In this document: positions 1-53,830 of the stretch, one piece after another | Position numbering within the stretch: the stretch's first letter is position 1 | How the letters are laid out: each line of letters begins with the position of its first letter | Virus record (IMG/VR): IMGVR_UViG_3300029265_000685 | Coordinates: 1-53,830 of that record | Source of the DNA: a virus | Reading direction: 5' to 3' (one strand) | DNA length: 53,830 bases | The notes under the pieces: model-generated | Seen by the model: only the letters and a program-made list of their open reading frames with translations | Database searches by the model: none | Told to the model about the DNA's origin: nothing | Translations under genes and position numbers: made by a program

Positions 1-2
1 CA

Positions 3-2249
3 CCAGCATTAGCAAAAGGTCTTAATTTAGACAAAGTAAAGGATGACATGCAGGATTTTGCTGATAATGCAACAGAAGCAGGTGGTAGTGTTAGTCGTTT
101 AGCAGTTTTGGGTAAGGGGATGACTAGTGCTTTAAGTAATGGATTTAAAACACTAACTGACCCATCAGTAATATTAGGAGCATTAGTAAAAGGATTTAAT
201 GAAGTAGATAAGGCCGCTGTGGATTTCCAAAGAACTACAGGTCAAGATGGTAATACTCTAGCATTACAAGTAGATGCAGCAAATAGTGAGTTCATTACTA
301 TGATTGGCTATTTAAAAACAGCGAATGCACTCTCGGTGGAACTTGGGATGAATGCCACTGCTATTTTTACACCTAAGGATCTACAAGGTGCTGCAACTAT
401 GGTTGAGGGTATGGGGTTTGCTCAAAAAGAGGCATCCCAATTAGCTATATTTTCAAAGGCAAATGGTAAATCTTTAGAAGAAAATAATAACTCTATAGTA
501 TCAGGTGTAAATGGCTTTAATACTCAAAATAAAGCAGGGGTAAACATAAAAAAAGTACTACAGGATATTGGTAATGTTTCGGAAGATATTGCCATTACAT
601 ATCTAGGTTATCCCGAAAAATTAGGTGCCGCTGGAGCAGCTGCGGCTGCAATAGGTACTAATTTAGAAGGTGTACAAAAAATAGCAGCTTCATTACTTAA
701 CTTTCAATCTTCAATTGAAGCCGAGATGGAAGCTGAACTTTTAACCGGTAAATCCCTAAATTTAGAGAAAGCAAGAAGTTTAGCATTAGCTAATGACTTG
801 GAAGGTGTAGCTAAAGAATTAGCAAACCAAGGAATAACAAGTGCTAGTTTTGGAGCTATGAATGTTTTACAACAACAAGCACAAGCCAAAGCCTTGGGTA
901 TGAGCAATACCGAGATGTCAAAAATGCTTCTCCAGCAGGGTTTACAAGCCGGAATGTCCGATGCAGGGTTAGATGCAGCACAAAAACAAGCACTTTCACA
1001 ATTAAATGCACAAACTGCAAGTGAAAAAATGGATAAAGCTATCCAAAAACTAACACAATCCTTAGCTCCAGTTGTAGATTCTTTTGCCGATATAGTATCA
1101 TCTACAGTAGGTTTCCTAACCAATATAAAAGCAATACAACCATTAATAAAAATCATAGCTATAGTTTATGCAGCTAAAATGGCAATGTCATTTGCAAGCT
1201 CCGCAAAATCCGCATTACAGATGGGTAAAAGTGTAATGGATATGGTTAAATCTTCAGCAACACTTATTAAAGATGGTGGTATAGGAGGAGTAATTGGTAA
1301 AATAAAAGGTGCTTTTTCATCACCTAGAGGATTAGATAAAGGAGCTAAAGCAATAGCAGGTTCAGCAGACAAAACAAAAGGTATAGATCCTGAACAAGGT
1401 TCGGGTATTAAAAAATTCTTACAGGGAATAGGAGATGGTTTAGCTTCTATTGGTAAACAAGCTGGGGATGTAATGAAGGGTGGTCTAGCTCTTGGAGTAG
1501 CATTATTAGCATTAGGTATAGGTTTTGCTCTATCATTACCTCTAATAGCGAATACAGATCCTATACAAATGGTAGCATTTGCAGGTTCACTATCCATGAT
1601 AGGATTAACAGTGGCAGTCATGGGTAAAGTAGGTGGAGATATTATAAAAGGTGCATTAGCCTTAGGGATTCTATCACTAGCATTAAGACCAGCAGCAGAG
1701 GCCTTTAGTTTACTAGCTGGTGTAGATGCAAACTCCATTCTAGCATTTTCAGTAGCAATGCCAATTCTAGGATTATCAGTAATGGCCCTAGGTTTAATAT
1801 TCACTAACCCCATTTCTATGTTTCTATTTGGAGCTGGTATTTTAGGGTTATTATCATTGGGGCTTGCAATTAAACCACTAGCAGCAGCATTTAGTCAATT
1901 AGGAGATACAGATGTAGCAGGTACAATGGCTGGTTTTTCTCAATTAGCATCTATAGCCCCAAGTTTAACAACAGCAGCCTCAGGTTTATATACTTTAGCA
2001 GGAGGTTTAGCAGCTGTAGGACTAGCAGGTGTTTTAGCACTACCCGTGTTATCAACATTAATGGATACAGATTTACTCGGAGGAGGAGGAGGAGCAGCTG
2101 GTGGTGAAAATAGAGAAGACGATGGTATGGTTAAAGTAAACACTAATCTAGAAAGATTAATATCACTAGTAGAAGCTGGAGGTGATGTGTACATTGATGG
2201 ATCAAAAGTAGGTAAAACCTTACAATTGGCATCCTCCAGAATGGGTTAA
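3..2249 (+). CDS. tail tape measure-like protein (5' partial)
   Basis: The reading frame is open to the left edge of the window, so the N-terminus is missing; the ATG at 48 is probably internal. At least 749 residues are visible. The N-terminal two thirds are Ala/Gln/Leu-rich and helical, and about residues 480-680 (counted from the ATG at 48) hold several Gly/Ala/Leu hydrophobic segments, a layout typical of tape measure proteins. Near the C-terminus is a Gly-rich linker followed by a short conserved-looking tail. Such proteins span the tail tube, set its length and help DNA entry. Downstream genes encode tail/baseplate proteins, which supports the call. No motif proves it; another large virion protein with membrane-active segments is the alternative. 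Confidence 0.65.
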   Translation, partial: PALAKGLNLDKVKDDMQDFADNATEAGGSVSRLAVLGKGMTSALSNGFKTLTDPSVILGALVKGFNEVDKAAVDFQRTTGQDGNTLALQVDAANSEFITMIGYLKTANALSVELGMNATAIFTPKDLQGAATMVEGMGFAQKEASQLAIFSKANGKSLEENNNSIVSGVNGFNTQNKAGVNIKKVLQDIGNVSEDIAITYLGYPEKLGAAGAAAAAIGTNLEGVQKIAASLLNFQSSIEAEMEAELLTGKSLNLEKARSLALANDLEGVAKELANQGITSASFGAMNVLQQQAQAKALGMSNTEMSKMLLQQGLQAGMSDAGLDAAQKQALSQLNAQTASEKMDKAIQKLTQSLAPVVDSFADIVSSTVGFLTNIKAIQPLIKIIAIVYAAKMAMSFASSAKSALQMGKSVMDMVKSSATLIKDGGIGGVIGKIKGAFSSPRGLDKGAKAIAGSADKTKGIDPEQGSGIKKFLQGIGDGLASIGKQAGDVMKGGLALGVALLALGIGFALSLPLIANTDPIQMVAFAGSLSMIGLTVAVMGKVGGDIIKGALALGILSLALRPAAEAFSLLAGVDANSILAFSVAMPILGLSVMALGLIFTNPISMFLFGAGILGLLSLGLAIKPLAAAFSQLGDTDVAGTMAGFSQLASIAPSLTTAASGLYTLAGGLAAVGLAGVLALPVLSTLMDTDLLGGGGGAAGGENREDDGMVKVNTNLERLISLVEAGGDVYIDGSKVGKTLQLASSRMG

Positions 2250-2285
2250 TATTTATAATAAAACAAATAAATAAAATATAAAACT

Positions 2286-2510
2286 ATGTCATTAATAAAC
2301 AAATTAGAAGTAGGAGGTTCTCCTCTATCAGTACATAATGGAGCAACTCCATCAATCCCAAACTTTGCAGGATCAAAATTACATGATACTTACTCTATCA
2401 ATGATACTCCTATCATGCCTACAAAACCATCTCCTTCACAATTAAGTTTAAATGGTTCGGCACCAGACTATAATTATAGAGATAACACACCAGAAGGATC
2501 TTCATTTTAA
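2286..2510 (+). CDS. small protein of the tail gene block, unknown function
   Basis: Seventy-four residues, rich in Ser, Pro and Asn, with no membrane segment or recognised domain. It starts 36 bases after the tape measure-like gene and ends 3 bases before the next structural gene, so it is very likely co-transcribed with the tail genes. The composition suggests an extended, low-complexity virion or assembly protein. I do not recognise the family. Confidence 0.55.
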   Translation: MSLINKLEVGGSPLSVHNGATPSIPNFAGSKLHDTYSINDTPIMPTKPSPSQLSLNGSAPDYNYRDNTPEGSSF

Positions 2511-2513
2511 AAT

Positions 2514-4700
2514 ATGCCTTTAATAAGCAAATATACCAATTTAAAATCTCTTAAATTTGGCGTTGGTACAGCCTCCGATAGACCAGGAGGTGGTTTTAGT
2601 AGTCAACCCTATATTATAAAGGATATCCCATCCAACAATTCTGATCCTTCAAATATATTCAATACCGGAGGACCAGATTCATTGTTGCGTGGTGGTTTAA
2701 TGGCTCCCATTAAGGCTATAGATGATGTAAGTCGACTAACACAAATGTTTTTCGATACAAGATCACCTAATGGCTTATTATTTACGGCAAAAACAAATGT
2801 ATTGTCAAGAACCTCAGTTAAAACTGAGGCATCTGTAGGTTCAGGTACGGCCTTTGGTAATATTAATCAGGGAGTTTACCTCCCAACATCAACTATAGCA
2901 CAAGCCGGTGTTGGATTTTTAGGAGCCCATGGTAATTTATTAGGACTTAATCCAGCATCACCTGGAAATAATAACCCATCATATGACTCTCAGGTATCAG
3001 CTGGTGGTTTAGTTAATTATGAATCTGCTGTTCTATTTAACAACTCGGATATAGACTATCTCGACCAAAATAGATTAATAAATTTAAAATCTGCTATAGA
3101 CAATAATTGGGAATCTTTCCCCATAAATGGAATTACACTAAATACAAATGCAGGTACTTCTATTATGCAGTATGGTGGAGGTCCAGGATCTATTTTAGGT
3201 ATTGGTACGACTAATATCCCATTTGCCAGTGAAAGAACTGGATTAATGAATAAACTAGCAAGGGGTAGTGAAAATCAGAAAAATTTTTTTTATGGTAAAT
3301 CTGGATTAATAGGGACAAATAATCCTGGTAATCTATATAATGGTAAATCTCAAGAAATTGACAGAGACTTAACTAATAAATTAACAGGTGCTACATCACA
3401 ATCATTAAGACCAAACATATTATCAAATCTAAACCCCGGCATATCAGGTTCGGGTATTACAGAAAGTGACTTAGTAAATTTTGACCAATCACAACTTCCA
3501 AACCGAGTAAGAGATAACCAATCGTTAACAGGATTGAACAATCCTCTATCGAAAACAGATCCTGCTTTTTTTTATGGGAAATTACTAAATGGTGACTCAT
3601 ATAATGGGAACAAATCTTACGACTTAGAATATGATAGAAAAAATACACATGCTGCTTCTAACAAATACAATACTTTAGTTGAAAAGGTTTCTAATGTAAC
3701 ACCAATAGACAACGAAGGATTTAAGTTTGGAAATTCCTTTAACGTCTACCAATCAGATATGTTTGGTGATAGTTTATGGCCTACAACAACACCACTTCAA
3801 AGCCAAAATAATTCCTCTACATATACCCAAATCGAAATAATCGAAGAACCAGCTAACCCCGGGAAAATATCAGGAAATCCAAAAATAAAAGATTTTAGGA
3901 AAACATTAAGGGATAATGGTAGTACAAATACACTGCTAACTCTATCTCAAGGTTATGATGGGCGCGATGCAATAGATTCTAGAGTAAATAGAGGTAATCC
4001 CGGAAAGAAAAACACAACAAATAATTATTCCTTAGGAACAGAAGCTCTAGATAAAATAACTGCATCTGGGTTTTATACAGGAACAACTCCAACCCATACT
4101 GGTGAAAAAAATGATTTAGTTAGACTTAGTATTGGTATATTAAATAGTGATGGTAGTGGTCAATCTACATATATGCATTTTAGATCATTTATAGATTCAT
4201 TTAGTGATGCTTACACCGCTGAATGGGGGGATGTTCAATATATTGGTAGAGCCGATAAATTCTATAATTACAAAGGATTTACAAGATCAATTAATTTAGG
4301 TTGGACCGTTTATGCTCAATCAAAACCAGAATTAATACCAATGTATGAAAAATTAAATTTTTTAGCATCTAGTCTAGCACCTGATTATTCATCTGCGGGT
4401 TATATGAAAGGTAATCTAGCACGTTTAACAGTAGGTGGGTATCTATATAACCAACTCGGAATTATTAAATCTATTACTTATGATATCCCAACAGAATCAA
4501 CTTGGGAAATAGGTTTAAAAGCCACAGGTGGAAATGACTCAACCGTAGAAGAATTACCACATATGATTAAAGTAACAGGATTTAGTTTTATTCCAATTGA
4601 ACATAGTATACCACAAAAAGGATCAAGATTTATACATCTAGCAAACGGTACAAAATCACCACATTATAAAGGATCATATCCTGGGACTTCAATAAGTTAA
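2514..4700 (+). CDS. large tail/baseplate structural protein
   Basis: 728 residues, Asn/Ser/Gly-rich, without signal peptide or membrane segments. About residues 1-530 look like extended, low-complexity structural sequence. The C-terminal ~190 residues are better ordered and include a segment ending in SKPELIPMYEKLNFLASSLA, followed by a Gly/Tyr-rich stretch that I associate with baseplate or tube-cap proteins of marine T4-like phages. It sits between tape measure-like and gp53-like genes, where baseplate proteins are expected. Assignment to a particular T4 protein such as gp48 or gp54 is not possible from sequence alone. Confidence 0.55.
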   Translation: MPLISKYTNLKSLKFGVGTASDRPGGGFSSQPYIIKDIPSNNSDPSNIFNTGGPDSLLRGGLMAPIKAIDDVSRLTQMFFDTRSPNGLLFTAKTNVLSRTSVKTEASVGSGTAFGNINQGVYLPTSTIAQAGVGFLGAHGNLLGLNPASPGNNNPSYDSQVSAGGLVNYESAVLFNNSDIDYLDQNRLINLKSAIDNNWESFPINGITLNTNAGTSIMQYGGGPGSILGIGTTNIPFASERTGLMNKLARGSENQKNFFYGKSGLIGTNNPGNLYNGKSQEIDRDLTNKLTGATSQSLRPNILSNLNPGISGSGITESDLVNFDQSQLPNRVRDNQSLTGLNNPLSKTDPAFFYGKLLNGDSYNGNKSYDLEYDRKNTHAASNKYNTLVEKVSNVTPIDNEGFKFGNSFNVYQSDMFGDSLWPTTTPLQSQNNSSTYTQIEIIEEPANPGKISGNPKIKDFRKTLRDNGSTNTLLTLSQGYDGRDAIDSRVNRGNPGKKNTTNNYSLGTEALDKITASGFYTGTTPTHTGEKNDLVRLSIGILNSDGSGQSTYMHFRSFIDSFSDAYTAEWGDVQYIGRADKFYNYKGFTRSINLGWTVYAQSKPELIPMYEKLNFLASSLAPDYSSAGYMKGNLARLTVGGYLYNQLGIIKSITYDIPTESTWEIGLKATGGNDSTVEELPHMIKVTGFSFIPIEHSIPQKGSRFIHLANGTKSPHYKGSYPGTSIS

Positions 4701-4726
4701 ACCCAAATTTAAAAACAAATTAGTTC

Positions 4727-5050
4727 ATGAAAAGATACGGAGGAATACAACAAATTAGAAATACAAACATTAATGCTGGTCCTCTTCGTGCACCTTATTA
4801 TAAGACTGTTTTGTACCCCGAAATCCCACCCAATCCAAATGATATTTGGGTTATTACTGACTTTGGGGATAGATTAGATTTACTAGCAAATCAGTTTTAT
4901 GGGGATGTAACCTTATATTGGATTATATCCTTAGGGAACCCAAACTACATAAGTTTTGGTTCATTATTTATTAATGAGGGAACCCAAATACGAATACCAG
5001 TTGACATTAATGGTATTTTAAATAGTTATAACACTTTAAATGAAATATAA
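4727..5050 (+). CDS. 53: baseplate wedge protein, gp53-like with LysM-type fold
   Basis: 107 residues. The core, about residues 45-90, reads DRLDLLANQFYGDVTLYWII followed by an NPNYI turn and an EGTQIRIP strand. This is the LysM-like pattern of T4 gp53 and related tail proteins. gp53 joins neighbouring wedges in the baseplate. The 107-residue length is shorter than T4 gp53 (about 196), so this is a compact version reduced to the LysM part. The stop codon is followed immediately by the start of the hub-like gene at 5051, indicating translational linkage. Confidence 0.75.
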   Translation: MKRYGGIQQIRNTNINAGPLRAPYYKTVLYPEIPPNPNDIWVITDFGDRLDLLANQFYGDVTLYWIISLGNPNYISFGSLFINEGTQIRIPVDINGILNSYNTLNEI

Positions 5051-8000
5051 ATGGCACTTCTCGGAAACCCCTTTACAGATTATGTAACCAAACAAATAAA
5101 CACCCGTCAGAAAGCACTAGGAGAAGGATTAGGTGATGGATCTGATATTAATCGAATTCAATCACTCCAAGCCTATAATACATCAACACCTTGGATGCGT
5201 TTAGCTAGTGCCGTCAAAATTACTAAAGGTGATGAAGCAAAACCAGGTAAATCCGTATACAAACAAATTTTAGATAGTGGTTTATTATTAGGTATACCCG
5301 AAAACGAATGGATAAATACAGGCTTAGCAAAAAGATTCGTATTAGAAGGTGCCCCAAATTCTTATGAGGGAGATAGCAAACCTGAGGGTGTAGCTAGTCC
5401 CGAAAGTAATCCTTTCTTATCAGCTTATGGGTGGGGTTATAACTCAAGTGGGATTACACATGGTCAGGGATATGTACCACCTCCGGGTGTAACAAGTGTA
5501 GATTTTGAATATAAAAATGACGGTGCTCTAGCCTTTGCAAGTATAAAAATCAAGGCTTTTAGTCGAGAACAATTTGCAATGATTGACATTCTCTATATGA
5601 GACCAGGATATACATGCCTGTTAGAATTTGGTCATACTTCAGGGATAATGAATGATTTATCCACATTAAGTATCGATAATTCTCAAACTGACCCCTTAAA
5701 ATATTTATTTGGTGGTGATAGTAAACCACCTAGCTATTCAACAATGGCCAAAAAAATATCTAAAACGAAAGATACATGGAATGGTAATTATGAGGGATTT
5801 TTTGGTAGGATAACTAAATTTGATTGGAAATTCAATTCTGATGGGAGTTATGATATTACTGTAAAACTAACAGGTTTGGGTGATGTCATATCTTCTTTAA
5901 AAGTAAACATAGCAAAACAATTTAAAGCACCAGTATCAATTGAATCAGATTTTATAGGTAAACTAGAAGTAGATGAAACTGAAGATGCCAAAGAAGTAAG
6001 TTCATTCATAATTAGTAACGCATATGCCTCCCAATTAAATTTTGACTTGTACTCTATATTTGCTGATAAAAATCAATTTAAGGATTCTTTCAACGTATTT
6101 TTGGTAAAGACTAATGAAAACGCAACTTCATATCCATTACCCCTAAAAAACATACCCATAAACGGTCAGGAAGAAAGTTTCATTATCCCTGGTGGTGTTG
6201 TAAAGATTGATATTAATGATTATGGTGGGACTATTTACTCCCCTACAACATTTATTAAATTCGGGGGTTTTTTATCCATGCTTCAAAAAATATGTAATAT
6301 AACAGATGGTGGTGATAATTCATTCCTCCAATTTGAAATGGTGGAGGATGTATCATCCGATATTAAGAACGATTTCACCCCCATAGTTAATGATACTTTC
6401 ATAGCTACATATCCTGGTAATTTTTCATCTAATCCTAATAAATGTTTGATTAAAGTATCTAAGATGATAGGTAGTAAGGATATTTGGCCTACAGGATTTA
6501 AACCAAAAATTATTGTAGATTCAATAATAAATGATGTTCTTACTAATAATTACGACACCGCACCAGAATCAACAGATCCTATACAACAACTAGAAAATCC
6601 TAAATTAGCCTATACTTTGAGTGAAGTTTATGTTAATATAAACTATATTTCTACTATATTAAGTGGTTTGATGGGTGGAGATGAAGCAGCCGAGGGTGCA
6701 TTAGATGTTTCAATTCTCGACCTACTAAATGGTGTTCTTAGTGGTATAAATTCAAGTCTAGGGGGATTAAATACTTTTAGAGTAATATATAACGAAGACA
6801 CATCTCAAGTCCAAATAATTTCTGAAAATCCAATTTTAAGTTCTAAAAAGACACCAGAAAAACCATTTGCAATATTCAACACATATGGTTTTGAAAGAGG
6901 AACTGTAAATCAAGGGTCATTTATTACATCTTTTGATCTCAACTCAGAATTAACAGATCAGATGGCTACTCAAATATCAATTGGTGCTCAATCCAATAGT
7001 AATACTATTGCGGGTAATGCTACAGCATTCTCATCATATAATAAAGGATTAATAGATACCCTATTTGTAGATAAAACACCATCTATAGTTGCAAATACTG
7101 ATGGAGATAATGGAGATAATGGAGAGGTTGAAGTAGTTGATGAAATTATGGATATGTGGAGAGAATCAAGTGGAACCGGTACTATGGGGGAAATTTATGA
7201 TGATAGACAACTAGATGAAGATTCATATATACAAACTTTAGATAGTTTAAATAATAACATATCTCCCGTTATAATGGGGAGATTAAATAATACAAAAAAA
7301 GCTCCATCACCTTTTTTCCTCCCATTTAATATGAGTTTAACAATGAATGGTTTAGGGGGAATGAAAATTTATGATGCTTTTAAAATTACAGGTAAAGGTT
7401 TACCTTTAAGTTATAACCCCGATGTAATAAAATTACTTATAAAAAGTCTATCCCATACTGTGAGTTTAGAGGGATGGAAAACCAGAATTTCAACCATAGC
7501 TCAACCTATATTCAAAATTGACACATCAGAAGGAAACATAAAAGCCGAAGAAGGTGAATATATTAGAAAATCATCAAATTCAGACACAGTAGCAGGTAAT
7601 GATGTTGCTCCACCCCCAGGTATAAAACCACCATCCGATGAAAAATTAAGAATAAAACTATACAGGATAATGGATGATGGTACCCAAACATTAGGGATAA
7701 TGCAGGTTTTAGCCGAGGATGAAAAAACAGTAATAATGACAATGGCAACATCAGAACTCCCTTGGAAAGGTAATAGAAATGGTGTAAGTTGTATCCCAGC
7801 TGATGATTATAGGGTTAAATCCCACGTAAGTCCCAAACATGGGAAGTGTTTTTGGTTAATAGGAAATGCACAGGGTAACTATGCTTATAATAGAATATAT
7901 GGTAATGGTTTTACCAGAGGATCAATATTAATACACTCATCTCCCAAAGCACCGGGTTGGTTAGAAGGTTGCATAGCTCCTGGTATTAAATTTAATGACG

Positions 8001-8233
8001 CTGATAATCAAAAGGGAAGACAGAAGGGAACCGGTAAATTCTATTTAGATCCCTCTAAATCTCAATCAAATCAAGCTGTTGGTTTATTAATTAATAAACT
8101 ATATGCTGAAGGCTCATTTAAAATGAAAATTATGAATCAAGGAGGAGGTAACAGTGAAAGTCTCCCAAAAACATTTAATGCTGAAGTAAGAAAAATATCA
8201 AAATCCGTTAAACTATTACCAAACCCTAAATAA
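5051..8233 (+). CDS. baseplate hub-like protein with C-terminal DUF5675-like domain
   Basis: 1060 residues. About residues 100-300 contain a beta-rich region (VDFEYKNDGALAFASIKIKA and following) resembling hub/spike platform proteins. The middle is unrecognised. About residues 855-1010 match the DUF5675 pattern: LYRIMDDGTQTLG, then NGVSCIPADDYRV, then a Gly/His segment with ILIHSS and a Cys near GWLEGCIAPG. DUF5675 domains occur in tail-spike and lysis-associated phage proteins and may act on peptidoglycan, which would parallel the lysozyme domain of T4 gp5; the activity is inference. It starts right after the gp53-like gene, and its last base is the first base of the next ATG (TAATG overlap). 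Confidence 0.6.
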   Translation: MALLGNPFTDYVTKQINTRQKALGEGLGDGSDINRIQSLQAYNTSTPWMRLASAVKITKGDEAKPGKSVYKQILDSGLLLGIPENEWINTGLAKRFVLEGAPNSYEGDSKPEGVASPESNPFLSAYGWGYNSSGITHGQGYVPPPGVTSVDFEYKNDGALAFASIKIKAFSREQFAMIDILYMRPGYTCLLEFGHTSGIMNDLSTLSIDNSQTDPLKYLFGGDSKPPSYSTMAKKISKTKDTWNGNYEGFFGRITKFDWKFNSDGSYDITVKLTGLGDVISSLKVNIAKQFKAPVSIESDFIGKLEVDETEDAKEVSSFIISNAYASQLNFDLYSIFADKNQFKDSFNVFLVKTNENATSYPLPLKNIPINGQEESFIIPGGVVKIDINDYGGTIYSPTTFIKFGGFLSMLQKICNITDGGDNSFLQFEMVEDVSSDIKNDFTPIVNDTFIATYPGNFSSNPNKCLIKVSKMIGSKDIWPTGFKPKIIVDSIINDVLTNNYDTAPESTDPIQQLENPKLAYTLSEVYVNINYISTILSGLMGGDEAAEGALDVSILDLLNGVLSGINSSLGGLNTFRVIYNEDTSQVQIISENPILSSKKTPEKPFAIFNTYGFERGTVNQGSFITSFDLNSELTDQMATQISIGAQSNSNTIAGNATAFSSYNKGLIDTLFVDKTPSIVANTDGDNGDNGEVEVVDEIMDMWRESSGTGTMGEIYDDRQLDEDSYIQTLDSLNNNISPVIMGRLNNTKKAPSPFFLPFNMSLTMNGLGGMKIYDAFKITGKGLPLSYNPDVIKLLIKSLSHTVSLEGWKTRISTIAQPIFKIDTSEGNIKAEEGEYIRKSSNSDTVAGNDVAPPPGIKPPSDEKLRIKLYRIMDDGTQTLGIMQVLAEDEKTVIMTMATSELPWKGNRNGVSCIPADDYRVKSHVSPKHGKCFWLIGNAQGNYAYNRIYGNGFTRGSILIHSSPKAPGWLEGCIAPGIKFNDADNQKGRQKGTGKFYLDPSKSQSNQAVGLLINKLYAEGSFKMKIMNQGGGNSESLPKTFNAEVRKISKSVKLLPNPK

Positions 8234-8898
8234 TGTACATACCTTTAAATAAAATAATAACAAATCTATACACATCGGGTAATGAATATGTAACGGTGTC
8301 TGATAAGAAAGATTATGTTGGGTTCTACTTCAAAACATATGAGGGGAGATTTTACACCGGTAAAACACCCAACGATACACCTGTAGTTGAATTAATAAAA
8401 GAATCCTCTACCATGGATAGTATATGGAATCTAACCTTCGACGAGGAAGTATTTACACAATATGCGGACAATTACGATGGTGAAGTCGTCCCAGGACAAT
8501 ATCAAAATTTAATTGACACAACAGTTTATAATAAATTAAAAAAAACAAATATATCACAAACAAAACTAGTTCCCCAACAATCATTTCCATTCCCAACCGA
8601 GATGGATTATAATTTAGGCTCATTCACTAGGTATTTCACAGTAAAGACAAATGAGGAATCATATTTAGAAATTAATAAAGATACATTTACTAATTTATTT
8701 AATCAAAATCCCACTTGGGGGTGGATACCATATACAATCTTCAAATTAACTTGGACTTTAACAGGGAATGAGGAAGAGGTAGAAAAATCAAACTACAACA
8801 TCACACTAATTAGAGAATCAAATTTAAAAAGAGCAGGTTTACAACAATTTTTAAGATTTAATTATTTAAAATTCTACCAATCAAACTTGGAATTATGA
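8233..8898 (+). CDS. probable virion protein, unknown function
   Basis: 221 residues, no signal peptide or membrane helix, aromatic-rich. The N-terminus contains YVGFYFKTYEGRFYTGKTPN, a pattern I associate with conserved hypothetical structural proteins of marine tailed phages, but I cannot name a function. It overlaps the hub-like gene by one base and is the last gene before the first early-type promoter at 8887, so it probably ends the late structural operon. Confidence 0.6.
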   Translation: MYIPLNKIITNLYTSGNEYVTVSDKKDYVGFYFKTYEGRFYTGKTPNDTPVVELIKESSTMDSIWNLTFDEEVFTQYADNYDGEVVPGQYQNLIDTTVYNKLKKTNISQTKLVPQQSFPFPTEMDYNLGSFTRYFTVKTNEESYLEINKDTFTNLFNQNPTWGWIPYTIFKLTWTLTGNEEEVEKSNYNITLIRESNLKRAGLQQFLRFNYLKFYQSNLEL

Positions 8899-8915
8899 TT
8901 TAAGGTTCGTATATT
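8887..8915 (+). promoter_or_regulatory. early/middle-type promoter P1
   Basis: TTGG at 8887-8890, 19 bases, then TATATT at 8910-8915 preceded by TTCG. Same layout as twelve other sites in the window. The ATG of the family A polymerase-like gene follows 20 bases after the box. The upstream element overlaps the end of the preceding gene. Confidence 0.75.
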
Positions 8916-8935
8916 TACCCTAAATAATAAAAGTT

Positions 8936-10195
8936 ATGTATTGGTTAGTTGAAACACAACAACAATTAAAGGAGTTATATGATAGTGATTTCGAAGAAGC
9001 CTTCGTCGAGATAATCCCATACTCAAATACAATTCACCCGGTTGAAAACTCGGTGTGTGCGTTTTATATTAGGCCGTTAAATTCAACAAAAGGATACATT
9101 GCATCCATTAACCATAGTGAGGCGTTATCACTCAATATAGACGATGTAAAACACGTATTAAACAAATATAAACACCTATACGTTAGGGATAAGAAAGAAT
9201 TTCTACATTATTTAATTTTAAAAGATCTTTACGACATAACATTAAACTCACCTACGTATATACAAGAATATACTCAAGCACACTCACATTTCTACTACAA
9301 ATATCCCAATAAAAAAGACATTAACCGCATTATTCCGATTGTGAAACATTATGAATATTGTGAAAAGACATTTCATACTTTAAAAGATAAAATAAATGAA
9401 CCCATCAACGAATTTTACAACAACAATGCCACAGTGGTATTCAACGCCATCGAGAGAAGTGGTTTACGAATTGATAGAGATGAATTCCAATCGCGTTTTC
9501 ATAATATCGATGGAGAATACGTCTACACGCAATTCAACTTCAAAACACTTACAACCAGACCCTCAAATAAATTTAAAGGAGTAAATTATGCCGCAATTAA
9601 TAAAGAAAATGGAGATAGGAAATCTCTTATACCAAGGAATGATTTACTTTTTGAGTTGGATATTAGTGCTTACCACCCTACTCTTTTGGCTAATTTGGTC
9701 GATTTTGACTTCGGCAGTGAAGACATCCATAGTTCATTTGCCGAGATGTATGGAGTGGATTATAAGAAAGCAAAAGAATTAACATTTAAACAAATGTATG
9801 GGGGAGTTTTCGATCAATATAAAGATCTAGAATTTTTTCAAAAAGTACAAGTATATACTGATGAGATGTGGGCTCGATATCAAAGTGAGGGTTTTATTGA
9901 ATGTCCTATTTCAAAGTACAAATATAAACGAGATGAATTGCAAGACATGAAACCTCAAAAGTTGTTGAATTACTTACTACAAAACTTGGAGACCGCAACT
10001 AATATTCGTATATTGTGGGAAATGTTTAGAATATTGAGAGGTGCTAAAACAAAGTTAGTTTTATACACATATGATTCATTCACTTTCGATTTAGACAAAA
10101 CAGAAAAACCAGTTATAGAAGAAATATTAAAAGTTTTTACAAAATACAAGTTACAAACAAAATTTAGTTATGGAGACACATATGATTTTAAATAA
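8936..10195 (+). CDS. divergent family A DNA polymerase-like protein
   Basis: 419 residues. The C-terminal half carries the ordered motifs of family A polymerases: a TTTGRLS-like segment near residue 199 (NFKTLTTRPSN), motif A with Asp242 in ELDISAYHP, motif B near residues 277-290 (KKAKELTFKQMYGG, matching the usual RxxxKxxxFGxxYG), and motif C with Asp380 in YTYDSF. In motif C the usual HDE is YDS, so the catalytic Asp is kept but the following acid is lost. About residues 1-165 show no recognisable proofreading exonuclease. The same window encodes a family B replicase, so this may be a repair or specialised polymerase. Identification rests on motif order and spacing. Confidence 0.7.
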   Translation: MYWLVETQQQLKELYDSDFEEAFVEIIPYSNTIHPVENSVCAFYIRPLNSTKGYIASINHSEALSLNIDDVKHVLNKYKHLYVRDKKEFLHYLILKDLYDITLNSPTYIQEYTQAHSHFYYKYPNKKDINRIIPIVKHYEYCEKTFHTLKDKINEPINEFYNNNATVVFNAIERSGLRIDRDEFQSRFHNIDGEYVYTQFNFKTLTTRPSNKFKGVNYAAINKENGDRKSLIPRNDLLFELDISAYHPTLLANLVDFDFGSEDIHSSFAEMYGVDYKKAKELTFKQMYGGVFDQYKDLEFFQKVQVYTDEMWARYQSEGFIECPISKYKYKRDELQDMKPQKLLNYLLQNLETATNIRILWEMFRILRGAKTKLVLYTYDSFTFDLDKTEKPVIEEILKVFTKYKLQTKFSYGDTYDFK

Positions 10196-10643
10196 AACAA
10201 CCAATACGTATAAGGTGGATGACTTCCAGGATTTTACCTCATTAAATATACGCGATTTGAACAATAAACTATTTTGCACATTTACTACACTTGAAGACTT
10301 AGATGCTTTGATTAATAGTATAACATCTAAATATGATGTCATGTACAACAAAATATTTGTATTATATATTAAGAGCAATGATGAGTACGTTTGTACTTAC
10401 AACATTGATCAAGCTAATGTAGCAGATATTCCACCAAATACAATTTTAGTCCACAGAAAAAAAGATTCTAATACACTATACACTATTAATGCCTTAAATG
10501 AGTTAATTAAAGGGTTAAATGGTGGAGTAGTCGATACTAGATTCCCAATTGATTGGCAACATTATAGAAATACAATATTGTTGACTCAACATGATGAGTT
10601 AAAGCAATTAAAAACAAAAATACACAAAATAATTGAATTATAG
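10170..10643 (+). CDS. hypothetical protein overlapping the polymerase-like gene
   Basis: 157 residues, soluble, no recognised domain. The ATG at 10170 overlaps the upstream gene by 26 bases; an in-frame ATG at 10182 is an equally plausible start. Composition is ordinary for the window. It is probably co-transcribed from P1 with the polymerase-like gene. The next gene has its own promoter, so this ends the two-gene unit. Confidence 0.6.
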   Translation: METHMILNKTTNTYKVDDFQDFTSLNIRDLNNKLFCTFTTLEDLDALINSITSKYDVMYNKIFVLYIKSNDEYVCTYNIDQANVADIPPNTILVHRKKDSNTLYTINALNELIKGLNGGVVDTRFPIDWQHYRNTILLTQHDELKQLKTKIHKIIEL

Positions 10644-10673
10644 TTTGGCTATCCAAACAATCGTTCGTATATT
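10644..10673 (+). promoter_or_regulatory. early/middle-type promoter P2 for gp32
   Basis: TTTGG at 10644-10648, 19 bases, TATATT at 10668-10673 with TTCG before it. The upstream element lies in a short inverted repeat, GTTTGG-CTAT-CCAAAC at 10643-10658, which could also act as a weak terminator for the previous gene. The gp32 ATG follows at 10705 after an A-rich leader. Confidence 0.8.
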
Positions 10674-10704
10674 ATCGTTATAAATAAAAATAAATAGTTA
10701 TATT

Positions 10705-11544
10705 ATGGATTTAAACGTCATCAAGAAAAGACTGGAGTCATTGAACAAACAGTCAACAAACAGTGGAGGTGGAAATAAAAACCTCTTTTGGAAACCCTCA
10801 GTTGGAAAACAGCTTATTAGAGTAGTTCCTTCAAAATACAATAAATCAAATCCCTTTACGGAGATGATGTTTTATTATGGTATTGGTAGTAAAAGAGTAA
10901 TGGCTTCACCAGCAAATTGGGGTGAAAAAGACCCAATTGTAGAATTTGCCAAACAACTTCGTAATTCAAACGATAAAGAAAATTGGCGTTTAGCTAAGAA
11001 GTTAGATGCTAAAGTTCGTACATTTTTACCTATCATCGTTCGTGGTGAAGAAAGTGAAGGTGTTAAATTGTGGCAATTCGGTAAAGAAGTTTATCAAGAG
11101 TTTTTAAATATGGCTGCTGATGAAGAAATCGGTGATTTTACTGATATTGCTCAAGGTAGAGATATTAAATTAACTACTGTAGGACCTGAAGTAACAGGAA
11201 CACCTTACAACAAAACATCAATAGGACCATCATTAAAAACTACAGCATTATCTGAAGAGGAAGATATGATTAACACCTTGTTAGAAAACCAAGCAGATCC
11301 CATGAAAGTATTCAAACCACTTACATATGAGGAAATGAAAGGAGCACTTCAAGAATGGTTATCGCCCGAAGGAGAAGAAGAGGATTCTATTTCATCAGAA
11401 CCCTCAGTCGCTTTTGATAGTGATAAAAAATCATCTAATTACTCAGTAGATACTAAACCATCAGTAGTTAAACAATCTAAATCAGCACAATTCGATGATT
11501 TATTTAAGGATGATAGTGACAAGAACGATGATTTACCCTTTTAA
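10705..11544 (+). CDS. gp32: single-stranded DNA-binding protein gp32
   Basis: 279 residues. After a Lys-rich N-terminus comes the gp32 core pattern (FWKPSVGKQLIRVVPSKYN, then an FYYGIG segment), followed by a Ser/Asp/Glu-rich linker and an acidic tail ending DDLPF. gp32 coats ssDNA in replication and recombination, and the tail docks partner proteins. There is no cysteine anywhere, so the zinc-binding site of T4 gp32 is absent. Next comes uvsX, its usual functional partner. Family assignment is strong; the missing zinc site is directly visible. Confidence 0.9.
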   Translation: MDLNVIKKRLESLNKQSTNSGGGNKNLFWKPSVGKQLIRVVPSKYNKSNPFTEMMFYYGIGSKRVMASPANWGEKDPIVEFAKQLRNSNDKENWRLAKKLDAKVRTFLPIIVRGEESEGVKLWQFGKEVYQEFLNMAADEEIGDFTDIAQGRDIKLTTVGPEVTGTPYNKTSIGPSLKTTALSEEEDMINTLLENQADPMKVFKPLTYEEMKGALQEWLSPEGEEEDSISSEPSVAFDSDKKSSNYSVDTKPSVVKQSKSAQFDDLFKDDSDKNDDLPF

Positions 11545-11554
11545 CACATAACTT

Positions 11555-12631
11555 ATGGCAAAAAAGAAAAAAACACTACAGGAGGCGGTCTCCTCAGAAA
11601 TTCAATCAAGTTTCAATTTAGATGGTTTTAAATCTAAAAAGGGTTTAACCTCTAAAGCGAAATTTAAAGAACAGGAGTGGATACCACTCTCACCCGCATA
11701 TCAAGAGATAACATCAGTTCCTGGTATTCCTATGGGACATATTTGTTTACTTAGAGGCCATTCAGATACAGGAAAAACAACAGCATTGTTGGAAGCAGCC
11801 GTAGAAGCTCAAAAGCGTAAAATACTACCTGTTTTTATTATTACTGAAATGAAGTGGTCATGGGAACATGCCCAAATGATGGGTTTAAATATTAATGAAG
11901 TTATAGATGAAGAAACAGGTGAAGTTGTAGATTATAATGGTAATTTTATCTATGTAGATAGAGAAACTATTAACTCAATTGAGGATGTTGCAGGATTTAT
12001 TTTGGATTTAATTGATGAACAGAAAAACGGAAACTTACCTTACGATTTATTATTCTTATGGGATAGTATTGGTTCAGTTCCTTGTGAAATGTCTATCAAA
12101 TCTAACAAAAATAACAATGAGTGGAATGCCGGTGCTATGTCAACCCAATTTGGGAATAGCGTAAACCAACGTATTACATTATCAAGAAAAGAATCATCAC
12201 CATATACAAATACATTAGTTTGTATTAATAAAGTTTGGACGTTAAAAGCGGAATCTCCGATGGGGCAACCAAAACTAATGAATAAAGGTGGATATGCTAT
12301 GTGGTTCGATTCTACATTTGTAGTTACATTTGGCAATGTTATGTCAGCTGGTACTTCTAAAATTAAAGCTATCAAAGATGGTAAACAGGTTGAATTTGCT
12401 AAAAGAGTAAATATCCAAGTTGATAAAAATCACATCAATGGTGTTACTACTAGAGGAAAAATAGTTGTTACACCTCATGGTTTTATTTTAGATGACGATA
12501 AATCTTTAAAGAAGTATAAAGATGAACAATCAACTGCCTGGAAGAAGATTTTAGGTGGTGGTGATTTTATAATTGCTGAAGAAGACCAAGCTTATACTGA
12601 TATAACATCTCACATAGACGAGCCACAATAA
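11555..12631 (+). CDS. uvsX: RecA-like recombinase UvsX
   Basis: 358 residues. Walker A is GHSDTGKTT at about 67-75, and a Walker B-like hydrophobic strand ending in Asp, YDLLFLWDS, lies near residue 170. The overall order matches UvsX/RecA strand-exchange proteins that load on gp32-coated DNA for recombination-dependent replication and repair. It lies 10 bases after gp32 and is probably expressed from P2. The ATG at 11555 gives a Lys-rich N-terminus, reasonable for the family. The UvsX label, rather than general RecA, follows from the T4-like context. Confidence 0.92.
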   Translation: MAKKKKTLQEAVSSEIQSSFNLDGFKSKKGLTSKAKFKEQEWIPLSPAYQEITSVPGIPMGHICLLRGHSDTGKTTALLEAAVEAQKRKILPVFIITEMKWSWEHAQMMGLNINEVIDEETGEVVDYNGNFIYVDRETINSIEDVAGFILDLIDEQKNGNLPYDLLFLWDSIGSVPCEMSIKSNKNNNEWNAGAMSTQFGNSVNQRITLSRKESSPYTNTLVCINKVWTLKAESPMGQPKLMNKGGYAMWFDSTFVVTFGNVMSAGTSKIKAIKDGKQVEFAKRVNIQVDKNHINGVTTRGKIVVTPHGFILDDDKSLKKYKDEQSTAWKKILGGGDFIIAEEDQAYTDITSHIDEPQ

Positions 12632-12632
12632 A

Positions 12633-12662
12633 TTTTGCTACCCGGAGTATCGTTCGTATATT
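12633..12662 (+). promoter_or_regulatory. early/middle-type promoter P3 inside an inverted repeat
   Basis: TTTTG at 12633-12637, 19 bases, TATATT at 12657-12662 preceded by TTCG. ACCCGGA at 12640-12646 is complementary to TCCGGGT at 12662-12668, so the -7 element lies in the loop of a perfect 7-base inverted repeat. It precedes the exonuclease gene start at 12685. Confidence 0.8.
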
Positions 12663-12684
12663 CCGGGTATAAAATAGATAACAT

Positions 12685-13749
12685 ATGGAACAAAAAGATT
12701 TACTTAAACTCATAGATAATCTCGATGAGGATAGAAAAGAAACTGTAGATAGTAAAAGAGTACTAATGATAGATGGTTTAAATCTATTTTTTAGGAACTT
12801 CGCAATGATGAATATGGTTAATCCCGAAGGTGTTCATATTGGAGGATTAGGTGGATTTTTTAGATCACTGGGTGCATTAATTCGTAAAATTGAACCAACC
12901 CATGTTTATGTAATATTTGATGGTGCTGGTTCGGCTAATGCTAGAAAGAATTTACTCCCTGAATATAAATCCGGTAGAGATTTACAACGTATTACAAATT
13001 GGGATGCGTTTGATGATTTAGAGGATGAACATGATGCTAAGGTAGATCAAATGGTTAGAATAATCCAATATCTAAAAACACTCCCAGTCAAAACAATTAC
13101 TTTACCAAAAGTAGAAGCGGATGATGTTATAGCTTATTTAGCAGATATTATACCCGAAAAACCTGAGGATAAAGTATTTATAGTATCTTCTGATAAAGAT
13201 TTCTTACAATTAATAAATAAAAATGTTATTGTTTATCGCCCTATGGAGAAAAATTTCTATACTGAAGAAACAGTAGTAGAAAAATTTAAAATGAATCCTG
13301 AGAATTTAATTATATACAAGACACTCCTAGGTGACAACTCTGATAAAGTTAAGGGTGTTAAGGGATTAGGTGAAAAAGGATTATACAAAAGATTTCCGGA
13401 ATTAATGGAACGTAAAGTTACATTAGATGATATCTATGATATTTGTGAGGATAGATTTAATGAACATCAAGAACTTAAGGAGAAGGGTTCAAAGGAAAAA
13501 TTTCCAATAGTATATGCTAGAGTAATCCAACATATAGAGGAATTAAGAACAAATTACAAAATAATGGATCTTTCAAATCCTATGTTGGATGGTAGGGATA
13601 AAAAACATTTAGACACCGTTGTAGCAACTAACGACTACAAATACTTACCAGATGAATTCGTAGCATATTACAATGAAGATAAATTAGGGGGCATGATTCG
13701 AAATGTAGATTTTTGGGTTAAAGATGTCTTCGAAAAAATAAAGTTATAA
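12685..13749 (+). CDS. rnh: 5'-3' exonuclease / RNase H (FEN family)
   Basis: 354 residues. It starts with MIDGLNLFFRNF near residue 30 (the first metal-binding Asp), has FDGAGSANARKNLLPEYKSG near 90-110, the Asp-rich VEADDVIAYL near 150 and SSDKDFLQL near 173. A helix-hairpin-helix region follows (GDNSDKVKGVKGLGEKG). These are the signatures of the T4 RNase H and FEN family, which remove RNA primers and flaps during lagging-strand synthesis. It has its own promoter, P3. The ~25 residues before the first motif may be an extension. Confidence 0.88.
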   Translation: MEQKDLLKLIDNLDEDRKETVDSKRVLMIDGLNLFFRNFAMMNMVNPEGVHIGGLGGFFRSLGALIRKIEPTHVYVIFDGAGSANARKNLLPEYKSGRDLQRITNWDAFDDLEDEHDAKVDQMVRIIQYLKTLPVKTITLPKVEADDVIAYLADIIPEKPEDKVFIVSSDKDFLQLINKNVIVYRPMEKNFYTEETVVEKFKMNPENLIIYKTLLGDNSDKVKGVKGLGEKGLYKRFPELMERKVTLDDIYDICEDRFNEHQELKEKGSKEKFPIVYARVIQHIEELRTNYKIMDLSNPMLDGRDKKHLDTVVATNDYKYLPDEFVAYYNEDKLGGMIRNVDFWVKDVFEKIKL

Positions 13750-13797
13750 AAAATAAACCAGTTTTAACAAGTAGAGCTAAAACGAGTGGTAGGTATA

Positions 13798-13827
13798 TTT
13801 GGATATACGAATAATTGTTCGTATATT
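13798..13827 (+). promoter_or_regulatory. early/middle-type promoter P4 with near-palindrome
   Basis: TTTGG at 13798-13802, 19 bases, TATATT at 13822-13827 preceded by TTCG. The spacer and box form an inverted repeat: ATATACGAA at 13803-13811 is complementary to TTCGTATAT at 13818-13826, separated by six bases. It lies in the 131-base gap before the helicase gene and could bind a dimeric regulator. Confidence 0.8.
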
Positions 13828-13880
13828 ATACCATAAATAAGTTATAAATAAAATTAGTTATAAACCAAAAATAAGAAAAT

Positions 13881-15248
13881 TTGACACTATTAAACCTTCA
13901 GCAATACGGACCCCAATTCCAAATTAAGGTAATATCAGCCTTACTTACTCATAAAGAGTATTTAACTAATATCCATGATATTATTAGTGAGGAATATTGG
14001 GATAACCAAGCACACAAGTGGATTATTGTAGAAATAATCAAATATTATGATAAATATCACACTACACCTTCAATGGATGTTCTAAAAGTAGAACTACAAA
14101 GATTGACAAATGATGTACTTAAAATATCAATAAAGGAACAATTAAAAGCTGCATATGAAACATCCGATGAGGATTTAAAATATGTTCAAGAAGAATTTTC
14201 AACCTTTTGTAAAAACCAACAACTAAAAAAAGCATTACTAGGTAGTGTAGATTTACTTAATGCAGGTGATTTTGATGGGATTAAATTCTTAGTTGAATCA
14301 GCACTAAAAGCAGGTAATGATAAAAATGTAGGACATGAATATAATAAAGATATCGAATCACGTTTTAGGGAAGATGCAAGAAAAACTATCCCAACTCCAT
14401 GGGAACCCATTAATGATATACTTCAAGGTGGACTCGGAAATGGAGATTTTGGTCTTATATTTGGTAATCCTGGAGGTGGTAAATCTTGGAGTTTAGTAGC
14501 CCTAGGTGGTTATGCTGTAAGAGCTGGGTACAATGTATTACATTATACTTTAGAATTAGGTGAAGATTATGTAGGACGTCGTTATGATGCCTTTTTCACA
14601 AAAACACCAGTTGATGAAATTTTAAAAAATAGGGAGAAAGTTGAAGATATGCTTTCTGAACTACCTGGAGAATTAATTATTAAAGAATTCCCAACAGGTC
14701 GTGCTACAATATCCACTGTAGAATCCCATATTAGAAAAGTAACAGATTTAGGTATGAAACCAGATCTAGTTATAATTGATTATGTTGATTTACTTTCAAC
14801 AAAAAAACGAACAGCCGATCGTAAGGGAGAGATTGATGATATTTATACAAGCACGAAAGGACTTGCTCGAGAATTAAACATACCAATTTGGTCAGTATCT
14901 CAAGTAAATAGAGCTGGAGCAAAAGATGATGTTATAGAAGGGGACAAAGCAGCTGGATCATATGATAAAATTATGATTACAGATTTTTGTCTATCACTTT
15001 CTAGAAAAGCTAAAGACAAAGTAAACGGAACAGGTAGATTCCACATTATGAAAAACAGATACGGGATGGATGGATTAACATATGGTGTAAAAGCCGATAC
15101 TTCAACAGGTCATTTTGAAGTACATGATTATGATCCTGATGCCGAATTTGAAAATGATACTTTAACTCCAAATAAACCAAATAGTGGTAATTTCGACCAG
15201 TTTGATAAACAAACATTAAAAAATAAGTTCTTCGAATTAAATTCTTAA
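13881..15248 (+). CDS. gp41: replicative DNA helicase gp41 (DnaB type)
   Basis: 455 residues. Walker A is GNPGGGKSW near residue 195 and the Walker B strand is PDLVIIDYVDLL near 295-306, followed by a SQVNRAGAK segment, all in DnaB/gp41 order. A hexameric 5'-3' helicase opens the fork. The start is TTG: an in-frame stop lies 7 bases upstream and no ATG fits, so a rare start is forced. The gap upstream carries promoter P4. No primase (gp61) or loader (gp59) is recognised in the window. Confidence 0.9.
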   Translation: MTLLNLQQYGPQFQIKVISALLTHKEYLTNIHDIISEEYWDNQAHKWIIVEIIKYYDKYHTTPSMDVLKVELQRLTNDVLKISIKEQLKAAYETSDEDLKYVQEEFSTFCKNQQLKKALLGSVDLLNAGDFDGIKFLVESALKAGNDKNVGHEYNKDIESRFREDARKTIPTPWEPINDILQGGLGNGDFGLIFGNPGGGKSWSLVALGGYAVRAGYNVLHYTLELGEDYVGRRYDAFFTKTPVDEILKNREKVEDMLSELPGELIIKEFPTGRATISTVESHIRKVTDLGMKPDLVIIDYVDLLSTKKRTADRKGEIDDIYTSTKGLARELNIPIWSVSQVNRAGAKDDVIEGDKAAGSYDKIMITDFCLSLSRKAKDKVNGTGRFHIMKNRYGMDGLTYGVKADTSTGHFEVHDYDPDAEFENDTLTPNKPNSGNFDQFDKQTLKNKFFELNS

Positions 15249-15284
15249 ACTTTTAAAACAACTAAAAACTATTTAAATAAAATT

Positions 15285-16271
15285 ATGGCACAAAAAAATG
15301 ACCTCATGCGAGAACGAATTGTTTATAAACCATTCGAATATCAACAAGCTGCGGATTACTGGTTACAACAACATCAAGCACATTGGCTACACACAGAAGT
15401 GCCAATGATGTCTGATTTAGCAGATTGGAATTCAAATTTAAATGAGACTGAAAAAAATATTATTGGTTCTATTTTAAAGGGTTTTGCCCAAACAGAAACA
15501 GTTGTTAATGACTACTGGTCAGGATTAGTAACAAAATGGTTTAGGAAACCCGAAATTATTATGATGGCCACAACATTTGGGGCATTTGAAACAATACACG
15601 CAGAAGCATATTCACTATTAAATGAAACACTTGGACTTGAAAATTTTGATGAATTTATGGAAGATGAGGCTACTATGGCTAAGATTGAAAATCTTACTTC
15701 TATTAGGGATAGTTTTGATGGCAAAAAAGATCTCCACGAAATCGCTAAATCACTCGCTATATTCTCGGCATTTACCGAAGGAGTTAATTTATTCTCTTCC
15801 TTTGCCATCCTCTTATCTTTCAAAATGCGAAATAAGCTTAAAGGAGTGGGTCAAATTGTTGAATGGTCTATTAGAGACGAATCCCTCCACTCAGAAGCCG
15901 GTTGCTGGTTATTCAGAACACTTATCGAGGAAAATCCTGAAATCAAAACTCCAGAACTTGAAGCAGCTATAAACGAAGCAGCATTATTATCATTAAAATT
16001 AGAAACTGATTTTATTAGAAAATGTTATGAGTTAGGTGATTTAGAGGGATGCTCACAATATGATTTAGAAAATTTTATTAAAAATAGAATTAATGCTAAA
16101 TTGGGTGATCTTGGGTATAAAGGAATTATTACAGGTATAGATATGACATCTATTGAAAGGATGAAATGGTTTGATCACTTATCAGCAGGTAAACAACACA
16201 CAGATTTCTTTGCCAACAGGGTAACTAATTACTCTAAGGGTAATATGAGTTGGGATGAGTCAATTTTTTAA
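15285..16271 (+). CDS. nrdB: ribonucleotide reductase small subunit (class I)
   Basis: 328 residues, all-helical ferritin-like. Metal-ligand motifs are visible: E in FAQTETVVNDYW, ETIHAEAYS, and RDESLHSEAG. It generates or holds the radical cofactor that the large subunit uses to reduce ribonucleotides. It is followed by nrdA after 9 bases, as in many phages. The length fits the family. Subclass and metal type cannot be settled here. Confidence 0.93.
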   Translation: MAQKNDLMRERIVYKPFEYQQAADYWLQQHQAHWLHTEVPMMSDLADWNSNLNETEKNIIGSILKGFAQTETVVNDYWSGLVTKWFRKPEIIMMATTFGAFETIHAEAYSLLNETLGLENFDEFMEDEATMAKIENLTSIRDSFDGKKDLHEIAKSLAIFSAFTEGVNLFSSFAILLSFKMRNKLKGVGQIVEWSIRDESLHSEAGCWLFRTLIEENPEIKTPELEAAINEAALLSLKLETDFIRKCYELGDLEGCSQYDLENFIKNRINAKLGDLGYKGIITGIDMTSIERMKWFDHLSAGKQHTDFFANRVTNYSKGNMSWDESIF

Positions 16272-16280
16272 ATAAATAAA

Positions 16281-18005
16281 ATGAATAAAATGGATAATAA
16301 TAGTTTAGTAGCAGATTATACTAACTGGAAACGTGGGACTGATTACCCTGAATTTTTTGATAATGTAGCGCTATCAACAATTTCTAAAGGTTATTTATTA
16401 CCTGGAGAAACACCCCGTAAAGCATATAGAAGAGTAGCAAATTCAGTAGCCGACAGATTAAATCGTCCGGATCTTGCATCTAAATTCTTCAAATATATCT
16501 GGAATGGTTGGATTGGTTTAGCTTCCCCAGTACTTAGTAATACTGGTACTGATAGAGGTTTACCAATCAGTTGCTTTGGGATAGATACACCAGACTCCGT
16601 AAGGGGTATTGGTCTTACTAATGCTGAATTAATGCGCCTTACATCTTATGGTGGAGGTGTTGGAATTTCACTTAGTAGAATTAGAGGTAGAGGAGAAGAA
16701 ATTACTGGGAATGGTCAAAGTGAAGGGATTGTCCCTTGGGCTAAGATATATGATTCAACAATTATTGCAACTAACCAAGGTTCAGTACGTAGAGGAGCAG
16801 CATCCGTAAATTTAGATATCAACCATACAGACATTAAAGAATTTTTACAAATCCGTAGACCTAAGGGTGATGCTAACAGGCAATGTTTAAATCTACACCA
16901 GTGTGTTGTTGTAGATGATGCGTTTATGAAGCGATTAAATGATAGGGACAGCGAAGCCATGTCATTATGGTTAGAAATACTTAAATCACGGGTAGAAACG
17001 GGAGAACCATACATAATGTTTAAGGATAACGTTAACAAAGATAACCCATTAGCATATAGGATGAACAATTTAGATGTTAGTATGACTAATATTTGTTCTG
17101 AGATTACCTTACATACAGATGAAGAACATTCATTTATATGTTGTTTAAGTTCTTTAAATTTAGCTAAATATGACGAATGGAAAAATACAGATGTAGTTGA
17201 AGTAGCAACTTATTTCTTAGATGGTGTTATGGAGGAATTCATATCAAAAACAAACGGGAAAGATTCAATGGTACGTTCTTATAGATCAGCTAAAAAAGGT
17301 AGAGCATTAGGTTTAGGTGTGATGGGATGGCATACGTTTCTACAACAAAAGGGTTTACCATTTAACTCATTAGCATCGACAGCTTGGACACATACAATTT
17401 TTAGTGATATAAGACAGAAAGCAGAAGCAGCTTCACGTCAACTAGCAGTAGAATATGGTGAACCTCTTTGGTGTAAGGGTACAGGGATGAGAAATACCCA
17501 CGTAATGGCAGTTGCACCAACAGTTTCAAACTCACGCATTAATAATTGTTCTGCTGGGATAGAACCACAACCTGCAAATGTGTATGTATTTAATGGAGCT
17601 AAAGGAACATTCATAGTTAAAAATCCAGAATTAGAGAAATTATTGGAGCAAAAAGGAAAAAATGAGGCAAAATATTGGGATCAAATTTTAATAGATAATG
17701 GCTCAGTAGCAAACCTCCCAACTAATATCCTAACTGAAGAGGAGAAGGAAATATTTTTAACATTTCCCGAAATAAATCAATTAGGTTTAGTCCAACAAGC
17801 CGCAATTAGACAAAAATATATAGATCAAACCCAATCTTTAAATGTTGCTTTTGATCCAACAGATTCACCAAAATGGATAAATCAAGTACACATGGAGGCT
17901 CATAAATTAGGAATTAAAACCCTATACTATCTAAGAACCGATAGTGTAATTAAAGGTGATTTAGGAACTAGAACAGATGAAAGCTGTTTAAGTTGTGATG
18001 GATAG
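16281..18005 (+). CDS. nrdA: ribonucleotide reductase large subunit (class I), short form
   Basis: 574 residues, against about 750 in E. coli or T4 NrdA. The catalytic parts are present: the first redox Cys in GLPISCFGI, the Asn-Cys-Glu site in TNICSEIT, the second redox Cys in FICCLSSLN, the PQPANVY loop, the radical-transfer YY pair in KTLYYLRTD and a C-terminal SCLSC pair for thioredoxin reduction. The N-terminal ATP cone is missing, so overall activity control by dATP is probably lost. The ATG at 16281 is 12 bases upstream of a second Met. Thioredoxin at 24971 may be its reductant. Confidence 0.92.
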   Translation: MNKMDNNSLVADYTNWKRGTDYPEFFDNVALSTISKGYLLPGETPRKAYRRVANSVADRLNRPDLASKFFKYIWNGWIGLASPVLSNTGTDRGLPISCFGIDTPDSVRGIGLTNAELMRLTSYGGGVGISLSRIRGRGEEITGNGQSEGIVPWAKIYDSTIIATNQGSVRRGAASVNLDINHTDIKEFLQIRRPKGDANRQCLNLHQCVVVDDAFMKRLNDRDSEAMSLWLEILKSRVETGEPYIMFKDNVNKDNPLAYRMNNLDVSMTNICSEITLHTDEEHSFICCLSSLNLAKYDEWKNTDVVEVATYFLDGVMEEFISKTNGKDSMVRSYRSAKKGRALGLGVMGWHTFLQQKGLPFNSLASTAWTHTIFSDIRQKAEAASRQLAVEYGEPLWCKGTGMRNTHVMAVAPTVSNSRINNCSAGIEPQPANVYVFNGAKGTFIVKNPELEKLLEQKGKNEAKYWDQILIDNGSVANLPTNILTEEEKEIFLTFPEINQLGLVQQAAIRQKYIDQTQSLNVAFDPTDSPKWINQVHMEAHKLGIKTLYYLRTDSVIKGDLGTRTDESCLSCDG

Positions 18006-18056
18006 TGTGTCTTGAATTATTTTTCATATATGTAGACTCAACATTAAATACTAACT

Positions 18057-18170
18057 ATGAAAAAAATTGATAAGTCTAACTGGAGTATATGTACTAACTG
18101 TAATAAACAAATTCCTATAGGATTACAACTTACAAGAATATGCATTAGTTGTTTGGTTAGAAAAAAATAA
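18057..18170 (+). CDS. 37-residue zinc-ribbon protein
   Basis: A short frame encoding 37 residues with two CxxC pairs (ICTNC and ICISC) 14 residues apart, a four-cysteine zinc knuckle, and basic ends. It starts 51 bases after nrdA and ends just before a strong terminator, so it is probably the last gene of the nrd transcript. Such minimal zinc ribbons can bind nucleic acid or protein; the role is unknown. The cysteine spacing and terminator position argue that it is real. Confidence 0.65.
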   Translation: MKKIDKSNWSICTNCNKQIPIGLQLTRICISCLVRKK

Positions 18171-18171
18171 T

Positions 18172-18203
18172 AAAGGGGGGTGCGATAGCACTCCCCTCTT
18201 TAG
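18172..18203 (+). terminator. rho-independent terminator after nrdA and the small zinc gene
   Basis: GGGGGGTGC, loop GATA, then GCACTCCCC gives a 9-pair stem with one G-T pair. It is flanked by AAA on the left and CTTT on the right. It lies two bases after the stop of the 37-residue gene and is the strongest hairpin I saw in the window. It separates the nucleotide-metabolism genes from the lysis block. Confidence 0.85.
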
Positions 18204-18244
18204 TATGTATAACTAAATCAATAGTTCCATTAAATAGTTACATT

Positions 18245-18493
18245 ATGAAAAAATATTTAAAACAAAAAATAATGGACTTCACAAACATATTTAAAGATGA
18301 CAACACAATTAACGAGAAAAACCTTGTAGGTTTTGCATCTTTTGCAATAATGGTTATATTTGCTATTGCTGATATAGTAACTGGGATTTTAGGAAAACCC
18401 TTAATAATTAGTGATACAATCTTTAACTCTTTCGTTATAACCACTTTAGGCTCATTCGGGATAGACGGAATTACAAAAATATTTAAAAAATAA
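18245..18493 (+). CDS. holin-like small membrane protein
   Basis: 82 residues with two hydrophobic segments, about 30-47 (FASFAIMVIFAIADIVTGIL) and about 57-72, and a Lys-rich N-terminus and C-terminus. Its last base is the first base of the amidase ATG. A small two-span membrane protein directly before an endolysin is the usual holin arrangement; a holin lets the amidase reach the wall. Function is inferred from topology and position. Confidence 0.55.
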   Translation: MKKYLKQKIMDFTNIFKDDNTINEKNLVGFASFAIMVIFAIADIVTGILGKPLIISDTIFNSFVITTLGSFGIDGITKIFKK

Positions 18494-19191
18494 TGGAAGA
18501 TAGATTAACTAAATGTCCAAATTGTCATCAAGAATTTAATACACTAACAGATATGCAATCATTACCAAAAACAGACTCTAACTATTTATGGATATTTGAT
18601 AATGGTCATGGGGGTGTTATTGATGATGTTTATCAGACAGCAGGTAAACGTTCTCCACTATGGCCTGATGGTGAAATCTTATATGAGGGAGAATTTAATA
18701 GAAGTATTGTAGATAGGTTAATGAATCTATGTATTAATGCTGGAATTGAATGTGTTAATATAGTTGATACTCAAGAAGATACTCCCTTAAGAGAAAGAGT
18801 ACAGAAAGCAAATGATATCTATCGTAAACAGAAAGACAAAAATGGCAAAAATTGTATATATGTTTCAGTTCATGCCGATGCTTTTAGTTCCGAATCAGCT
18901 AATGGTTGGTCAGTTTACACATCTGTTGGAGAAACAAAATCAGATATAGTTGCTAGAGTATTAGAACAAAAAGCATCTACTGAATTTCCAAATGAAAAGA
19001 TGAGAGGAAAGAAAGAATCAGATTTTTATGTATTAAGAAATACAGTTATGCCTGCTATACTATCAGAAAATTTCTTTATGACAAATTACGATAATTGTCA
19101 TGATTACCTTTTAAGTGAAGGTGGGAGAGATAGAATCGCCAAAATACACTTTGAAATGATTCAAGAGATAGAATTGTCTAAGTCTGTATAA
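18493..19191 (+). CDS. N-acetylmuramoyl-L-alanine amidase (Amidase_3 type endolysin)
   Basis: 232 residues. The zinc ligands and catalytic Glu of the Amidase_3 family are present: His39 in DNGHGG, Glu67 in EGEFNR, His127 in SVHAD and Glu192 in LSENFF. The enzyme cuts the bond between muramic acid and the stem peptide. Residues 1-25 carry a CPNCHQEF half zinc-ribbon-like motif, an unusual leader for this family. There is no signal peptide, fitting holin-dependent release. It overlaps the holin-like gene by one base. Confidence 0.88.
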   Translation: MEDRLTKCPNCHQEFNTLTDMQSLPKTDSNYLWIFDNGHGGVIDDVYQTAGKRSPLWPDGEILYEGEFNRSIVDRLMNLCINAGIECVNIVDTQEDTPLRERVQKANDIYRKQKDKNGKNCIYVSVHADAFSSESANGWSVYTSVGETKSDIVARVLEQKASTEFPNEKMRGKKESDFYVLRNTVMPAILSENFFMTNYDNCHDYLLSEGGRDRIAKIHFEMIQEIELSKSV

Positions 19192-19221
19192 AGCTTAAAA
19201 ATGTAATTAAATTAGAGGTAA

Positions 19222-19503
19222 ATGGAAAACGAAGATATTCTTTTTATTATATCAGGCCTAGCAGGTATTTTAGGTATAAAAGAAATTTGGGTTATCATTA
19301 AAAAGAAAATGGATATTTCCCATTCAATAATTTCAGAAAAAACAAATTACAAAAGAAATAGAATTAGTGAATTAGAAGATGAATTAAAGGCTTCTAATGA
19401 AACAATCCTACAATTAACTATAAGAGTAGCAAAACTAGAGGAAAGAATAATACATACTGCTAAGAATAGAACTAAAAGTAGAATTGAGAAAAGTAAAGAT
19501 TAA
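19222..19503 (+). CDS. membrane-anchored coiled-coil protein, possible spanin-like
   Basis: 93 residues: an N-terminal hydrophobic segment at about 6-26, then a charged helical stretch at about 45-78 with heptad-like spacing, then a basic tail. An N-terminal anchor followed by a coiled coil is what inner-membrane spanins look like, and it follows the amidase, but no outer lipoprotein partner is seen. Spanin is only a suggestion. Confidence 0.5.
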   Translation: MENEDILFIISGLAGILGIKEIWVIIKKKMDISHSIISEKTNYKRNRISELEDELKASNETILQLTIRVAKLEERIIHTAKNRTKSRIEKSKD

Positions 19504-19512
19504 AAAAGATAT

Positions 19513-20124
19513 ATGGAATCATTAATAATGTTAACAACAATAATAGTCGCTTTAATCACAGCAGTTTTGGGTCCAATAGCAGTAGAATGGGCTAAGAATA
19601 AATTTATACCTAAGAAAAAATCCTCGATGATAGTTGACTCTATACAAGCTAGTAACTTAGTAGACAACCAATTAGATTCAATAATGAAAGAAACAAATGC
19701 CGATAGGGTGTTTGTATTACAATTCCACAATGGAGGTCATTTCTACCCAACTAATAAATCAATTGCTAAATTTTCGATATTTTATGAACATTTAACACCT
19801 GGTACAATACCAAGTCAACAAACATTCCAAAATATCCCATGTTCACTATTTACAAAATCAATATCTGAATTAAATAATTCAGGTGAAATCAGTTGTCCTA
19901 CTTTAAAACATGAAACTTTTGGACTTCTACCAGTTTGCGAACAACATGGTTCCAAATCCTTCTACATGGTAGCATTAGAAGATTTAAATGGTAATTTTAT
20001 AGGCGTAGTATCAGTCTCATTTAAAGAAGAACATAAATTTACAAAAGATGAATGGATTTACTTAAGACAGAAAACAGGTGTTATAGGAACATTATTAGGT
20101 GGGTATCTAGATTCTTCAAAATAA
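19513..20124 (+). CDS. membrane-anchored protein with GAF-like domain
   Basis: 203 residues. An N-terminal transmembrane helix at about 4-25 is followed by a basic stretch (KKK) and a helix. About residues 55-190 alternate strands in a GAF-like way: DRVFVLQFHNGGHFY, a Cys/Pro loop, FGLLPVCEQ, then MVALEDLNGNFIGVVSVSF. GAF domains bind small ligands or sense redox state. Lying just after the lysis genes, it may regulate lysis timing or superinfection; that is inference. The fold call rests on strand pattern only. Confidence 0.5.
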   Translation: MESLIMLTTIIVALITAVLGPIAVEWAKNKFIPKKKSSMIVDSIQASNLVDNQLDSIMKETNADRVFVLQFHNGGHFYPTNKSIAKFSIFYEHLTPGTIPSQQTFQNIPCSLFTKSISELNNSGEISCPTLKHETFGLLPVCEQHGSKSFYMVALEDLNGNFIGVVSVSFKEEHKFTKDEWIYLRQKTGVIGTLLGGYLDSSK

Positions 20125-20125
20125 C

Positions 20126-20155
20126 TTGGAATATCACCATCTCGTTCGTATTATT
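20126..20155 (+). promoter_or_regulatory. early/middle-type promoter P5 (variant box)
   Basis: TTGG at 20126-20129, 19 bases, then a variant TATTAT box at 20149-20154 preceded by TTCG. It follows the GAF-like gene and precedes the multi-pass membrane protein gene at 20195. The spacing matches the other sites although the box differs. Confidence 0.65.
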
Positions 20156-20194
20156 ACCATCAACATAAAAAAATAATACATTAAATTCTTTACA

Positions 20195-21331
20195 ATGCTA
20201 AAAAAATTACAAGAACGAATATTCCCTTTCATAATAGCATTATCGGCATTATCCGTATCTGCATCAGCAGCCTTTTATTCCATTAGTGGTCTTAGTAAAT
20301 TATTTGCGGGGGCTGTAGTTGCTGTTATTATTATGGCCTCTTCATTAGAAGTAGCAAAATTAGTTATAGCCTCATTATTATATCAATATCGAAAGGTTCT
20401 ACCACTATTTCTAAAAATTTATTTATCAATAGCTTGTTTCATCCTCATTCTAATTACTAGTATGGGTATTTACGGCTTTCTATCCTCGGCATACCAAGAA
20501 ACAGCATCAAAATCCCTAAATATAGATTCTCAGATTACACTTATTGAAACTAGAAGGGATAATACAAAAGCACAACTTAACGTGTATGACGAAGAAAAAC
20601 AAAGCATCAATACTGCTGTGGCTGATTTACGTTCGGGCTTATCAAACAATATCATACAATATACAAACGCTGAAGGACAATTAATAACTACAACATCATC
20701 CTCAACACGTAGGGCATTGGAAAAACAACTAGATCAAGCAATAGATCGCCAAATAACCATCAATAGTAAAGTAGATGGTTTAAATGAGAAATTATTCAAA
20801 TATGAAACAGAAATAGTAGAAGTTTCTACTAATAGTGAAATAGCTGGGGAATTAGGACCATTAAAATATCTATCAGGATTAACTGGTATCCCCATGGATA
20901 AGATAATAAATTACTTACTTTTGACTATTGTATTTGTATTTGATCCTTTAGCTATTGCTTTAGTAATTGCTTCTAACTTTGCTTTTGCCCAATTAAAAGT
21001 CAAAACTAAAGAAAACATTTACGGAGAGGAATTACCAATAGTTGAAGAAACTTCCCAATCAGTTTGGGATGATATGATTCAAGAAGAAACTAATTATGTG
21101 GATGGTTATGATAATTTGGATGATAAGGTTGAAGTAGAAAAATATGTTACCGAGGGGTATGCAGTCGATGATAGTATTGAAGAAGAAATCAAAGAATCAG
21201 ATCTAACACCCCTAATTAAAGAAGAAGACGAATTGGTAATCAACCCACCCACATCTCCTTGGAGACAGACGAAAGTAATAAACAAAGAAGAAAAACGAAC
21301 TAGTGAAGATGATCTAACAAGAACATATTAA
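20195..21331 (+). CDS. multi-pass membrane protein with central coiled coil
   Basis: 378 residues. Hydrophobic helices lie at about 10-27, 33-57, 70-96 and 248-270. Between the third and fourth is a ~140-residue charged helical region with coiled-coil character, and the C-terminal ~100 residues are acidic and probably disordered. I have seen similar architecture in marine T4-like phages, but no function is known to me. It has its own promoter, P5. It might remodel the host membrane or act in exclusion; neither is shown. Confidence 0.6.
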   Translation: MLKKLQERIFPFIIALSALSVSASAAFYSISGLSKLFAGAVVAVIIMASSLEVAKLVIASLLYQYRKVLPLFLKIYLSIACFILILITSMGIYGFLSSAYQETASKSLNIDSQITLIETRRDNTKAQLNVYDEEKQSINTAVADLRSGLSNNIIQYTNAEGQLITTTSSSTRRALEKQLDQAIDRQITINSKVDGLNEKLFKYETEIVEVSTNSEIAGELGPLKYLSGLTGIPMDKIINYLLLTIVFVFDPLAIALVIASNFAFAQLKVKTKENIYGEELPIVEETSQSVWDDMIQEETNYVDGYDNLDDKVEVEKYVTEGYAVDDSIEEEIKESDLTPLIKEEDELVINPPTSPWRQTKVINKEEKRTSEDDLTRTY

Positions 21332-21348
21332 AGATTTCCGTGGGGAAA

Positions 21349-21378
21349 TTAGGCTACCGCAAAAAGCATTCGTATATT
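21349..21378 (+). promoter_or_regulatory. early/middle-type promoter P6
   Basis: TTAGG at 21349-21353, 19 bases, TATATT at 21373-21378 with TTCG before it. The 50-base leader contains a possible hairpin (GCAA/TTGC extended by TTG/CAA) and ends in TAAGGTTATG, like the leaders of P7 and P13. Confidence 0.75.
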
Positions 21379-21427
21379 TATGGCATAAGTTGGGAGCAAT
21401 GCAGTTGCCAATGTAAAAATTAAGGTT

Positions 21428-21718
21428 ATGACCAAAACAGAACAAAAAAGACAAAATACTGAAAAAGTAATTAACTTCCTAGAAAATAAATTTGATGCTT
21501 TTAATATTGAAGATAATGATGGTGGTAGGATGGGTTTTTCAATTGATGATCTTGAGGGAGAATTCCATAGAAGGGATTATGAGGTGATAATGTTGGATAA
21601 TATAAATTTAGCGGGAGAAGGTTGGACAAAAGAAGAATTAAACAAAAGAGATCGTGCGATTGAGATGGAGAAGTTACTCAATGAATCTATTCAAAACTTA
21701 CTTAAATTAGAAATATGA
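21428..21718 (+). CDS. hypothetical protein
   Basis: 96 residues, highly charged, soluble, predicted mostly helical, with a Gly/Asp-rich stretch near residues 25-40. No family recognised. It is the first gene after P6 and its last four bases (ATGA) contain the start codon of the esterase-like gene, so the two are translated together. Confidence 0.55.
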   Translation: MTKTEQKRQNTEKVINFLENKFDAFNIEDNDGGRMGFSIDDLEGEFHRRDYEVIMLDNINLAGEGWTKEELNKRDRAIEMEKLLNESIQNLLKLEI

Positions 21719-22197
21719 AGAAAAAAGTAATTTATTTTCATGGTCTTGAAAGTAATCAAGGTGGAGAGAAAGTAGAATATTTAGCCAATAGGTGCTATAT
21801 TCACGCTCCAAGTATGGATTATACGAGAGAGGATATATTTCCATTCCTCACCCAAATGGTAGAAGATTTCCAACCCGACTTAATCATTGGTTCTAGTATG
21901 GGTGGTTACACAGCTTATATATTAGGCGCCCTTTACAACATACCAATAATTGCATTCAATCCAGCACTACATAGCAGACCTTTCAACCCAAATTATCCAA
22001 AATTTGTAAATAAACATATAGCCAATAATGCTAGGATAATTTTAGGTGAAGAAGATACTATTATAAAACCATCATCAACCTTAGAATGGTTAAAAGATCA
22101 TATAGTGGATACTCATCCCAAAATAACAATTGAAAAAGTTAATGAGATGGGGCATAGAGTACCACTTGACATATTCATAAATAAAATACAAATGTAA
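21715..22197 (+). CDS. YqiA-like alpha/beta hydrolase (esterase family)
   Basis: 160 residues. It begins KKKVIYFHGLESN (the oxyanion strand with HG), has the nucleophile elbow GSSMGG near residues 62-67, an acidic residue in LGEEDTII near 111-117 and a His in GHRVPLD near the C-terminus. This is a complete Ser-Asp-His hydrolase set in the UPF0227/YqiA layout. The substrate is unknown. It overlaps the previous gene by four bases and precedes the preQ0 block, which has its own promoter. A phage esterase could act on host surface acyl groups or small metabolites; no evidence decides. Confidence 0.75.
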   Translation: MKKKVIYFHGLESNQGGEKVEYLANRCYIHAPSMDYTREDIFPFLTQMVEDFQPDLIIGSSMGGYTAYILGALYNIPIIAFNPALHSRPFNPNYPKFVNKHIANNARIILGEEDTIIKPSSTLEWLKDHIVDTHPKITIEKVNEMGHRVPLDIFINKIQM

Positions 22198-22214
22198 AAA
22201 TACCTACAGTAAAA

Positions 22215-22244
22215 TTAGGTTCCCCAATATATTGTTCGTATATT
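22215..22244 (+). promoter_or_regulatory. early/middle-type promoter P7 for the preQ0 gene block
   Basis: TTAGG at 22215-22219, 19 bases, TATATT at 22239-22244 preceded by TTCG. The leader has a GGC-GCGA-GCC mini-hairpin near 22259-22268, then A-rich sequence and TAAGGTTATG. It is the only promoter-like site between 22200 and 27127, so it probably drives the whole block to 27141. Confidence 0.78.
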
Positions 22245-22286
22245 TACAGGGTAAATAAGGCGCGAGCCCCATAAAAAATTAAGGTT

Positions 22287-22550
22287 ATGTTAAAAGAATT
22301 AAAGGATAAAATCCACCAATTACAAGAATCAGAAAATTTTAATTTCACCTACCAAGGTATAGGATATATTCTAAGTTGCTATGGTGTAGGTCCCACGGGG
22401 GAGAAATATGTTGCCGTACATAAAACGAACAAATGGGGCAGATCAATGAATATTGATAAAATTACAGATAATTATATTATACTATATGATTTTAATATGA
22501 TGGATGTAAAATCAACTTATAAAATGAGTATTAAAAAAATAATATTATGA
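22287..22550 (+). CDS. hypothetical protein at the head of the preQ0 block
   Basis: 87 residues with a Lys-rich N-terminal helix followed by strands. It contains a short Gly/Tyr-rich turn, YGVGPTGEKY. No family recognised. Its stop overlaps the ATG of the DpdA-like gene (ATGA), suggesting coupled translation and a shared process. A role with DNA modification is guilt by association only. Confidence 0.55.
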   Translation: MLKELKDKIHQLQESENFNFTYQGIGYILSCYGVGPTGEKYVAVHKTNKWGRSMNIDKITDNYIILYDFNMMDVKSTYKMSIKKIIL

Positions 22551-23344
22551 TAAAATATTCACATGAAGTACCTTTATGTTTACTAGAAGATAGTAGAAAA
22601 TTTAATACTTATGACTACTGCTTACCCCATCTATTAGATGAGAATCAGGATTATTTAGAATTTTTTAGAAAATCAAAGAAAGATGGACGTTATATCATAA
22701 TGGATAATTCACTCCATGAATTAGGTAAAGCCTATGATTCTTATCGTTTATTACATTGGATCAACGAATTAAAACCAAATGAATTCATCATCCCTGATGT
22801 TTGGGAAGATATGGAAGGTTCAATTAAAAATGCTAAAACTTGGTTGAATTATAAACTACCCGAAGGTGTTGAAAAAGTAGTAGTTGTTCAAGCAACAACA
22901 CTCCATGAAGCATTTGAGTGTACTAAAATATATAAAGAGTTAGGTTACAAAAAAATCTGTTATTCTTATGGTGCCTCATATTACAATGACATAATCCCAC
23001 ACCCCAATAAAGATTTAGGTAAGGCATTAGGTCGCTTATTTGTAATTTCAATATTATATAATCAAGGTGTATTAACTGAAAATGATAGAATTCATTTGTT
23101 AGGTTGTGCAGTTCCTCAAGAATTTGGATGGTATGAAGATATTAAATGTATTGAATCTATAGATACTTCAAACCCCGTAATGGCTACTTTAGAAAATGTT
23201 AAATATACAGATGCAGGTTTAACTAAAAAACCAAAAGCAAATATGAATGATCACTTTGACATGATGTATGATGAGGTAGATTACGATTTATTAGATTACA
23301 ACTTAGAAAAATTTAAAACAATTAATAATTTAAAAACCAAATAG
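22547..23344 (+). CDS. dpdA: TGT-superfamily protein, candidate DNA 7-deazaguanine transglycosylase (DpdA-like)
   Basis: 265 residues. The order of motifs follows the TGT TIM barrel: IMDNSLHELG near residue 50 (where TGT has DSGGxQ), IIPDVWED near 83-90, VVVVQAT near 107, YSYGAS near 140, and HLLGCAVPQEF followed by IDTSNPV near 185-210, paralleling the TGT LMGVGxP...D segment with the nucleophilic Asp. In phages, DpdA exchanges guanine in DNA for a 7-deazaguanine base. FolE, QueD, QueE and QueC lie nearby, so the substrate is probably preQ0. It is shorter than bacterial TGT and lacks its C-terminal zinc-binding Cys cluster. Assignment is by pattern and context; a deviating TIM-barrel enzyme is the alternative. 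Confidence 0.72.
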   Translation: MIKYSHEVPLCLLEDSRKFNTYDYCLPHLLDENQDYLEFFRKSKKDGRYIIMDNSLHELGKAYDSYRLLHWINELKPNEFIIPDVWEDMEGSIKNAKTWLNYKLPEGVEKVVVVQATTLHEAFECTKIYKELGYKKICYSYGASYYNDIIPHPNKDLGKALGRLFVISILYNQGVLTENDRIHLLGCAVPQEFGWYEDIKCIESIDTSNPVMATLENVKYTDAGLTKKPKANMNDHFDMMYDEVDYDLLDYNLEKFKTINNLKTK

Positions 23345-23346
23345 TT

Positions 23347-23544
23347 ATGATTTCACTTTACGATTACACAGGAGAAAAAGATTGTGATGGGAGAGGATTA
23401 AGAGTTAATGCTTATGCAATACTTAAAAACCAACCATTTAAACAAAGATATTTAGAATTTGCGAATAGAGAAGTATTTTTATATACTAAAGAATTATTGG
23501 ATGAATACTTTGAAGTAGAAAAAATATTTAAAGTAAAGAAATAA
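23347..23544 (+). CDS. small hypothetical protein in the preQ0 block
   Basis: 65 residues, no membrane segment. It begins MISLYDYTGEKDCDG, then has a charged helical remainder. No family recognised. It sits two bases after the dpdA-like stop, so it belongs to the same transcript. Function unknown. Confidence 0.55.
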   Translation: MISLYDYTGEKDCDGRGLRVNAYAILKNQPFKQRYLEFANREVFLYTKELLDEYFEVEKIFKVKK

Positions 23545-23568
23545 CTAAATCAACAAAATAAAATACTA

Positions 23569-23784
23569 ATGGCTTTAAAAAAACAAACAATACGAGGTTT
23601 AGAAAAAATAACACTGAATGGTGATTCTACTACTAAAGAAGAATTAATTACTCTGAGTGAAAGCTGGAGTGAAAATGAAGAGTTAGTAGTAAGAAAAATC
23701 CTCCAACAAGGTGGAAAGTGTAAAATTGGGAAGGATGTTATAGCTGTAGTCCGCCCTGATGAAGTATACAGTTTAGTAAGATAA
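23569..23784 (+). CDS. small hypothetical protein in the preQ0 block
   Basis: 71 residues, soluble, with a Lys-rich N-terminus and a short beta-like C-terminal half (KCKIGKDVIAVVRPDEVY). No family recognised. It is separated by 24 bases from the previous gene and by 52 from queC. Function unknown; retention in the block suggests a small accessory. Confidence 0.55.
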   Translation: MALKKQTIRGLEKITLNGDSTTKEELITLSESWSENEELVVRKILQQGGKCKIGKDVIAVVRPDEVYSLVR

Positions 23785-23836
23785 CAGGATTAGCCTATAT
23801 CCTTAAACATACCAGGCACATTAAAATTAAAATACA

Positions 23837-24685
23837 ATGCAGATGAAATTAGATTTCGAACAAGAAAAACACGTAGTAGTATCACTCTCAGGTGGTATGG
23901 ATAGCTCAACATTATTACTTAGATGTTTAAAAGAATATGACACAGTAACTGCAATATCTTTTGATTATGGTCAAAAACATAGAGTTGAGTTAGAAAGAGC
24001 TCAATCGTTAATTGATTATCTAGAAGAAAATGGACATAAAGTAAACTATAAACAAATTAAATTAGATGGTTTATCAAGCTTATTGGACTCAGCGTTAGTT
24101 GAAGGTGGTAAAGAAGTTCCTGAAGGACATTATGCGGATGATAATATGAAAGCTACAGTTGTCCCTAATAGAAATAAAATATTTGCTTCAATTGTCCAAG
24201 CGGTAGCTTTATCCGTTGCTAATAAATCAGGAGAAACTTGTAATATCGCTTTAGGTATCCATGCTGGAGATCATCAAATTTATAAAGATTGTAGGCAAGA
24301 ATTTCGTGATGCTGACGATGCTGCTTTTAGAGAAGGTAACTGGGATGCTGAACGTGTGGGTTATTTTACTCCTTATCTTCTTGGGGATAAATATGATATT
24401 CTCCAAGATGGGGTAGCGCTATGCGAATACTTATGTATAGCATTTGACGACGTATATGCTCGTACTATCACATCATACAAACCTATATTTAATAAAGAAA
24501 CATTCGAATGGTATGCAGATTACAAATCAGCATCAAGTGTTGAACGTATTGAAGCATTTATAAAACTGGGTAGACCTGATCCTTCACAATACGCAGATGA
24601 GTCAGGTACTGTAAGTTGGGAAGTAGCGGTAGACCATGTAACTAAAGTATTAGTATTAAAAGCAGTAGTAGAACAATTAAAATAA
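23837..24685 (+). CDS. queC: 7-cyano-7-deazaguanine synthase QueC
   Basis: 282 residues. The PP-loop ATP-binding motif SGGMDSS lies at 18-24, followed by FDYGQKHRVEL and VVPNRNK, standard for QueC. The enzyme converts 7-carboxy-7-deazaguanine and ammonia to preQ0 using ATP. The C-terminal zinc cysteines of bacterial QueC are absent: where the Cys cluster is expected the protein reads YKSASSVERIEAF, so only the flanking SS-ERIEAF/DP landmarks remain. It belongs to the same transcript as queD and queE. Confidence 0.9.
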   Translation: MQMKLDFEQEKHVVVSLSGGMDSSTLLLRCLKEYDTVTAISFDYGQKHRVELERAQSLIDYLEENGHKVNYKQIKLDGLSSLLDSALVEGGKEVPEGHYADDNMKATVVPNRNKIFASIVQAVALSVANKSGETCNIALGIHAGDHQIYKDCRQEFRDADDAAFREGNWDAERVGYFTPYLLGDKYDILQDGVALCEYLCIAFDDVYARTITSYKPIFNKETFEWYADYKSASSVERIEAFIKLGRPDPSQYADESGTVSWEVAVDHVTKVLVLKAVVEQLK

Positions 24686-24690
24686 AATAA

Positions 24691-24951
24691 ATGAGTGATC
24701 GAGAAATAATGGATGGTAAAAAATATGAGATGGGTAATATTGAAAATTCACCATTTAAAAAAACAAGACGTTCTAAGAAAAAGAAAAAACAACAACTCCC
24801 AGATGCTAGAAAACATCAAATTGTAGGTTTTGTAAAATCTATAGTAAGGATTGCCGGATATATCCTTATTCCTTTTAATTTGGAGTCTGCGGTAATTCTT
24901 CTTATATTGAGCGAAATAGTAGTTAGAATTTTTCTTCCAGAATTAGTATAA
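24691..24951 (+). CDS. small basic membrane protein
   Basis: 86 residues. A very basic stretch (RRSKKKKKQQ) at about 27-36 is followed by two adjacent hydrophobic segments at about 48-62 and 65-80. It lies 5 bases after queC. A basic head with membrane tail suggests an inner-membrane protein touching nucleic acid or phospholipid; the function is unknown. Confidence 0.5.
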   Translation: MSDREIMDGKKYEMGNIENSPFKKTRRSKKKKKQQLPDARKHQIVGFVKSIVRIAGYILIPFNLESAVILLILSEIVVRIFLPELV

Positions 24952-24970
24952 ATTATAAAATAAATAAAAT

Positions 24971-25222
24971 ATGAATAAATTAATTTACATATCGAGTACA
25001 TGGTGTCAACCCTGTAAAACATTCTCACCCATAATGGATAAAGTATCATCCTCAGGTATTCCAGTACAAAAATTAGACGCTGATAAAGATCAGAATGCTT
25101 TAATGCAGTATGGTGTGAGGAGTATCCCAACAGTAGTTAAAGTAGATGCAAATGGGAATATGGTCGATAAATTTACAGGAGTAAAACAATTTCAAGAAAT
25201 AATTAATTTTTATAATAATTAA
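24971..25222 (+). CDS. thioredoxin-like protein
   Basis: 83 residues with active-site WCQPC at 11-15, a DADKD segment and the cis-proline loop SIPT near residue 51. This is a compact thioredoxin fold, shorter than host thioredoxin (about 105), closer to NrdH/glutaredoxin size. It can supply electrons to ribonucleotide reductase. The adjacent genes are for preQ0, so it could alternatively support a redox step there. Confidence 0.88.
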   Translation: MNKLIYISSTWCQPCKTFSPIMDKVSSSGIPVQKLDADKDQNALMQYGVRSIPTVVKVDANGNMVDKFTGVKQFQEIINFYNN

Positions 25223-25223
25223 A

Positions 25224-25688
25224 ATGGGAAAATTTCAATCGAGTAAAGTATTTGACGGATTCTCAACAGTATTTCGTCAGTGGAAAGCAGAAGATACTCA
25301 TTGTAGGTTTCTACATGGTTATGGTATATCTTTTAAAGTATATTTTGAAGGTGAATTAGATGATAGAAATTGGGTTTGGGATTTTGGAGGCATGAAAAGA
25401 GCTAAGACATTAATTGATGGTAAACAACCTAAAGAGTGGATGGATTTTATGTTTGATCATACTCTCATTGTAGCTGAAGATGATCCTGGAATGGGTGGTT
25501 GGAATACGATGAATGATTTAGGTGTAATCCAACTAAGAATTATTGAAGCTACTGGTGCCGAAAAATTCGCTGAATTTATTTTTAACAAATTAAATCCATT
25601 CGTACTAGAAGAAACTGATGGTAGGGTTAGAGTTACTAAAGTTAAATTCATGGAACACGGAAAAAATGCTGCATATTACGGTGAATAA
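25224..25688 (+). CDS. queD: 6-carboxy-tetrahydropterin synthase QueD
   Basis: 154 residues of the 6-pyruvoyl/6-carboxy-tetrahydropterin synthase fold: FSTVFRQW near 13-20, Cys27 and His31 in CRFLHGYG, WDFGGMK near 52-58, and FDHTLI near 77-82. It converts dihydroneopterin triphosphate to carboxy-tetrahydropterin, step two of the preQ0 route. The usual second His of HGH is Tyr33 and the His of FSxxH is Phe17, so zinc ligation differs from E. coli QueD; related variants exist in many bacteria, as I recall. It starts one base after the thioredoxin stop. Confidence 0.85.
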   Translation: MGKFQSSKVFDGFSTVFRQWKAEDTHCRFLHGYGISFKVYFEGELDDRNWVWDFGGMKRAKTLIDGKQPKEWMDFMFDHTLIVAEDDPGMGGWNTMNDLGVIQLRIIEATGAEKFAEFIFNKLNPFVLEETDGRVRVTKVKFMEHGKNAAYYGE

Positions 25689-25708
25689 CCACTTAAAAAA
25701 TTATAAAA

Positions 25709-26491
25709 ATGGAAAAGTTAAAAAGGGTAGAAGATTACGATAAAACTTTACCCATTGTAGAGATTTATACAGCTGTACAATCAGAGGGAAGCCGAGCTGG
25801 TTATCCAACAGTGGTAATTAGAACTACAGGGTGTACCCACAGGTGTCATTTTGGTGAAGGAGGTTGGTGTGATTCCTTTTATACCTCAATTCACCCCGAA
25901 AAAGGCACATTTAGTTTTAATGACATAATTGAAGCATATAAGAAAAATCCTCATATAAAAGAGATGATGTTAACTGGAGGTTCTCCAACTATGCATCCAG
26001 CTTTAGTAAATGAATTAACACATTTTGCTCATGAAAACGATATTTTCATTACTATTGAAACTGAAGGCTCGCATTTTCTACGCACTGATTATCCGATTAA
26101 TTTATTATCGATTTCTCCTAAATTCTCGAATTCAATCCCTGCTGTTGGGGTAAAAACACCCCAAGGTGGAATCACTGATGAGAGAATGATAAATAAACAT
26201 AATAAGCTTAGGCTTAATTATGGAGCAATAAAACGATCTATTGAATATCACTTAGACTACCACATAAAACCAGTATGGGATGGTAAAGATGAGGGTGCAT
26301 TAGCTGAGATTATAGAATGTATTTCTATATTAGACGTTCCTCAAGATAAAGTATGGTTTATGCCCGCTGGGGATTCAAGAGAATCATTATTTAAATCATA
26401 CCCTCTAGTATTTGATTGGGTTAGAGATAATGGTTATAGAATGACTTGGCGCCCACATATTATAGCCTTTGAAGACGCGAGAGAGGTATGA
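25709..26491 (+). CDS. queE: 7-carboxy-7-deazaguanine synthase QueE (radical SAM)
   Basis: 260 residues. QSEGSRAG at 24-31 and the SAM cluster cysteines 42, 46 and 54 (CTHRCHFGEGGWCD) are followed by LTGGSPT near 89-95 and ETEGS near 113. QueE rearranges carboxy-tetrahydropterin into the 7-deazaguanine ring, using a 4Fe-4S cluster and SAM. The cysteine spacing is CX3CX7C, with five residues inserted relative to the common CX3CX2C; other QueE subfamilies also have inserts here. It is the third enzyme of the pathway encoded in this window. Confidence 0.9.
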   Translation: MEKLKRVEDYDKTLPIVEIYTAVQSEGSRAGYPTVVIRTTGCTHRCHFGEGGWCDSFYTSIHPEKGTFSFNDIIEAYKKNPHIKEMMLTGGSPTMHPALVNELTHFAHENDIFITIETEGSHFLRTDYPINLLSISPKFSNSIPAVGVKTPQGGITDERMINKHNKLRLNYGAIKRSIEYHLDYHIKPVWDGKDEGALAEIIECISILDVPQDKVWFMPAGDSRESLFKSYPLVFDWVRDNGYRMTWRPHIIAFEDAREV

Positions 26492-26516
26492 TAACGTTTA
26501 AAGAAAATAAATAATT

Positions 26517-26693
26517 ATGGAAAACGTAGCAAAAGAAATAGTTGCAGGTATTAATAAAACAACTAATGATTATGATGCCGCCGAAGAAGTAGATAGGATA
26601 TTAAAGAAATATTTAGTTAAGAGAAAATCCCAAAAATATGAAAGAACTAATAAATCAGAAATCAATAGAAATTCAAACCAAGATAATAGCTAA
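26517..26693 (+). CDS. 58-residue hypothetical protein overlapping the phosphoribosyltransferase gene
   Basis: A short frame encoding 58 residues, hydrophilic and charged, starting MENVAKEIVAGINKTTNDYD. Its last 56 bases overlap the start of the phosphoribosyltransferase gene in another frame. The first 38 residues look like a designed helix and the overlapped C-terminal part is Asn/Ser/Arg-rich, as expected of an overprinted tail. No family recognised. The leader AATAAATAATTATG matches other starts. Confidence 0.5.
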   Translation: MENVAKEIVAGINKTTNDYDAAEEVDRILKKYLVKRKSQKYERTNKSEINRNSNQDNS

Positions 26694-27141
26694 TCAAATT
26701 ACAGCGAAACATAAGGATGATAAAACATCTATTGTTATGGTTGGTTTACTTAATGGTTGTTTTGCGTTTTACAGCGATTTAGTTCGAGCTATGCCAATTG
26801 ATGTGGAATGTGATTTTATGCGCGTTAAATCGTATATAAATCGCAAACAAGGTGATATAAAAATCACTAAAGACTTAGAGACACCTATCAAAGGTAAGCA
26901 TGTTTACATCGTAGATGATATCTACGATACAGGTAATACAATGAAAGCCGTAATTGAATATTTAGAAGTTAAAAACCCATCATCAATATCGATAGCAACT
27001 TTAATTACAAGAGAAACTAGTCCTATTCCTACCCAACCCTTATTTAATGCTTTTACTATTAAAGATGAATGGGTGATCGGATTTGGAATGAATAATGATA
27101 AAGGATATTGCAGAAATTTACCTTCAATTTGGGCTCTGTAA
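26638..27141 (+). CDS. hypoxanthine/guanine phosphoribosyltransferase-like protein
   Basis: 167 residues of type I PRTase fold. The PRPP-binding motif VYIVDDIYDTGNTM lies at about 88-101, preceded by GLLNGCFAFYSDL near residues 36-48 and a Lys-containing strand DVECDFMRVKSY. The C-terminal EWVIGFGMNNDKGYCRNL matches HPRT proteins. It salvages a purine base to its nucleotide using PRPP. Its place between queE and folE suggests purine or deazapurine handling. Substrate specificity cannot be read from sequence. Confidence 0.78.
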   Translation: MKELINQKSIEIQTKIIANQITAKHKDDKTSIVMVGLLNGCFAFYSDLVRAMPIDVECDFMRVKSYINRKQGDIKITKDLETPIKGKHVYIVDDIYDTGNTMKAVIEYLEVKNPSSISIATLITRETSPIPTQPLFNAFTIKDEWVIGFGMNNDKGYCRNLPSIWAL

Positions 27142-27157
27142 ATAATGTTCGTATATT
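27128..27157 (+). promoter_or_regulatory. early/middle-type promoter P8 for folE and the split polymerase genes
   Basis: TTTGG at 27128-27132, 19 bases, TATATT at 27152-27157 preceded by TTCG. The upstream element lies within the last codons of the phosphoribosyltransferase gene, so the promoter is nested in its 3' end. The folE ATG follows at 27182. Confidence 0.8.
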
Positions 27158-27181
27158 ATAGTATAAATAAAAAAGTTATAA

Positions 27182-27877
27182 ATGGAAAATAAACGTAGAA
27201 AAATCCACGAGGAGTTAGAAGTGGTGCAAACAGGTTTTGCTAATGGGGTTGCTGAGGGTTTTCCTCTAAGTGATGATGCAAAACAAGAAATGATTAATGA
27301 AGCAACTATCGCTTATGGTAAATTTTTAGATGCACTAAAGTGTGATTGGAGGAATGATCCAAATTCTATGGAAACACCAAAAAGAGTTTCAAAAGCTTAT
27401 GTAAATGATTTATGGTCAGGTAGATATACAGCAATGTCTCCAATAACTTCATTCCCATCTGATGGTTATGATGGTATTATTATTGAACGTAATATACCTT
27501 TAACTAGTATGTGTAGTCACCACCACCAAACAATTAGTGGTGTAGTTCATATTGGATACATTGCCGGAGAAGAAGGTCAAGTAATTGGTTTATCTAAATT
27601 GAATAGGATTGTAGAATTATTTGGTAGAAGAGGAGCAATACAAGAACAATTAACATCAGCTATCCATGGAGCTACAGATAAAATTACTGAAGATAATTTA
27701 GGTGTAATTGTAACAATTGTAGCAGGTCATTCATGTGTAAGTTGTAGAGGTGTTAAACATTCGGGTGCTTCAATGGTTACAACAAAAGCCTCAGGAGTAT
27801 TTAGAGAAAATGGTAATAATGCTCGTAAGGAGTTTTTTGACAGTTTAAAAATTAATAACGGAGGACATCAAATATAA
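27182..27877 (+). CDS. folE: GTP cyclohydrolase I FolE
   Basis: 231 residues. The zinc-binding MCSHHHQT (Cys111, His113/114) and HSCVSCRG (Cys185) are in FolE-I order, with GLSKLNRIVELFGRR between. It converts GTP to dihydroneopterin triphosphate, the first step of the preQ0 (and folate) route. It completes the four-enzyme set with queD, queE and queC, although it is transcribed from its own promoter P8. A pseudogene is unlikely because all ligands are present. Confidence 0.93.
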   Translation: MENKRRKIHEELEVVQTGFANGVAEGFPLSDDAKQEMINEATIAYGKFLDALKCDWRNDPNSMETPKRVSKAYVNDLWSGRYTAMSPITSFPSDGYDGIIIERNIPLTSMCSHHHQTISGVVHIGYIAGEEGQVIGLSKLNRIVELFGRRGAIQEQLTSAIHGATDKITEDNLGVIVTIVAGHSCVSCRGVKHSGASMVTTKASGVFRENGNNARKEFFDSLKINNGGHQI

Positions 27878-27891
27878 AATAAATAATAGTT

Positions 27892-28407
27892 ATGGAGAAA
27901 AATAAAAGTAATGTACAATTTATTGATGAAGTTGAGGAGTTTAATGCTACTATGGGTAAGCCAAATAACTACTCTCCTACAATTCCCGAAAAAAAAGAAT
28001 GGCAATTTGTTTATGATTTTGTTCTCGAAGAACTCGAAGAGTATAAAGCAGCCTGTGAGGCAGGTGATATTGTTGAGGTTCTTGATGCTTTATGTGACAT
28101 TGCCTACGTTTCATTTGGTAACGGCTCTATGTTACATGGTCTTAAGGATAAAATACGGCCAGCATATCAAGAAGTACAAGCGTCGAATATGTCAAAGGCT
28201 TGTATTAACGAAGAAGATGCACAAGCGACCGTTGAAAGACGTTCCGCTGAGCAAAAGACACCATGTCACTATGAGAAGGTTGGAGAATATTTTATTGTCT
28301 ATAGAACGTCGGATCGTAAAGTGATGAAAAACATTAATTATTTTAGACCAGATTTGAAACAATTTTTTACTGAAGATGAGATAAAGAATGCATCTTTAAA
28401 AGATTAA
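27892..28407 (+). CDS. MazG/PRA-PH-like nucleoside pyrophosphohydrolase
   Basis: 171 residues. EELEEYKAACEAGDIVEVLD followed by ALCDIAYVSFG near residues 43-75 gives the ExxE...D metal-binding arrangement of MazG and phosphoribosyl-ATP pyrophosphohydrolase folds. The C-terminal part is charged and unrecognised. Such phage enzymes hydrolyse unwanted nucleoside triphosphates or control (p)ppGpp-like signals. It lies between folE and the polymerase, so control of modified or normal dNTPs is plausible. Confidence 0.72.
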   Translation: MEKNKSNVQFIDEVEEFNATMGKPNNYSPTIPEKKEWQFVYDFVLEELEEYKAACEAGDIVEVLDALCDIAYVSFGNGSMLHGLKDKIRPAYQEVQASNMSKACINEEDAQATVERRSAEQKTPCHYEKVGEYFIVYRTSDRKVMKNINYFRPDLKQFFTEDEIKNASLKD

Positions 28408-28425
28408 TATAAAAAAATAAAAGTT

Positions 28426-30108
28426 ATGAGTTTCAAGAAATGTTTTGCTAAAAGATTAGGGGGGAATGATTATCTCATACACCTATGGACTGATGAGGGT
28501 GGTTATGAGAAGGTAGAATGGACTAACCAAGCCTATACTGAATGTGGGGAAGCTGATGCTTCCCACCTTGGTTTGAATGGTGAACCTTTACGTAAAGTTA
28601 GAAATTGGAATAGAGAAGATCCAAAACTCCACTTCCATGATATGACCCCATATCAAAAATTCCTAGTTGAAAAATATGGAGTTAATGATGAACCATCTAC
28701 AACTCAAAGGGAAATATTTTTCGATATTGAGATTGAAATGGGGGGAGCTCTTACCGAAGAATATATAAAATCAGCACCTAAGAAGGTTACATCAATTGCT
28801 TGGTATGATAAACAAGTTGATTTGTGGGGCATCTTAATATTAGATGCTAAGGATAATTTAAAACATACAAAAACTAAAAATCGGGAAATAATCCCATGTC
28901 GTACTGAAGATGAACTATTAATGAAGTTTATTGAGAAGTTTAGAGAAATGGATCCTGACATAATTGTAGGATGGAATAGTGATTATTTTGATATTCCCTA
29001 TTTATATTATAGAATGTGTAATGTTTTAGGACAAGATATTGCCCGTTATTTATCCCCAATTGGTTATGTTAGAGAAACTCCTTGGTATAAGGATCAATTC
29101 ATACAAATAGCAGGTGTAGAATCACTTGATTATATGCGTTTACATAAGAAATTTAGTTGGGCGGATGAACCATCATTTAAGTTAGATGCTATTGGTGAAA
29201 AATATGCTGGGTTAAATAAAATTGAATACGATGGAAATTTAGATGATTTATTTGAAGAAGATCCATTAAAATTTATTCAATACAACTTTAGAGATGTTGA
29301 AATACTTAAAGTATTAGATGAAAAGTTAGAATATTTATCCCTAGTTAAAAATTTAGCACATAAAGGTAAACATAATTATAGTGAGGTTTATGCTAATACC
29401 AAAACACAAGATGGCGCTATTTCAGCTTATCTATTGAGTAAAGGTATTGTTCCACCTGCTAAAGAACGCAACCCATTATCTAAGAAAAACTATGCTGGTG
29501 GATATTTATTTTGCCCTAAAGCAGGTATTTACAATTATATGTTTGATGAAGATTTAACTTCACTATACCCTTCAATTATTATGACTATTAATATTGGTAA
29601 GGAAACAATGATTGGGAGAATAATTGATGCTGATGATAGAAATAATCGTTTAGGATTAAATGATTTAAAAAAGAGAGATCCTGAGGAAGAATTAATGGTT
29701 GAAAATGCCAAACGTAGACGTACTAAAGTACCAGTATCTAAACTGGTTAGGATGATTGAAGAAAATAAACTCTCAGTCTCGGCAAATGGTGTTTTATTTT
29801 CAACAGATAATGAATCAGTATTAAGTACTATTCTAAAAAAATGGTTTGATGAACGTGTTTTATATAAAAATAAAATGAAAGAAGCATATCAAGCTGGTAA
29901 TAATGAATTAGGTGCAAGTTTTCATATGAAACAATATACGATGAAAATTTTACTTAACAGTTTATATGGAGCTACAGCATTAGGTAGTTTTAGATATGGT
30001 AATGTAATACTATCAGAAGCAATTACATTGTCAGGTCAAAGAATCATTCAAGAATCAGCTTTAACAGCAAATAGACACATGAATAAAGTAATTCGCAAAC
30101 AAATATAA
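28426..30108 (+). CDS. gp43A: family B DNA polymerase, N-terminal part (gp43A): exonuclease, motif A and motif B
   Basis: 560 residues. The exonuclease motifs are FDIEIEMGG near 98-106, IVGWNSDYFDIPYL near 181-194 and YNFRDVEILKVL near 287-298. Polymerase motif A is DEDLTSLYPS near 373-382 and motif B is KILLNSLYGA near 506-516. It ends after the motif B helix; motif C, DTD, is in the next gene. This is the T4 gp43 order, cut in the palm. The stop is two bases before the gp43B ATG. Both halves would have to assemble for activity. Confidence 0.92.
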   Translation: MSFKKCFAKRLGGNDYLIHLWTDEGGYEKVEWTNQAYTECGEADASHLGLNGEPLRKVRNWNREDPKLHFHDMTPYQKFLVEKYGVNDEPSTTQREIFFDIEIEMGGALTEEYIKSAPKKVTSIAWYDKQVDLWGILILDAKDNLKHTKTKNREIIPCRTEDELLMKFIEKFREMDPDIIVGWNSDYFDIPYLYYRMCNVLGQDIARYLSPIGYVRETPWYKDQFIQIAGVESLDYMRLHKKFSWADEPSFKLDAIGEKYAGLNKIEYDGNLDDLFEEDPLKFIQYNFRDVEILKVLDEKLEYLSLVKNLAHKGKHNYSEVYANTKTQDGAISAYLLSKGIVPPAKERNPLSKKNYAGGYLFCPKAGIYNYMFDEDLTSLYPSIIMTINIGKETMIGRIIDADDRNNRLGLNDLKKRDPEEELMVENAKRRRTKVPVSKLVRMIEENKLSVSANGVLFSTDNESVLSTILKKWFDERVLYKNKMKEAYQAGNNELGASFHMKQYTMKILLNSLYGATALGSFRYGNVILSEAITLSGQRIIQESALTANRHMNKVIRKQI

Positions 30109-30110
30109 CT

Positions 30111-31043
30111 ATGAAACATTTACAAGACGTACCATGGTGGATATGTGATCCCGAAGATATTAATTATGTAGCATACTCAGATACGGATTCTATCTATATC
30201 CATGCCGAACCATTACTTAAATTTCTATATCCTGACTTTGATGATATGCCTAGTGAGAAGAAAGATGATTTATTAGAAGAAGAAGCAATAAAATATCAAC
30301 ATATTATAACAGATTCATATAGTGATTTAGCTAGGGATTGTTTTAATGCTAAGGGAGAACATAGACTAGAAATGAAAACAGAATGTGTTATCAGATCAGC
30401 ATATTTTAGAGCTACTAGGCGTTATGCCCAATGGATTACTAAACAAGAAGGTATGACAAAGGAATCACTTGACGTTAAAGGACTAGAGTTTAAAAAAGCA
30501 AATTTCCCACCAGTGTTAGGTAAATTTTTTCATAAAATCCTCATTGATGTGTTAAAAGGCACAACACAACCAGAGATTGATGCTCGTGTCAAAGCATTTA
30601 GACAGCAAATATTAGACGGCACTATACCGCTAACTGAGTTAGGAAATCCCACATCAGTGAAAACATTAAATAAGTATACTGAACGTAAGGCACGTGCTGG
30701 GGAAATGATGACTACTGTTGCTAAAGGTGCACCAGCTGCTGTAAGAGCAGTTATTAGACATAATGATTTACTAAGATTTTGGGGGTTAAATGGTAAACAT
30801 AGTACTATTACTCAAGGTGATAAGGTTAAGTGGATTTATTTAAAATCAAACCCATATCACATTGATGCCGTTGCCTTTTTAGACTATGATATTGCAGATA
30901 AGGTTCGTACATTCATCGAAGAATATGCCGACCGTAGGAAAATTTTTGAATCAATATTACTTAATAAAGTCGAGGGGTTTTATGGAGATTTACAATGGTC
31001 ACTTAACCTCAACCCATATCGCGAAATGTTTTTTAACTTATAA
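30111..31043 (+). CDS. gp43B: family B DNA polymerase, C-terminal part (gp43B): motif C and thumb
   Basis: 310 residues. Motif C YSDTDSIYI lies at about 22-30, supplying the second pair of catalytic Asp residues. The rest matches the palm end and thumb: KTECVIRSAYFRATRRYAQW and GLEFKKANFPP, ending SLNLNPYREMFF with a hydrophobic tail that could bind the clamp. It begins two bases after the gp43A stop in a different frame (offset +2). Known T4-like relatives of Aeromonas have split gp43 with an endonuclease gene between the parts; here there is none. The frame before 30111 is open only to 30087, so true separation is favoured. Confidence 0.9.
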   Translation: MKHLQDVPWWICDPEDINYVAYSDTDSIYIHAEPLLKFLYPDFDDMPSEKKDDLLEEEAIKYQHIITDSYSDLARDCFNAKGEHRLEMKTECVIRSAYFRATRRYAQWITKQEGMTKESLDVKGLEFKKANFPPVLGKFFHKILIDVLKGTTQPEIDARVKAFRQQILDGTIPLTELGNPTSVKTLNKYTERKARAGEMMTTVAKGAPAAVRAVIRHNDLLRFWGLNGKHSTITQGDKVKWIYLKSNPYHIDAVAFLDYDIADKVRTFIEEYADRRKIFESILLNKVEGFYGDLQWSLNLNPYREMFFNL

Positions 31044-31054
31044 TAAAAAAGAAA

Positions 31055-31789
31055 ATGATAAATAAACTACTCATCCAAAGCATAATTAATAAATATTATC
31101 TAGGATTAACCGAATCTGTTAAATGGTCAATTAATGACAAAAAATTAAATATTGATTTTATGACTCCTAATAAGGATGTTATAGGGAGTGTTTCATGTGA
31201 AAATTTTGATTTAGAAGATAGTAAATTAGCTATTTATGATACTAAAAAACTTCAAAGTTTAATTAGTATCTGTAGTGGAGATTTACTTCTAGAATTAACC
31301 AAGAATAACGCCTTAAATACGAAACTACGAATATCAGATTTAAATTTTAACCTAACATATGCTTTATCAGATCCATTGTTAATTGGTAAAGTTGGTACTG
31401 TAAATGATGCTGAGTGGGTTGTAGAATTAAATTTAGAAGATGATGATGTAACTAACTTGATTAAAGCAAAGAGTGCATTAGCCTTAGTAGATAATATGAT
31501 AGTAACTACTTCAACAAATCTGGATAATGAGGATGTTATTGAATTTGTATTTGGCGATGAATCAGGCCATAATAATAAGATTACATATCAAATGTCAGGA
31601 ATTATCAAAGAACAAAATATGAAACTTCCATTTAACTCCGATATGTTAAAAACTATACTACAAGCCAATAAAGATATGGAAGGTGGAAAATTATATTTAA
31701 GCTCAATGGGACTTATGAAATTAGAATTTTCACACGAAGGAATTAAAAGTGAGTACTTTATGGTGAGAAGAACCGAAACCAACTTTTAA
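31055..31789 (+). CDS. gp45: sliding clamp gp45
   Basis: 244 residues of repeated beta-alpha clamp units, with LRISDLNFNLTYALSDPLLI near residues 90-109 as a landmark of gp45 proteins. It is a DNA-encircling trimer that tethers gp43 and, in T4, also activates late transcription with gp55 and gp33. It lies 11 bases after gp43B. The late sigma gp55 and gp33 are not recognised in the window. The length (T4 gp45 has 228) fits. Confidence 0.85.
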   Translation: MINKLLIQSIINKYYLGLTESVKWSINDKKLNIDFMTPNKDVIGSVSCENFDLEDSKLAIYDTKKLQSLISICSGDLLLELTKNNALNTKLRISDLNFNLTYALSDPLLIGKVGTVNDAEWVVELNLEDDDVTNLIKAKSALALVDNMIVTTSTNLDNEDVIEFVFGDESGHNNKITYQMSGIIKEQNMKLPFNSDMLKTILQANKDMEGGKLYLSSMGLMKLEFSHEGIKSEYFMVRRTETNF

Positions 31790-31807
31790 GAACAAGTTAA
31801 AAATAAC

Positions 31808-31836
31808 TTGGTTTTCCAATCAATAATTCGTATATT
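31808..31836 (+). promoter_or_regulatory. early/middle-type promoter P9 for the chaperonin genes
   Basis: TTGG at 31808-31811, 19 bases, TATATT at 31831-31836 preceded by TTCG. TTGGTTTTCCAA at 31808-31819 is an inverted repeat at the upstream element. The gene start at 31862 follows 25 bases after the box. Confidence 0.78.
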
Positions 31837-31861
31837 CACGTATATAAAAACAATAAAAAAT

Positions 31862-32179
31862 ATGAGCAACACTATTATTAAAGATCCTGCGATGGAACCG
31901 TACCACCTCAACAAAGATCAGTATTGTTATACTGTAGTGGAGACAATTACACCCGACAAGAAAAACCTAGGTAGGTTTGGGAATAAGGGTAATAAAAATG
32001 AGGGAAAGAATTATGAAAAAAATCTATCCCACCATAGTACACTAGGCTCAGCCTTAGGTAAAATTGCAAAGATGCGATTAGATGATAAACAGGATTATAA
32101 TTCTATTAGGGATTACCTAAATGAATTTGAAATACAAAAAGAAGAAATGAGAGAATTATTAACAAAAATAGGAATATAG
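31862..32179 (+). CDS. hypothetical protein preceding groES
   Basis: 105 residues, soluble, with a Lys-rich middle (NKNEGKNYEKN). The reading frame extends upstream to a TTG at 31808, but that codon lies inside promoter P9; the ATG at 31862 after an A-rich leader is the better start. The groES ATG follows one base after its stop. No family recognised. Conservation next to the chaperonins is unknown. Confidence 0.6.
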   Translation: MSNTIIKDPAMEPYHLNKDQYCYTVVETITPDKKNLGRFGNKGNKNEGKNYEKNLSHHSTLGSALGKIAKMRLDDKQDYNSIRDYLNEFEIQKEEMRELLTKIGI

Positions 32180-32180
32180 T

Positions 32181-32474
32181 ATGAAATTAAAAGCAATGTT
32201 CGATGCGGTTATCGTAAAAGCGTTAAAAGAAGAGGAAACGATGTATGGAAACATAATTGTTCCTGATTTGGGTAAAGATAAAAATGAACATGGTGAGGTA
32301 GTATCAGTAGGACCTGGTAAATACTCAGTTACAGGAGATCATTTTTTAAAAACCCAAATTAAAATCGGTGATGTAGTAGTTTTACCAACAATGGGATTTA
32401 CAAAATTAGAACATGATGGTGAGGAATATTTCGTAGGGCCAGAACAGCAAATACTTGCACAAATAGAAAAATAA
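32181..32474 (+). CDS. groES: co-chaperonin GroES
   Basis: 97 residues. The mobile loop EEETMYGNIIVPD lies near residues 16-28, and VVSVGPGKYSVTG, KIGDVVVLP and EEYFVGPEQQILA match Cpn10. The ring caps GroEL during folding. It fills the role that gp31 has in T4 capsid assembly. It is followed by a groEL gene after 12 bases, so both subunits come from the phage. Length equals bacterial GroES. Confidence 0.93.
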   Translation: MKLKAMFDAVIVKALKEEETMYGNIIVPDLGKDKNEHGEVVSVGPGKYSVTGDHFLKTQIKIGDVVVLPTMGFTKLEHDGEEYFVGPEQQILAQIEK

Positions 32475-34082
<1,608 letters not shown>

Positions 34083-34084
34083 TT

Positions 34085-34363
34085 ATGGTGAAACAAATTA
34101 TAGAACATAATGAGTTAATAGCAGTTAGAATTCCCCCAGGCGACAAATGGTCGCTTGTGGGGGATCCTAAAAAGGAAATATTTCCAACATTAACAGATAC
34201 TTTAGAAGCTTTTCTTCAACAAACCAACTTTAAGGGATCTTATAGATTAGATCCTATGGATAGTAAATTATATGCTATACAATCCCATGAGGAAGAAGTA
34301 GTGGTTGAAGAGGTTAAGCAATTTGGTTTATATGGAGAATTAGAGTTTAAACAAGGTAAATAA
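34085..34363 (+). CDS. hypothetical protein following groEL
   Basis: 92 residues, soluble, with a Pro/Gly segment (RIPPGDKWSLVGDPK) near 15-30 and an acidic strand-rich C-terminus. The inverted repeat GGCGACAAATGGTCGC (34139-34154) is inside the coding sequence. It lies two bases after groEL and is the last gene before promoter P10. No family recognised. Confidence 0.6.
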   Translation: MVKQIIEHNELIAVRIPPGDKWSLVGDPKKEIFPTLTDTLEAFLQQTNFKGSYRLDPMDSKLYAIQSHEEEVVVEEVKQFGLYGELEFKQGK

Positions 34364-34365
34364 AA

Positions 34366-34395
34366 TTAGGATAAGCAATAAAAAATTCGTATATT
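34366..34395 (+). promoter_or_regulatory. early/middle-type promoter P10 for the clamp loader genes
   Basis: TTAGG at 34366-34370, 19 bases, TATATT at 34390-34395 preceded by TTCG. The gp44 ATG at 34402 is only 6 bases after the box, so the mRNA would be nearly leaderless if initiation occurs about 7 bases downstream. Spacing to the ATG is the shortest of the set. Confidence 0.75.
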
Positions 34396-34401
34396 CAAGT
34401 C

Positions 34402-35316
34402 ATGATAAATAAAGAACACACACTTTTAGTTGAGAAATACCGTCCATCAACACTTGAAAATTATGTTGGTAATGAACATATTAAGAAAACTATATCACAA
34501 TATCTTACCCAAAATGACATCCAGAATTTTATATTCCAAGGACCAGCAGGTACAGGTAAAACTACATTGGCAAAAATTATTGTTAAAAATCTAGATTGTG
34601 AGTATATTTACATTAATGCTTCGGATGAAAGGGGAATAGAAACTATAAGAGACAAAGTATCAGGTTTTGCTAGCACAATGTCATTTAAACCTTTAAAGGT
34701 AATTATTTTAGATGAAGCTGATTTCTTAACTATCCAAGCGCAAGCATCATTACGTAATATTATCGAAACATTTTCAAAAACTACACGTTTTATTATGACG
34801 TGTAATTTTGTAGAGCGTATCATTGATCCATTACAATCACGTTGTCAAGTACTAAAAATAGTACCCCCAACAAAGAAGGATGTTGCTGAACACATTGCTT
34901 GGGTTTTAGGTGAAGAAAAAACTGAATTTGATTTAGGAGATATAGTAACAATTGTAAACCAATTCTATCCGGATTTACGTAAATGTCTGAATACAATTCA
35001 ATTATCAACACAAAATAATAAGCTTGTAATTGATAAAACCGTACTAGTATCATCTAATTATATGATTCAAGTAGTTAAAGAATTATCAAAATCAAAACCA
35101 AAGTGGAAGGAAATACGACAGATAGTAGCAAATTCAAACGTTCAGGATTACGAAGAAATGTATCGTTTCTTATTTGATAAAGCCTCTAGTTATGCCGAAG
35201 GTAATGAAGGTATGGTTGCAATCCATCTAAATGATTATAGCTACCAAGCAAATTTTAGAATCGATAAAGAAATAAATTTTATGGGTCTAATAGCAAAATT
35301 AATAGAATTAAAATAA
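34402..35316 (+). CDS. gp44: clamp loader large subunit gp44 (AAA+ ATPase)
   Basis: 304 residues. LLVEKYRPSTLENYVG near the N-terminus, Walker A GPAGTGKTT at about 47-55, Walker B ILDEADF near 100, and the SRC arginine-finger motif (QSRCQ) near 150 define an RFC/gp44 AAA+ ATPase. It opens the gp45 clamp and loads it on primed DNA with gp62. Walker B is LDEAD rather than DExx box variants, typical for this family. It is separated from gp62 by one small gene. Confidence 0.93.
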   Translation: MINKEHTLLVEKYRPSTLENYVGNEHIKKTISQYLTQNDIQNFIFQGPAGTGKTTLAKIIVKNLDCEYIYINASDERGIETIRDKVSGFASTMSFKPLKVIILDEADFLTIQAQASLRNIIETFSKTTRFIMTCNFVERIIDPLQSRCQVLKIVPPTKKDVAEHIAWVLGEEKTEFDLGDIVTIVNQFYPDLRKCLNTIQLSTQNNKLVIDKTVLVSSNYMIQVVKELSKSKPKWKEIRQIVANSNVQDYEEMYRFLFDKASSYAEGNEGMVAIHLNDYSYQANFRIDKEINFMGLIAKLIELK

Positions 35317-35332
35317 AAATAAAAATAAACAT

Positions 35333-35578
35333 ATGTCAGAAGAGAAAAAAATGAATCTCAATGTAGATTTAAAGAGTACAACAGCAATAGAAACACCAGA
35401 TGGTGGTCAAGTATTTAATCAAGGAGTATTACTTCGAAAAGTATCTAAATTTGTAGTAGGAGCTGATGAAGATGCAGTAATGCCAATTCCAGTATTTTAC
35501 GATCCAATATCAGGTAAGATATTATCAAGTACTATCCCATTGGAGCTTAGAGAAGAATATAAAGAATATTCTATTTAA
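35333..35578 (+). CDS. small conserved-context protein between gp44 and gp62
   Basis: 81 residues, soluble, with an acidic N-terminus and the segment FYDPISGKILSSTIPLEL. No domain recognised; it looks like the small proteins found in this position in other T4-like phages. Its last base overlaps the gp62 start (TAATG). It might help clamp loading, but that is context only. Confidence 0.6.
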   Translation: MSEEKKMNLNVDLKSTTAIETPDGGQVFNQGVLLRKVSKFVVGADEDAVMPIPVFYDPISGKILSSTIPLELREEYKEYSI

Positions 35579-36015
35579 TGTCCCAAATCGAGATAAAAAA
35601 TATATTTGGTTTTTTGGAGGAGATAACCGTAAGGAAGTCTCCTCCTGAAAATTTCTCACAGGCTTCATGGGAGAAGTGGAATTCTTATATGGTTCATAAA
35701 TGGTTAAGTATGAATGAGGACTATATTGATATAGTAAACTATGTTCAAAAAACCAACCCACAAAGTAAAAAACAAATATATTCAATATACCGAGAAATGA
35801 TTCCTAGAAAGAAAACATGGTCTAAATATATTAAAAATGAAAATAAAAACACATATCAAGAGTTAGAGGAATATGTGTCAAAATATTATGAGTGTTCTAT
35901 TAGTGAAGCTAATAGTTACATAAATATTCTAGGTAAAAATGTTAAATACATCTTAGAAGGAATGGGAATTGATGAAAAAGAAAGTAAAAAAATAATTAAA
36001 AAAGCGAAATTATGA
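35578..36015 (+). CDS. gp62: clamp loader small subunit gp62
   Basis: 145 residues. FLEEITVRKSPPENFSQASW and a YIKNENKN segment, followed by a short helical C-terminus (YYECSISEANSYI), resemble gp62 of marine T4-like phages. gp62 binds four gp44 subunits in the clamp loader. The position after gp44 supports the call. The length is shorter than T4 gp62 (187). The stop overlaps the next start (TATGAG). Confidence 0.75.
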   Translation: MSQIEIKNIFGFLEEITVRKSPPENFSQASWEKWNSYMVHKWLSMNEDYIDIVNYVQKTNPQSKKQIYSIYREMIPRKKTWSKYIKNENKNTYQELEEYVSKYYECSISEANSYINILGKNVKYILEGMGIDEKESKKIIKKAKL

Positions 36016-36230
36016 GTCGATTAAGAGATATGCTTTACACATCAGCCATTGCTGATAAAGCAAAATCATTATTAACCTTAGAATTACTAGAAGTAAATCC
36101 AGCAGGTATAGGTGATCATTCCACAGATGATTTTTATAAAAACGCCGAAGAAGCACTTGCTATGTTAGCTGATGCTGATGAGAGGTTAGAAACAATAGAA
36201 AAATATTTAATTGTAAAAGAAGTTATATAA
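36012..36230 (+). CDS. small hypothetical protein
   Basis: 72 residues, acidic, helical, Ala/Leu/Glu-rich (EEALAMLADADERLET). It overlaps gp62 by 4 bases and the following gene by 1. No family recognised. The overlap pattern indicates a real gene of the clamp loader transcript. Confidence 0.55.
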   Translation: MSRLRDMLYTSAIADKAKSLLTLELLEVNPAGIGDHSTDDFYKNAEEALAMLADADERLETIEKYLIVKEVI

Positions 36231-36619
36231 TGTCAATAAAGGAAAGAAAAATATCTAACTCAACACCCAATGAAAAAGTTGGATCCCCAGTTAATGATTT
36301 CGAAAAAACATACCCTGAACTAGCTGAAGAATTTAGTAAAATTCAAGTAGAACAGTATGAGTTATTTGCTGGTAAAATGATGGATTATGGTTTAGGTAAT
36401 ATTGCTTTAGGATCTAATCTTACAGAAAAAGAAGATGTGCAACTCTCGTTAACAGGTATTTGGTTACGTTGTAATGACAAAATTAACCGCTTGAAAAATA
36501 TGCTAAAACGAGATGGTCACAGTTATGTTAATGATGAACCCATGATCGATAGTTTTATCGACATATCTAACTACGGCATTATAGCCCAGCTAGTTATGAG
36601 GGGTAAATGGAAAAAATAA
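36230..36619 (+). CDS. DUF1599-like protein (nucleotide modification-associated)
   Basis: 129 residues. About residues 43-125 follow the DUF1599 pattern: KMMDYGLGNIALG, then LTGIWLRCNDKINRLKNML, then SFIDISNYGIIAQLV, where Tyr/Gly and Asp/Asn residues recur. Such domains have been linked by genome context to modified nucleotides in phages. In this genome, with a preQ0 pathway, that would fit, but the reaction is unknown. The last 13 bases overlap the nuclease gene. Confidence 0.55.
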   Translation: MSIKERKISNSTPNEKVGSPVNDFEKTYPELAEEFSKIQVEQYELFAGKMMDYGLGNIALGSNLTEKEDVQLSLTGIWLRCNDKINRLKNMLKRDGHSYVNDEPMIDSFIDISNYGIIAQLVMRGKWKK

Positions 36620-37575
36620 AAGTTTTGGCTAAAAAAAATAAAATACCACAAATAGTAAAGGATATAAGAGCATACGAACCGGAGGCAATTAATTATGCCT
36701 ACCAAAAAAATATATCTTTCTCCCAATTATCAATGTACAGAAGTTGCCCTCATAAGTGGGCTTTGCAGTATAAAGATGGGAATAAATTATTCTCATCCAC
36801 TATACACACTGTATTTGGTACTGCGCTACACCACGTTATTCAACATTATTTAGACGTGATGTATGATCAAAGTGCTGCTGCTGCTGATAGAGAAGATACG
36901 GTTGAAATGTTTGAAGATGCTTTAAGGGAAGAATATAAAATCCAATATAAGAAAAATAACAACTCACACTTCAGTTCATCTGAGGAATTGAGGGAATTTT
37001 TTGAAGATGGGGTTAAAATAATCAAAACCTTTAAAGCTAAAAGGAATGGGTACTTTACCAAGAAGGGTTGGCATTTGGTAGGATGTGAAGTTCCAGTTGC
37101 AGTAACACCTAATAAACGTTTCAGTAATCTCATATATATGGGTTATTTAGATGTAGTGATGTACCATGAACCAACCAATACCTTCAAAATTATAGATATC
37201 AAAACATCAACTCGTGGGTGGAATGATAAAGTTAAAAAGGATGAAGATAAACAATTTCAATTAATCCTTTACAAGCAATTCTTTGCTAATCAGTTCAATA
37301 TTCCCCTGGAAAACATCAGTATTGAGTTTTTCATTGTAAAACGTAAAGTCTATGAACACCCTGACTATACAATACCTAGAATTCAAACCTTTACACCTCC
37401 CTCTGGAAAGATAAAATTAAATAAAGCCAATAAAGCTTTAGATGAATTTATAACGGACGCATTTGATAGGGATGGGTATAAAGATAAACAATATAATCCA
37501 ACACCTTCAAAATGGGATTGTACTTTCTGCAGTTTCCGTGATATCCCTAAATTGTGTTCACAAGCTCATAAATAG
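36607..37575 (+). CDS. PD-(D/E)XK nuclease, RecB/Cas4-like with Fe-S cysteines
   Basis: 322 residues. The QLSMYRSCPHKWAL start gives Cys46; GYLDVVMY near 179 and IDIKTS near 196-201 hold the catalytic Asp, Asp and Lys; QFQLILYKQFF near 217 is the following helix. Cys305, Cys308 and Cys317 at the C-terminus (CTFCSFRDIPKLC) complete a four-cysteine set like the 4Fe-4S nucleases AddB and Cas4. It probably processes DNA ends in recombination or packaging, with UvsX. It has no helicase domain. Confidence 0.8.
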   Translation: MEKIKVLAKKNKIPQIVKDIRAYEPEAINYAYQKNISFSQLSMYRSCPHKWALQYKDGNKLFSSTIHTVFGTALHHVIQHYLDVMYDQSAAAADREDTVEMFEDALREEYKIQYKKNNNSHFSSSEELREFFEDGVKIIKTFKAKRNGYFTKKGWHLVGCEVPVAVTPNKRFSNLIYMGYLDVVMYHEPTNTFKIIDIKTSTRGWNDKVKKDEDKQFQLILYKQFFANQFNIPLENISIEFFIVKRKVYEHPDYTIPRIQTFTPPSGKIKLNKANKALDEFITDAFDRDGYKDKQYNPTPSKWDCTFCSFRDIPKLCSQAHK

Positions 37576-37614
37576 ATTGATAAAATAAAAATAATTTAAT
37601 TAAAATTAAAAATA

Positions 37615-37809
37615 ATGAATTCAAAAAATCAAACACTAACCAGTGTCAAAGTACGAGAAGATTTATTCCAATTATTCCGTGTTGAATGTGTTAAAAGAAA
37701 ATTCTCATTCCAAAAGTTATCAGATAGAGCAATCCATCTATTTCTAACCGATGAGGAGTTTAGAAAAAAAATTACTAACCACACAAACTTGGATTTCGAC
37801 GAAATTTAA
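37615..37809 (+). CDS. ribbon-helix-helix-like small DNA-binding protein
   Basis: 64 residues. LTSVKVREDLFQLFRVECVK has the strand-helix-helix layout of CopG/Arc-like proteins, with a second helix FSFQKLSDRAIHLFL. It lies 40 bases after the nuclease and just before the glycosyltransferases, so it could regulate transcription at this boundary; the inverted repeats at P3 and P4 are candidate operators. It could equally be a small structural protein. Fold assignment is by pattern. Confidence 0.55.
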   Translation: MNSKNQTLTSVKVREDLFQLFRVECVKRKFSFQKLSDRAIHLFLTDEEFRKKITNHTNLDFDEI

Positions 37810-37823
37810 ATTATATTGATAAT

Positions 37824-39254
37824 ATGAAAGAAGGATATATAAAAAAAGAAGATAGGAAGAAAATCCTCCTCCTAACAGATGACATTCGTGTCCATTCAGG
37901 AGTTGCACAAATTGGTAGAGAGATGGTTATACATACCTCCCATCGTTATAATTGGGTTCAATTAGCCGGTGCTGTTGAACATCCTGAAAAAGGGAAGAGA
38001 ATTGATATTTCTGAAGATAACAATAAACAATCTGGTATTGATGATTCATCTGTAATTCTATATCCTACAGATGGGTATGGTGATCCTGATATTTTGAGAA
38101 GCATAATTGAATTAGAAAAACCCGATGCTATTTTCTTAATTACAGATCCAAGATATTTTACATGGCTTTTCCAAATGGAAAATCAAATTCGTAAACATAT
38201 ACCTATCATCTACCTAAATATTTGGGATAGTATGCCAGCACCTATGTATAATAAAGAATTTTACGAATCTTGTGATGCATTATTTGGTATTTCTAAACAA
38301 ACAGTAGGTATTAATCAAATTGTTTTAGGTGAAAAGGGAAAGAATAAAATTATTAAATATGTTCCTCATGGTTTAAATAATAAAATGTTTAAACCTGTTG
38401 ATAAATCAAACAAGGATTTAAAGGATTTTAAAAAATATTTATCAAAAGGTAAGGAATATAATTTCACCTTATTATTCAACTCCAGAAATATTAGACGTAA
38501 ATCTATACCTGATACTATCCTAGCTTGGAAGTTATTTTTAGAAAAACTCCCAAAAGAAGAATCAGATAAGTGTTTATTTGTTCTCCACACTGAGCCTGTA
38601 AGTAATCATGGAACTGATTTAGGAGCAGTTATAGAATTTCTATTCCCTGAAGAGAATTCAAATATAGTAATTTCCAACGAAAAATTATCCACAAGTCAAA
38701 TGAATTTGATGTATAATATTGCCGATGGTGTTATTTTAATGTCATCAGCTGAAGGTTGGGGATTATCATTAACTGAATCATTATTAACTGGTACTCCTAT
38801 TATAGCAAACACTACAGGGGGAATGCAGGATCAGATGAGATTTGAGGATGGTAATGGTGATTGGATTAATTTCACTAAAGATTTTCCATCAAATCATAGG
38901 GGTACTTATAATAAACATGGGAAATGGGCATTACCAATATATCCCACTAATCTATCAATTGTAGGTTCACCACAAACACCATATATCTATGATGATAAGG
39001 CATCTTTCGAAGATGCATCTGATAGAATAATGGAACTTTATAAGATGGGGGATGAAAAAAGAAAAGAAATAGGTCAAGAAGGTATGGAGTGGGCATTAGG
39101 AGATGAAGCAGGTTTTACATCTGAGAAAATGTCAAATCGTATCATTGAAGGAATTGACGAACTACTTGATACTTGGACACCTAGAGAAAAATTTGAATTC
39201 TTAAAAGATACAGATTATGAGAAAAAAGTTTTAAAACATAAAATAATTTACTAA
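37824..39254 (+). CDS. glycosyltransferase, GT4-like
   Basis: 476 residues in two Rossmann-like halves. The C-terminal half has SSAEGWGLSLTESLLTGTPI near residues 307-326, the EX7E motif and Gly-rich loop of retaining GT-B enzymes, and an NTTGGMQDQM loop. It transfers a sugar from a nucleotide donor. It overlaps nothing but ends directly before the next glycosyltransferase ATG. The acceptor is unknown: virion protein, DNA base or surface sugar. Confidence 0.8.
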   Translation: MKEGYIKKEDRKKILLLTDDIRVHSGVAQIGREMVIHTSHRYNWVQLAGAVEHPEKGKRIDISEDNNKQSGIDDSSVILYPTDGYGDPDILRSIIELEKPDAIFLITDPRYFTWLFQMENQIRKHIPIIYLNIWDSMPAPMYNKEFYESCDALFGISKQTVGINQIVLGEKGKNKIIKYVPHGLNNKMFKPVDKSNKDLKDFKKYLSKGKEYNFTLLFNSRNIRRKSIPDTILAWKLFLEKLPKEESDKCLFVLHTEPVSNHGTDLGAVIEFLFPEENSNIVISNEKLSTSQMNLMYNIADGVILMSSAEGWGLSLTESLLTGTPIIANTTGGMQDQMRFEDGNGDWINFTKDFPSNHRGTYNKHGKWALPIYPTNLSIVGSPQTPYIYDDKASFEDASDRIMELYKMGDEKRKEIGQEGMEWALGDEAGFTSEKMSNRIIEGIDELLDTWTPREKFEFLKDTDYEKKVLKHKIIY

Positions 39255-40574
39255 ATGAAGAATACATTTTATATAAGTTGCCCAATAGACACATATTCAG
39301 GATATGGGGCGCGAGCAAGAGATTTTGTAAAAGCTATAATTAAGAGTGATAAATATGATGTAAAAATCATACCTCAAAGATGGGGAAGTACTCCATATGG
39401 TTTTATCAAAGACCATAATAAAGATTGGGGATTTTTAACACCCCACCTACTCCATCTTAAAGATGGTAAATTACCAAACCAACCAGATGTGTGGTGTCAG
39501 GTTACAATCCCTAACGAATTTCAAAAAATTGGGAAGTATAATATAGGATTAACTGCCGGAATTGAAACAACAGCCTGTGCTGCTCCATGGATCGAGGGAT
39601 GTAATAGGATGGATTTAATCCTAACATCATCAAATCACTCAAAAGGTGTATTTGAAAATACAAGTTATGTAGCCCGAGATAAAAATGGTAATGAGTTTCC
39701 ACTTAAATTAGAAACCCCTTGTGAGGTACTTATTGAGGGAGCTGATTTAGATGTTTATAAACCACTTAAAACACCCTTGACCAATGTTTCTTTATTTAAA
39801 AGCATTGACTCAATTCCTGAAAATTTTGCTTATTTATATGTTGGGCATTGGATGACTGGTCAAATCGGTGAAGATAGAAAAAATGTTGGTTTATTGATAA
39901 AAGCATTTTACGAATTATTTAAAAATAAAAAAGGTAAAAAACCAGCATTGATTTTAAAAACAAGTGGAGGTGGTGCTAGTTATATGGATAGGAATGAAAT
40001 TCAAAAACGCATAAATTCAATCAGAGAAACTGTTCCGTCTGGAGATTTACCTAATGTTTACTTACTCCACGGTGAATTTTCTAATGAGGAGATAAATGAA
40101 TTATATAACCATCCTAAAGTTAAAGCTATGGTTAGTTTAACTAAGGGTGAGGGATTTGGTCGCCCACTATTAGAATTTAGTTTAACAAACAAACCTATCA
40201 TAACAACAGGTTGGTCAGGTCAAGTTGATTTCTTAAAACCGGCATTTACGGGTTTATTAGGGGGTAAGTTAACCAAAGTCCACCCATCAGTTCAACAAAA
40301 AGATATGTTGATTGAGGGTTCTGAGTGGTTTAGTGTTGACCATAACCATATAGGCCACTTTCTTACAGATGTATTTAAAAATTATAAAGATTGGAAGGTA
40401 AAAGGTAAACGCCAAGGACACTATAGTAGAACAAATTTCAGTTTTGAAAAAATGGAAAAACAATTAGACGACCTATTAATAAAATACATTCCTGTAATAT
40501 CAACCAAAGTAGAATTAAAACTACCGCTTTTAAGTGGTAAAAAAATGAATTTACCAAATCTTAAAAAAATATAA
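39255..40574 (+). CDS. glycosyltransferase, GT-B like
   Basis: 439 residues. SLTKGEGFGRPLLEFSLTNK near residues 295-314 is a GT-B donor-binding motif, followed by TTGWSGQVDFL. The N-terminal DTYSGYGARARDF segment resembles a glycogen-synthase type Gly-rich start. Its stop overlaps the next ATG by one base. With the preceding gene it makes a pair of GT-B enzymes, probably acting in sequence on one glycan. Confidence 0.78.
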   Translation: MKNTFYISCPIDTYSGYGARARDFVKAIIKSDKYDVKIIPQRWGSTPYGFIKDHNKDWGFLTPHLLHLKDGKLPNQPDVWCQVTIPNEFQKIGKYNIGLTAGIETTACAAPWIEGCNRMDLILTSSNHSKGVFENTSYVARDKNGNEFPLKLETPCEVLIEGADLDVYKPLKTPLTNVSLFKSIDSIPENFAYLYVGHWMTGQIGEDRKNVGLLIKAFYELFKNKKGKKPALILKTSGGGASYMDRNEIQKRINSIRETVPSGDLPNVYLLHGEFSNEEINELYNHPKVKAMVSLTKGEGFGRPLLEFSLTNKPIITTGWSGQVDFLKPAFTGLLGGKLTKVHPSVQQKDMLIEGSEWFSVDHNHIGHFLTDVFKNYKDWKVKGKRQGHYSRTNFSFEKMEKQLDDLLIKYIPVISTKVELKLPLLSGKKMNLPNLKKI

Positions 40575-41044
40575 TGGAAAAAATAATAAATTGTGATAGA
40601 TGTGATGGTGATTGTTGCTATGTCCAAGAAGTAAATGATGAAATTAAAAACTACCAATGTATGGGGTGTGGTTTCATTACTAACTCGCTAATGAAGAAAG
40701 ATTCCCAATTTTTAGAAGAACAAATGGAAATCCTCCCAAACCTATATAAAGAATTAATGGGTGAAGATAAGGAGGGTAAAATTTGGATGCCTACAACAAT
40801 TAACTTACCTTCACAGGGTATGATATTTGCTAATGGTACTAGTATCGATAACTGGAATTGGGGGGCTGTAAAATCAATCCCCGTAAAAGAAGAAGAAAAA
40901 GAAAAATATCCAATTCCCGGTAAAGATGGGGAGTTTTATAAAAAACGAATGGATATGGATACTATAAAAGAATTTAATGAGGGGGATTTTGTTGATGCTC
41001 TAGAATACATTGGAATGTTTAATAATGGTGAAGATGAAGATTAG
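40574..41044 (+). CDS. zinc-ribbon-containing hypothetical protein
   Basis: 156 residues. The N-terminus has CDRCDGDCC and later CMGCGF, four or more cysteines of a zinc ribbon within the first 35 residues. The rest has a segment rich in Trp, Pro and Lys. The gene overlaps both neighbours (1 base and 11 bases). No family recognised; by position it belongs with the glycan genes. Confidence 0.55.
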   Translation: MEKIINCDRCDGDCCYVQEVNDEIKNYQCMGCGFITNSLMKKDSQFLEEQMEILPNLYKELMGEDKEGKIWMPTTINLPSQGMIFANGTSIDNWNWGAVKSIPVKEEEKEKYPIPGKDGEFYKKRMDMDTIKEFNEGDFVDALEYIGMFNNGEDED

Positions 41045-41657
41045 TTACGCTATAACAGTATGTAATGAGTTTGTAGAAATACAAAAACTCATACCATTTC
41101 TTTTAAAAAACAAAAGACATGAGGATGAAATCGTAGTTCTATACGATTCAAAAAATGGTTCTAAATCAGTAGAAACATTCCTAAGAGCAAAATCAATTAA
41201 TGGTGAATTTGCATGGCATGGTAAAGAATTCAATAACCATTTTGCAGATTGGAAAAATTATTTAACATCATTATGTGGTGGGGATTATATATTTCAAATT
41301 GATGCCGATGAAATTCCTAACAAAATATTAATTCACCATCTACCTGAAGTATTAGAATTAAATCCAGATACTGAAGTTTATCGGGTGCCTAGAGTTAATA
41401 CCGTGAGTGGATTGGAGAAAGAACACATTGATAAGTGGGGATGGATAGTAAGCGATGATAGAAAGGTAAATTGGCCAGATCCACAGTGGAGGATTTATAA
41501 AAATGATCCTAAAATCAGATGGGAAAATAAAGTCCATGAAGTATTAGAGGGTTATACTACTAAAGCAGATTTACCTTATCTTGAAGAGTGGGCTTTATAT
41601 CACCCAAAAACAATAGAAAGACAAGTCAAACAAAATAATTATTATAACACACTATAA
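41034..41657 (+). CDS. glycosyltransferase family 2-like protein
   Basis: 207 residues from the ATG at 41034, chosen because MKISYAITVCNEF is a typical family 2 N-terminus; an upstream ATG at 41010 would add eight residues. The donor-binding IDADEIP near residue 88-94 is a DXD-type motif. It transfers a sugar or glycan from a nucleotide sugar. The start overlaps the previous gene by 11 bases and the end overlaps the epimerase start by one. Confidence 0.72.
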   Translation: MKISYAITVCNEFVEIQKLIPFLLKNKRHEDEIVVLYDSKNGSKSVETFLRAKSINGEFAWHGKEFNNHFADWKNYLTSLCGGDYIFQIDADEIPNKILIHHLPEVLELNPDTEVYRVPRVNTVSGLEKEHIDKWGWIVSDDRKVNWPDPQWRIYKNDPKIRWENKVHEVLEGYTTKADLPYLEEWALYHPKTIERQVKQNNYYNTL

Positions 41658-42667
41658 TGGAAAATAAAAAAACAATATTAATCACAGGTGTAGCAGGTTT
41701 ACTAGGTAGTAGATTGGCAGATTGGATTATTACTAATAAGCCAGAATATAAAGTAGTAGGTATTGATGATTTAAGTGGAGGGTTTATAGAAAATATTCAC
41801 CCCAAAGTAATTTTCCACCAATTAAATCTAGTAGATGGTGCGATTGATAACGTATTTAATGCGCATAAAATCGATTATGTTTACCATTTCGCAGCCTATG
41901 CTGCAGAAGGTTTATCACCGTTTATACGCGCGTATAACTACGATAATAATTTAAAATCAACAGCCCGTGTAGTTAATGAGTGTATAAAGCATGATATTAA
42001 GCGATTAGTATTTACATCAACTTTAGCAGTATATGGACATGGTGAAGGTGGTATATTTCATGAAGATCAACAACCATCACCTATAGATCCATATGGAGTA
42101 GCAAAATATGCTTGTGAAATGGATATTAAAATAGCTGGTGAACAACATGGTTTGGATTATTGTATAATCAGACCTCATAATGTGTATGGTGTTAAACAAA
42201 ATATTTGGGATAAATATCGGAATGTATTAGGTATTTGGATGTTCCAACATCTAAATAATGAACCTATGACAATTTTTGGAGATGGTGAACAAACAAGATC
42301 ATTCAGCTTTATTGATGACTCAATTGAACCCCTATTTAATGCATCAGTAAGACCTGAAGCTAGTAAAGAAACAATTAATTTGGGGGGTATTGAAGAAATA
42401 TCTATAAATGAAGTTAGTAAGGTTTTATGTAAAGTCATAGGTGAAGATGTTGACATGGTGTATTTAGAAGGTAGACATGAGGTAAAACATTCAATTCCTA
42501 CATATCAAAAATCAATTGATATTTTAGGATTTGAGTATAAAACATCGATGCATGAAGGTTTAACCCAAATGTGGGAGTGGGCTAAAACCCAACCTATGAG
42601 AGATAGATTTGTTTGGGATAAGTATGAATTAGATAAGGGGATATATAGCTTTTGGAAAACAAATTAA
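41657..42667 (+). CDS. NAD-dependent epimerase/dehydratase (GalE-like)
   Basis: 336 residues of the extended SDR family. TGVAGLLGSRLADW at 10-23 is the NAD-binding Gly-rich loop, and the active-site Tyr and Lys are in YGVAK at 146-150. A Ser/Thr near 120 (TSTLAVYG) completes the set. It interconverts or dehydrates nucleotide sugars, making donors for the neighbouring glycosyltransferases. The exact sugar is not readable. It begins one base inside the previous stop. Confidence 0.85.
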   Translation: MENKKTILITGVAGLLGSRLADWIITNKPEYKVVGIDDLSGGFIENIHPKVIFHQLNLVDGAIDNVFNAHKIDYVYHFAAYAAEGLSPFIRAYNYDNNLKSTARVVNECIKHDIKRLVFTSTLAVYGHGEGGIFHEDQQPSPIDPYGVAKYACEMDIKIAGEQHGLDYCIIRPHNVYGVKQNIWDKYRNVLGIWMFQHLNNEPMTIFGDGEQTRSFSFIDDSIEPLFNASVRPEASKETINLGGIEEISINEVSKVLCKVIGEDVDMVYLEGRHEVKHSIPTYQKSIDILGFEYKTSMHEGLTQMWEWAKTQPMRDRFVWDKYELDKGIYSFWKTN

Positions 42668-42686
42668 AAAATAAAAAGAAAAAATT

Positions 42687-43310
42687 ATGAAAAATGTTTA
42701 TGATGTTACTAATGAGTTTGAAAGAAAGTTAGGAGAATATACAGGTGCGCCTTACGTAGTTTGTGTTGATAATGCTAGTAATGCTTTATTTCTAAGTTTA
42801 ATGTACGAAAAGGTAAGTGGGTTAGAGATTGAATTACCTAATAGAACATACCCCTCAGTACCTTGTGAGGTAATTCATGCTGGTGCTAAAATTAAATGGA
42901 GGAAAGTTAAGGGTAAAACAATTAAGGGTGCCTACAATTTAGGTGGTACTAAAGTTTGGGATGCCGCATTATCATTTACAACTGATATGTACAAATCTAA
43001 CACCCATATGTGTTTATCATTTACAGGTCCTTACAAACATTTTAAACTATCAAAAGGTGGAGCTATACTAACTGATGATCACGACGCATATATGTGGTTT
43101 AAACGTGCTAGATACAGTGGTAGACGTGAATGTTCGTACCATGATGACAACTTTGATATGTTAGGGTGGAACTTTTATATGATGCCCGAAATAGCAACTA
43201 GAGGATTATTACTTATGGGTCAGTTTTGGAATGGGGAACAACCCATTGTGAATGAAGATAAAGAAATGCCATACCCAGATTTATCAAAATACCCAATTTT
43301 TAACCAATAG
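42687..43310 (+). CDS. DegT/DnrJ/EryC1-type aminotransferase-like protein, C-terminally short
   Basis: 207 residues, against about 370 for full-length family members. The fold starts with FERKLGEYTGAPYVVCVDNA and a DNASNALFL stretch. LSFTGPYKHFKLSKGGA at about 112-128 carries a candidate PLP lysine, and RARYSGR follows. The small C-terminal domain is missing. The stop is followed by the WbqC-like gene in another frame and no remaining domain was seen there, so this is a real shortening, or a partner-dependent or non-catalytic protein. Confidence 0.65.
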   Translation: MKNVYDVTNEFERKLGEYTGAPYVVCVDNASNALFLSLMYEKVSGLEIELPNRTYPSVPCEVIHAGAKIKWRKVKGKTIKGAYNLGGTKVWDAALSFTTDMYKSNTHMCLSFTGPYKHFKLSKGGAILTDDHDAYMWFKRARYSGRRECSYHDDNFDMLGWNFYMMPEIATRGLLLMGQFWNGEQPIVNEDKEMPYPDLSKYPIFNQ

Positions 43311-43311
43311 T

Positions 43312-44019
43312 ATGGAGAAGAAAGTAGCAATAATGCAACCATACTTCCTACCTTATATAGGATATTTTCACTTAATAAAATCAGTAGATGAGTTTGTTAT
43401 TTATGATAATATCCAATATACTAAGAAAGGATGGATTAATAGAAATAGAATTTTAGTAAATGGTAACGATAAAATTTTTACTTTACCTATTAAAAAAGAC
43501 TCTGATTATTTAGATGTGAAGTGCAGGTTTTTAGCTGATAGTTGGGAACAAGATAGAAAAAAATTATTAAATATGATTAAATCATCTTATTCAAAATCAC
43601 CATACTTTGATAAGATTTTCCCAATTATCCAAGATTGTATGCTCACCCCAGAAACCAATCTATTTAAGTTTATACTTGATAGTTTAACTTTATTAAATTC
43701 ATATTTAGATATTAATACTAAGATAACAACATCATCAACATTGGATATTGACCATTCATTAAAATCACAATCCAAAGTTATAGCTATATGTAAAAATCTT
43801 AATGCTAGTACTTATGTAAATGCCATAGGTGGTCAAGAATTATACAGTGTTGAAGATTTCAAAAATAAAGGGTTAGATTTGAAATTTATTAAATCTCCAC
43901 CTTTAAATTATAAACAACATAACAGTGAATTTGTTCCTTGGCTTTCGATATTGGATGTTTTAATGTTCAATAAAAGACAGGATATAATTGACTATATAAA
44001 TAAATATACTTTAGTATGA
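43312..44019 (+). CDS. WbqC-like family protein
   Basis: 235 residues from the ATG at 43312, chosen because MEKKVAIMQPYFLPYIGYFH is the typical WbqC start; a farther start at 43252 would overlap the aminotransferase gene. IYDNIQYTKKGWINRNRI and FTLPIKK follow in family order. WbqC-like proteins occur in bacterial O-antigen and modified sugar clusters; the reaction is unclear. Its last four bases overlap the next gene (ATGA). Confidence 0.82.
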   Translation: MEKKVAIMQPYFLPYIGYFHLIKSVDEFVIYDNIQYTKKGWINRNRILVNGNDKIFTLPIKKDSDYLDVKCRFLADSWEQDRKKLLNMIKSSYSKSPYFDKIFPIIQDCMLTPETNLFKFILDSLTLLNSYLDINTKITTSSTLDIDHSLKSQSKVIAICKNLNASTYVNAIGGQELYSVEDFKNKGLDLKFIKSPPLNYKQHNSEFVPWLSILDVLMFNKRQDIIDYINKYTLV

Positions 44020-44981
44020 GATGGGAAAAATTAGGACAAATATTTAACCCAACTACTTGGGTTGATGGGATTAAGAGAGATTGGATGAAAACCCATTCGC
44101 AGTCCGTTAGTACTCTAATAAAAGATGACTGTGTGAGGGTTTATTTCTCATGTAGACCTGATAGAGAATTGGATGGTAATATGACTTCAAATACCACATG
44201 GTTAGAATTAGATATAAACGACTTAACCAAAGTACTAAAAGTATCAGATAGTCCTGTAATGCCTTTAGGTGATTTAGGATCATTTGATGAACATTCAATA
44301 TACCCTTCTTCAGTAATTGAGGAAGATGGTAAAGTTAATTTATACTATGCAGGATGGTATAGATGTAAATCTGTACCTTTCAACTGTGCTATTGGCTTAG
44401 CTGTAAGTGAAAACGGGGGAGATACATTCGAGAGATATGGTAAGGGTCCAATATTAGGACCTTCTGCTAATGAACCTTTTGTAATTAGTGGTCCTAAAAT
44501 AAGAAAATTTGGAAATCAATACTATTTATATTATCTTGCGGGGAGTGAATGGATTAACCATAAGGGTAAACCTGAAATAATATATAAGATTAGAATGGCC
44601 AAATCACATGATGGGATTAATTGGGTAAAACTAGACACCAACATTATTGAGGATGTTTTAAGTAATAATGAATGTCAAGCAGGACCTGATGTATTTTTCA
44701 AAGATGGGATGTACCATATGTACTTTGTATATAGGGAAGGGTTTGAATTTAGAACACAAGAAGGTAGGGGGTATAAGATAGGATATGCTATTTCTGAAGA
44801 TGGTGTTGAATGGGAACGAAGAGATAAAGAATCTGGAATTGATTACTCAACCTCAGGATGGGATAGTGAAATGCAACACTACCCCCACGTATTTGAATTA
44901 AAAGGTAACCATTACATGCTCTATAACGGAAATGAATTTGGTAAATATGGTTTTGGCCTCGCAATATTAAAAGATGAATAA
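44016..44981 (+). CDS. five-bladed beta-propeller, glycosidase-like protein (GH43/GH32/GH130 type)
   Basis: 321 residues. Repeated blades carry motifs such as VNLYYAGWY, YYLYYLAGSEW and YHMYFVYREGFEF, with acids near SIYPSSVIEEDG, AGPDVFFKDGMY and HYPHVFELKGNHY at regular spacing, as in GH43/GH32/GH130 families. It may cleave or phosphorolyse a short glycan, or only bind it. No signal peptide, so it acts inside the cell. It overlaps the WbqC-like gene by 4 bases and the next by 8. Confidence 0.72.
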   Translation: MRWEKLGQIFNPTTWVDGIKRDWMKTHSQSVSTLIKDDCVRVYFSCRPDRELDGNMTSNTTWLELDINDLTKVLKVSDSPVMPLGDLGSFDEHSIYPSSVIEEDGKVNLYYAGWYRCKSVPFNCAIGLAVSENGGDTFERYGKGPILGPSANEPFVISGPKIRKFGNQYYLYYLAGSEWINHKGKPEIIYKIRMAKSHDGINWVKLDTNIIEDVLSNNECQAGPDVFFKDGMYHMYFVYREGFEFRTQEGRGYKIGYAISEDGVEWERRDKESGIDYSTSGWDSEMQHYPHVFELKGNHYMLYNGNEFGKYGFGLAILKDE

Positions 44982-46119
44982 ATCAAATATACTACAACTA
45001 AGAAACCATTTAGAGATTTGTAAAGATAGTTTTACACCTAGCCTAGATACTTATGTTAGTTTAACGGAATATGCTGAAAAAATCCATTCAAAATCAATAC
45101 TTTTTGAAAGATTTAGGGGAGATGAATTAATTGGATTGATAGCCGCCTATAGTAATGATAATAAATTGGGGTATATTACTAATGTAAGTGTAGAACCTAA
45201 ATATCAAGGTAAGGGTATGTCTTTATCTTTAATAAAAGAATGTATTGATTATTTTTCTAACATAGGTTATAAATCTATTAACTTGGAAGTATATAAGGAA
45301 AATGGGAGAGCCATTACATTTTATGAAAAACATAAATTTAAAGTAGTAGATGTAAAATTAAAAACAATAATGATGAGTAGAGATTTAAATAGAGATTATA
45401 ATAAAGAATTAGCAGATACTAAAGATCACAAATATGCCTATAACTTTGATTTTGACATCATGCATCCATATATGATAAAATCATTCCAACCCCACTTTGT
45501 AGAAGGTAATTGTTTGGAGTTGGGTAGTTTTAAGGGTGATTTCACTAAAAGACTTCTCCCCCATTTTAAAGATATCACTTGTGTAGAAGCATCTTCTGTA
45601 GCAATTTCCGAATCAAAGCAAAAACTAGGTGGAAATATTAACTGGGTGGAAGGTTTATTTAATGATGTTGTATTAGACAGAAAATACGATAATATTATAT
45701 TAACTCATGTACTAGAACACATAGATAACCCAATAGAATTATTAAATAAAATAAACAACGAATGGTTATCTAAAAATGGTAAGCTATTTGTAGTTGTGCC
45801 AAACGCCAATGCTCCTTCAAGGCAAATAGCAGTTAAAATGGGATTAATTGATACAAACACTTCAATTACTCCCTCTGAGAAAGAACATGGACATAATATT
45901 ACCTATACCCTAGATGTTTTAGAGAACCACGCTAAAAAAGCTGGATTAAATATTATAACTAGATCTGGTATATTCTTTAAAGCATTAGCAAACTTTCAAT
46001 GGGATAAATTACTCCAAACAGATATAATATCCAAAGAATATCTAGATGGGTGTTTTGACTTAGGCCAACAATATCCAGATTTATGTTCTAGTATAATGTT
46101 AATATGTAAAAAAAAATAA
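44974..46119 (+). CDS. GNAT acetyltransferase fused to SAM-dependent methyltransferase
   Basis: 381 residues. The N-terminal ~135 are a GNAT domain: NVSVEPKYQGKGMSLSLIKE carries the acetyl-CoA loop (QGKGMS). About residues 150-381 form a class I methyltransferase, with CLELGSFKGDF as motif I near 181-190, then CVEASS, HVLEHIDNP, and KNGKLFVVVPNAN. The fusion could acetylate and methylate a nucleotide sugar or glycan. The joint occurs within an unbroken frame. Confidence 0.8.
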   Translation: MNKSNILQLRNHLEICKDSFTPSLDTYVSLTEYAEKIHSKSILFERFRGDELIGLIAAYSNDNKLGYITNVSVEPKYQGKGMSLSLIKECIDYFSNIGYKSINLEVYKENGRAITFYEKHKFKVVDVKLKTIMMSRDLNRDYNKELADTKDHKYAYNFDFDIMHPYMIKSFQPHFVEGNCLELGSFKGDFTKRLLPHFKDITCVEASSVAISESKQKLGGNINWVEGLFNDVVLDRKYDNIILTHVLEHIDNPIELLNKINNEWLSKNGKLFVVVPNANAPSRQIAVKMGLIDTNTSITPSEKEHGHNITYTLDVLENHAKKAGLNIITRSGIFFKALANFQWDKLLQTDIISKEYLDGCFDLGQQYPDLCSSIMLICKKK

Positions 46120-46120
46120 T

Positions 46121-46807
46121 ATGAAAATCCACATTTATTATAGACATGCTTCTAACTGTACAGTTAAAAACCGACCTAACTGGTTTAGTTTTGAGTCTTG
46201 TTGGAAGAATTTACTTAAAACTATTGAAGGTAAAGAAAATATTAACTTAACTTTAGCTTTAGATGGGGATATTGATGATGATTTCACTAAAGATTATCAA
46301 TCTAAGTTTGAACTATTTACAACTAATCATGGTTCAAGCCTTCTTTCATATCGGGATTTATTAAAATATGTGAAGAACATAGAAATGGATGGTGATGATC
46401 TTATTTATTTTATTGAGAATGACTACTTACACTTAGAGGGTTGGGTAGAAAAGTTAGTGGATTTATTTTCATGTTATGAATCGTTAAATTATGTTTCACT
46501 ATATGACCATAATGATAAGTATATGCCTATCTACAATGATTTATCATCTAAAATATTAACATCAAATACACACCATTGGAGAACAACTCCAAGTACTTGT
46601 GGAACATTTGCAATCTCCCGAAATTTATTTGACCAAGATTATGATATTTGGGAAAGTGCAGTAGGAGATCACAATACCTTTTTGTATCTTAATGACGAAA
46701 GACAAAGATATGTCTTGACACCTATACCGGGTTTAGCAACTCATTGTATGGAAGGATTAATGTCACCTATGGTTAATTGGGAAAAAATAAATAATAAAAT
46801 TAAGTAA
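46121..46807 (+). CDS. glycosyltransferase-like protein
   Basis: 228 residues. IYFIENDYLHLEGW near residue 104-117 has the END/DXD-like acidic motif, and the N-terminus IHIYYRHASNC is similar to GT-A enzymes of phage clusters. It begins one base after the previous stop and ends one base before the next gene. It is probably a transferase of the same glycan, but the family is not certain. Confidence 0.6.
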   Translation: MKIHIYYRHASNCTVKNRPNWFSFESCWKNLLKTIEGKENINLTLALDGDIDDDFTKDYQSKFELFTTNHGSSLLSYRDLLKYVKNIEMDGDDLIYFIENDYLHLEGWVEKLVDLFSCYESLNYVSLYDHNDKYMPIYNDLSSKILTSNTHHWRTTPSTCGTFAISRNLFDQDYDIWESAVGDHNTFLYLNDERQRYVLTPIPGLATHCMEGLMSPMVNWEKINNKIK

Positions 46808-46808
46808 T

Positions 46809-47606
46809 ATGATATCAATAATAATACCAACTTATAGAAATCCTGATTTCTTAGACATATGCCTAAAATCAGCAATTGAACAACAATCTAATAAAAATGA
46901 AATCATAGTTTCCGTAGATGGTTTTATAGAAGAAAGCCAACTAATACTAGATAGGTACAAAGATGATATTACTGTATTAGATTTAGGTGAAAATCAAGGT
47001 ATGCAACAGGCTCTTAATTTGGCTGTGATGAATGCAACTAATGAAATAGTCTTTATAGTTAATGATGATAATATATTTTGTAAAGATTATGATTTAACTA
47101 TACTAGATACTTTAAAAGACAGAGAAAAAACCGTATTAACCTTAAATCAAATAGAACCAACAGGCCCAGGAATATTTAACTTCCCAGTTAAAGACTTAGG
47201 TGAATCACCTAAAGAATTCAAATATGAAGAATTTATAGATTATGAATGTTCTATTAGTAAAGATGAATTAACCGTGGATGGAGGTATTTTTCCATTTGCC
47301 ATGTATAAAAAATATTATATGGCAGTTGGTGGGTTTGATACAATGTACCAATCACCATTCATTTGCGATTGGGATTTTTTCCTGAAATTAGACTTAATTG
47401 GATTAGGATTTGTTAGAACCCATAAATCCCACCTATACCACTTTGGAAGCTCTGCTACTAAAAACGGTAAAGAAGGTGAAATGTTTAAAGCAACAGAATC
47501 ACCAGCAGCTAATATGTTTATGTACAAGTGGGGTATACCACCTAGTCTATTTGAAAATAATTCCCATCGACCAAAAGGAAAAAGTGTTAGGGGAATAAAA
47601 TTTTAA
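46809..47606 (+). CDS. glycosyltransferase family 2
   Basis: 265 residues. MISIIIPTYRNPDFLDICLK is the standard family 2 N-terminus, IVSVDG and FIVNDDNIF give the two acidic nucleotide-sugar-binding motifs near residues 36 and 82-90, and WDFFLKLDLIG the acceptor-site ED-like region near 186. It ends the glycan block. The acceptor is unknown. Confidence 0.88.
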   Translation: MISIIIPTYRNPDFLDICLKSAIEQQSNKNEIIVSVDGFIEESQLILDRYKDDITVLDLGENQGMQQALNLAVMNATNEIVFIVNDDNIFCKDYDLTILDTLKDREKTVLTLNQIEPTGPGIFNFPVKDLGESPKEFKYEEFIDYECSISKDELTVDGGIFPFAMYKKYYMAVGGFDTMYQSPFICDWDFFLKLDLIGLGFVRTHKSHLYHFGSSATKNGKEGEMFKATESPAANMFMYKWGIPPSLFENNSHRPKGKSVRGIKF

Positions 47607-47639
47607 ATATTTATAATGGAACATTAAAACCCAAACCAT

Positions 47640-47963
47640 ATGGAGAAAGAAACAAAATTTAAAACAAAAAGAGATGTTACACATATAGAAATTGTTTGGG
47701 ATGATAGGCAGGATTTAATTGAATTAAGTACTACTGATTTATTTTCTAATTTTATTCTTGAGAAATCATATGACGCCATTACAAAAGCAATTGATGAAGG
47801 TTTAGATAAGGTAGAATTATTTAATGTATTTAATCTCTCCATAATAATAGAATTAGAAAAAACCAATTTCTCCTCAGTACTTGAGAGAATAAAAGATTTG
47901 TACATAAGTCAAGAGAATTATGAAGAATGTATTAAAATCAACAATTTAATAGATAAAATATAA
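47640..47963 (+). CDS. hypothetical protein
   Basis: 107 residues, soluble, mostly charged helices, with IEIVWDDRQDLIELS near the N-terminus and a C-terminal helix with EECIKINNLI. No family recognised. A TATTTATAA sequence lies 24 bases before the start. It may belong to the virion or assembly genes that follow. Confidence 0.55.
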   Translation: MEKETKFKTKRDVTHIEIVWDDRQDLIELSTTDLFSNFILEKSYDAITKAIDEGLDKVELFNVFNLSIIIELEKTNFSSVLERIKDLYISQENYEECIKINNLIDKI

Positions 47964-47966
47964 ATT

Positions 47967-48128
47967 ATGAATAAGTTCAAATTTTTCTCAATAAGTGATA
48001 AAGCAAAAGAAGCAATAAAGATTTTCCCATCAGAAAATTTAAAAGAAGCATACATAATAGCCTCAGGTTTTAAAAAATTAACAATTGGAAAGTTTAGAAA
48101 ATTATTTAAAATAGAAAAAATCAAATAA
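47967..48128 (+). CDS. 53-residue basic hypothetical protein
   Basis: A short frame encoding 53 residues, starting MNKFKFFSISDKAKEAIKIF. Highly basic, with 13 lysines, and helical. It lies 3 bases after the previous stop and one base before the next start, fitting the packed gene order. No family recognised. Confidence 0.55.
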   Translation: MNKFKFFSISDKAKEAIKIFPSENLKEAYIIASGFKKLTIGKFRKLFKIEKIK

Positions 48129-48129
48129 C

Positions 48130-48537
48130 ATGGAAGATACTACAGGCAGTGATGGTGATATTAAAAAACTATTTACTAGTATCTTAGGTTCAGATGTAAC
48201 TATAAAGGATAATATTGATTCCACAGAAGAAAGTGTATTTGTAACTTTTATTAAGAAGATAGAAGAATCACGAATGTTGGAGGAGAAGATAGTTGATGAT
48301 TGGGGTATTGATTTAACACGAATAATAGATCCTCTTTGGTATGTTATCGAACATACCTTTAATTTTTTATATGGTAAGGATGCAACAGATTTAATCATGT
48401 GGTATATTTACGATAGATTTGACCCTGATGGTAAAGTAATTGATTTGGAAGATGAAGATGGGAAGAAATTTAACTTAAAAACACCTAACGATCTTTGGAG
48501 CTACATAAAATACAGATTTCCACCAAAATCCCAATAA
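48130..48537 (+). CDS. hypothetical protein
   Basis: 135 residues, acidic, with LWYVIEHTFNFLYGKDATDL near residues 76-95 as an aromatic core and FDPDGKVIDLEDEDGKKF as a Gly/Asp-rich turn region near 98-118. No family recognised. It starts one base after the 53-residue gene. Function unknown; the region is flanked by regulatory and structural genes. Confidence 0.55.
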   Translation: MEDTTGSDGDIKKLFTSILGSDVTIKDNIDSTEESVFVTFIKKIEESRMLEEKIVDDWGIDLTRIIDPLWYVIEHTFNFLYGKDATDLIMWYIYDRFDPDGKVIDLEDEDGKKFNLKTPNDLWSYIKYRFPPKSQ

Positions 48538-48540
48538 TTA

Positions 48541-48570
48541 TTTGACTACCCGTAAATTTTTTTGTACATT
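48541..48570 (+). promoter_or_regulatory. weak early/middle-type promoter P11
   Basis: TTTGA at 48541-48545, 19 bases, then TACATT at 48565-48570 preceded by TTTG. It keeps the exact spacing of the other sites but changes GG, TTCG and TATATT. The DksA-like gene at 48599 follows 28 bases later. Confidence 0.5.
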
Positions 48571-48598
48571 ACCCATAAGTGATAGATAATTATAAATT

Positions 48599-48886
48599 AT
48601 GAATATGAAATGTGTTAAGTGTAAAAATATAATAAACCCACTACGAATGAAAGCATTGCCTAATACTAAGGTATGTGTAGATTGTTCAACAGCTGGGGCT
48701 TATAAAGCAGTCACTACTACTGAAGGTAGTGGAGACCATACTTGGAATGATATCCAAATATTAACTCCCGACCAATTTGATAGCTACCAACAAGCTGAAG
48801 ATAAGATAAGGGAAATGAAAAATCTCCCAAAATCTAGTGGGTTAGAAGAAGAGATAGAAACCCCATTAAAAAATAAGAAGAAATAA
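48599..48886 (+). CDS. DksA/TraR-type zinc finger protein
   Basis: 95 residues. CVKCKNIINPLRMKALPNTK followed by VCVDCS near residues 5-31 is the four-cysteine DksA/TraR zinc finger (CxxC...CxxC). The acidic C-terminal helix is longer than the finger. DksA/TraR proteins bind RNA polymerase through the secondary channel, so a role in phage transcription is plausible. The preceding DksA coiled coil is missing, so this is a minimal version. Confidence 0.68.
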   Translation: MNMKCVKCKNIINPLRMKALPNTKVCVDCSTAGAYKAVTTTEGSGDHTWNDIQILTPDQFDSYQQAEDKIREMKNLPKSSGLEEEIETPLKNKKK

Positions 48887-48887
48887 A

Positions 48888-49520
48888 ATGCCAAAAGCCA
48901 AGCCAATAAAAAAGGAACAGATAGTTGCAGCGATGTCACAAACCCGTTCGAATCGAGCAGCTAGTAGATATTTAAATATATCATATCCCCACTATAAAAA
49001 ATGGGCTAAATTATATGATTCCAGTGAAGAGGGATTTAAAAGTTTATTTGATCAACATTTGAACCCTTCTGGTAAGGGAATTCCAAAGTTCTTATCAAAT
49101 TCAGGTAAAGATCCAGCACTATTAGATATTATTGAAGGTAGAATAGATGCATCATCATTCTCTCCTGAAAAAATCAAATATAGACTTGTAAGTGAGGGAT
49201 ATTTAGAAGAAAAATGTTCATCATGTAATTTTCATGAACGTAGAGTTTTAGACTATAAAATACCACTATTACTCCATTTTAAGGATAATAATAAAAAAAA
49301 CTACCGAAAAGAAAATACTGAGTTTTTATGTTATAATTGCTACTACCTTTTAATTGGGGATATATTTAATAATAAACAAATTGAAAATATAGAAGATCAC
49401 AAACCTTTAAACTCAGGTGAGATAGATTGGGAGTTAGATCCTTATACAGAACAAAGGTTAAAAGAATTAGGGTTAGGTGATAGCGATGGTGATGATTTAG
49501 ATATAATTTCTTATGTATGA
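48888..49520 (+). CDS. HNH-like zinc protein with N-terminal helix-turn-helix, probably degenerate
   Basis: 210 residues. About 20-38 (SNRAASRYLNISYPHYKKW) looks like a helix-turn-helix. CSSCNFHERRVLDYK near residues 111-125 and CYNCYYL near 148-154 give two zinc CxxC pairs, with PLLLHFKDNN between, where HNH nucleases have a H-D-N set. Only one His remains and the final His is Tyr, so nuclease activity may be lost. It may be a remnant homing endonuclease turned DNA-binding protein. Confidence 0.6.
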   Translation: MPKAKPIKKEQIVAAMSQTRSNRAASRYLNISYPHYKKWAKLYDSSEEGFKSLFDQHLNPSGKGIPKFLSNSGKDPALLDIIEGRIDASSFSPEKIKYRLVSEGYLEEKCSSCNFHERRVLDYKIPLLLHFKDNNKKNYRKENTEFLCYNCYYLLIGDIFNNKQIENIEDHKPLNSGEIDWELDPYTEQRLKELGLGDSDGDDLDIISYV

Positions 49521-49693
49521 AAAAGAAAACAAGAAATATTAAAAACAACAAACATGGTAAAATCGTTAATGATTATGAAAAACAAAAGATAAATCATTTA
49601 GAACGACTAGCAAGTAAGCTTATCAAAGATGATGATAAAAACCAAAAACTAAAATCAAAAATAATCAATAAAGGTTTTTTAGATTTATTTTAA
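49517..49693 (+). CDS. 58-residue basic hypothetical protein
   Basis: A short frame encoding 58 residues, starting within the stop of the previous gene (ATGA). About a third of the residues are Lys or Arg, and a helix is predicted across the middle. The C-terminus is hydrophobic (GFLDLF). No family recognised. The tight overlap supports it. Confidence 0.55.
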   Translation: MKKKTRNIKNNKHGKIVNDYEKQKINHLERLASKLIKDDDKNQKLKSKIINKGFLDLF

Positions 49694-49711
49694 AGATACC
49701 TACATATAAAC

Positions 49712-49740
49712 TTGGATATCCGTGGGATATTTCGTATATT
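49712..49740 (+). promoter_or_regulatory. early/middle-type promoter P12
   Basis: TTGG at 49712-49715, 19 bases, TATATT at 49735-49740 preceded by TTCG. The GATATCC (49715-49721) and GGGATAT (49724-49730) segments make an inverted repeat in the spacer. It precedes the secreted transglycosylase-like gene at 49762. Confidence 0.8.
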
Positions 49741-49761
49741 AGGGTAAATAAAAATATAGAT

Positions 49762-50265
49762 ATGAAAAAATTAATATTTCTTATAATTCCATTATTTATA
49801 AATAGTGGCCACATCAAAAACACCCAATACTACACTCCCCCTAACCAAGGTTTAGAATTAATACCGGATATACCACCATTAGTTAAACCTACACATAATT
49901 CCACCACCTCACTAATTGATGCGTTAATATACGTTGAATCACGTGGGAAAAACGATGCTGTTGGTGATACGCATCTAAAACACCCGTCAATAGGTGTATT
50001 ACAAATTAGACCTATAATGATTAGGGAAGTTAACCGCATACTGAAAAAACAAGGTAAACTCCAACATTTTAAATTGGGAGATAGGTTTAGTGAACAAAAA
50101 TCAATAAGTATATTTAATGTGTGGAAAGATTACCACCACCCCGAAGATAGTTTTGAAAAAATAGCTAGATGCTGGAATGGTGGACCTAGAGGTTATAAAA
50201 ACACAAGAACACTTAAATATTGGGTTAAAGTAAAGAAACAACTAAATAAAAAAAGAAAATACTAA
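49762..50265 (+). CDS. secreted transglycosylase/lysozyme-like protein
   Basis: 167 residues with an N-terminal signal-like segment (KKLIFLIIPLFINSG). About residues 50-160 match a soluble lytic transglycosylase-like fold: IYVESRGKNDA with the catalytic Glu, SIGVLQIRP, and CWNGGPRGY near 133-141. It is exported by the signal peptide and would act on peptidoglycan, unlike the amidase at 18493. Purpose may be superinfection control, release or entry. Confidence 0.72.
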   Translation: MKKLIFLIIPLFINSGHIKNTQYYTPPNQGLELIPDIPPLVKPTHNSTTSLIDALIYVESRGKNDAVGDTHLKHPSIGVLQIRPIMIREVNRILKKQGKLQHFKLGDRFSEQKSISIFNVWKDYHHPEDSFEKIARCWNGGPRGYKNTRTLKYWVKVKKQLNKKRKY

Positions 50266-50444
50266 TGGGAATTGAAAATCGTAAATCCTCCCCACTAGAT
50301 TCACTTAACCAGTTTGAGGATGAATTATGGGTTGAATTAATTGAAAAATCACCAGAATCCGTAAATAGTATATGTTTAATGTTGTCTTTAGATGTGCAGT
50401 TAGAAAAAGAACGATTAAATAATAAAAACATTAAAAAATCATAA
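50265..50444 (+). CDS. 59-residue hypothetical protein
   Basis: A short frame encoding 59 residues, starting at the last base of the previous stop (TAATG). Acidic N-terminal half with QFEDELWVELIEKSPE and a basic tail. No family recognised. It is probably co-transcribed with the transglycosylase-like gene from P12. Confidence 0.55.
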   Translation: MGIENRKSSPLDSLNQFEDELWVELIEKSPESVNSICLMLSLDVQLEKERLNNKNIKKS

Positions 50445-50487
50445 GGATTAATGAAGTAAAAATCTACAATATTTATAACAAAAAATT

Positions 50488-50700
50488 ATGTCAATAGTAA
50501 ACATACCAATAACCGAAAATAAATATTTAATCTTCTTCAGTGATGGTTACCCATCTTACTATTTTGATAGCACTCTAAATCAACTAACTACCTTTAATAA
50601 TTCATATTGGACATATGAATCATACGATACTGAGGAGGAATGGGTAGCTAGACTACTAGAATTCGGGATTGTACCCGAAGAACCAACTTCTCCTATCTAA
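50488..50700 (+). CDS. small hypothetical protein upstream of the surface proteins
   Basis: 70 residues, rich in Tyr, Ser and Thr, with FFSDGYPSYYFDS and NSYWTYESYD segments, suggesting a beta-rich virion-associated protein. A TATTTATAAC sequence lies 9 bases before the start. It ends 9 bases before the first repeat protein. No family recognised. Confidence 0.55.
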   Translation: MSIVNIPITENKYLIFFSDGYPSYYFDSTLNQLTTFNNSYWTYESYDTEEEWVARLLEFGIVPEEPTSPI

Positions 50701-50709
50701 AAATAAATT

Positions 50710-52275
50710 ATGGCAACATATACATCCAAAGAACTAGAAGGAAGAGGAACACCAACCGAGGCATTAACTGCTGCTACGGGGTATAGATTTCTCCTTGTAA
50801 GCCCTAACACATTATTAGGTTCGGCTTACTTTACTTTTGAAACAGTTAGGAATTCTAATGGGTTTTATGATACAACATCACCCAAAAATGCTGTTGGAAC
50901 TATTAATACTGCAAGTGGTGTTCAAGATCTTTTACAAGACTCTTATATATTTTCAGAAGTCATTACCAGAAGCATATCTTCATTTACATTTACACCAACT
51001 TTAGACGTTGCCGTTAGTAGTTCGTTTTTAAGAATTACTGGAGGAGGATATCTAGATATCTCTATAGCAGTACCTGCACGCCCATTCAAAATGTTAATTA
51101 CAACTAGTAATCCTGGTGCTTCTGGTACAACATCAATGACAATCCCATTCTCAGAAGGGCAATTTTCAAATTGTGTAGTTGATTGGGGTGATGGTACAAC
51201 TGAACCCGTAAACACTAGTGGAAATACAACACACGATTATGGTGAAGTAAAAGTGAATCAGGAAATTCAAATATCTGGTGCATTTCCTGGATTATTTTTT
51301 AATGGTGGTGATGGAGATTCACTCAAATTGGAGGAAATTACTCAATGGGGGACAAATGTATTCCAATCATTAAGTAACGCATTTTCTAATTGTCAGAATT
51401 TAAAAAATACTAATTATGCTACGGATGCTCCAAATTTAGGAGTAATAACTGATTTAACCCGAATGTTTAATGCATGTCAAAGATTTAATGGGTATATTGG
51501 TAATTGGGATGTAAGCAATGTCACTAACATGAGTAATATGTTTAGGAATTGTCTTGTATTCAACCAAGAATTAAATTCTTGGGATGTAAGTAGTGTTACA
51601 GATATGCGTAATATGCTTCAATTTTGTAGTATCTTCCAAGGTAATATTTCTAATTGGGATACCAGTAATGTTGAAAATATGGTAAGTATGTTTTTCAATT
51701 GCACTCTTTTCAATAGTGATATTTCTAATTGGAATGTGGGTAATGTTACTGATATGGGGTTTATGTTTAGTGGTGCAGATGCTTTCAATCCAAACATTGC
51801 AGATTGGGATGTGAGTAGTGTTACTAATATGTCTGGTATGTTTTCAGATTTTAGTGGTGCTCCACCATCATTTAATCAAAACATTGCAGATTGGGATGTG
51901 AGTAGTGTTACTAATATGGGGTTTATGTTTTATGGAGCCACTACTTTCAACCAACCTATTGGAGGTTGGGATGTGAGTAGCGTTACTGATATGAACCTTA
52001 TGTTTTTTTCTGCACCTGCTTTCAACCAAAATATTGGTTCGTGGGATGTATCTAATGTAATCAATTTCAGCAATTTTATGCTAGGAAAAACACCTGCAAC
52101 ATTTAGCGCAACTAATTTAGATGCTATTTACAATGGGTGGAGCTCACGAAGTGTGCAACCATCACAAGTAATTACTTTTGGTACTGCCAAATTTAACTCA
52201 TCTTCACAAACCGGTAAAGATATATTAACATCAACTCCTAACAATTGGAATATAACAGATGGAGGACAAGTTTAA
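50710..52275 (+). CDS. PKD-like and DUF285-repeat surface protein 1
   Basis: 521 residues. An N-terminal module (about 1-135) is shared with the next gene; a PKD-like segment VDWGDGTTE lies near 157-165; about residues 256-457 are eight copies of a ~25-residue repeat of the type [14 protein letters not shown], the DUF285/BspA-like unit; and a short C-terminal domain ends [11 protein letters not shown]. Such repeats form solenoids for surface binding. It is probably a tail fibre or other virion adhesin. Confidence 0.75.
51792..51918 (+). repeat. 40-base direct repeat in the DUF285 region
   Basis: A perfect 40-base repeat occupies 51792-51831 and 51879-51918, offset by 87 bases (29 residues). 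It encodes the same [13 protein letters not shown] unit. A recent internal duplication or gene conversion of one repeat is the simplest explanation. Confidence 0.9.
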
Positions 52276-52317
52276 AATACTAATAAAAATAATATTAAAA
52301 AATCATAATTAAAGTAA

Positions 52318-53598
52318 ATGGCAGAATATACAGGAAAACAATTAGAGGGCATGGGTATACTTACGGAAGCATTAACTGCTGGTGTAACTTATACATTCAC
52401 ATTTACTACACCCCCAACATTAAGAGGTTCAGCTTACTTTACATTAGAAACAGTTAGGAATTCTAATGGATTTTATGTTGGTATAGATGAAAATGCTGAG
52501 GGAACTATTAATACACTTGCATCCATTCAAACACTACTCCAAACACCATTCAAATTCTCTGTAGTAGTACAACAAGGCGCAGGTTCATTCAATTTTACCC
52601 CAACTAACAATATACCTCTGGGAGGTGCATTATTAAGAGCAACAGGTAATATTGCACTTGACATTACCCCATCAGCAGATACTGCTTTCAAAATAACCAT
52701 TCAACTAGATGGCACTACTTTTCCTTTTCGAATCCAACCACAGGCAGGTATGAATCTTGTGATAGATTGGGGTGATGGTTCAAGTTCTAACATAGGTAGT
52801 AGTACAGATACAGAATTGACTCATAATTATGCTACTCCAGGCACTTATCAAATATCGGCTGAAGGTCAGTTTAATGGACCTAATTTTAATGGTCTTACTC
52901 CTATTATAAGTCTTGATAATTGGGGTACTAGTGAGTTTACTGAATGGCAAAATGCTTTCAAAGGGTGTAGAAATATGGTTGGAAATTACACAGATACTCC
53001 AAACACGTCTAATGTAACAAATATGGATCACGCGTTTCATACTTGCACCATCTTTAATAGTCCATTAAACTTTGACACTGCAAATGTTACAAGTTTTGGT
53101 AATTTCCTTCGTGAAGCTTCTTCTTTTAACCAACCCATAACATTTGACTTATCATCTGCGCTCGTGTGTAATTCAATGTTTAGATCAGCAACCCAAATGA
53201 ATTCACCAGTAACACTTACTAATACTGGGAATGTAACTAATATGTTCACCATGTTTACATTTTGCAGCGCATTTAACTCTGACCTAAATTTTGATGATAC
53301 TTCAGCAGTTGCTAATATGGAATACATGTTTTACCAAGCATTCGCATTTAATCAAGATATTAGTGATTGGGATGTAACAAGTTTAACAACATTTAATTTC
53401 GGTTTAACACAAACATCTTTTGACACAACAAACTATGATTTATTACTAACTAATTGGTCAACTTATTCACCTCTACAAACAGGCGTACCATTTTCAGCAG
53501 GAACTGCAAAATATAGCCCTGGAGCAGCAGCAACAGCACGTGGTGTACTTACATCAGCTCCTAATAATTGGATAATTACAGATGGAGGACAAGTTTAA
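52318..53598 (+). CDS. PKD-like and DUF285-type surface protein 2
   Basis: 426 residues. The N-terminus (ytGKQLEGMG.LTEALTA) and the C-terminus (APNNWIITDGGQV) match the preceding protein, as does a PKD-like WGDGSS segment near residue 150. The central repeats (NTSNVTNMDHAF, NTGNVTNMFTMF, DWDVTSLTTF) are fewer and more diverged. It looks like a tandem duplicate with a distinct binding surface. A role in host recognition is inferred. Confidence 0.72.
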   Translation: MAEYTGKQLEGMGILTEALTAGVTYTFTFTTPPTLRGSAYFTLETVRNSNGFYVGIDENAEGTINTLASIQTLLQTPFKFSVVVQQGAGSFNFTPTNNIPLGGALLRATGNIALDITPSADTAFKITIQLDGTTFPFRIQPQAGMNLVIDWGDGSSSNIGSSTDTELTHNYATPGTYQISAEGQFNGPNFNGLTPIISLDNWGTSEFTEWQNAFKGCRNMVGNYTDTPNTSNVTNMDHAFHTCTIFNSPLNFDTANVTSFGNFLREASSFNQPITFDLSSALVCNSMFRSATQMNSPVTLTNTGNVTNMFTMFTFCSAFNSDLNFDDTSAVANMEYMFYQAFAFNQDISDWDVTSLTTFNFGLTQTSFDTTNYDLLLTNWSTYSPLQTGVPFSAGTAKYSPGAAATARGVLTSAPNNWIITDGGQV

Positions 53599-53625
53599 AT
53601 TCTAAAAAAACAATCCACGCAAGTA

Positions 53626-53655
53626 CTAGGCTTTTGCATATCCTGTTCGTATATT
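53626..53655 (+). promoter_or_regulatory. early/middle-type promoter P13
   Basis: CTAGG at 53626-53630, 19 bases, TATATT at 53650-53655 preceded by TTCG. A TTTTG at 53632-53636 is closer but misplaced by six bases. The leader ends TAAGGGTTATG, like P6 and P7. It precedes the gene running off the right edge. Confidence 0.75.
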
Positions 53656-53703
53656 TACGGGGTAAGTTGGGGTTAATATTAATACCAATTAAAAATAAGG
53701 GTT

Positions 53704-53830
53704 ATGGCGTTGTGTAAGATTAGTAATTTAAATAAGTATGGGTGTATGAGAAGTCGTATACTATATAAACCTGATAATTCAATACTTAAAATAAATCCTA
53801 AAGGTTTTGGGAAATTTATAGGTATGAGTA
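53704..53830 (+). CDS. hypothetical protein (3' partial)
   Basis: At least 42 residues from the ATG at 53704, open to the right edge. The visible start, MALCKISNLNKYGCMRSRIL, is basic with two cysteines. It follows promoter P13 and a TAAGGGTTATG leader. Too short to name. Confidence 0.5.
   Translation, partial: MALCKISNLNKYGCMRSRILYKPDNSILKINPKGFGKFIGMS

Follow-up and report, generated by a model that had tools for sequence, protein, structure and literature searches.

A probable DpdA3-type cassette for 7-deazaguanine modification of DNA, with a guanine phosphoribosyltransferase, in a marine phage

Gene content and layout of the cassette

The window (the whole 53,830-nucleotide stretch of viral DNA analysed) carries the complete preQ0 pathway set, FolE, QueD, QueE and QueC, as identified with Pfam and PHROGs. 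The same region encodes a protein with a predicted TGT fold and, beside folE, a phosphoribosyltransferase (PRTase). The genes are as follows.

22547..23344, + strand: putative DpdA3-type DNA guanine transglycosylase, 265 aa (phrog_19058, E=1e-41; homology; predicted fold)
23837..24685, + strand: QueC, 7-cyano-7-deazaguanine synthase (PF06508, E=5e-35; PHROGs, 2e-42)
24971..25222, + strand: thioredoxin-like protein, upstream of queD (PF00085, E=2.5e-12)
25224..25688, + strand: QueD, divergent subfamily (PF01242, QueD/PTPS, E=3e-14; PHROGs, 1e-37)
25709..26491, + strand: QueE, radical SAM 7-carboxy-7-deazaguanine synthase (phrog_2076, E=1e-52; PF04055, E=5e-6, at 27.4 bits slightly below the curated cut-off of 29.5)
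26638..27141, + strand: Hpt-type hypoxanthine-guanine phosphoribosyltransferase (PF00156, E=9e-24)
27182..27877, + strand: FolE, GTP cyclohydrolase IA (PF01227, E=2e-40; PHROGs, 3e-55)
27892..28407, + strand: MazG-like nucleotide pyrophosphohydrolase (PF01503, E=9e-10)

The original prediction named the four preQ0 genes and the 22547 gene. All five ORFs are complete, lie on the + strand and start where it placed them, and Pfam and PHROGs agree with the names of the four; the Hpt-type PRTase gene at 26638–27141 had been overlooked. Gene order is conserved both in the 18 loci found starting from DpdA (DpdA-first) and in the 160 IMG/VR loci found starting from the PRTase (PRT-first), and retention of the same cassette in homologues excludes a chance grouping. 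In most relatives' loci a thioredoxin-like gene sits upstream of queD. The MazG-like gene is a constant neighbor of folE and lies near the PRTase gene in 139 of the 160 PRT-first loci; judged by sequence it is a neighbor of the pathway, any role in which is putative. Ribonucleotide reductase (RNR) genes, NrdA and NrdB, are found upstream in the same region. The cassette belongs to a T4-like marine phage that probably infects Flavobacteriia.

The TGT-fold protein and the preQ0 enzymes

Against Pfam the 22547 protein has no match above cut-off to any named family, PF01702 (the tRNA-type TGT family) included, and its only PHROG is 19058, to which no function is assigned there. The original prediction placed it in the TGT superfamily and proposed a structural comparison with DpdA and TGT, and the AlphaFold model (pLDDT 91) bears this out. 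The top Foldseek matches are all TGTs (E=1e-7), and the best structural match is the DpdA of PDB 7ui4 (Z 16.4, rmsd 3.5, 232 residues aligned). On this predicted structure the protein is a member of the TGT/DpdA superfamily with a (beta/alpha)8 fold. A PDB sequence-profile search with the DpdA alignment returned designed TIM barrels and chance matches only, and thus the TGT link is carried by the fold and not by the sequence. The barrel is minimal, having neither the zinc domain nor a conserved Cys cluster, and at 265 aa the protein is shorter than TGT and DpdA proteins (about 350–413 aa). Residues D53, R163, H183, G186 and D206 are invariant across 14 homologues with identities down to 18%, and H-L-L-G followed by D206 has a TGT-like spacing. 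We propose that D53 and D206 form the catalytic Asp pair, the assignment being made by motif rather than by superposed residues.

The 22547 protein is 37–39% identical, at 97–98% coverage, to the "DNA guanine transglycosylase" of Flavobacterium phage vB_FspM_immuto_2-6A (NC_055915, hereafter immuto) and to firehammervirus proteins, and a DpdA3 profile joins all of these in one group, to which the subfamily name DpdA3 presumably applies (Cui et al. 2023). A conserved ORF upstream of the DpdA gene (cluster c7) was considered as a kinase and rejected, as its sequences have no P-loop.

The preQ0 enzymes were said to hold most of their catalytic motifs, which is correct on the whole, with exceptions in three of them. 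Alignment with zinc-bearing QueCs showed that the window QueC keeps the PP-loop SGGMDS and that all four zinc cysteines are gone. QueD has lost two of its three zinc histidines, C-x3-HGY and FRQ replacing HGH and AAH, and the cluster cysteines of QueE are spaced CX3CX7C. In FolE the zinc ligands are kept. QueC and QueD without these ligands are atypical, although by these alignments both are still likely to function because the whole pathway is kept in the clade. The lost ligands nevertheless count against the explanation that we favor below.

A guanine phosphoribosyltransferase beside folE

The 26638 protein matches PDB HGPRTs with E=5e-30, belongs to the PRTase fold family PF00156 and contains the PRPP motif VDDIYDTGNT. 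An Arg occupies the position of the purine-contact Lys, and an Asn replaces a conserved Asp close to the C-terminus; this Asp is kept in the relatives L003 and L006. Both substitutions weigh against the explanation favored below.

In the PRT-first scans of IMG/VR, 7-deazaguanine genes (Que, FolE or DpdA) adjoin 77 of 80 Hpt-type and 76 of 80 Gpt-type PRTase genes, and the two types never occur together at one locus. Most of these PRTase genes lie within 150 bp of folE (57 of 66 for Hpt). Three Hpt loci have no pathway neighbors, and for two of these queD is found elsewhere in the record. Among annotated phages, Gpt-type PRTases are nearly confined to 7-deazaguanine-pathway lineages, occurring in firehammerviruses, immuto, phiST, two Brevundimonas phages and BUCT-ZZ01. 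Of 15 phages that carry QueD but not DpdA3, none gave a PF00156 match above cut-off, in a scan that missed divergent firehammervirus PRTases recovered by tblastn, such that divergent PRTases of these control phages could escape likewise. Matches in VpKK5 and MMDA13 were not counted, being short pieces below the cut-off, and Hpt tblastn matches in the phage collection were set aside because they look like mislabelled bacterial contigs.

Linkage to DpdA3 has exceptions in both directions. Two contigs (G025 and G027) combine Hpt with QueD and lack DpdA3, and a PRTase was not found in the DpdA3-like lineages BSP7, Youna2 and MA9V-3 or in the 160.9-kb contig G008, indicating that the PRTase is not essential; hosts also have one of their own. 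The replacement of one PRTase subfamily by the other in the same neighborhood points to their shared substrate, guanine/hypoxanthine, as the relevant one.

Our literature search found nothing combining phosphoribosyltransferase with preQ0 and DpdA, and guanine phosphoribosyltransferase with 7-deazaguanine and phage gave only unrelated Staphylococcus work. Where the literature examined mentions a phosphoribosyltransferase next to queuosine genes, it is a nicotinamide PRTase. We lean slightly toward the view that 7-deazaguanine phages recruited a guanine PRTase (Hpt or Gpt) more than once, closing a guanine loop, and that this enzyme is an unrecognized recurrent part of DpdA3 cassettes.

Proposed pathway, alternatives and known systems

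The region is probably a DpdA3-type cassette for 7-deazaguanine modification of DNA, one in which the PRTase recycles guanine. In such a pathway FolE, QueD, QueE and QueC would convert GTP to preQ0, and the 22547 protein would exchange guanine in phage DNA for preQ0, probably at most or all guanines by analogy with the firehammerviruses. One guanine would be freed at each modified site, and the 26638 Hpt-type PRTase would convert it with PRPP to GMP, a step that would both clear guanine and refill the GTP pool that feeds FolE. That the phage DNA carries a 7-deazaguanine, as the original prediction held, is very likely in view of the TGT fold and of the homologues in phages having modified DNA. 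We think it fairly likely that the PRTase recycles guanine released by base exchange, and a near-complete replacement of guanine is somewhat favored.

The final base is likely preQ0 or ADG rather than a base of the preQ1 type. The window record is a 53.8-kb fragment, and the absence of downstream enzymes was judged from relatives of ~164 kb; this phage itself may still encode such enzymes outside the window. Three such contigs of the same clade (G019–G021), which are close to the window in DpdA (72%), gp43 (about 81–85%) and FolE (87%), contain no QueF, formyltransferase or class-II amidotransferase. PreQ0 (or ADG) therefore fits best, and the earlier suggestion of preQ0 is strengthened as against preQ1. 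A final base of preQ1 or formyl-preQ1, made by genes outside the window, would agree with the presence of QueF and a formyltransferase in immuto and in five large sister-clade contigs. However, these QueF-bearing relatives are more distant (DpdA 34–36%, FolE about 60%), and with both genes absent from the ~164 kb of each close relative we consider such a base improbable.

Modification before replication seems unlikely as well. The small TGT barrel would act on nucleotides, such as dGMP derived from dGTP through MazG, after which a kinase would make the modified dNTP for the phage polymerase. Consistent with such a route are the short length of the 22547 protein, the MazG gene next to the cassette (139 of 160 loci) and the P-loop kinase-like gene that directly adjoins DpdA3 in immuto, CP220, BSP7, Youna2 and MA9V-3; guanine would be freed there too, and hence the PRTase is compatible with it. 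In the window, however, no kinase-like gene is seen next to DpdA, and known DpdAs use DNA as substrate. The firehammervirus study reportedly detected no phosphates of dADG in the nucleotide pools, which also counts against this route.

It is more doubtful still that the PRTase acts on the 7-deazaguanine base itself, the ribonucleotide passing through the RNR encoded upstream to DNA polymerase. The adjacency of the PRTase gene to folE, the RNR genes in the same region and the altered purine-contact residue would suit this scheme, but the retained DpdA3 would be superfluous and the use of two distinct guanine PRTase subfamilies points to guanine. Least probable is that preQ0 merely raises host tRNA queuosine with the TGT-like protein acting on tRNA: the FolE/QueDEC route also yields queuosine, and a queuosine boost has been put forward for phage queuosine genes (PMC5587285), but the cassette includes a DpdA-like gene, the protein that this gene encodes has a DNA insertase as its best structural match and homologues in modified-DNA phages, and PF01702 was found in none of 11 large relatives, although the model is also blank on three known DpdA phages and this absence is weak evidence.

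Full replacement by exchange must free one guanine per site. A ~164-kb genome of about 33% G+C has about 54,000 guanines by our calculation, and at a burst of 100 in a 1-fL cell the computed load is about 9 mM. The solubility of guanine is tens of micromolar, far below this load, and a phage salvage enzyme would explain how the load is handled. We regard the PRTase as the most informative extra part of the cassette. If it is a recycler it could mark genomes with heavy 7-deazaguanine substitution, and it bears on whether modification in such phages follows replication or proceeds through a modified dNTP. Matches in viral contigs number 222 for Hpt-type relatives and at least 552 for Gpt-type relatives, a large marine clade, and DNA of this kind may be common in marine waters.

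Phages of the DpdA1/DpdA2 kinds (CAjan, Rosebush and nt-1) resemble the window in having a preQ0 pathway and a TGT-superfamily DNA transglycosylase, and about 30% of G is modified in CAjan and Rosebush (PMC6884629). Those sampled (nt-1, CAjan-like VogelGryff and Rosebush-like TA17A) had neither a DpdA3-profile match nor a guanine PRTase. Bacterial DpdA (7ui4) shares its fold with the 22547 protein at 14% identity and is longer (413 vs 265 residues). The Campylobacter firehammerviruses (CP220 and F379) have a DpdA homologue (37–39%), the Que pathway and, in 15 of 15 matched records, a Gpt-type PRTase; all of their dG is replaced by a 7-deazaguanine (PMC10273834). Unlike the window, their genes are scattered rather than forming a compact cassette, and their QueC retains the zinc cysteines.

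The immuto proteins are 72% (QueC), 82% (QueE), 70% (QueD), 60% (FolE) and 37% (DpdA) identical to those of the window. Immuto likewise has a PRTase gene immediately before folE and a cysteine-less QueC, but its PRTase is Gpt-type instead of Hpt-type, it adds QueF, a formyltransferase and a kinase-like gene, and its polymerase is of family A. The immuto-type PRTase matches archaeal GpT-1 (E=3e-18), whereas the window PRTase matches bacterial Hpt (E=5e-30). Both phage enzymes differ from these cellular counterparts in being phage-borne and tied to 7-deazaguanine genes.

A TGT-like protein in a preQ0 gene cassette

The original prediction, that FolE, QueD, QueE and QueC act with a TGT-like protein in 7-deazaguanine modification of the phage DNA, had the cassette's gene calls and coordinates right, although it missed an Hpt-type phosphoribosyltransferase at 26638.

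Features of the window
22547-28407, + strand: predicted DNA-modification cassette, in the order TGT-like protein, QueC, thioredoxin, QueD, QueE, Hpt-type phosphoribosyltransferase, FolE, MazG
23837-24685, + strand: QueC, zinc cysteines absent
25224-25688, + strand: QueD, two of three zinc histidines replaced
Directly after the cassette's MazG: T4-like DNA polymerase, split

The window, which is the complete 53.8-kb extent of its virus record, also encodes a UvsX-like recombinase, a DnaB-like helicase, NrdA/NrdB and a clamp loader (all T4-like replication genes) plus GroEL. The polymerase, gp43 (28426-31043), consists of ORFs of 560 and 310 aa with 2 bases between; it is also split in relatives L003 and L017 and is a single 916-aa ORF in L010. 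A 378-aa membrane-like protein (20195-21331) is kept upstream of DpdA in most relatives. Glycosyltransferases, a nucleotide-sugar epimerase and aminotransferase-like and acetyltransferase-like proteins form one block (37824-46116), as would fit the making of a surface or virion glycan.

The TGT-like protein matched no named Pfam family above cut-off. When 50,697 phage records were searched by tblastn, homologues (37-39% identity, 97-98% coverage) were found in Flavobacterium phage immuto, whose protein carries the annotation DNA guanine transglycosylase, and, among Campylobacter phages, in 14 records of the CP220/F379 group. Cui et al. 2023 reportedly gave this group the name DpdA3. A structure model built on 14 homologues had a mean pLDDT of 91, and every top Foldseek match was a tRNA-guanine transglycosylase. 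VIA-align ranked the DNA preQ0 insertase DpdA 7ui4 first (Z 16.4, 232 residues) versus Z 15-16 for other TGTs; DpdA and TGT are thus tied, and the fold alone was proved. Residues D53 and D206 were invariant among homologues down to 18% identity. On one metagenomic contig (L015, 10001-10780) the DpdA reading frame contains two stop codons. DpdA relatives also lie on bacterial and archaeal MAG contigs (L254-L261). Of these eight, three bear a Flavobacteriales, Flavobacteriaceae or Winogradskyella label, a hint that the host is flavobacterial.

Linkage of a guanine phosphoribosyltransferase to the pathway

Gene 26638 encodes an Hpt-type hypoxanthine-guanine phosphoribosyltransferase (PRTase; PF00156, E=9e-24; bacterial HGPRTs, E=5e-30). 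In immuto and several relatives the same neighbourhood holds a different PF00156 protein of the Gpt kind, the immuto type being closest to archaeal GpT-1 purine PRTases. Linkage was tested independently of DpdA by searching IMG/VR with each PRTase alignment and examining the best 80 loci per type, which come from related phages and hence are not 160 independent events. Pathway genes lay near the PRTase in 77/80 Hpt-type and 76/80 Gpt-type loci, and none of the 160 held both types. Where both genes were seen, the PRTase was within 150 bp of folE in 57 of 66 (Hpt) and 66 of 74 (Gpt) loci. Three Hpt loci had no pathway neighbours, and both of those on long contigs encode QueD elsewhere. Two large phage contigs, G025 and G027 (loci L135 and L141), carry Hpt and QueD with no DpdA3 match, and may use another inserting enzyme.

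Among annotated phages outside the window's clade, the Gpt type was found in 15/15 firehammervirus-group records, immuto, Cellulophaga phiST, phi13:1 and phi19:2, Brevundimonas StAshley and MaInes, where it immediately follows folE, and cyanophage BUCT-ZZ01, where queE lies on one side of it and the queD/folE pair on the other. The other matches were two human-fecal contigs and two contigs <5 kb labelled E. coli and Salmonella phages. The DpdA3 profile also matches DpdA relatives in phiST, StAshley and MaInes. In BUCT-ZZ01 the genes for QueE, the PRTase, QueD and FolE follow one another (L036, 4048-6828), and there is no DpdA3 match.

Counting only lineages chosen independently of the PRTase, it was present in three of six DpdA3 lineages (firehammerviruses, immuto and the window's clade; not BSP7, Youna2 or MA9V-3) versus 0/15 other QueD-bearing phages sampled via QueC, none of which had a DpdA3-profile match or a PF00156 protein above cut-off (Fisher p about 0.015, hand calculation). 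As the PRTase was not found in BSP7, Youna2, MA9V-3 or the DpdA3-like 160.9-kb contig G008, it is common but not essential.

Possible fate of the exchanged guanine

We infer that guanine is released and recycled, and that the PRTase serves this recycling. TGT base exchange at DNA would free guanine, calculated at ~54,000 per genome or, for a burst of 100, ~9 mM in a 1-fL cell. The PRTase would turn it into GMP, thereby removing a poorly soluble base and replenishing the GTP consumed by FolE. The use of two distinct PRTase subfamilies in this role would point to the substrate that they share.

The leading alternative places the exchange on nucleotides rather than in DNA, because MazG adjoins the cassette in most loci and a P-loop kinase-like gene lies next to DpdA3, or one gene away, in five reference phage lineages. 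None was seen beside DpdA in the window.

P-loop kinase-like genes in the five lineages
L002: 27570-28091
L021: 20494-21036
L033: 8336-8896
L034: 8465-8932
L035: 3387-3935

The base made and relation to known systems

QueC of the window's clade lacks all four zinc cysteines, which are kept in CP220, nt-1, VogelGryff, TA17A, BSP7 and StAshley; 77 of the 82 QueCs in the PRTase-selected loci are cysteine-less. Such a QueC probably still produces preQ0, since QueF-bearing relatives share it (L114) and QueF reduces the nitrile. QueD has FRQ and HGY in place of the canonical AAH and HGH, with a new His before the catalytic Cys. The FRQ/HGY form is common to StAshley and BUCT-ZZ01, both with a PRTase, and absent from BSP7 and Youna2, both without. 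The zinc-ligand losses of both proteins are kept throughout the clade.

The pathway would end at preQ0 unless a further enzyme acts. QueF was found in immuto, and a sister clade (DpdA 34-36% identical to the window's, where measured) has both QueF and a formyltransferase on five large contigs. Three ~164-kb contigs of the window's own clade, which may be a single virus species, match the window at 72% (DpdA), 87% (FolE) and about 81-85% (gp43). QueF, formyltransferase and class-II amidotransferase were absent from these three; therefore preQ0 or ADG is our best guess for the final base.

A literature search gave no description of a cassette-linked guanine PRTase; coverage of the key literature was incomplete, and hence no priority is claimed. 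In firehammervirus DNA, deoxyguanosine is completely replaced by 7-deazaguanine derivatives (PMC10273834). The predicted DNA modification is supported, the TGT-like protein and cassette being a further member of the firehammervirus/immuto (DpdA3) type and ordinary in kind; the part that seems new is the guanine PRTase linked to it.

Follow-up and report, generated by a model that had tools for sequence, protein, structure and literature searches.

A gene of the window, by which we mean the whole stretch of 53,830 bases analysed here and probably a fragment of a virus genome, very likely encodes a compact DpdA-type guanine transglycosylase that would act in phage DNA modification, on either of two substrate forms, polymeric DNA or the free nucleotide. 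This reading is drawn from the predicted fold, the conserved putative catalytic residues, the clade in which the protein falls and the gene neighbourhood. The identity of the protein is in itself ordinary; the adjacency of small kinase genes to its relatives is possibly a new observation, and one that bears on the substrate.

The gene and its family

Every motif quoted in a sequence-only reading of this DNA is present in the translation of the 265-residue frame (Table 1). There is no open frame on the reverse strand opposite to it. The frame overlaps the upstream open reading frame (ORF) by 4 nt and the next one starts 2 nt after it, all three being on the + strand. Homologues of the protein, with 52-75% identity, are encoded in 18 IMG/VR loci and are also present in isolate phages, and the frame is therefore not a chance one. 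The isolate relatives include phages of Campylobacter, Flavobacterium, Cellulophaga, Chryseobacterium, Bacillus, Weizmannia, Vibrio and Aeromonas, and phages of Rhizobium and Brevundimonas were reached through more distant family members. More than 120 IMG/VR loci of this compact family have been found. In Rhizobium phage RHph_I1_18 the family member resides in an ORF of 422 codons (L154:6001-7269) whose annotation is DUF3310 protein, and which is possibly a fusion.

An alignment of 23 diverse members has revealed the invariant residues Y36, D53, N54, D84, R163, H183, L185, G186, D206 and N252, among them both putative catalytic aspartates, D53 and D206. In a single-sequence search of Pfam no TGT match is obtained for the window protein, and the one family reported, DUF6610 (PF20314), scores 15.2 bits, below the curated cut-off of 27. 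Weak matches to DUF6610 are seen in 15 of the 23 members, the best with an E-value of 2.3e-5. The window protein matches PHROG 19058 (E 1.2e-41), which carries no function annotation and to which the protein of Campylobacter phage CP220 is also assigned with 602 bits.

Table 1. Genes of the 7-deazaguanine cluster in the window and putative catalytic residues of the compact protein
Feature	Position	Strand	Basis
Probable compact DpdA-like (DpdA3-like) guanine transglycosylase, 265 aa	22547..23344	+	AlphaFold model, fold search, residue alignment, tree
Putative catalytic residues of the window protein: nucleophile D206, acid/base D53, DpdA-type His H183			
queC, 7-cyano-7-deazaguanine synthase; retains the PP-loop, lacks the zinc cysteines	23837..24685	+	Pfam QueC E 4.9e-35, motif check
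Thioredoxin gene inside the que cluster	24971..25222	+	Pfam E 2.5e-12; in 14/18 related loci
queD, 6-carboxytetrahydropterin synthase	25224..25688	+	Pfam PTPS, PHROG QueD
queE, 7-carboxy-7-deazaguanine synthase (radical SAM)	25709..26491	+	PHROG QueE-like E 1e-52
Phosphoribosyltransferase	26638..27141	+	Pfam Pribosyltran E 9.4e-24
folE, GTP cyclohydrolase I, which opens the 7-deazaguanine pathway	27182..27877	+	Pfam E 2e-40
MazG/PRA-PH-type nucleotide pyrophosphohydrolase	27892..28407	+	Pfam PRA-PH E 8.7e-10

Predicted fold and catalytic residues

The AlphaFold2 model of the window protein, built on an alignment of 57 sequences, has a pLDDT of 94.8 and a pTM of 0.91. When this predicted model was compared with the PDB by Foldseek, all 50 matches listed belonged to the TGT family, with the DpdA structure 7ui4 in the fourth place (E 6e-7). 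With VIA, the model aligns with archaeosine TGT at a Z-score of 17.4 and with DpdA at 17.0, over 233-234 residues. A TIM-barrel fold of TGT type is thus predicted for the window protein. A best match to a TIM barrel of another superfamily, which had been named beforehand as the outcome contrary to a DpdA-like protein, did not occur.

At the level of profiles, hhalign pairs the segment IHLLGCAVPQEF...IESIDTSNPV of the window protein with RYLMGVGKPEDL...IDMFDCVMPTR of TGT, so that D206 comes to lie opposite D264 of the E. coli enzyme. The earlier proposals that the motif order parallels that of TGT and that the Asp of IDTSNPV is the candidate nucleophile both agree with this pairing. In the corresponding alignment with the DpdA of phage 9g, D53 falls on D72, H183 on H196 and D206 on D215. 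With TGT and DpdA1, hhalign reaches a probability of only 17-18% (E about 0.0015), and it is mainly the common fold and the order of the motifs that speak for these residue alignments. The profile of the family matches the DpdA sequence of 7ui4 with an E-value of 2.3e-4, the alignment being on HLLG and SID; a search of this kind had been proposed from the sequence alone. The case for a transglycosylase rests on the predicted fold, the putative catalytic residues and the gene context, the single-sequence support being weak.

The zinc motif CxCxxC, which E. coli TGT has at residue 302, is absent from the window protein, as had been pointed out before. The absence is real but not distinctive, since the motif is found in none of 17 DpdA1 (median length 312 aa) and none of 11 DpdA2 sequences, and its loss is common to every phage DpdA examined. 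In a comparison of protein charge, made for the question of DNA binding, E. coli TGT is acidic too.

Placement among DpdA proteins

In a maximum-likelihood tree of the compact proteins, DpdA1 and DpdA2, a branch with support of 99/97 sets the compact proteins apart from both other groups, and the window clade joins the proteins of Flavobacterium phage immuto and CP220 at 95/94. The DpdA1 (9g-type) clade thus excludes the window protein, yet the counterpart of the DpdA1-type His196, named as a conserved residue of DpdA1 (PMC6884629), is the invariant H183. Membership in DpdA2 (nt-1 type, about 460 aa) was considered and rejected, as there is no significant hhalign match and the tree places DpdA2 in another clade.

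The suggestion that the protein may represent an unnamed DpdA subfamily does not hold, for the immuto homologue has already been deposited as DpdA and the window protein groups with CP220; it joins an already known compact group. We take the compact group with CP220 to be the DpdA3 of Cui et al. 2023, a name reportedly given there to the transglycosylase linked to complete replacement. The window protein is accordingly filed as DpdA3-like, which adds a member to the compact DpdA group, and it may have the associated trait of complete G replacement. The compact group now also comprises a clade in which most of the phages are metagenomic, and it gains a confident model and a set of conserved catalytic residues.

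The 7-deazaguanine gene cluster

FolE, QueD, QueE, QueC and the transglycosylase are all encoded in the window and constitute a phage preQ0 DNA-modification cluster, and que or folE genes are found near most of the relatives of the window protein. With these pathway genes adjacent and the fold matches being TGT and DpdA, the description of a compact DpdA-like protein of TGT fold is borne out.

The products of folE, queD, queE and queC, situated 0.5-4.5 kb downstream, would convert GTP into a 7-deazaguanine base, either preQ0 or the corresponding amide. The transglycosylase would then displace guanine from deoxyribose, D206 attacking C1' to form a covalent intermediate and D53 serving as acid/base during the attachment of 7-deazaguanine, and the modified base would render the phage DNA resistant to nucleases. 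We infer this reaction and its product; as in CP220, the replacement may be complete.

Guanine set free by the exchange could be salvaged by the phosphoribosyltransferase. A phosphoribosyltransferase gene is present in 3 compact-family isolates and in no DpdA1/DpdA2 isolate, a link with the compact family that is suggestive only. The MazG/PRA-PH-type gene is homologous to a gene near the immuto dpdA (phmmer E 7e-87) and possibly has a role in the nucleotide pool. Neither domain is a general companion of dpdA: MazG (PF03819) was detected in phiST only, among 23 isolates, and PRA-PH among the isolate genomes in immuto only, besides a weak match in CAjan.

The QueC of the window keeps the SGGxDS motif, and SYKP...DYKSASSVERIEAF replaces the zinc-cysteine pattern C(x)8CxxCxxC. 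Zinc-less QueC is also encoded in the window-clade and immuto-type loci in which full-length QueC was found; the zinc cysteines are kept in the QueCs of CP220, CC_R7, Youna2, 9g and nt-1.

Three small genes, those starting at 22287, 23347 and 23569, had been proposed to assist the dpdA-like gene. They recur in 1, 3 and 10, respectively, of the 18 window-clade loci, and the third is usually located just upstream of queC and not beside dpdA. A role of the three as dpdA cofactors is not supported, and was rejected for this poor recurrence. A promoter scan of the window gave 31 sites, fewer than the 41.8 found in shuffled sequences.

Some other genes of this region are also worth recording. A UPF0227/YqiA-like alpha/beta hydrolase is encoded just upstream of the dpdA group (21715-22197; Pfam E 2.5e-10). 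At 28426-31043 a DNA polymerase of family-B type is read in two neighbouring ORFs, of 560 and 310 aa, with a stop codon between them; either the polymerase is split or the sequence contains an error. Phage GroES and GroEL are encoded at 32181-34082, and in many immuto-type loci they also occur about 6 kb from dpdA.

Kinase genes and the substrate of the enzyme

A small P-loop kinase is encoded directly beside the transglycosylase gene in 9 of 12 compact-family isolates and in none of 11 DpdA1/DpdA2 genomes, a pattern that was noticed before it was tested and for which p = 0.03 when the genomes are collapsed to lineages. The adjacent kinases belong to AAA_28 in CP220 and CC_R7, to DNMK in D479 and Ahp1 and to AAA_18 in phiST and MA9V-3; that of BSTP8 is of an unclassified type, and the Youna2 kinase is homologous to it. 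The kinase gene lies upstream of the transglycosylase in some genomes and downstream in others. As several Pfam families and either side of the gene are involved, the link looks convergent. In immuto-type loci a kinase is encoded within 1.5 kb in 66 of 81 cases, and StAshley has a dNMP kinase gene about 6 kb from the transglycosylase. Kinase genes occur on both flanks of the transglycosylase in CP220, one of them fused to an HD domain; the fused protein, encoded just upstream (L020:8859-9890), has an AAA_33 kinase-like domain.

The selective adjacency in the compact group suggests that the base is exchanged on dGMP and that the product is then phosphorylated and polymerised. The window protein might then be an enzyme of the same class that swaps guanine for 7-deazaguanine on the free nucleotide, a possibility that we put forward with reserve. 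A dedicated small kinase would carry the product towards the triphosphate, enzymes of MazG or HD type would lower dGTP, and the polymerase would build a G-free genome, in parallel with the 2-aminoadenine (PurZ/MazZ/DatZ) pathway. The arrangement of genes around the compact transglycosylases resembles the gene set of the 2-aminoadenine phages. The double flanking in CP220, a phage with complete dG replacement, fits such a route, as do the MazG-like genes near the compact transglycosylase in immuto and phiST and the clamp and polymerase genes, instead of kinases, that adjoin the 9g-type DpdA1 genes.

Against it, an adjacent kinase is found in none of 19 window-clade loci and is missing from 23 of 28 D479-type loci, most of the metagenomic ones among them, and the order of observation and test and the lineage-collapsed p value given above also weigh on it. 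Moreover, phages in general often encode kinases close to their polymerase or reductase genes, and Cui et al. 2023 are said to argue for insertion after replication. In the window itself no adjacent kinase was detected by a P-loop scan, nor by searches for AAA_28 or DNMK; a weak AAA_33 match at 34531 lies inside the clamp-loader ORF and is not an adjacent kinase. Far from its dpdA gene, a 161-kb relative of the window encodes an AAA_28 kinase that has 25% identity to the immuto kinase across almost the entire length.

Polymeric DNA as the substrate of the window enzyme is given about an even chance. For the compact DpdA enzymes as a group, a role as mononucleotide base-exchangers, turning dGMP into 7-deaza-dGMP for a kinase and polymerase that yield a guanine-free genome, is conceivable though somewhat against the odds. 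If true, insertion after replication would no longer describe what happens in the compact group, which would supply an enzyme for making 7-deaza-dGTP, and DNA with 7-deazaguanine would have a route through the nucleotide pool comparable to the pathway for 2-aminoadenine. No report of a nucleotide-level route for 7-deazaguanine was found in the literature searched. The kinase adjacency bears on the question raised for the Campylobacter phages (PMC6884629), namely how every G can be replaced. In CP220 and CPt10 100% of dG is replaced by dADG (PMC8306585). Hutinet et al. 2019 still counted Campylobacter phages as being without DpdA, and named a modified dGTP or an undetected deoxyribosyltransferase as possibilities (PMC6884629).

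That the window enzyme acts on tRNA instead of phage DNA, and raises queuosine or a related modification in the host, is very unlikely. The closest folds of its model include tRNA TGTs, and boosting of Q was raised by Hutinet et al. for phages with que genes but without DpdA (PMC6884629); but the protein has neither the zinc site nor the C-terminal region of tRNA TGT, it possesses the DpdA-type His, and in the related phages CP220 and CPt10 it is the DNA that is modified. That it is an unrelated TIM-barrel enzyme merely resembling TGT, as the DUF6610 score below cut-off and the low hhalign probability might suggest, is hardly credible, given that the PDB fold matches listed are all TGT or DpdA, that the catalytic Asp and His align and that the que genes are adjacent.

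Comparison with known systems

The DpdA2 of Vibrio phage nt-1 is matched by fold in BFVD and adjoins que genes; it differs from the window protein in its length of 464 aa and its clade, and has no significant profile link to it. The bacterial TGTs (E. coli, Zymomonas) share with the compact guanine transglycosylase proposed here the TIM-barrel fold, the nucleophile and the motif order, but are about 100 residues longer and have the CxCxxC zinc site. The DpdA1 of Enterobacteria phage 9g, like the window protein, has no CxCxxC, and its D72, H196 and D215 match D53, H183 and D206; it is 317 aa long, belongs to another clade and adjoins clamp and polymerase genes with no kinase.

The DpdA of Flavobacterium phage immuto (QQO91982), deposited as a DNA guanine transglycosylase, is 37% identical to the window protein, and a MazG-like gene and a zinc-less QueC are common to the two. 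Immuto differs in having an extra QueF, a formyltransferase gene and the nearby AAA_28 kinase. The protein of CP220 (YP_009169190) is flanked by HD-AAA_33 and AAA_28 kinase genes, whereas the window has no adjacent kinase, and the CP220 QueC is of the zinc type in contrast to the zinc-less one of the window. It shares about 38% identity, equal length, the same catalytic residues and a supported clade with the window protein, and its phage, whose dG is fully replaced, encodes que genes as the window does.

Follow-up and report, generated by a model that had tools for sequence, protein, structure and literature searches.

The region 28426–31043 of the window (the whole stretch of viral DNA that was analysed, 53,830 nt, IMG/VR record IMGVR_UViG_3300029265_000685) contains two consecutive genes, gp43A and gp43B, which together correspond to a family B DNA polymerase of the T4 gp43 type. 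The main replicative polymerase of this uncultured T4-like phage is encoded as two proteins sharing one active site. The features of the locus are as follows.

28426..30108, + strand: gp43A, N-terminal part of the family B DNA polymerase, 560 aa, with the exonuclease, motif A and motif B (PF00136, PF03104; RB69 gp43, E 2e-45; phrog_262)
28717..28737, + strand: Exo I (FFDIEIE), D100 and E102 invariant in the alignment
28975..28998, + strand: Exo II (NSDYFDIP), from the alignment
29281..29298, + strand: Exo III (YNFRDV), from the alignment
29551..29580, + strand: motif A (DLTSLYPSII), from the alignment
29944..29970, + strand: motif B (KILLNSLYG), from the alignment
30106..30113, + strand: junction, with a TAA stop, 2 nt and an ATG start in another frame, at T4 gp43 residue ~607
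30111..31043, + strand: gp43B, C-terminal part of the polymerase, 310 aa, with motif C, the remaining palm and the thumb (phrog_262 565–842; predicted fold)
30111..30158, + strand: gp43B N-terminal arm (MKHLQDVPWWICDPED), from the alignment of relatives
30174..30191, + strand: motif C (YSDTDS), in gp43B
31055..31789, + strand: probable sliding clamp gene (gp45-like), next after gp43B, from its position and its likeness to the post-gp43 gene in relatives; no Pfam match

An earlier note on this DNA had placed the exonuclease and motifs A and B in one gene and motif C with the thumb in the next, two bases later and in another frame. The open reading frames, the motifs and phrog_262 agree on this partition, and the gp43A stop codon (TAA, 30106–30108) is indeed followed two bases on, in a different frame, by the gp43B ATG at 30111. 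In the alignments, Exo I, II and III and motifs A, B and C were all intact with their catalytic residues across the two proteins. gp43A covered positions 37–568 of the 856 of phrog_262 (E 4e-113) and gp43B positions 565–842 (E 3e-44), and the adjoining coverage indicates that nothing is missing between them. Pfam recognised DNA_pol_B and the exonuclease domain in gp43A and gave a sub-threshold match only for gp43B. gp43A aligned to RB69 gp43 up to residue ~609, and the AF2 model of gp43B resembled residues 602–900 of the same protein (Z 19.8, 3.7 Å over 284 residues). Together the two products display the exonuclease acids, the three polymerase motifs and, from the predicted fold, the C-terminal palm and thumb of a T4-type gp43. 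Within the gp43B arm, P8, C12 and N18 were invariant among the 62 distinct N-termini compared.

The translations from 23837 to 34082 included queuosine genes, a phosphoribosyltransferase (PRT), a GTP cyclohydrolase, the polymerase and a chaperonin; phage GroES and GroEL genes (32181–34082) came shortly after those for the polymerase and the clamp-like protein. PRT, GTP cyclohydrolase, DNA polymerase and heat-shock genes, together with queuosine genes, are described for Far-T4 clade 1 (PMC4360716), and the window phage, judged by gene content, fits this clade. The best INPHARED phage record was ~35% identical. MAG bins assigned to Flavobacteriales or Flavobacteriaceae contained two split relatives, and a Pelagibacter bin contained one relative of each kind, split and fused, phage binning being weak host evidence. 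Elsewhere in the window (8936–10195), a 419-aa protein contains LDISAYHPTLLANL, KQMYGG and YDSFTFD, which recall the palm of family A DNA polymerases; Pfam gave nothing for this protein, and its single PHROG match was marginal and of unknown function. It is possibly a divergent second polymerase.

Conservation and position of the cut

Scanning IMG/VR with gp43B returned 137 relatives and with a gp43A profile more than 590. From the best 80 of each scan, 150 loci held both the gp43A end and the gp43B start, representing 113 distinct gp43B. The earlier note had suggested that the split could be old and that relatives be compared; all of these 150 loci, spanning 57–100% identity and many metagenomes, were split at the window's site. 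The junctions included 65 ATGA overlaps and 75 segments with 200–2,300 nt of other genes. Counted over the 113 distinct gp43B, there were 44 ATGA junctions (4-nt overlap), four 1-nt overlaps, four gaps of 1–60 nt and 61 inserts of at least 200 nt. One virome contig (L001) possessed polymerase genes identical to those of the window and the same junction within different flanks. The dN/dS ratio was ~0.05–0.14 for both halves (window versus five relatives, with dS near saturation), a range which indicates that both are under purifying selection. The split is real and old, and many uncultured phages from the sea, forming a large group, share it. Single in-frame stops, which may be sequencing errors or true interruptions, were present in the otherwise intact polymerase frames of L184 (445–2223) and L285 (3414–5933), and in four loci (L035, L058, L378, L393) gp43A carried an extra C-terminal tail of 30–45 residues just before the junction.

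In the alignment with T4 gp43, the cut fell at residue ~607; motif B lies before it (561) and motif C after it (618). Split gp43 as a kind was already known from Aeromonas phages 25, 44RR2.8t and 65, where the parts are called 43A and 43B (Petrov et al. 2010, as cited in PMC2988022); as in these phages, a T4-type family B polymerase is made here from two adjacent genes. The same alignment located the cut of phage 65 at ~514 and that of 44RR at ~510, in the fingers and before motif B, so that the Aeromonas 43B holds both motifs B and C. The PHROG boundaries point the same way, as gp43A residue 489 marks the end of phrog_2062 (502 positions), and phrog_1918 starts at gp43A residue 484 and runs into gp43B. 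The two cut sites therefore differ, and the statement in the earlier note that the Aeromonas gene is divided at about the same place must be corrected, the Aeromonas cut being ~95 T4 residues upstream; its suggestion of an independent event is supported with respect to Aeromonas. The note also placed an endonuclease gene between the Aeromonas halves. Among the three phages examined this holds for phage 25, but 44RR has an untranslated spacer and phage 65 has neither; the absence of an intervening gene in the window was confirmed, the gap being 2 nt.

No report of a split at this site was found in the literature searched, preprints and most subscription journals lying outside the search, and the word "split" is absent from the Far-T4 paper (PMC4360716). 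Rhodothermus phage RM378, a cultured Far-T4 phage, has an annotated polymerase gene of 522 aa without an exonuclease domain, and unlike the window phage it keeps motifs A, B and C in one gene. The family B polymerase of Methanothermobacter thermautotrophicus is likewise made of two polypeptides (Kelman et al. 1999, as cited in PMC7776575), although that enzyme is archaeal.

Fused relatives, junction genes and the origin of the split

In the distant fused group around Microcystis phage Mel-JY01 (L235–L313), the polymerase was unsplit wherever both parts were present. Much closer fused polymerases were obtained from MAG bins in a scan of cellular genome assemblies (L321 and L322), and a virome scan provided further near-fused loci (L324–L332). 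The nearest unsplit relatives were 47–49% identical to the window in gp43B, and L321 and L322 shared its neighbours (the clamp-like gene and GroES, with GroEL in L321). The spacing from GQ(R) to DTDS was 47 residues in these near-fused loci and in the window, versus 30–31 in the distant fused enzymes. The near-fused linker is ~16 residues longer than in other gp43s and equals the tail plus arm length of the split proteins. An early idea that no fused enzyme has a counterpart of the gp43B arm was given up, the near-fused linker being equally long. Since the near-fused spacing matches that of the window, loop growth probably preceded fission, the cut being made inside the loop.

A quick tree joined the near-fused group to the split group L333–L349, within the split loci, with 98% SH-aLRT, which implies a second event besides one fission, either another fission or a re-fusion. 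The unsplit condition of the near-fused group could be secondary, produced by re-fusion of the two halves, and not ancestral. The two state changes needed by the quick tree and a linker as long as the tail and arm combined would both fit such an event, whereas with a mixture model the topology that unites the split loci in one clade was 5.2 log units better and was not rejected (p-AU 0.63), and the outgroup branch was very long. We regard re-fusion as possible yet rather unlikely, and a single fission is the simpler reading.

Following a single fission inside a grown loop, the junction would have taken in other genes, a homing endonuclease among them; in the window's branch it is empty. At least 11–12 changes of junction state were counted on the polymerase tree, which makes the junction a spot of turnover. 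The main occupant, F1 (~86 aa), was present in 62 of the 75 insert-bearing loci (49 of the 61 distinct insert-bearing relatives). Its family comprises proteins of ~70–94 aa with the motif SIRK...FRKMLKQGG. The junction form had no Pfam or PHROG match and F1 no endonuclease match; its AF2 model (pLDDT 80) had no PDB fold match and only weak BFVD matches. A sequence match to YetF (E 0.011) was not believed. The window has its own member of the family outside the junction.

23569..23784, + strand: F1-family gene, 71 aa, 5 kb upstream of the window's gp43

F1 was likewise outside the junction in four other empty-junction records and in one near-fused record (L402). No second copy was detected in the three junction-F1 records searched over the whole contig, and F1 was absent from four far-fused records, most records being fragments. 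The window's F1 need not simply have left the junction, because the F1 of the near-fused L402 genome is the one most like it; both relocation and old dispersal are possible. F1 might be a third part of the enzyme system, with an assembly or regulatory function helping or timing the joining of gp43A and gp43B, a role that we hold to be quite doubtful. If true, F1 would let phages control replication via active-site assembly.

The other inserts encoded DUF6165/DUF4254-like, Smr, cytidylyltransferase-like, cupin (mannose-6-phosphate isomerase type), DUF2452, SET-domain, methyltransferase-like, DAHP synthase, transaldolase and PLP-enzyme proteins. The insert genes often overlapped one another and gp43B by a few bases, in the style of a coupled operon. 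In three loci (L028, L073 and L184), a GIY-YIG homing endonuclease gene (phrog_314, E 1e-40) lay directly 3' of gp43A, and the profile of these three matched the gene 43 endonuclease of Aeromonas phage 25 (E 1e-13), so that the same endonuclease family is at the junction as in that phage. A homing endonuclease might have entered gene 43, broken it and later been lost, as the earlier note supposed when it invoked the loss of a mobile element. The presence of genes, GIY-YIG included, in the junctions of relatives agrees with that supposition, but the endonuclease sits at the junction in three loci only, too few to establish it as the cause, and the common occupant F1 has no endonuclease match. 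Invasion of an already split gene is equally possible, as is also said of phage 25 (PMC2988022). We consider this origin unlikely.

Proposed working of the two-part polymerase

In family B polymerases, the aspartates of motifs A and C jointly bind two metal ions, and neither half should therefore polymerise by itself. With motifs A and B in gp43A and motif C in gp43B, neither half has a full active site, so that the two must join; the earlier claim that both polypeptides are needed is upheld. We propose that gp43A contributes the 3'-5' exonuclease, the fingers and the motif A palm aspartate, and that gp43B contributes the two motif C aspartates, the remaining palm and the thumb. The two would form an obligate heterodimer, most likely 1:1, with the normal gp43 fold, and gp43A alone may keep exonuclease activity. 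The gp43A stop codon touches or overlaps the gp43B start (as ATGA in most close relatives and as TAActATG in the window), which would couple the translation of the two and give a ratio near 1:1. The break lies in the loop that connects the helix following motif B to the motif C strand. In an ancestor common to the window phage and the nearest unsplit relatives, this loop would already have gained ~16 residues; the fission would then have been tolerated and kept, in the order that we infer. The heterodimer has a precedent which backs it: in Aeromonas phage 25, the separate 43A and 43B proteins co-purify and polymerise (PMC2988022). We judge the whole account, from operon-made halves and coupled synthesis to heterodimer and fission in an expanded loop, very probable.

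Some fused protein could in principle be produced by a programmed -1 frameshift or by read-through. gp43B is in the -1 frame in the window and in the ATGA relatives, and several codons before the start are also open in this frame. However, no slippery site was found in the last ~270 nt of gp43A, its last in-frame slippery-type heptamer being at 29835, and in 75 loci fusion by frameshift is impossible because whole genes separate the halves. Such a mechanism is very improbable.

Joining of the halves after synthesis by a split intein or an intron is hardly credible: split inteins are known in Aeromonas phage PolB genes (PMC11923092) and apparent inteins were met here in two other phage PolB genes, but polymerase sequence reaches the gp43A end and the gp43B start, leaving no room for intein parts, none of which were seen at the junction, and an Rfam search around it gave no RNA family match. 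In the first of these two genes (L222, IMGVR_UViG_3300033146_001328, 5001–9084), PolB is broken inside motif C, between YGDTD and S, by an apparent split intein whose two halves flank a separate open frame that may encode an endonuclease. In the second (L082, LR756508.1, a 484-kb uncultured phage, 3364–11288), PolB has apparent inteins at motif B and motif C and is also broken between both by ~3 kb with several other open frames. The window gene resembles these two and Aes123 PolB1 in the interruption of the PolB coding sequence near catalytic motifs, and differs from them, where inteins splice the parts, by a junction without intein sequence.

A frameshift introduced by sequencing or assembly into an ordinary single gene, which the two-base gap and the frames one shift apart might suggest, is excluded by the junction shared with L001 and by the 150 split relatives with their ATGA overlaps or whole inserted genes, across the identities and metagenomes given above.

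Annotation pipelines will tend to overlook gp43B, as its Pfam match is weak and sub-threshold. The natural split point could guide the design of two-part polymerase tools. gp43A and gp43B represent a clade-wide, apparently stable replicative polymerase with its catalytic aspartates on two proteins, and the close fused relatives, with an expanded linker at the position of the cut, would allow a direct test of how the fission of an essential enzyme is tolerated.
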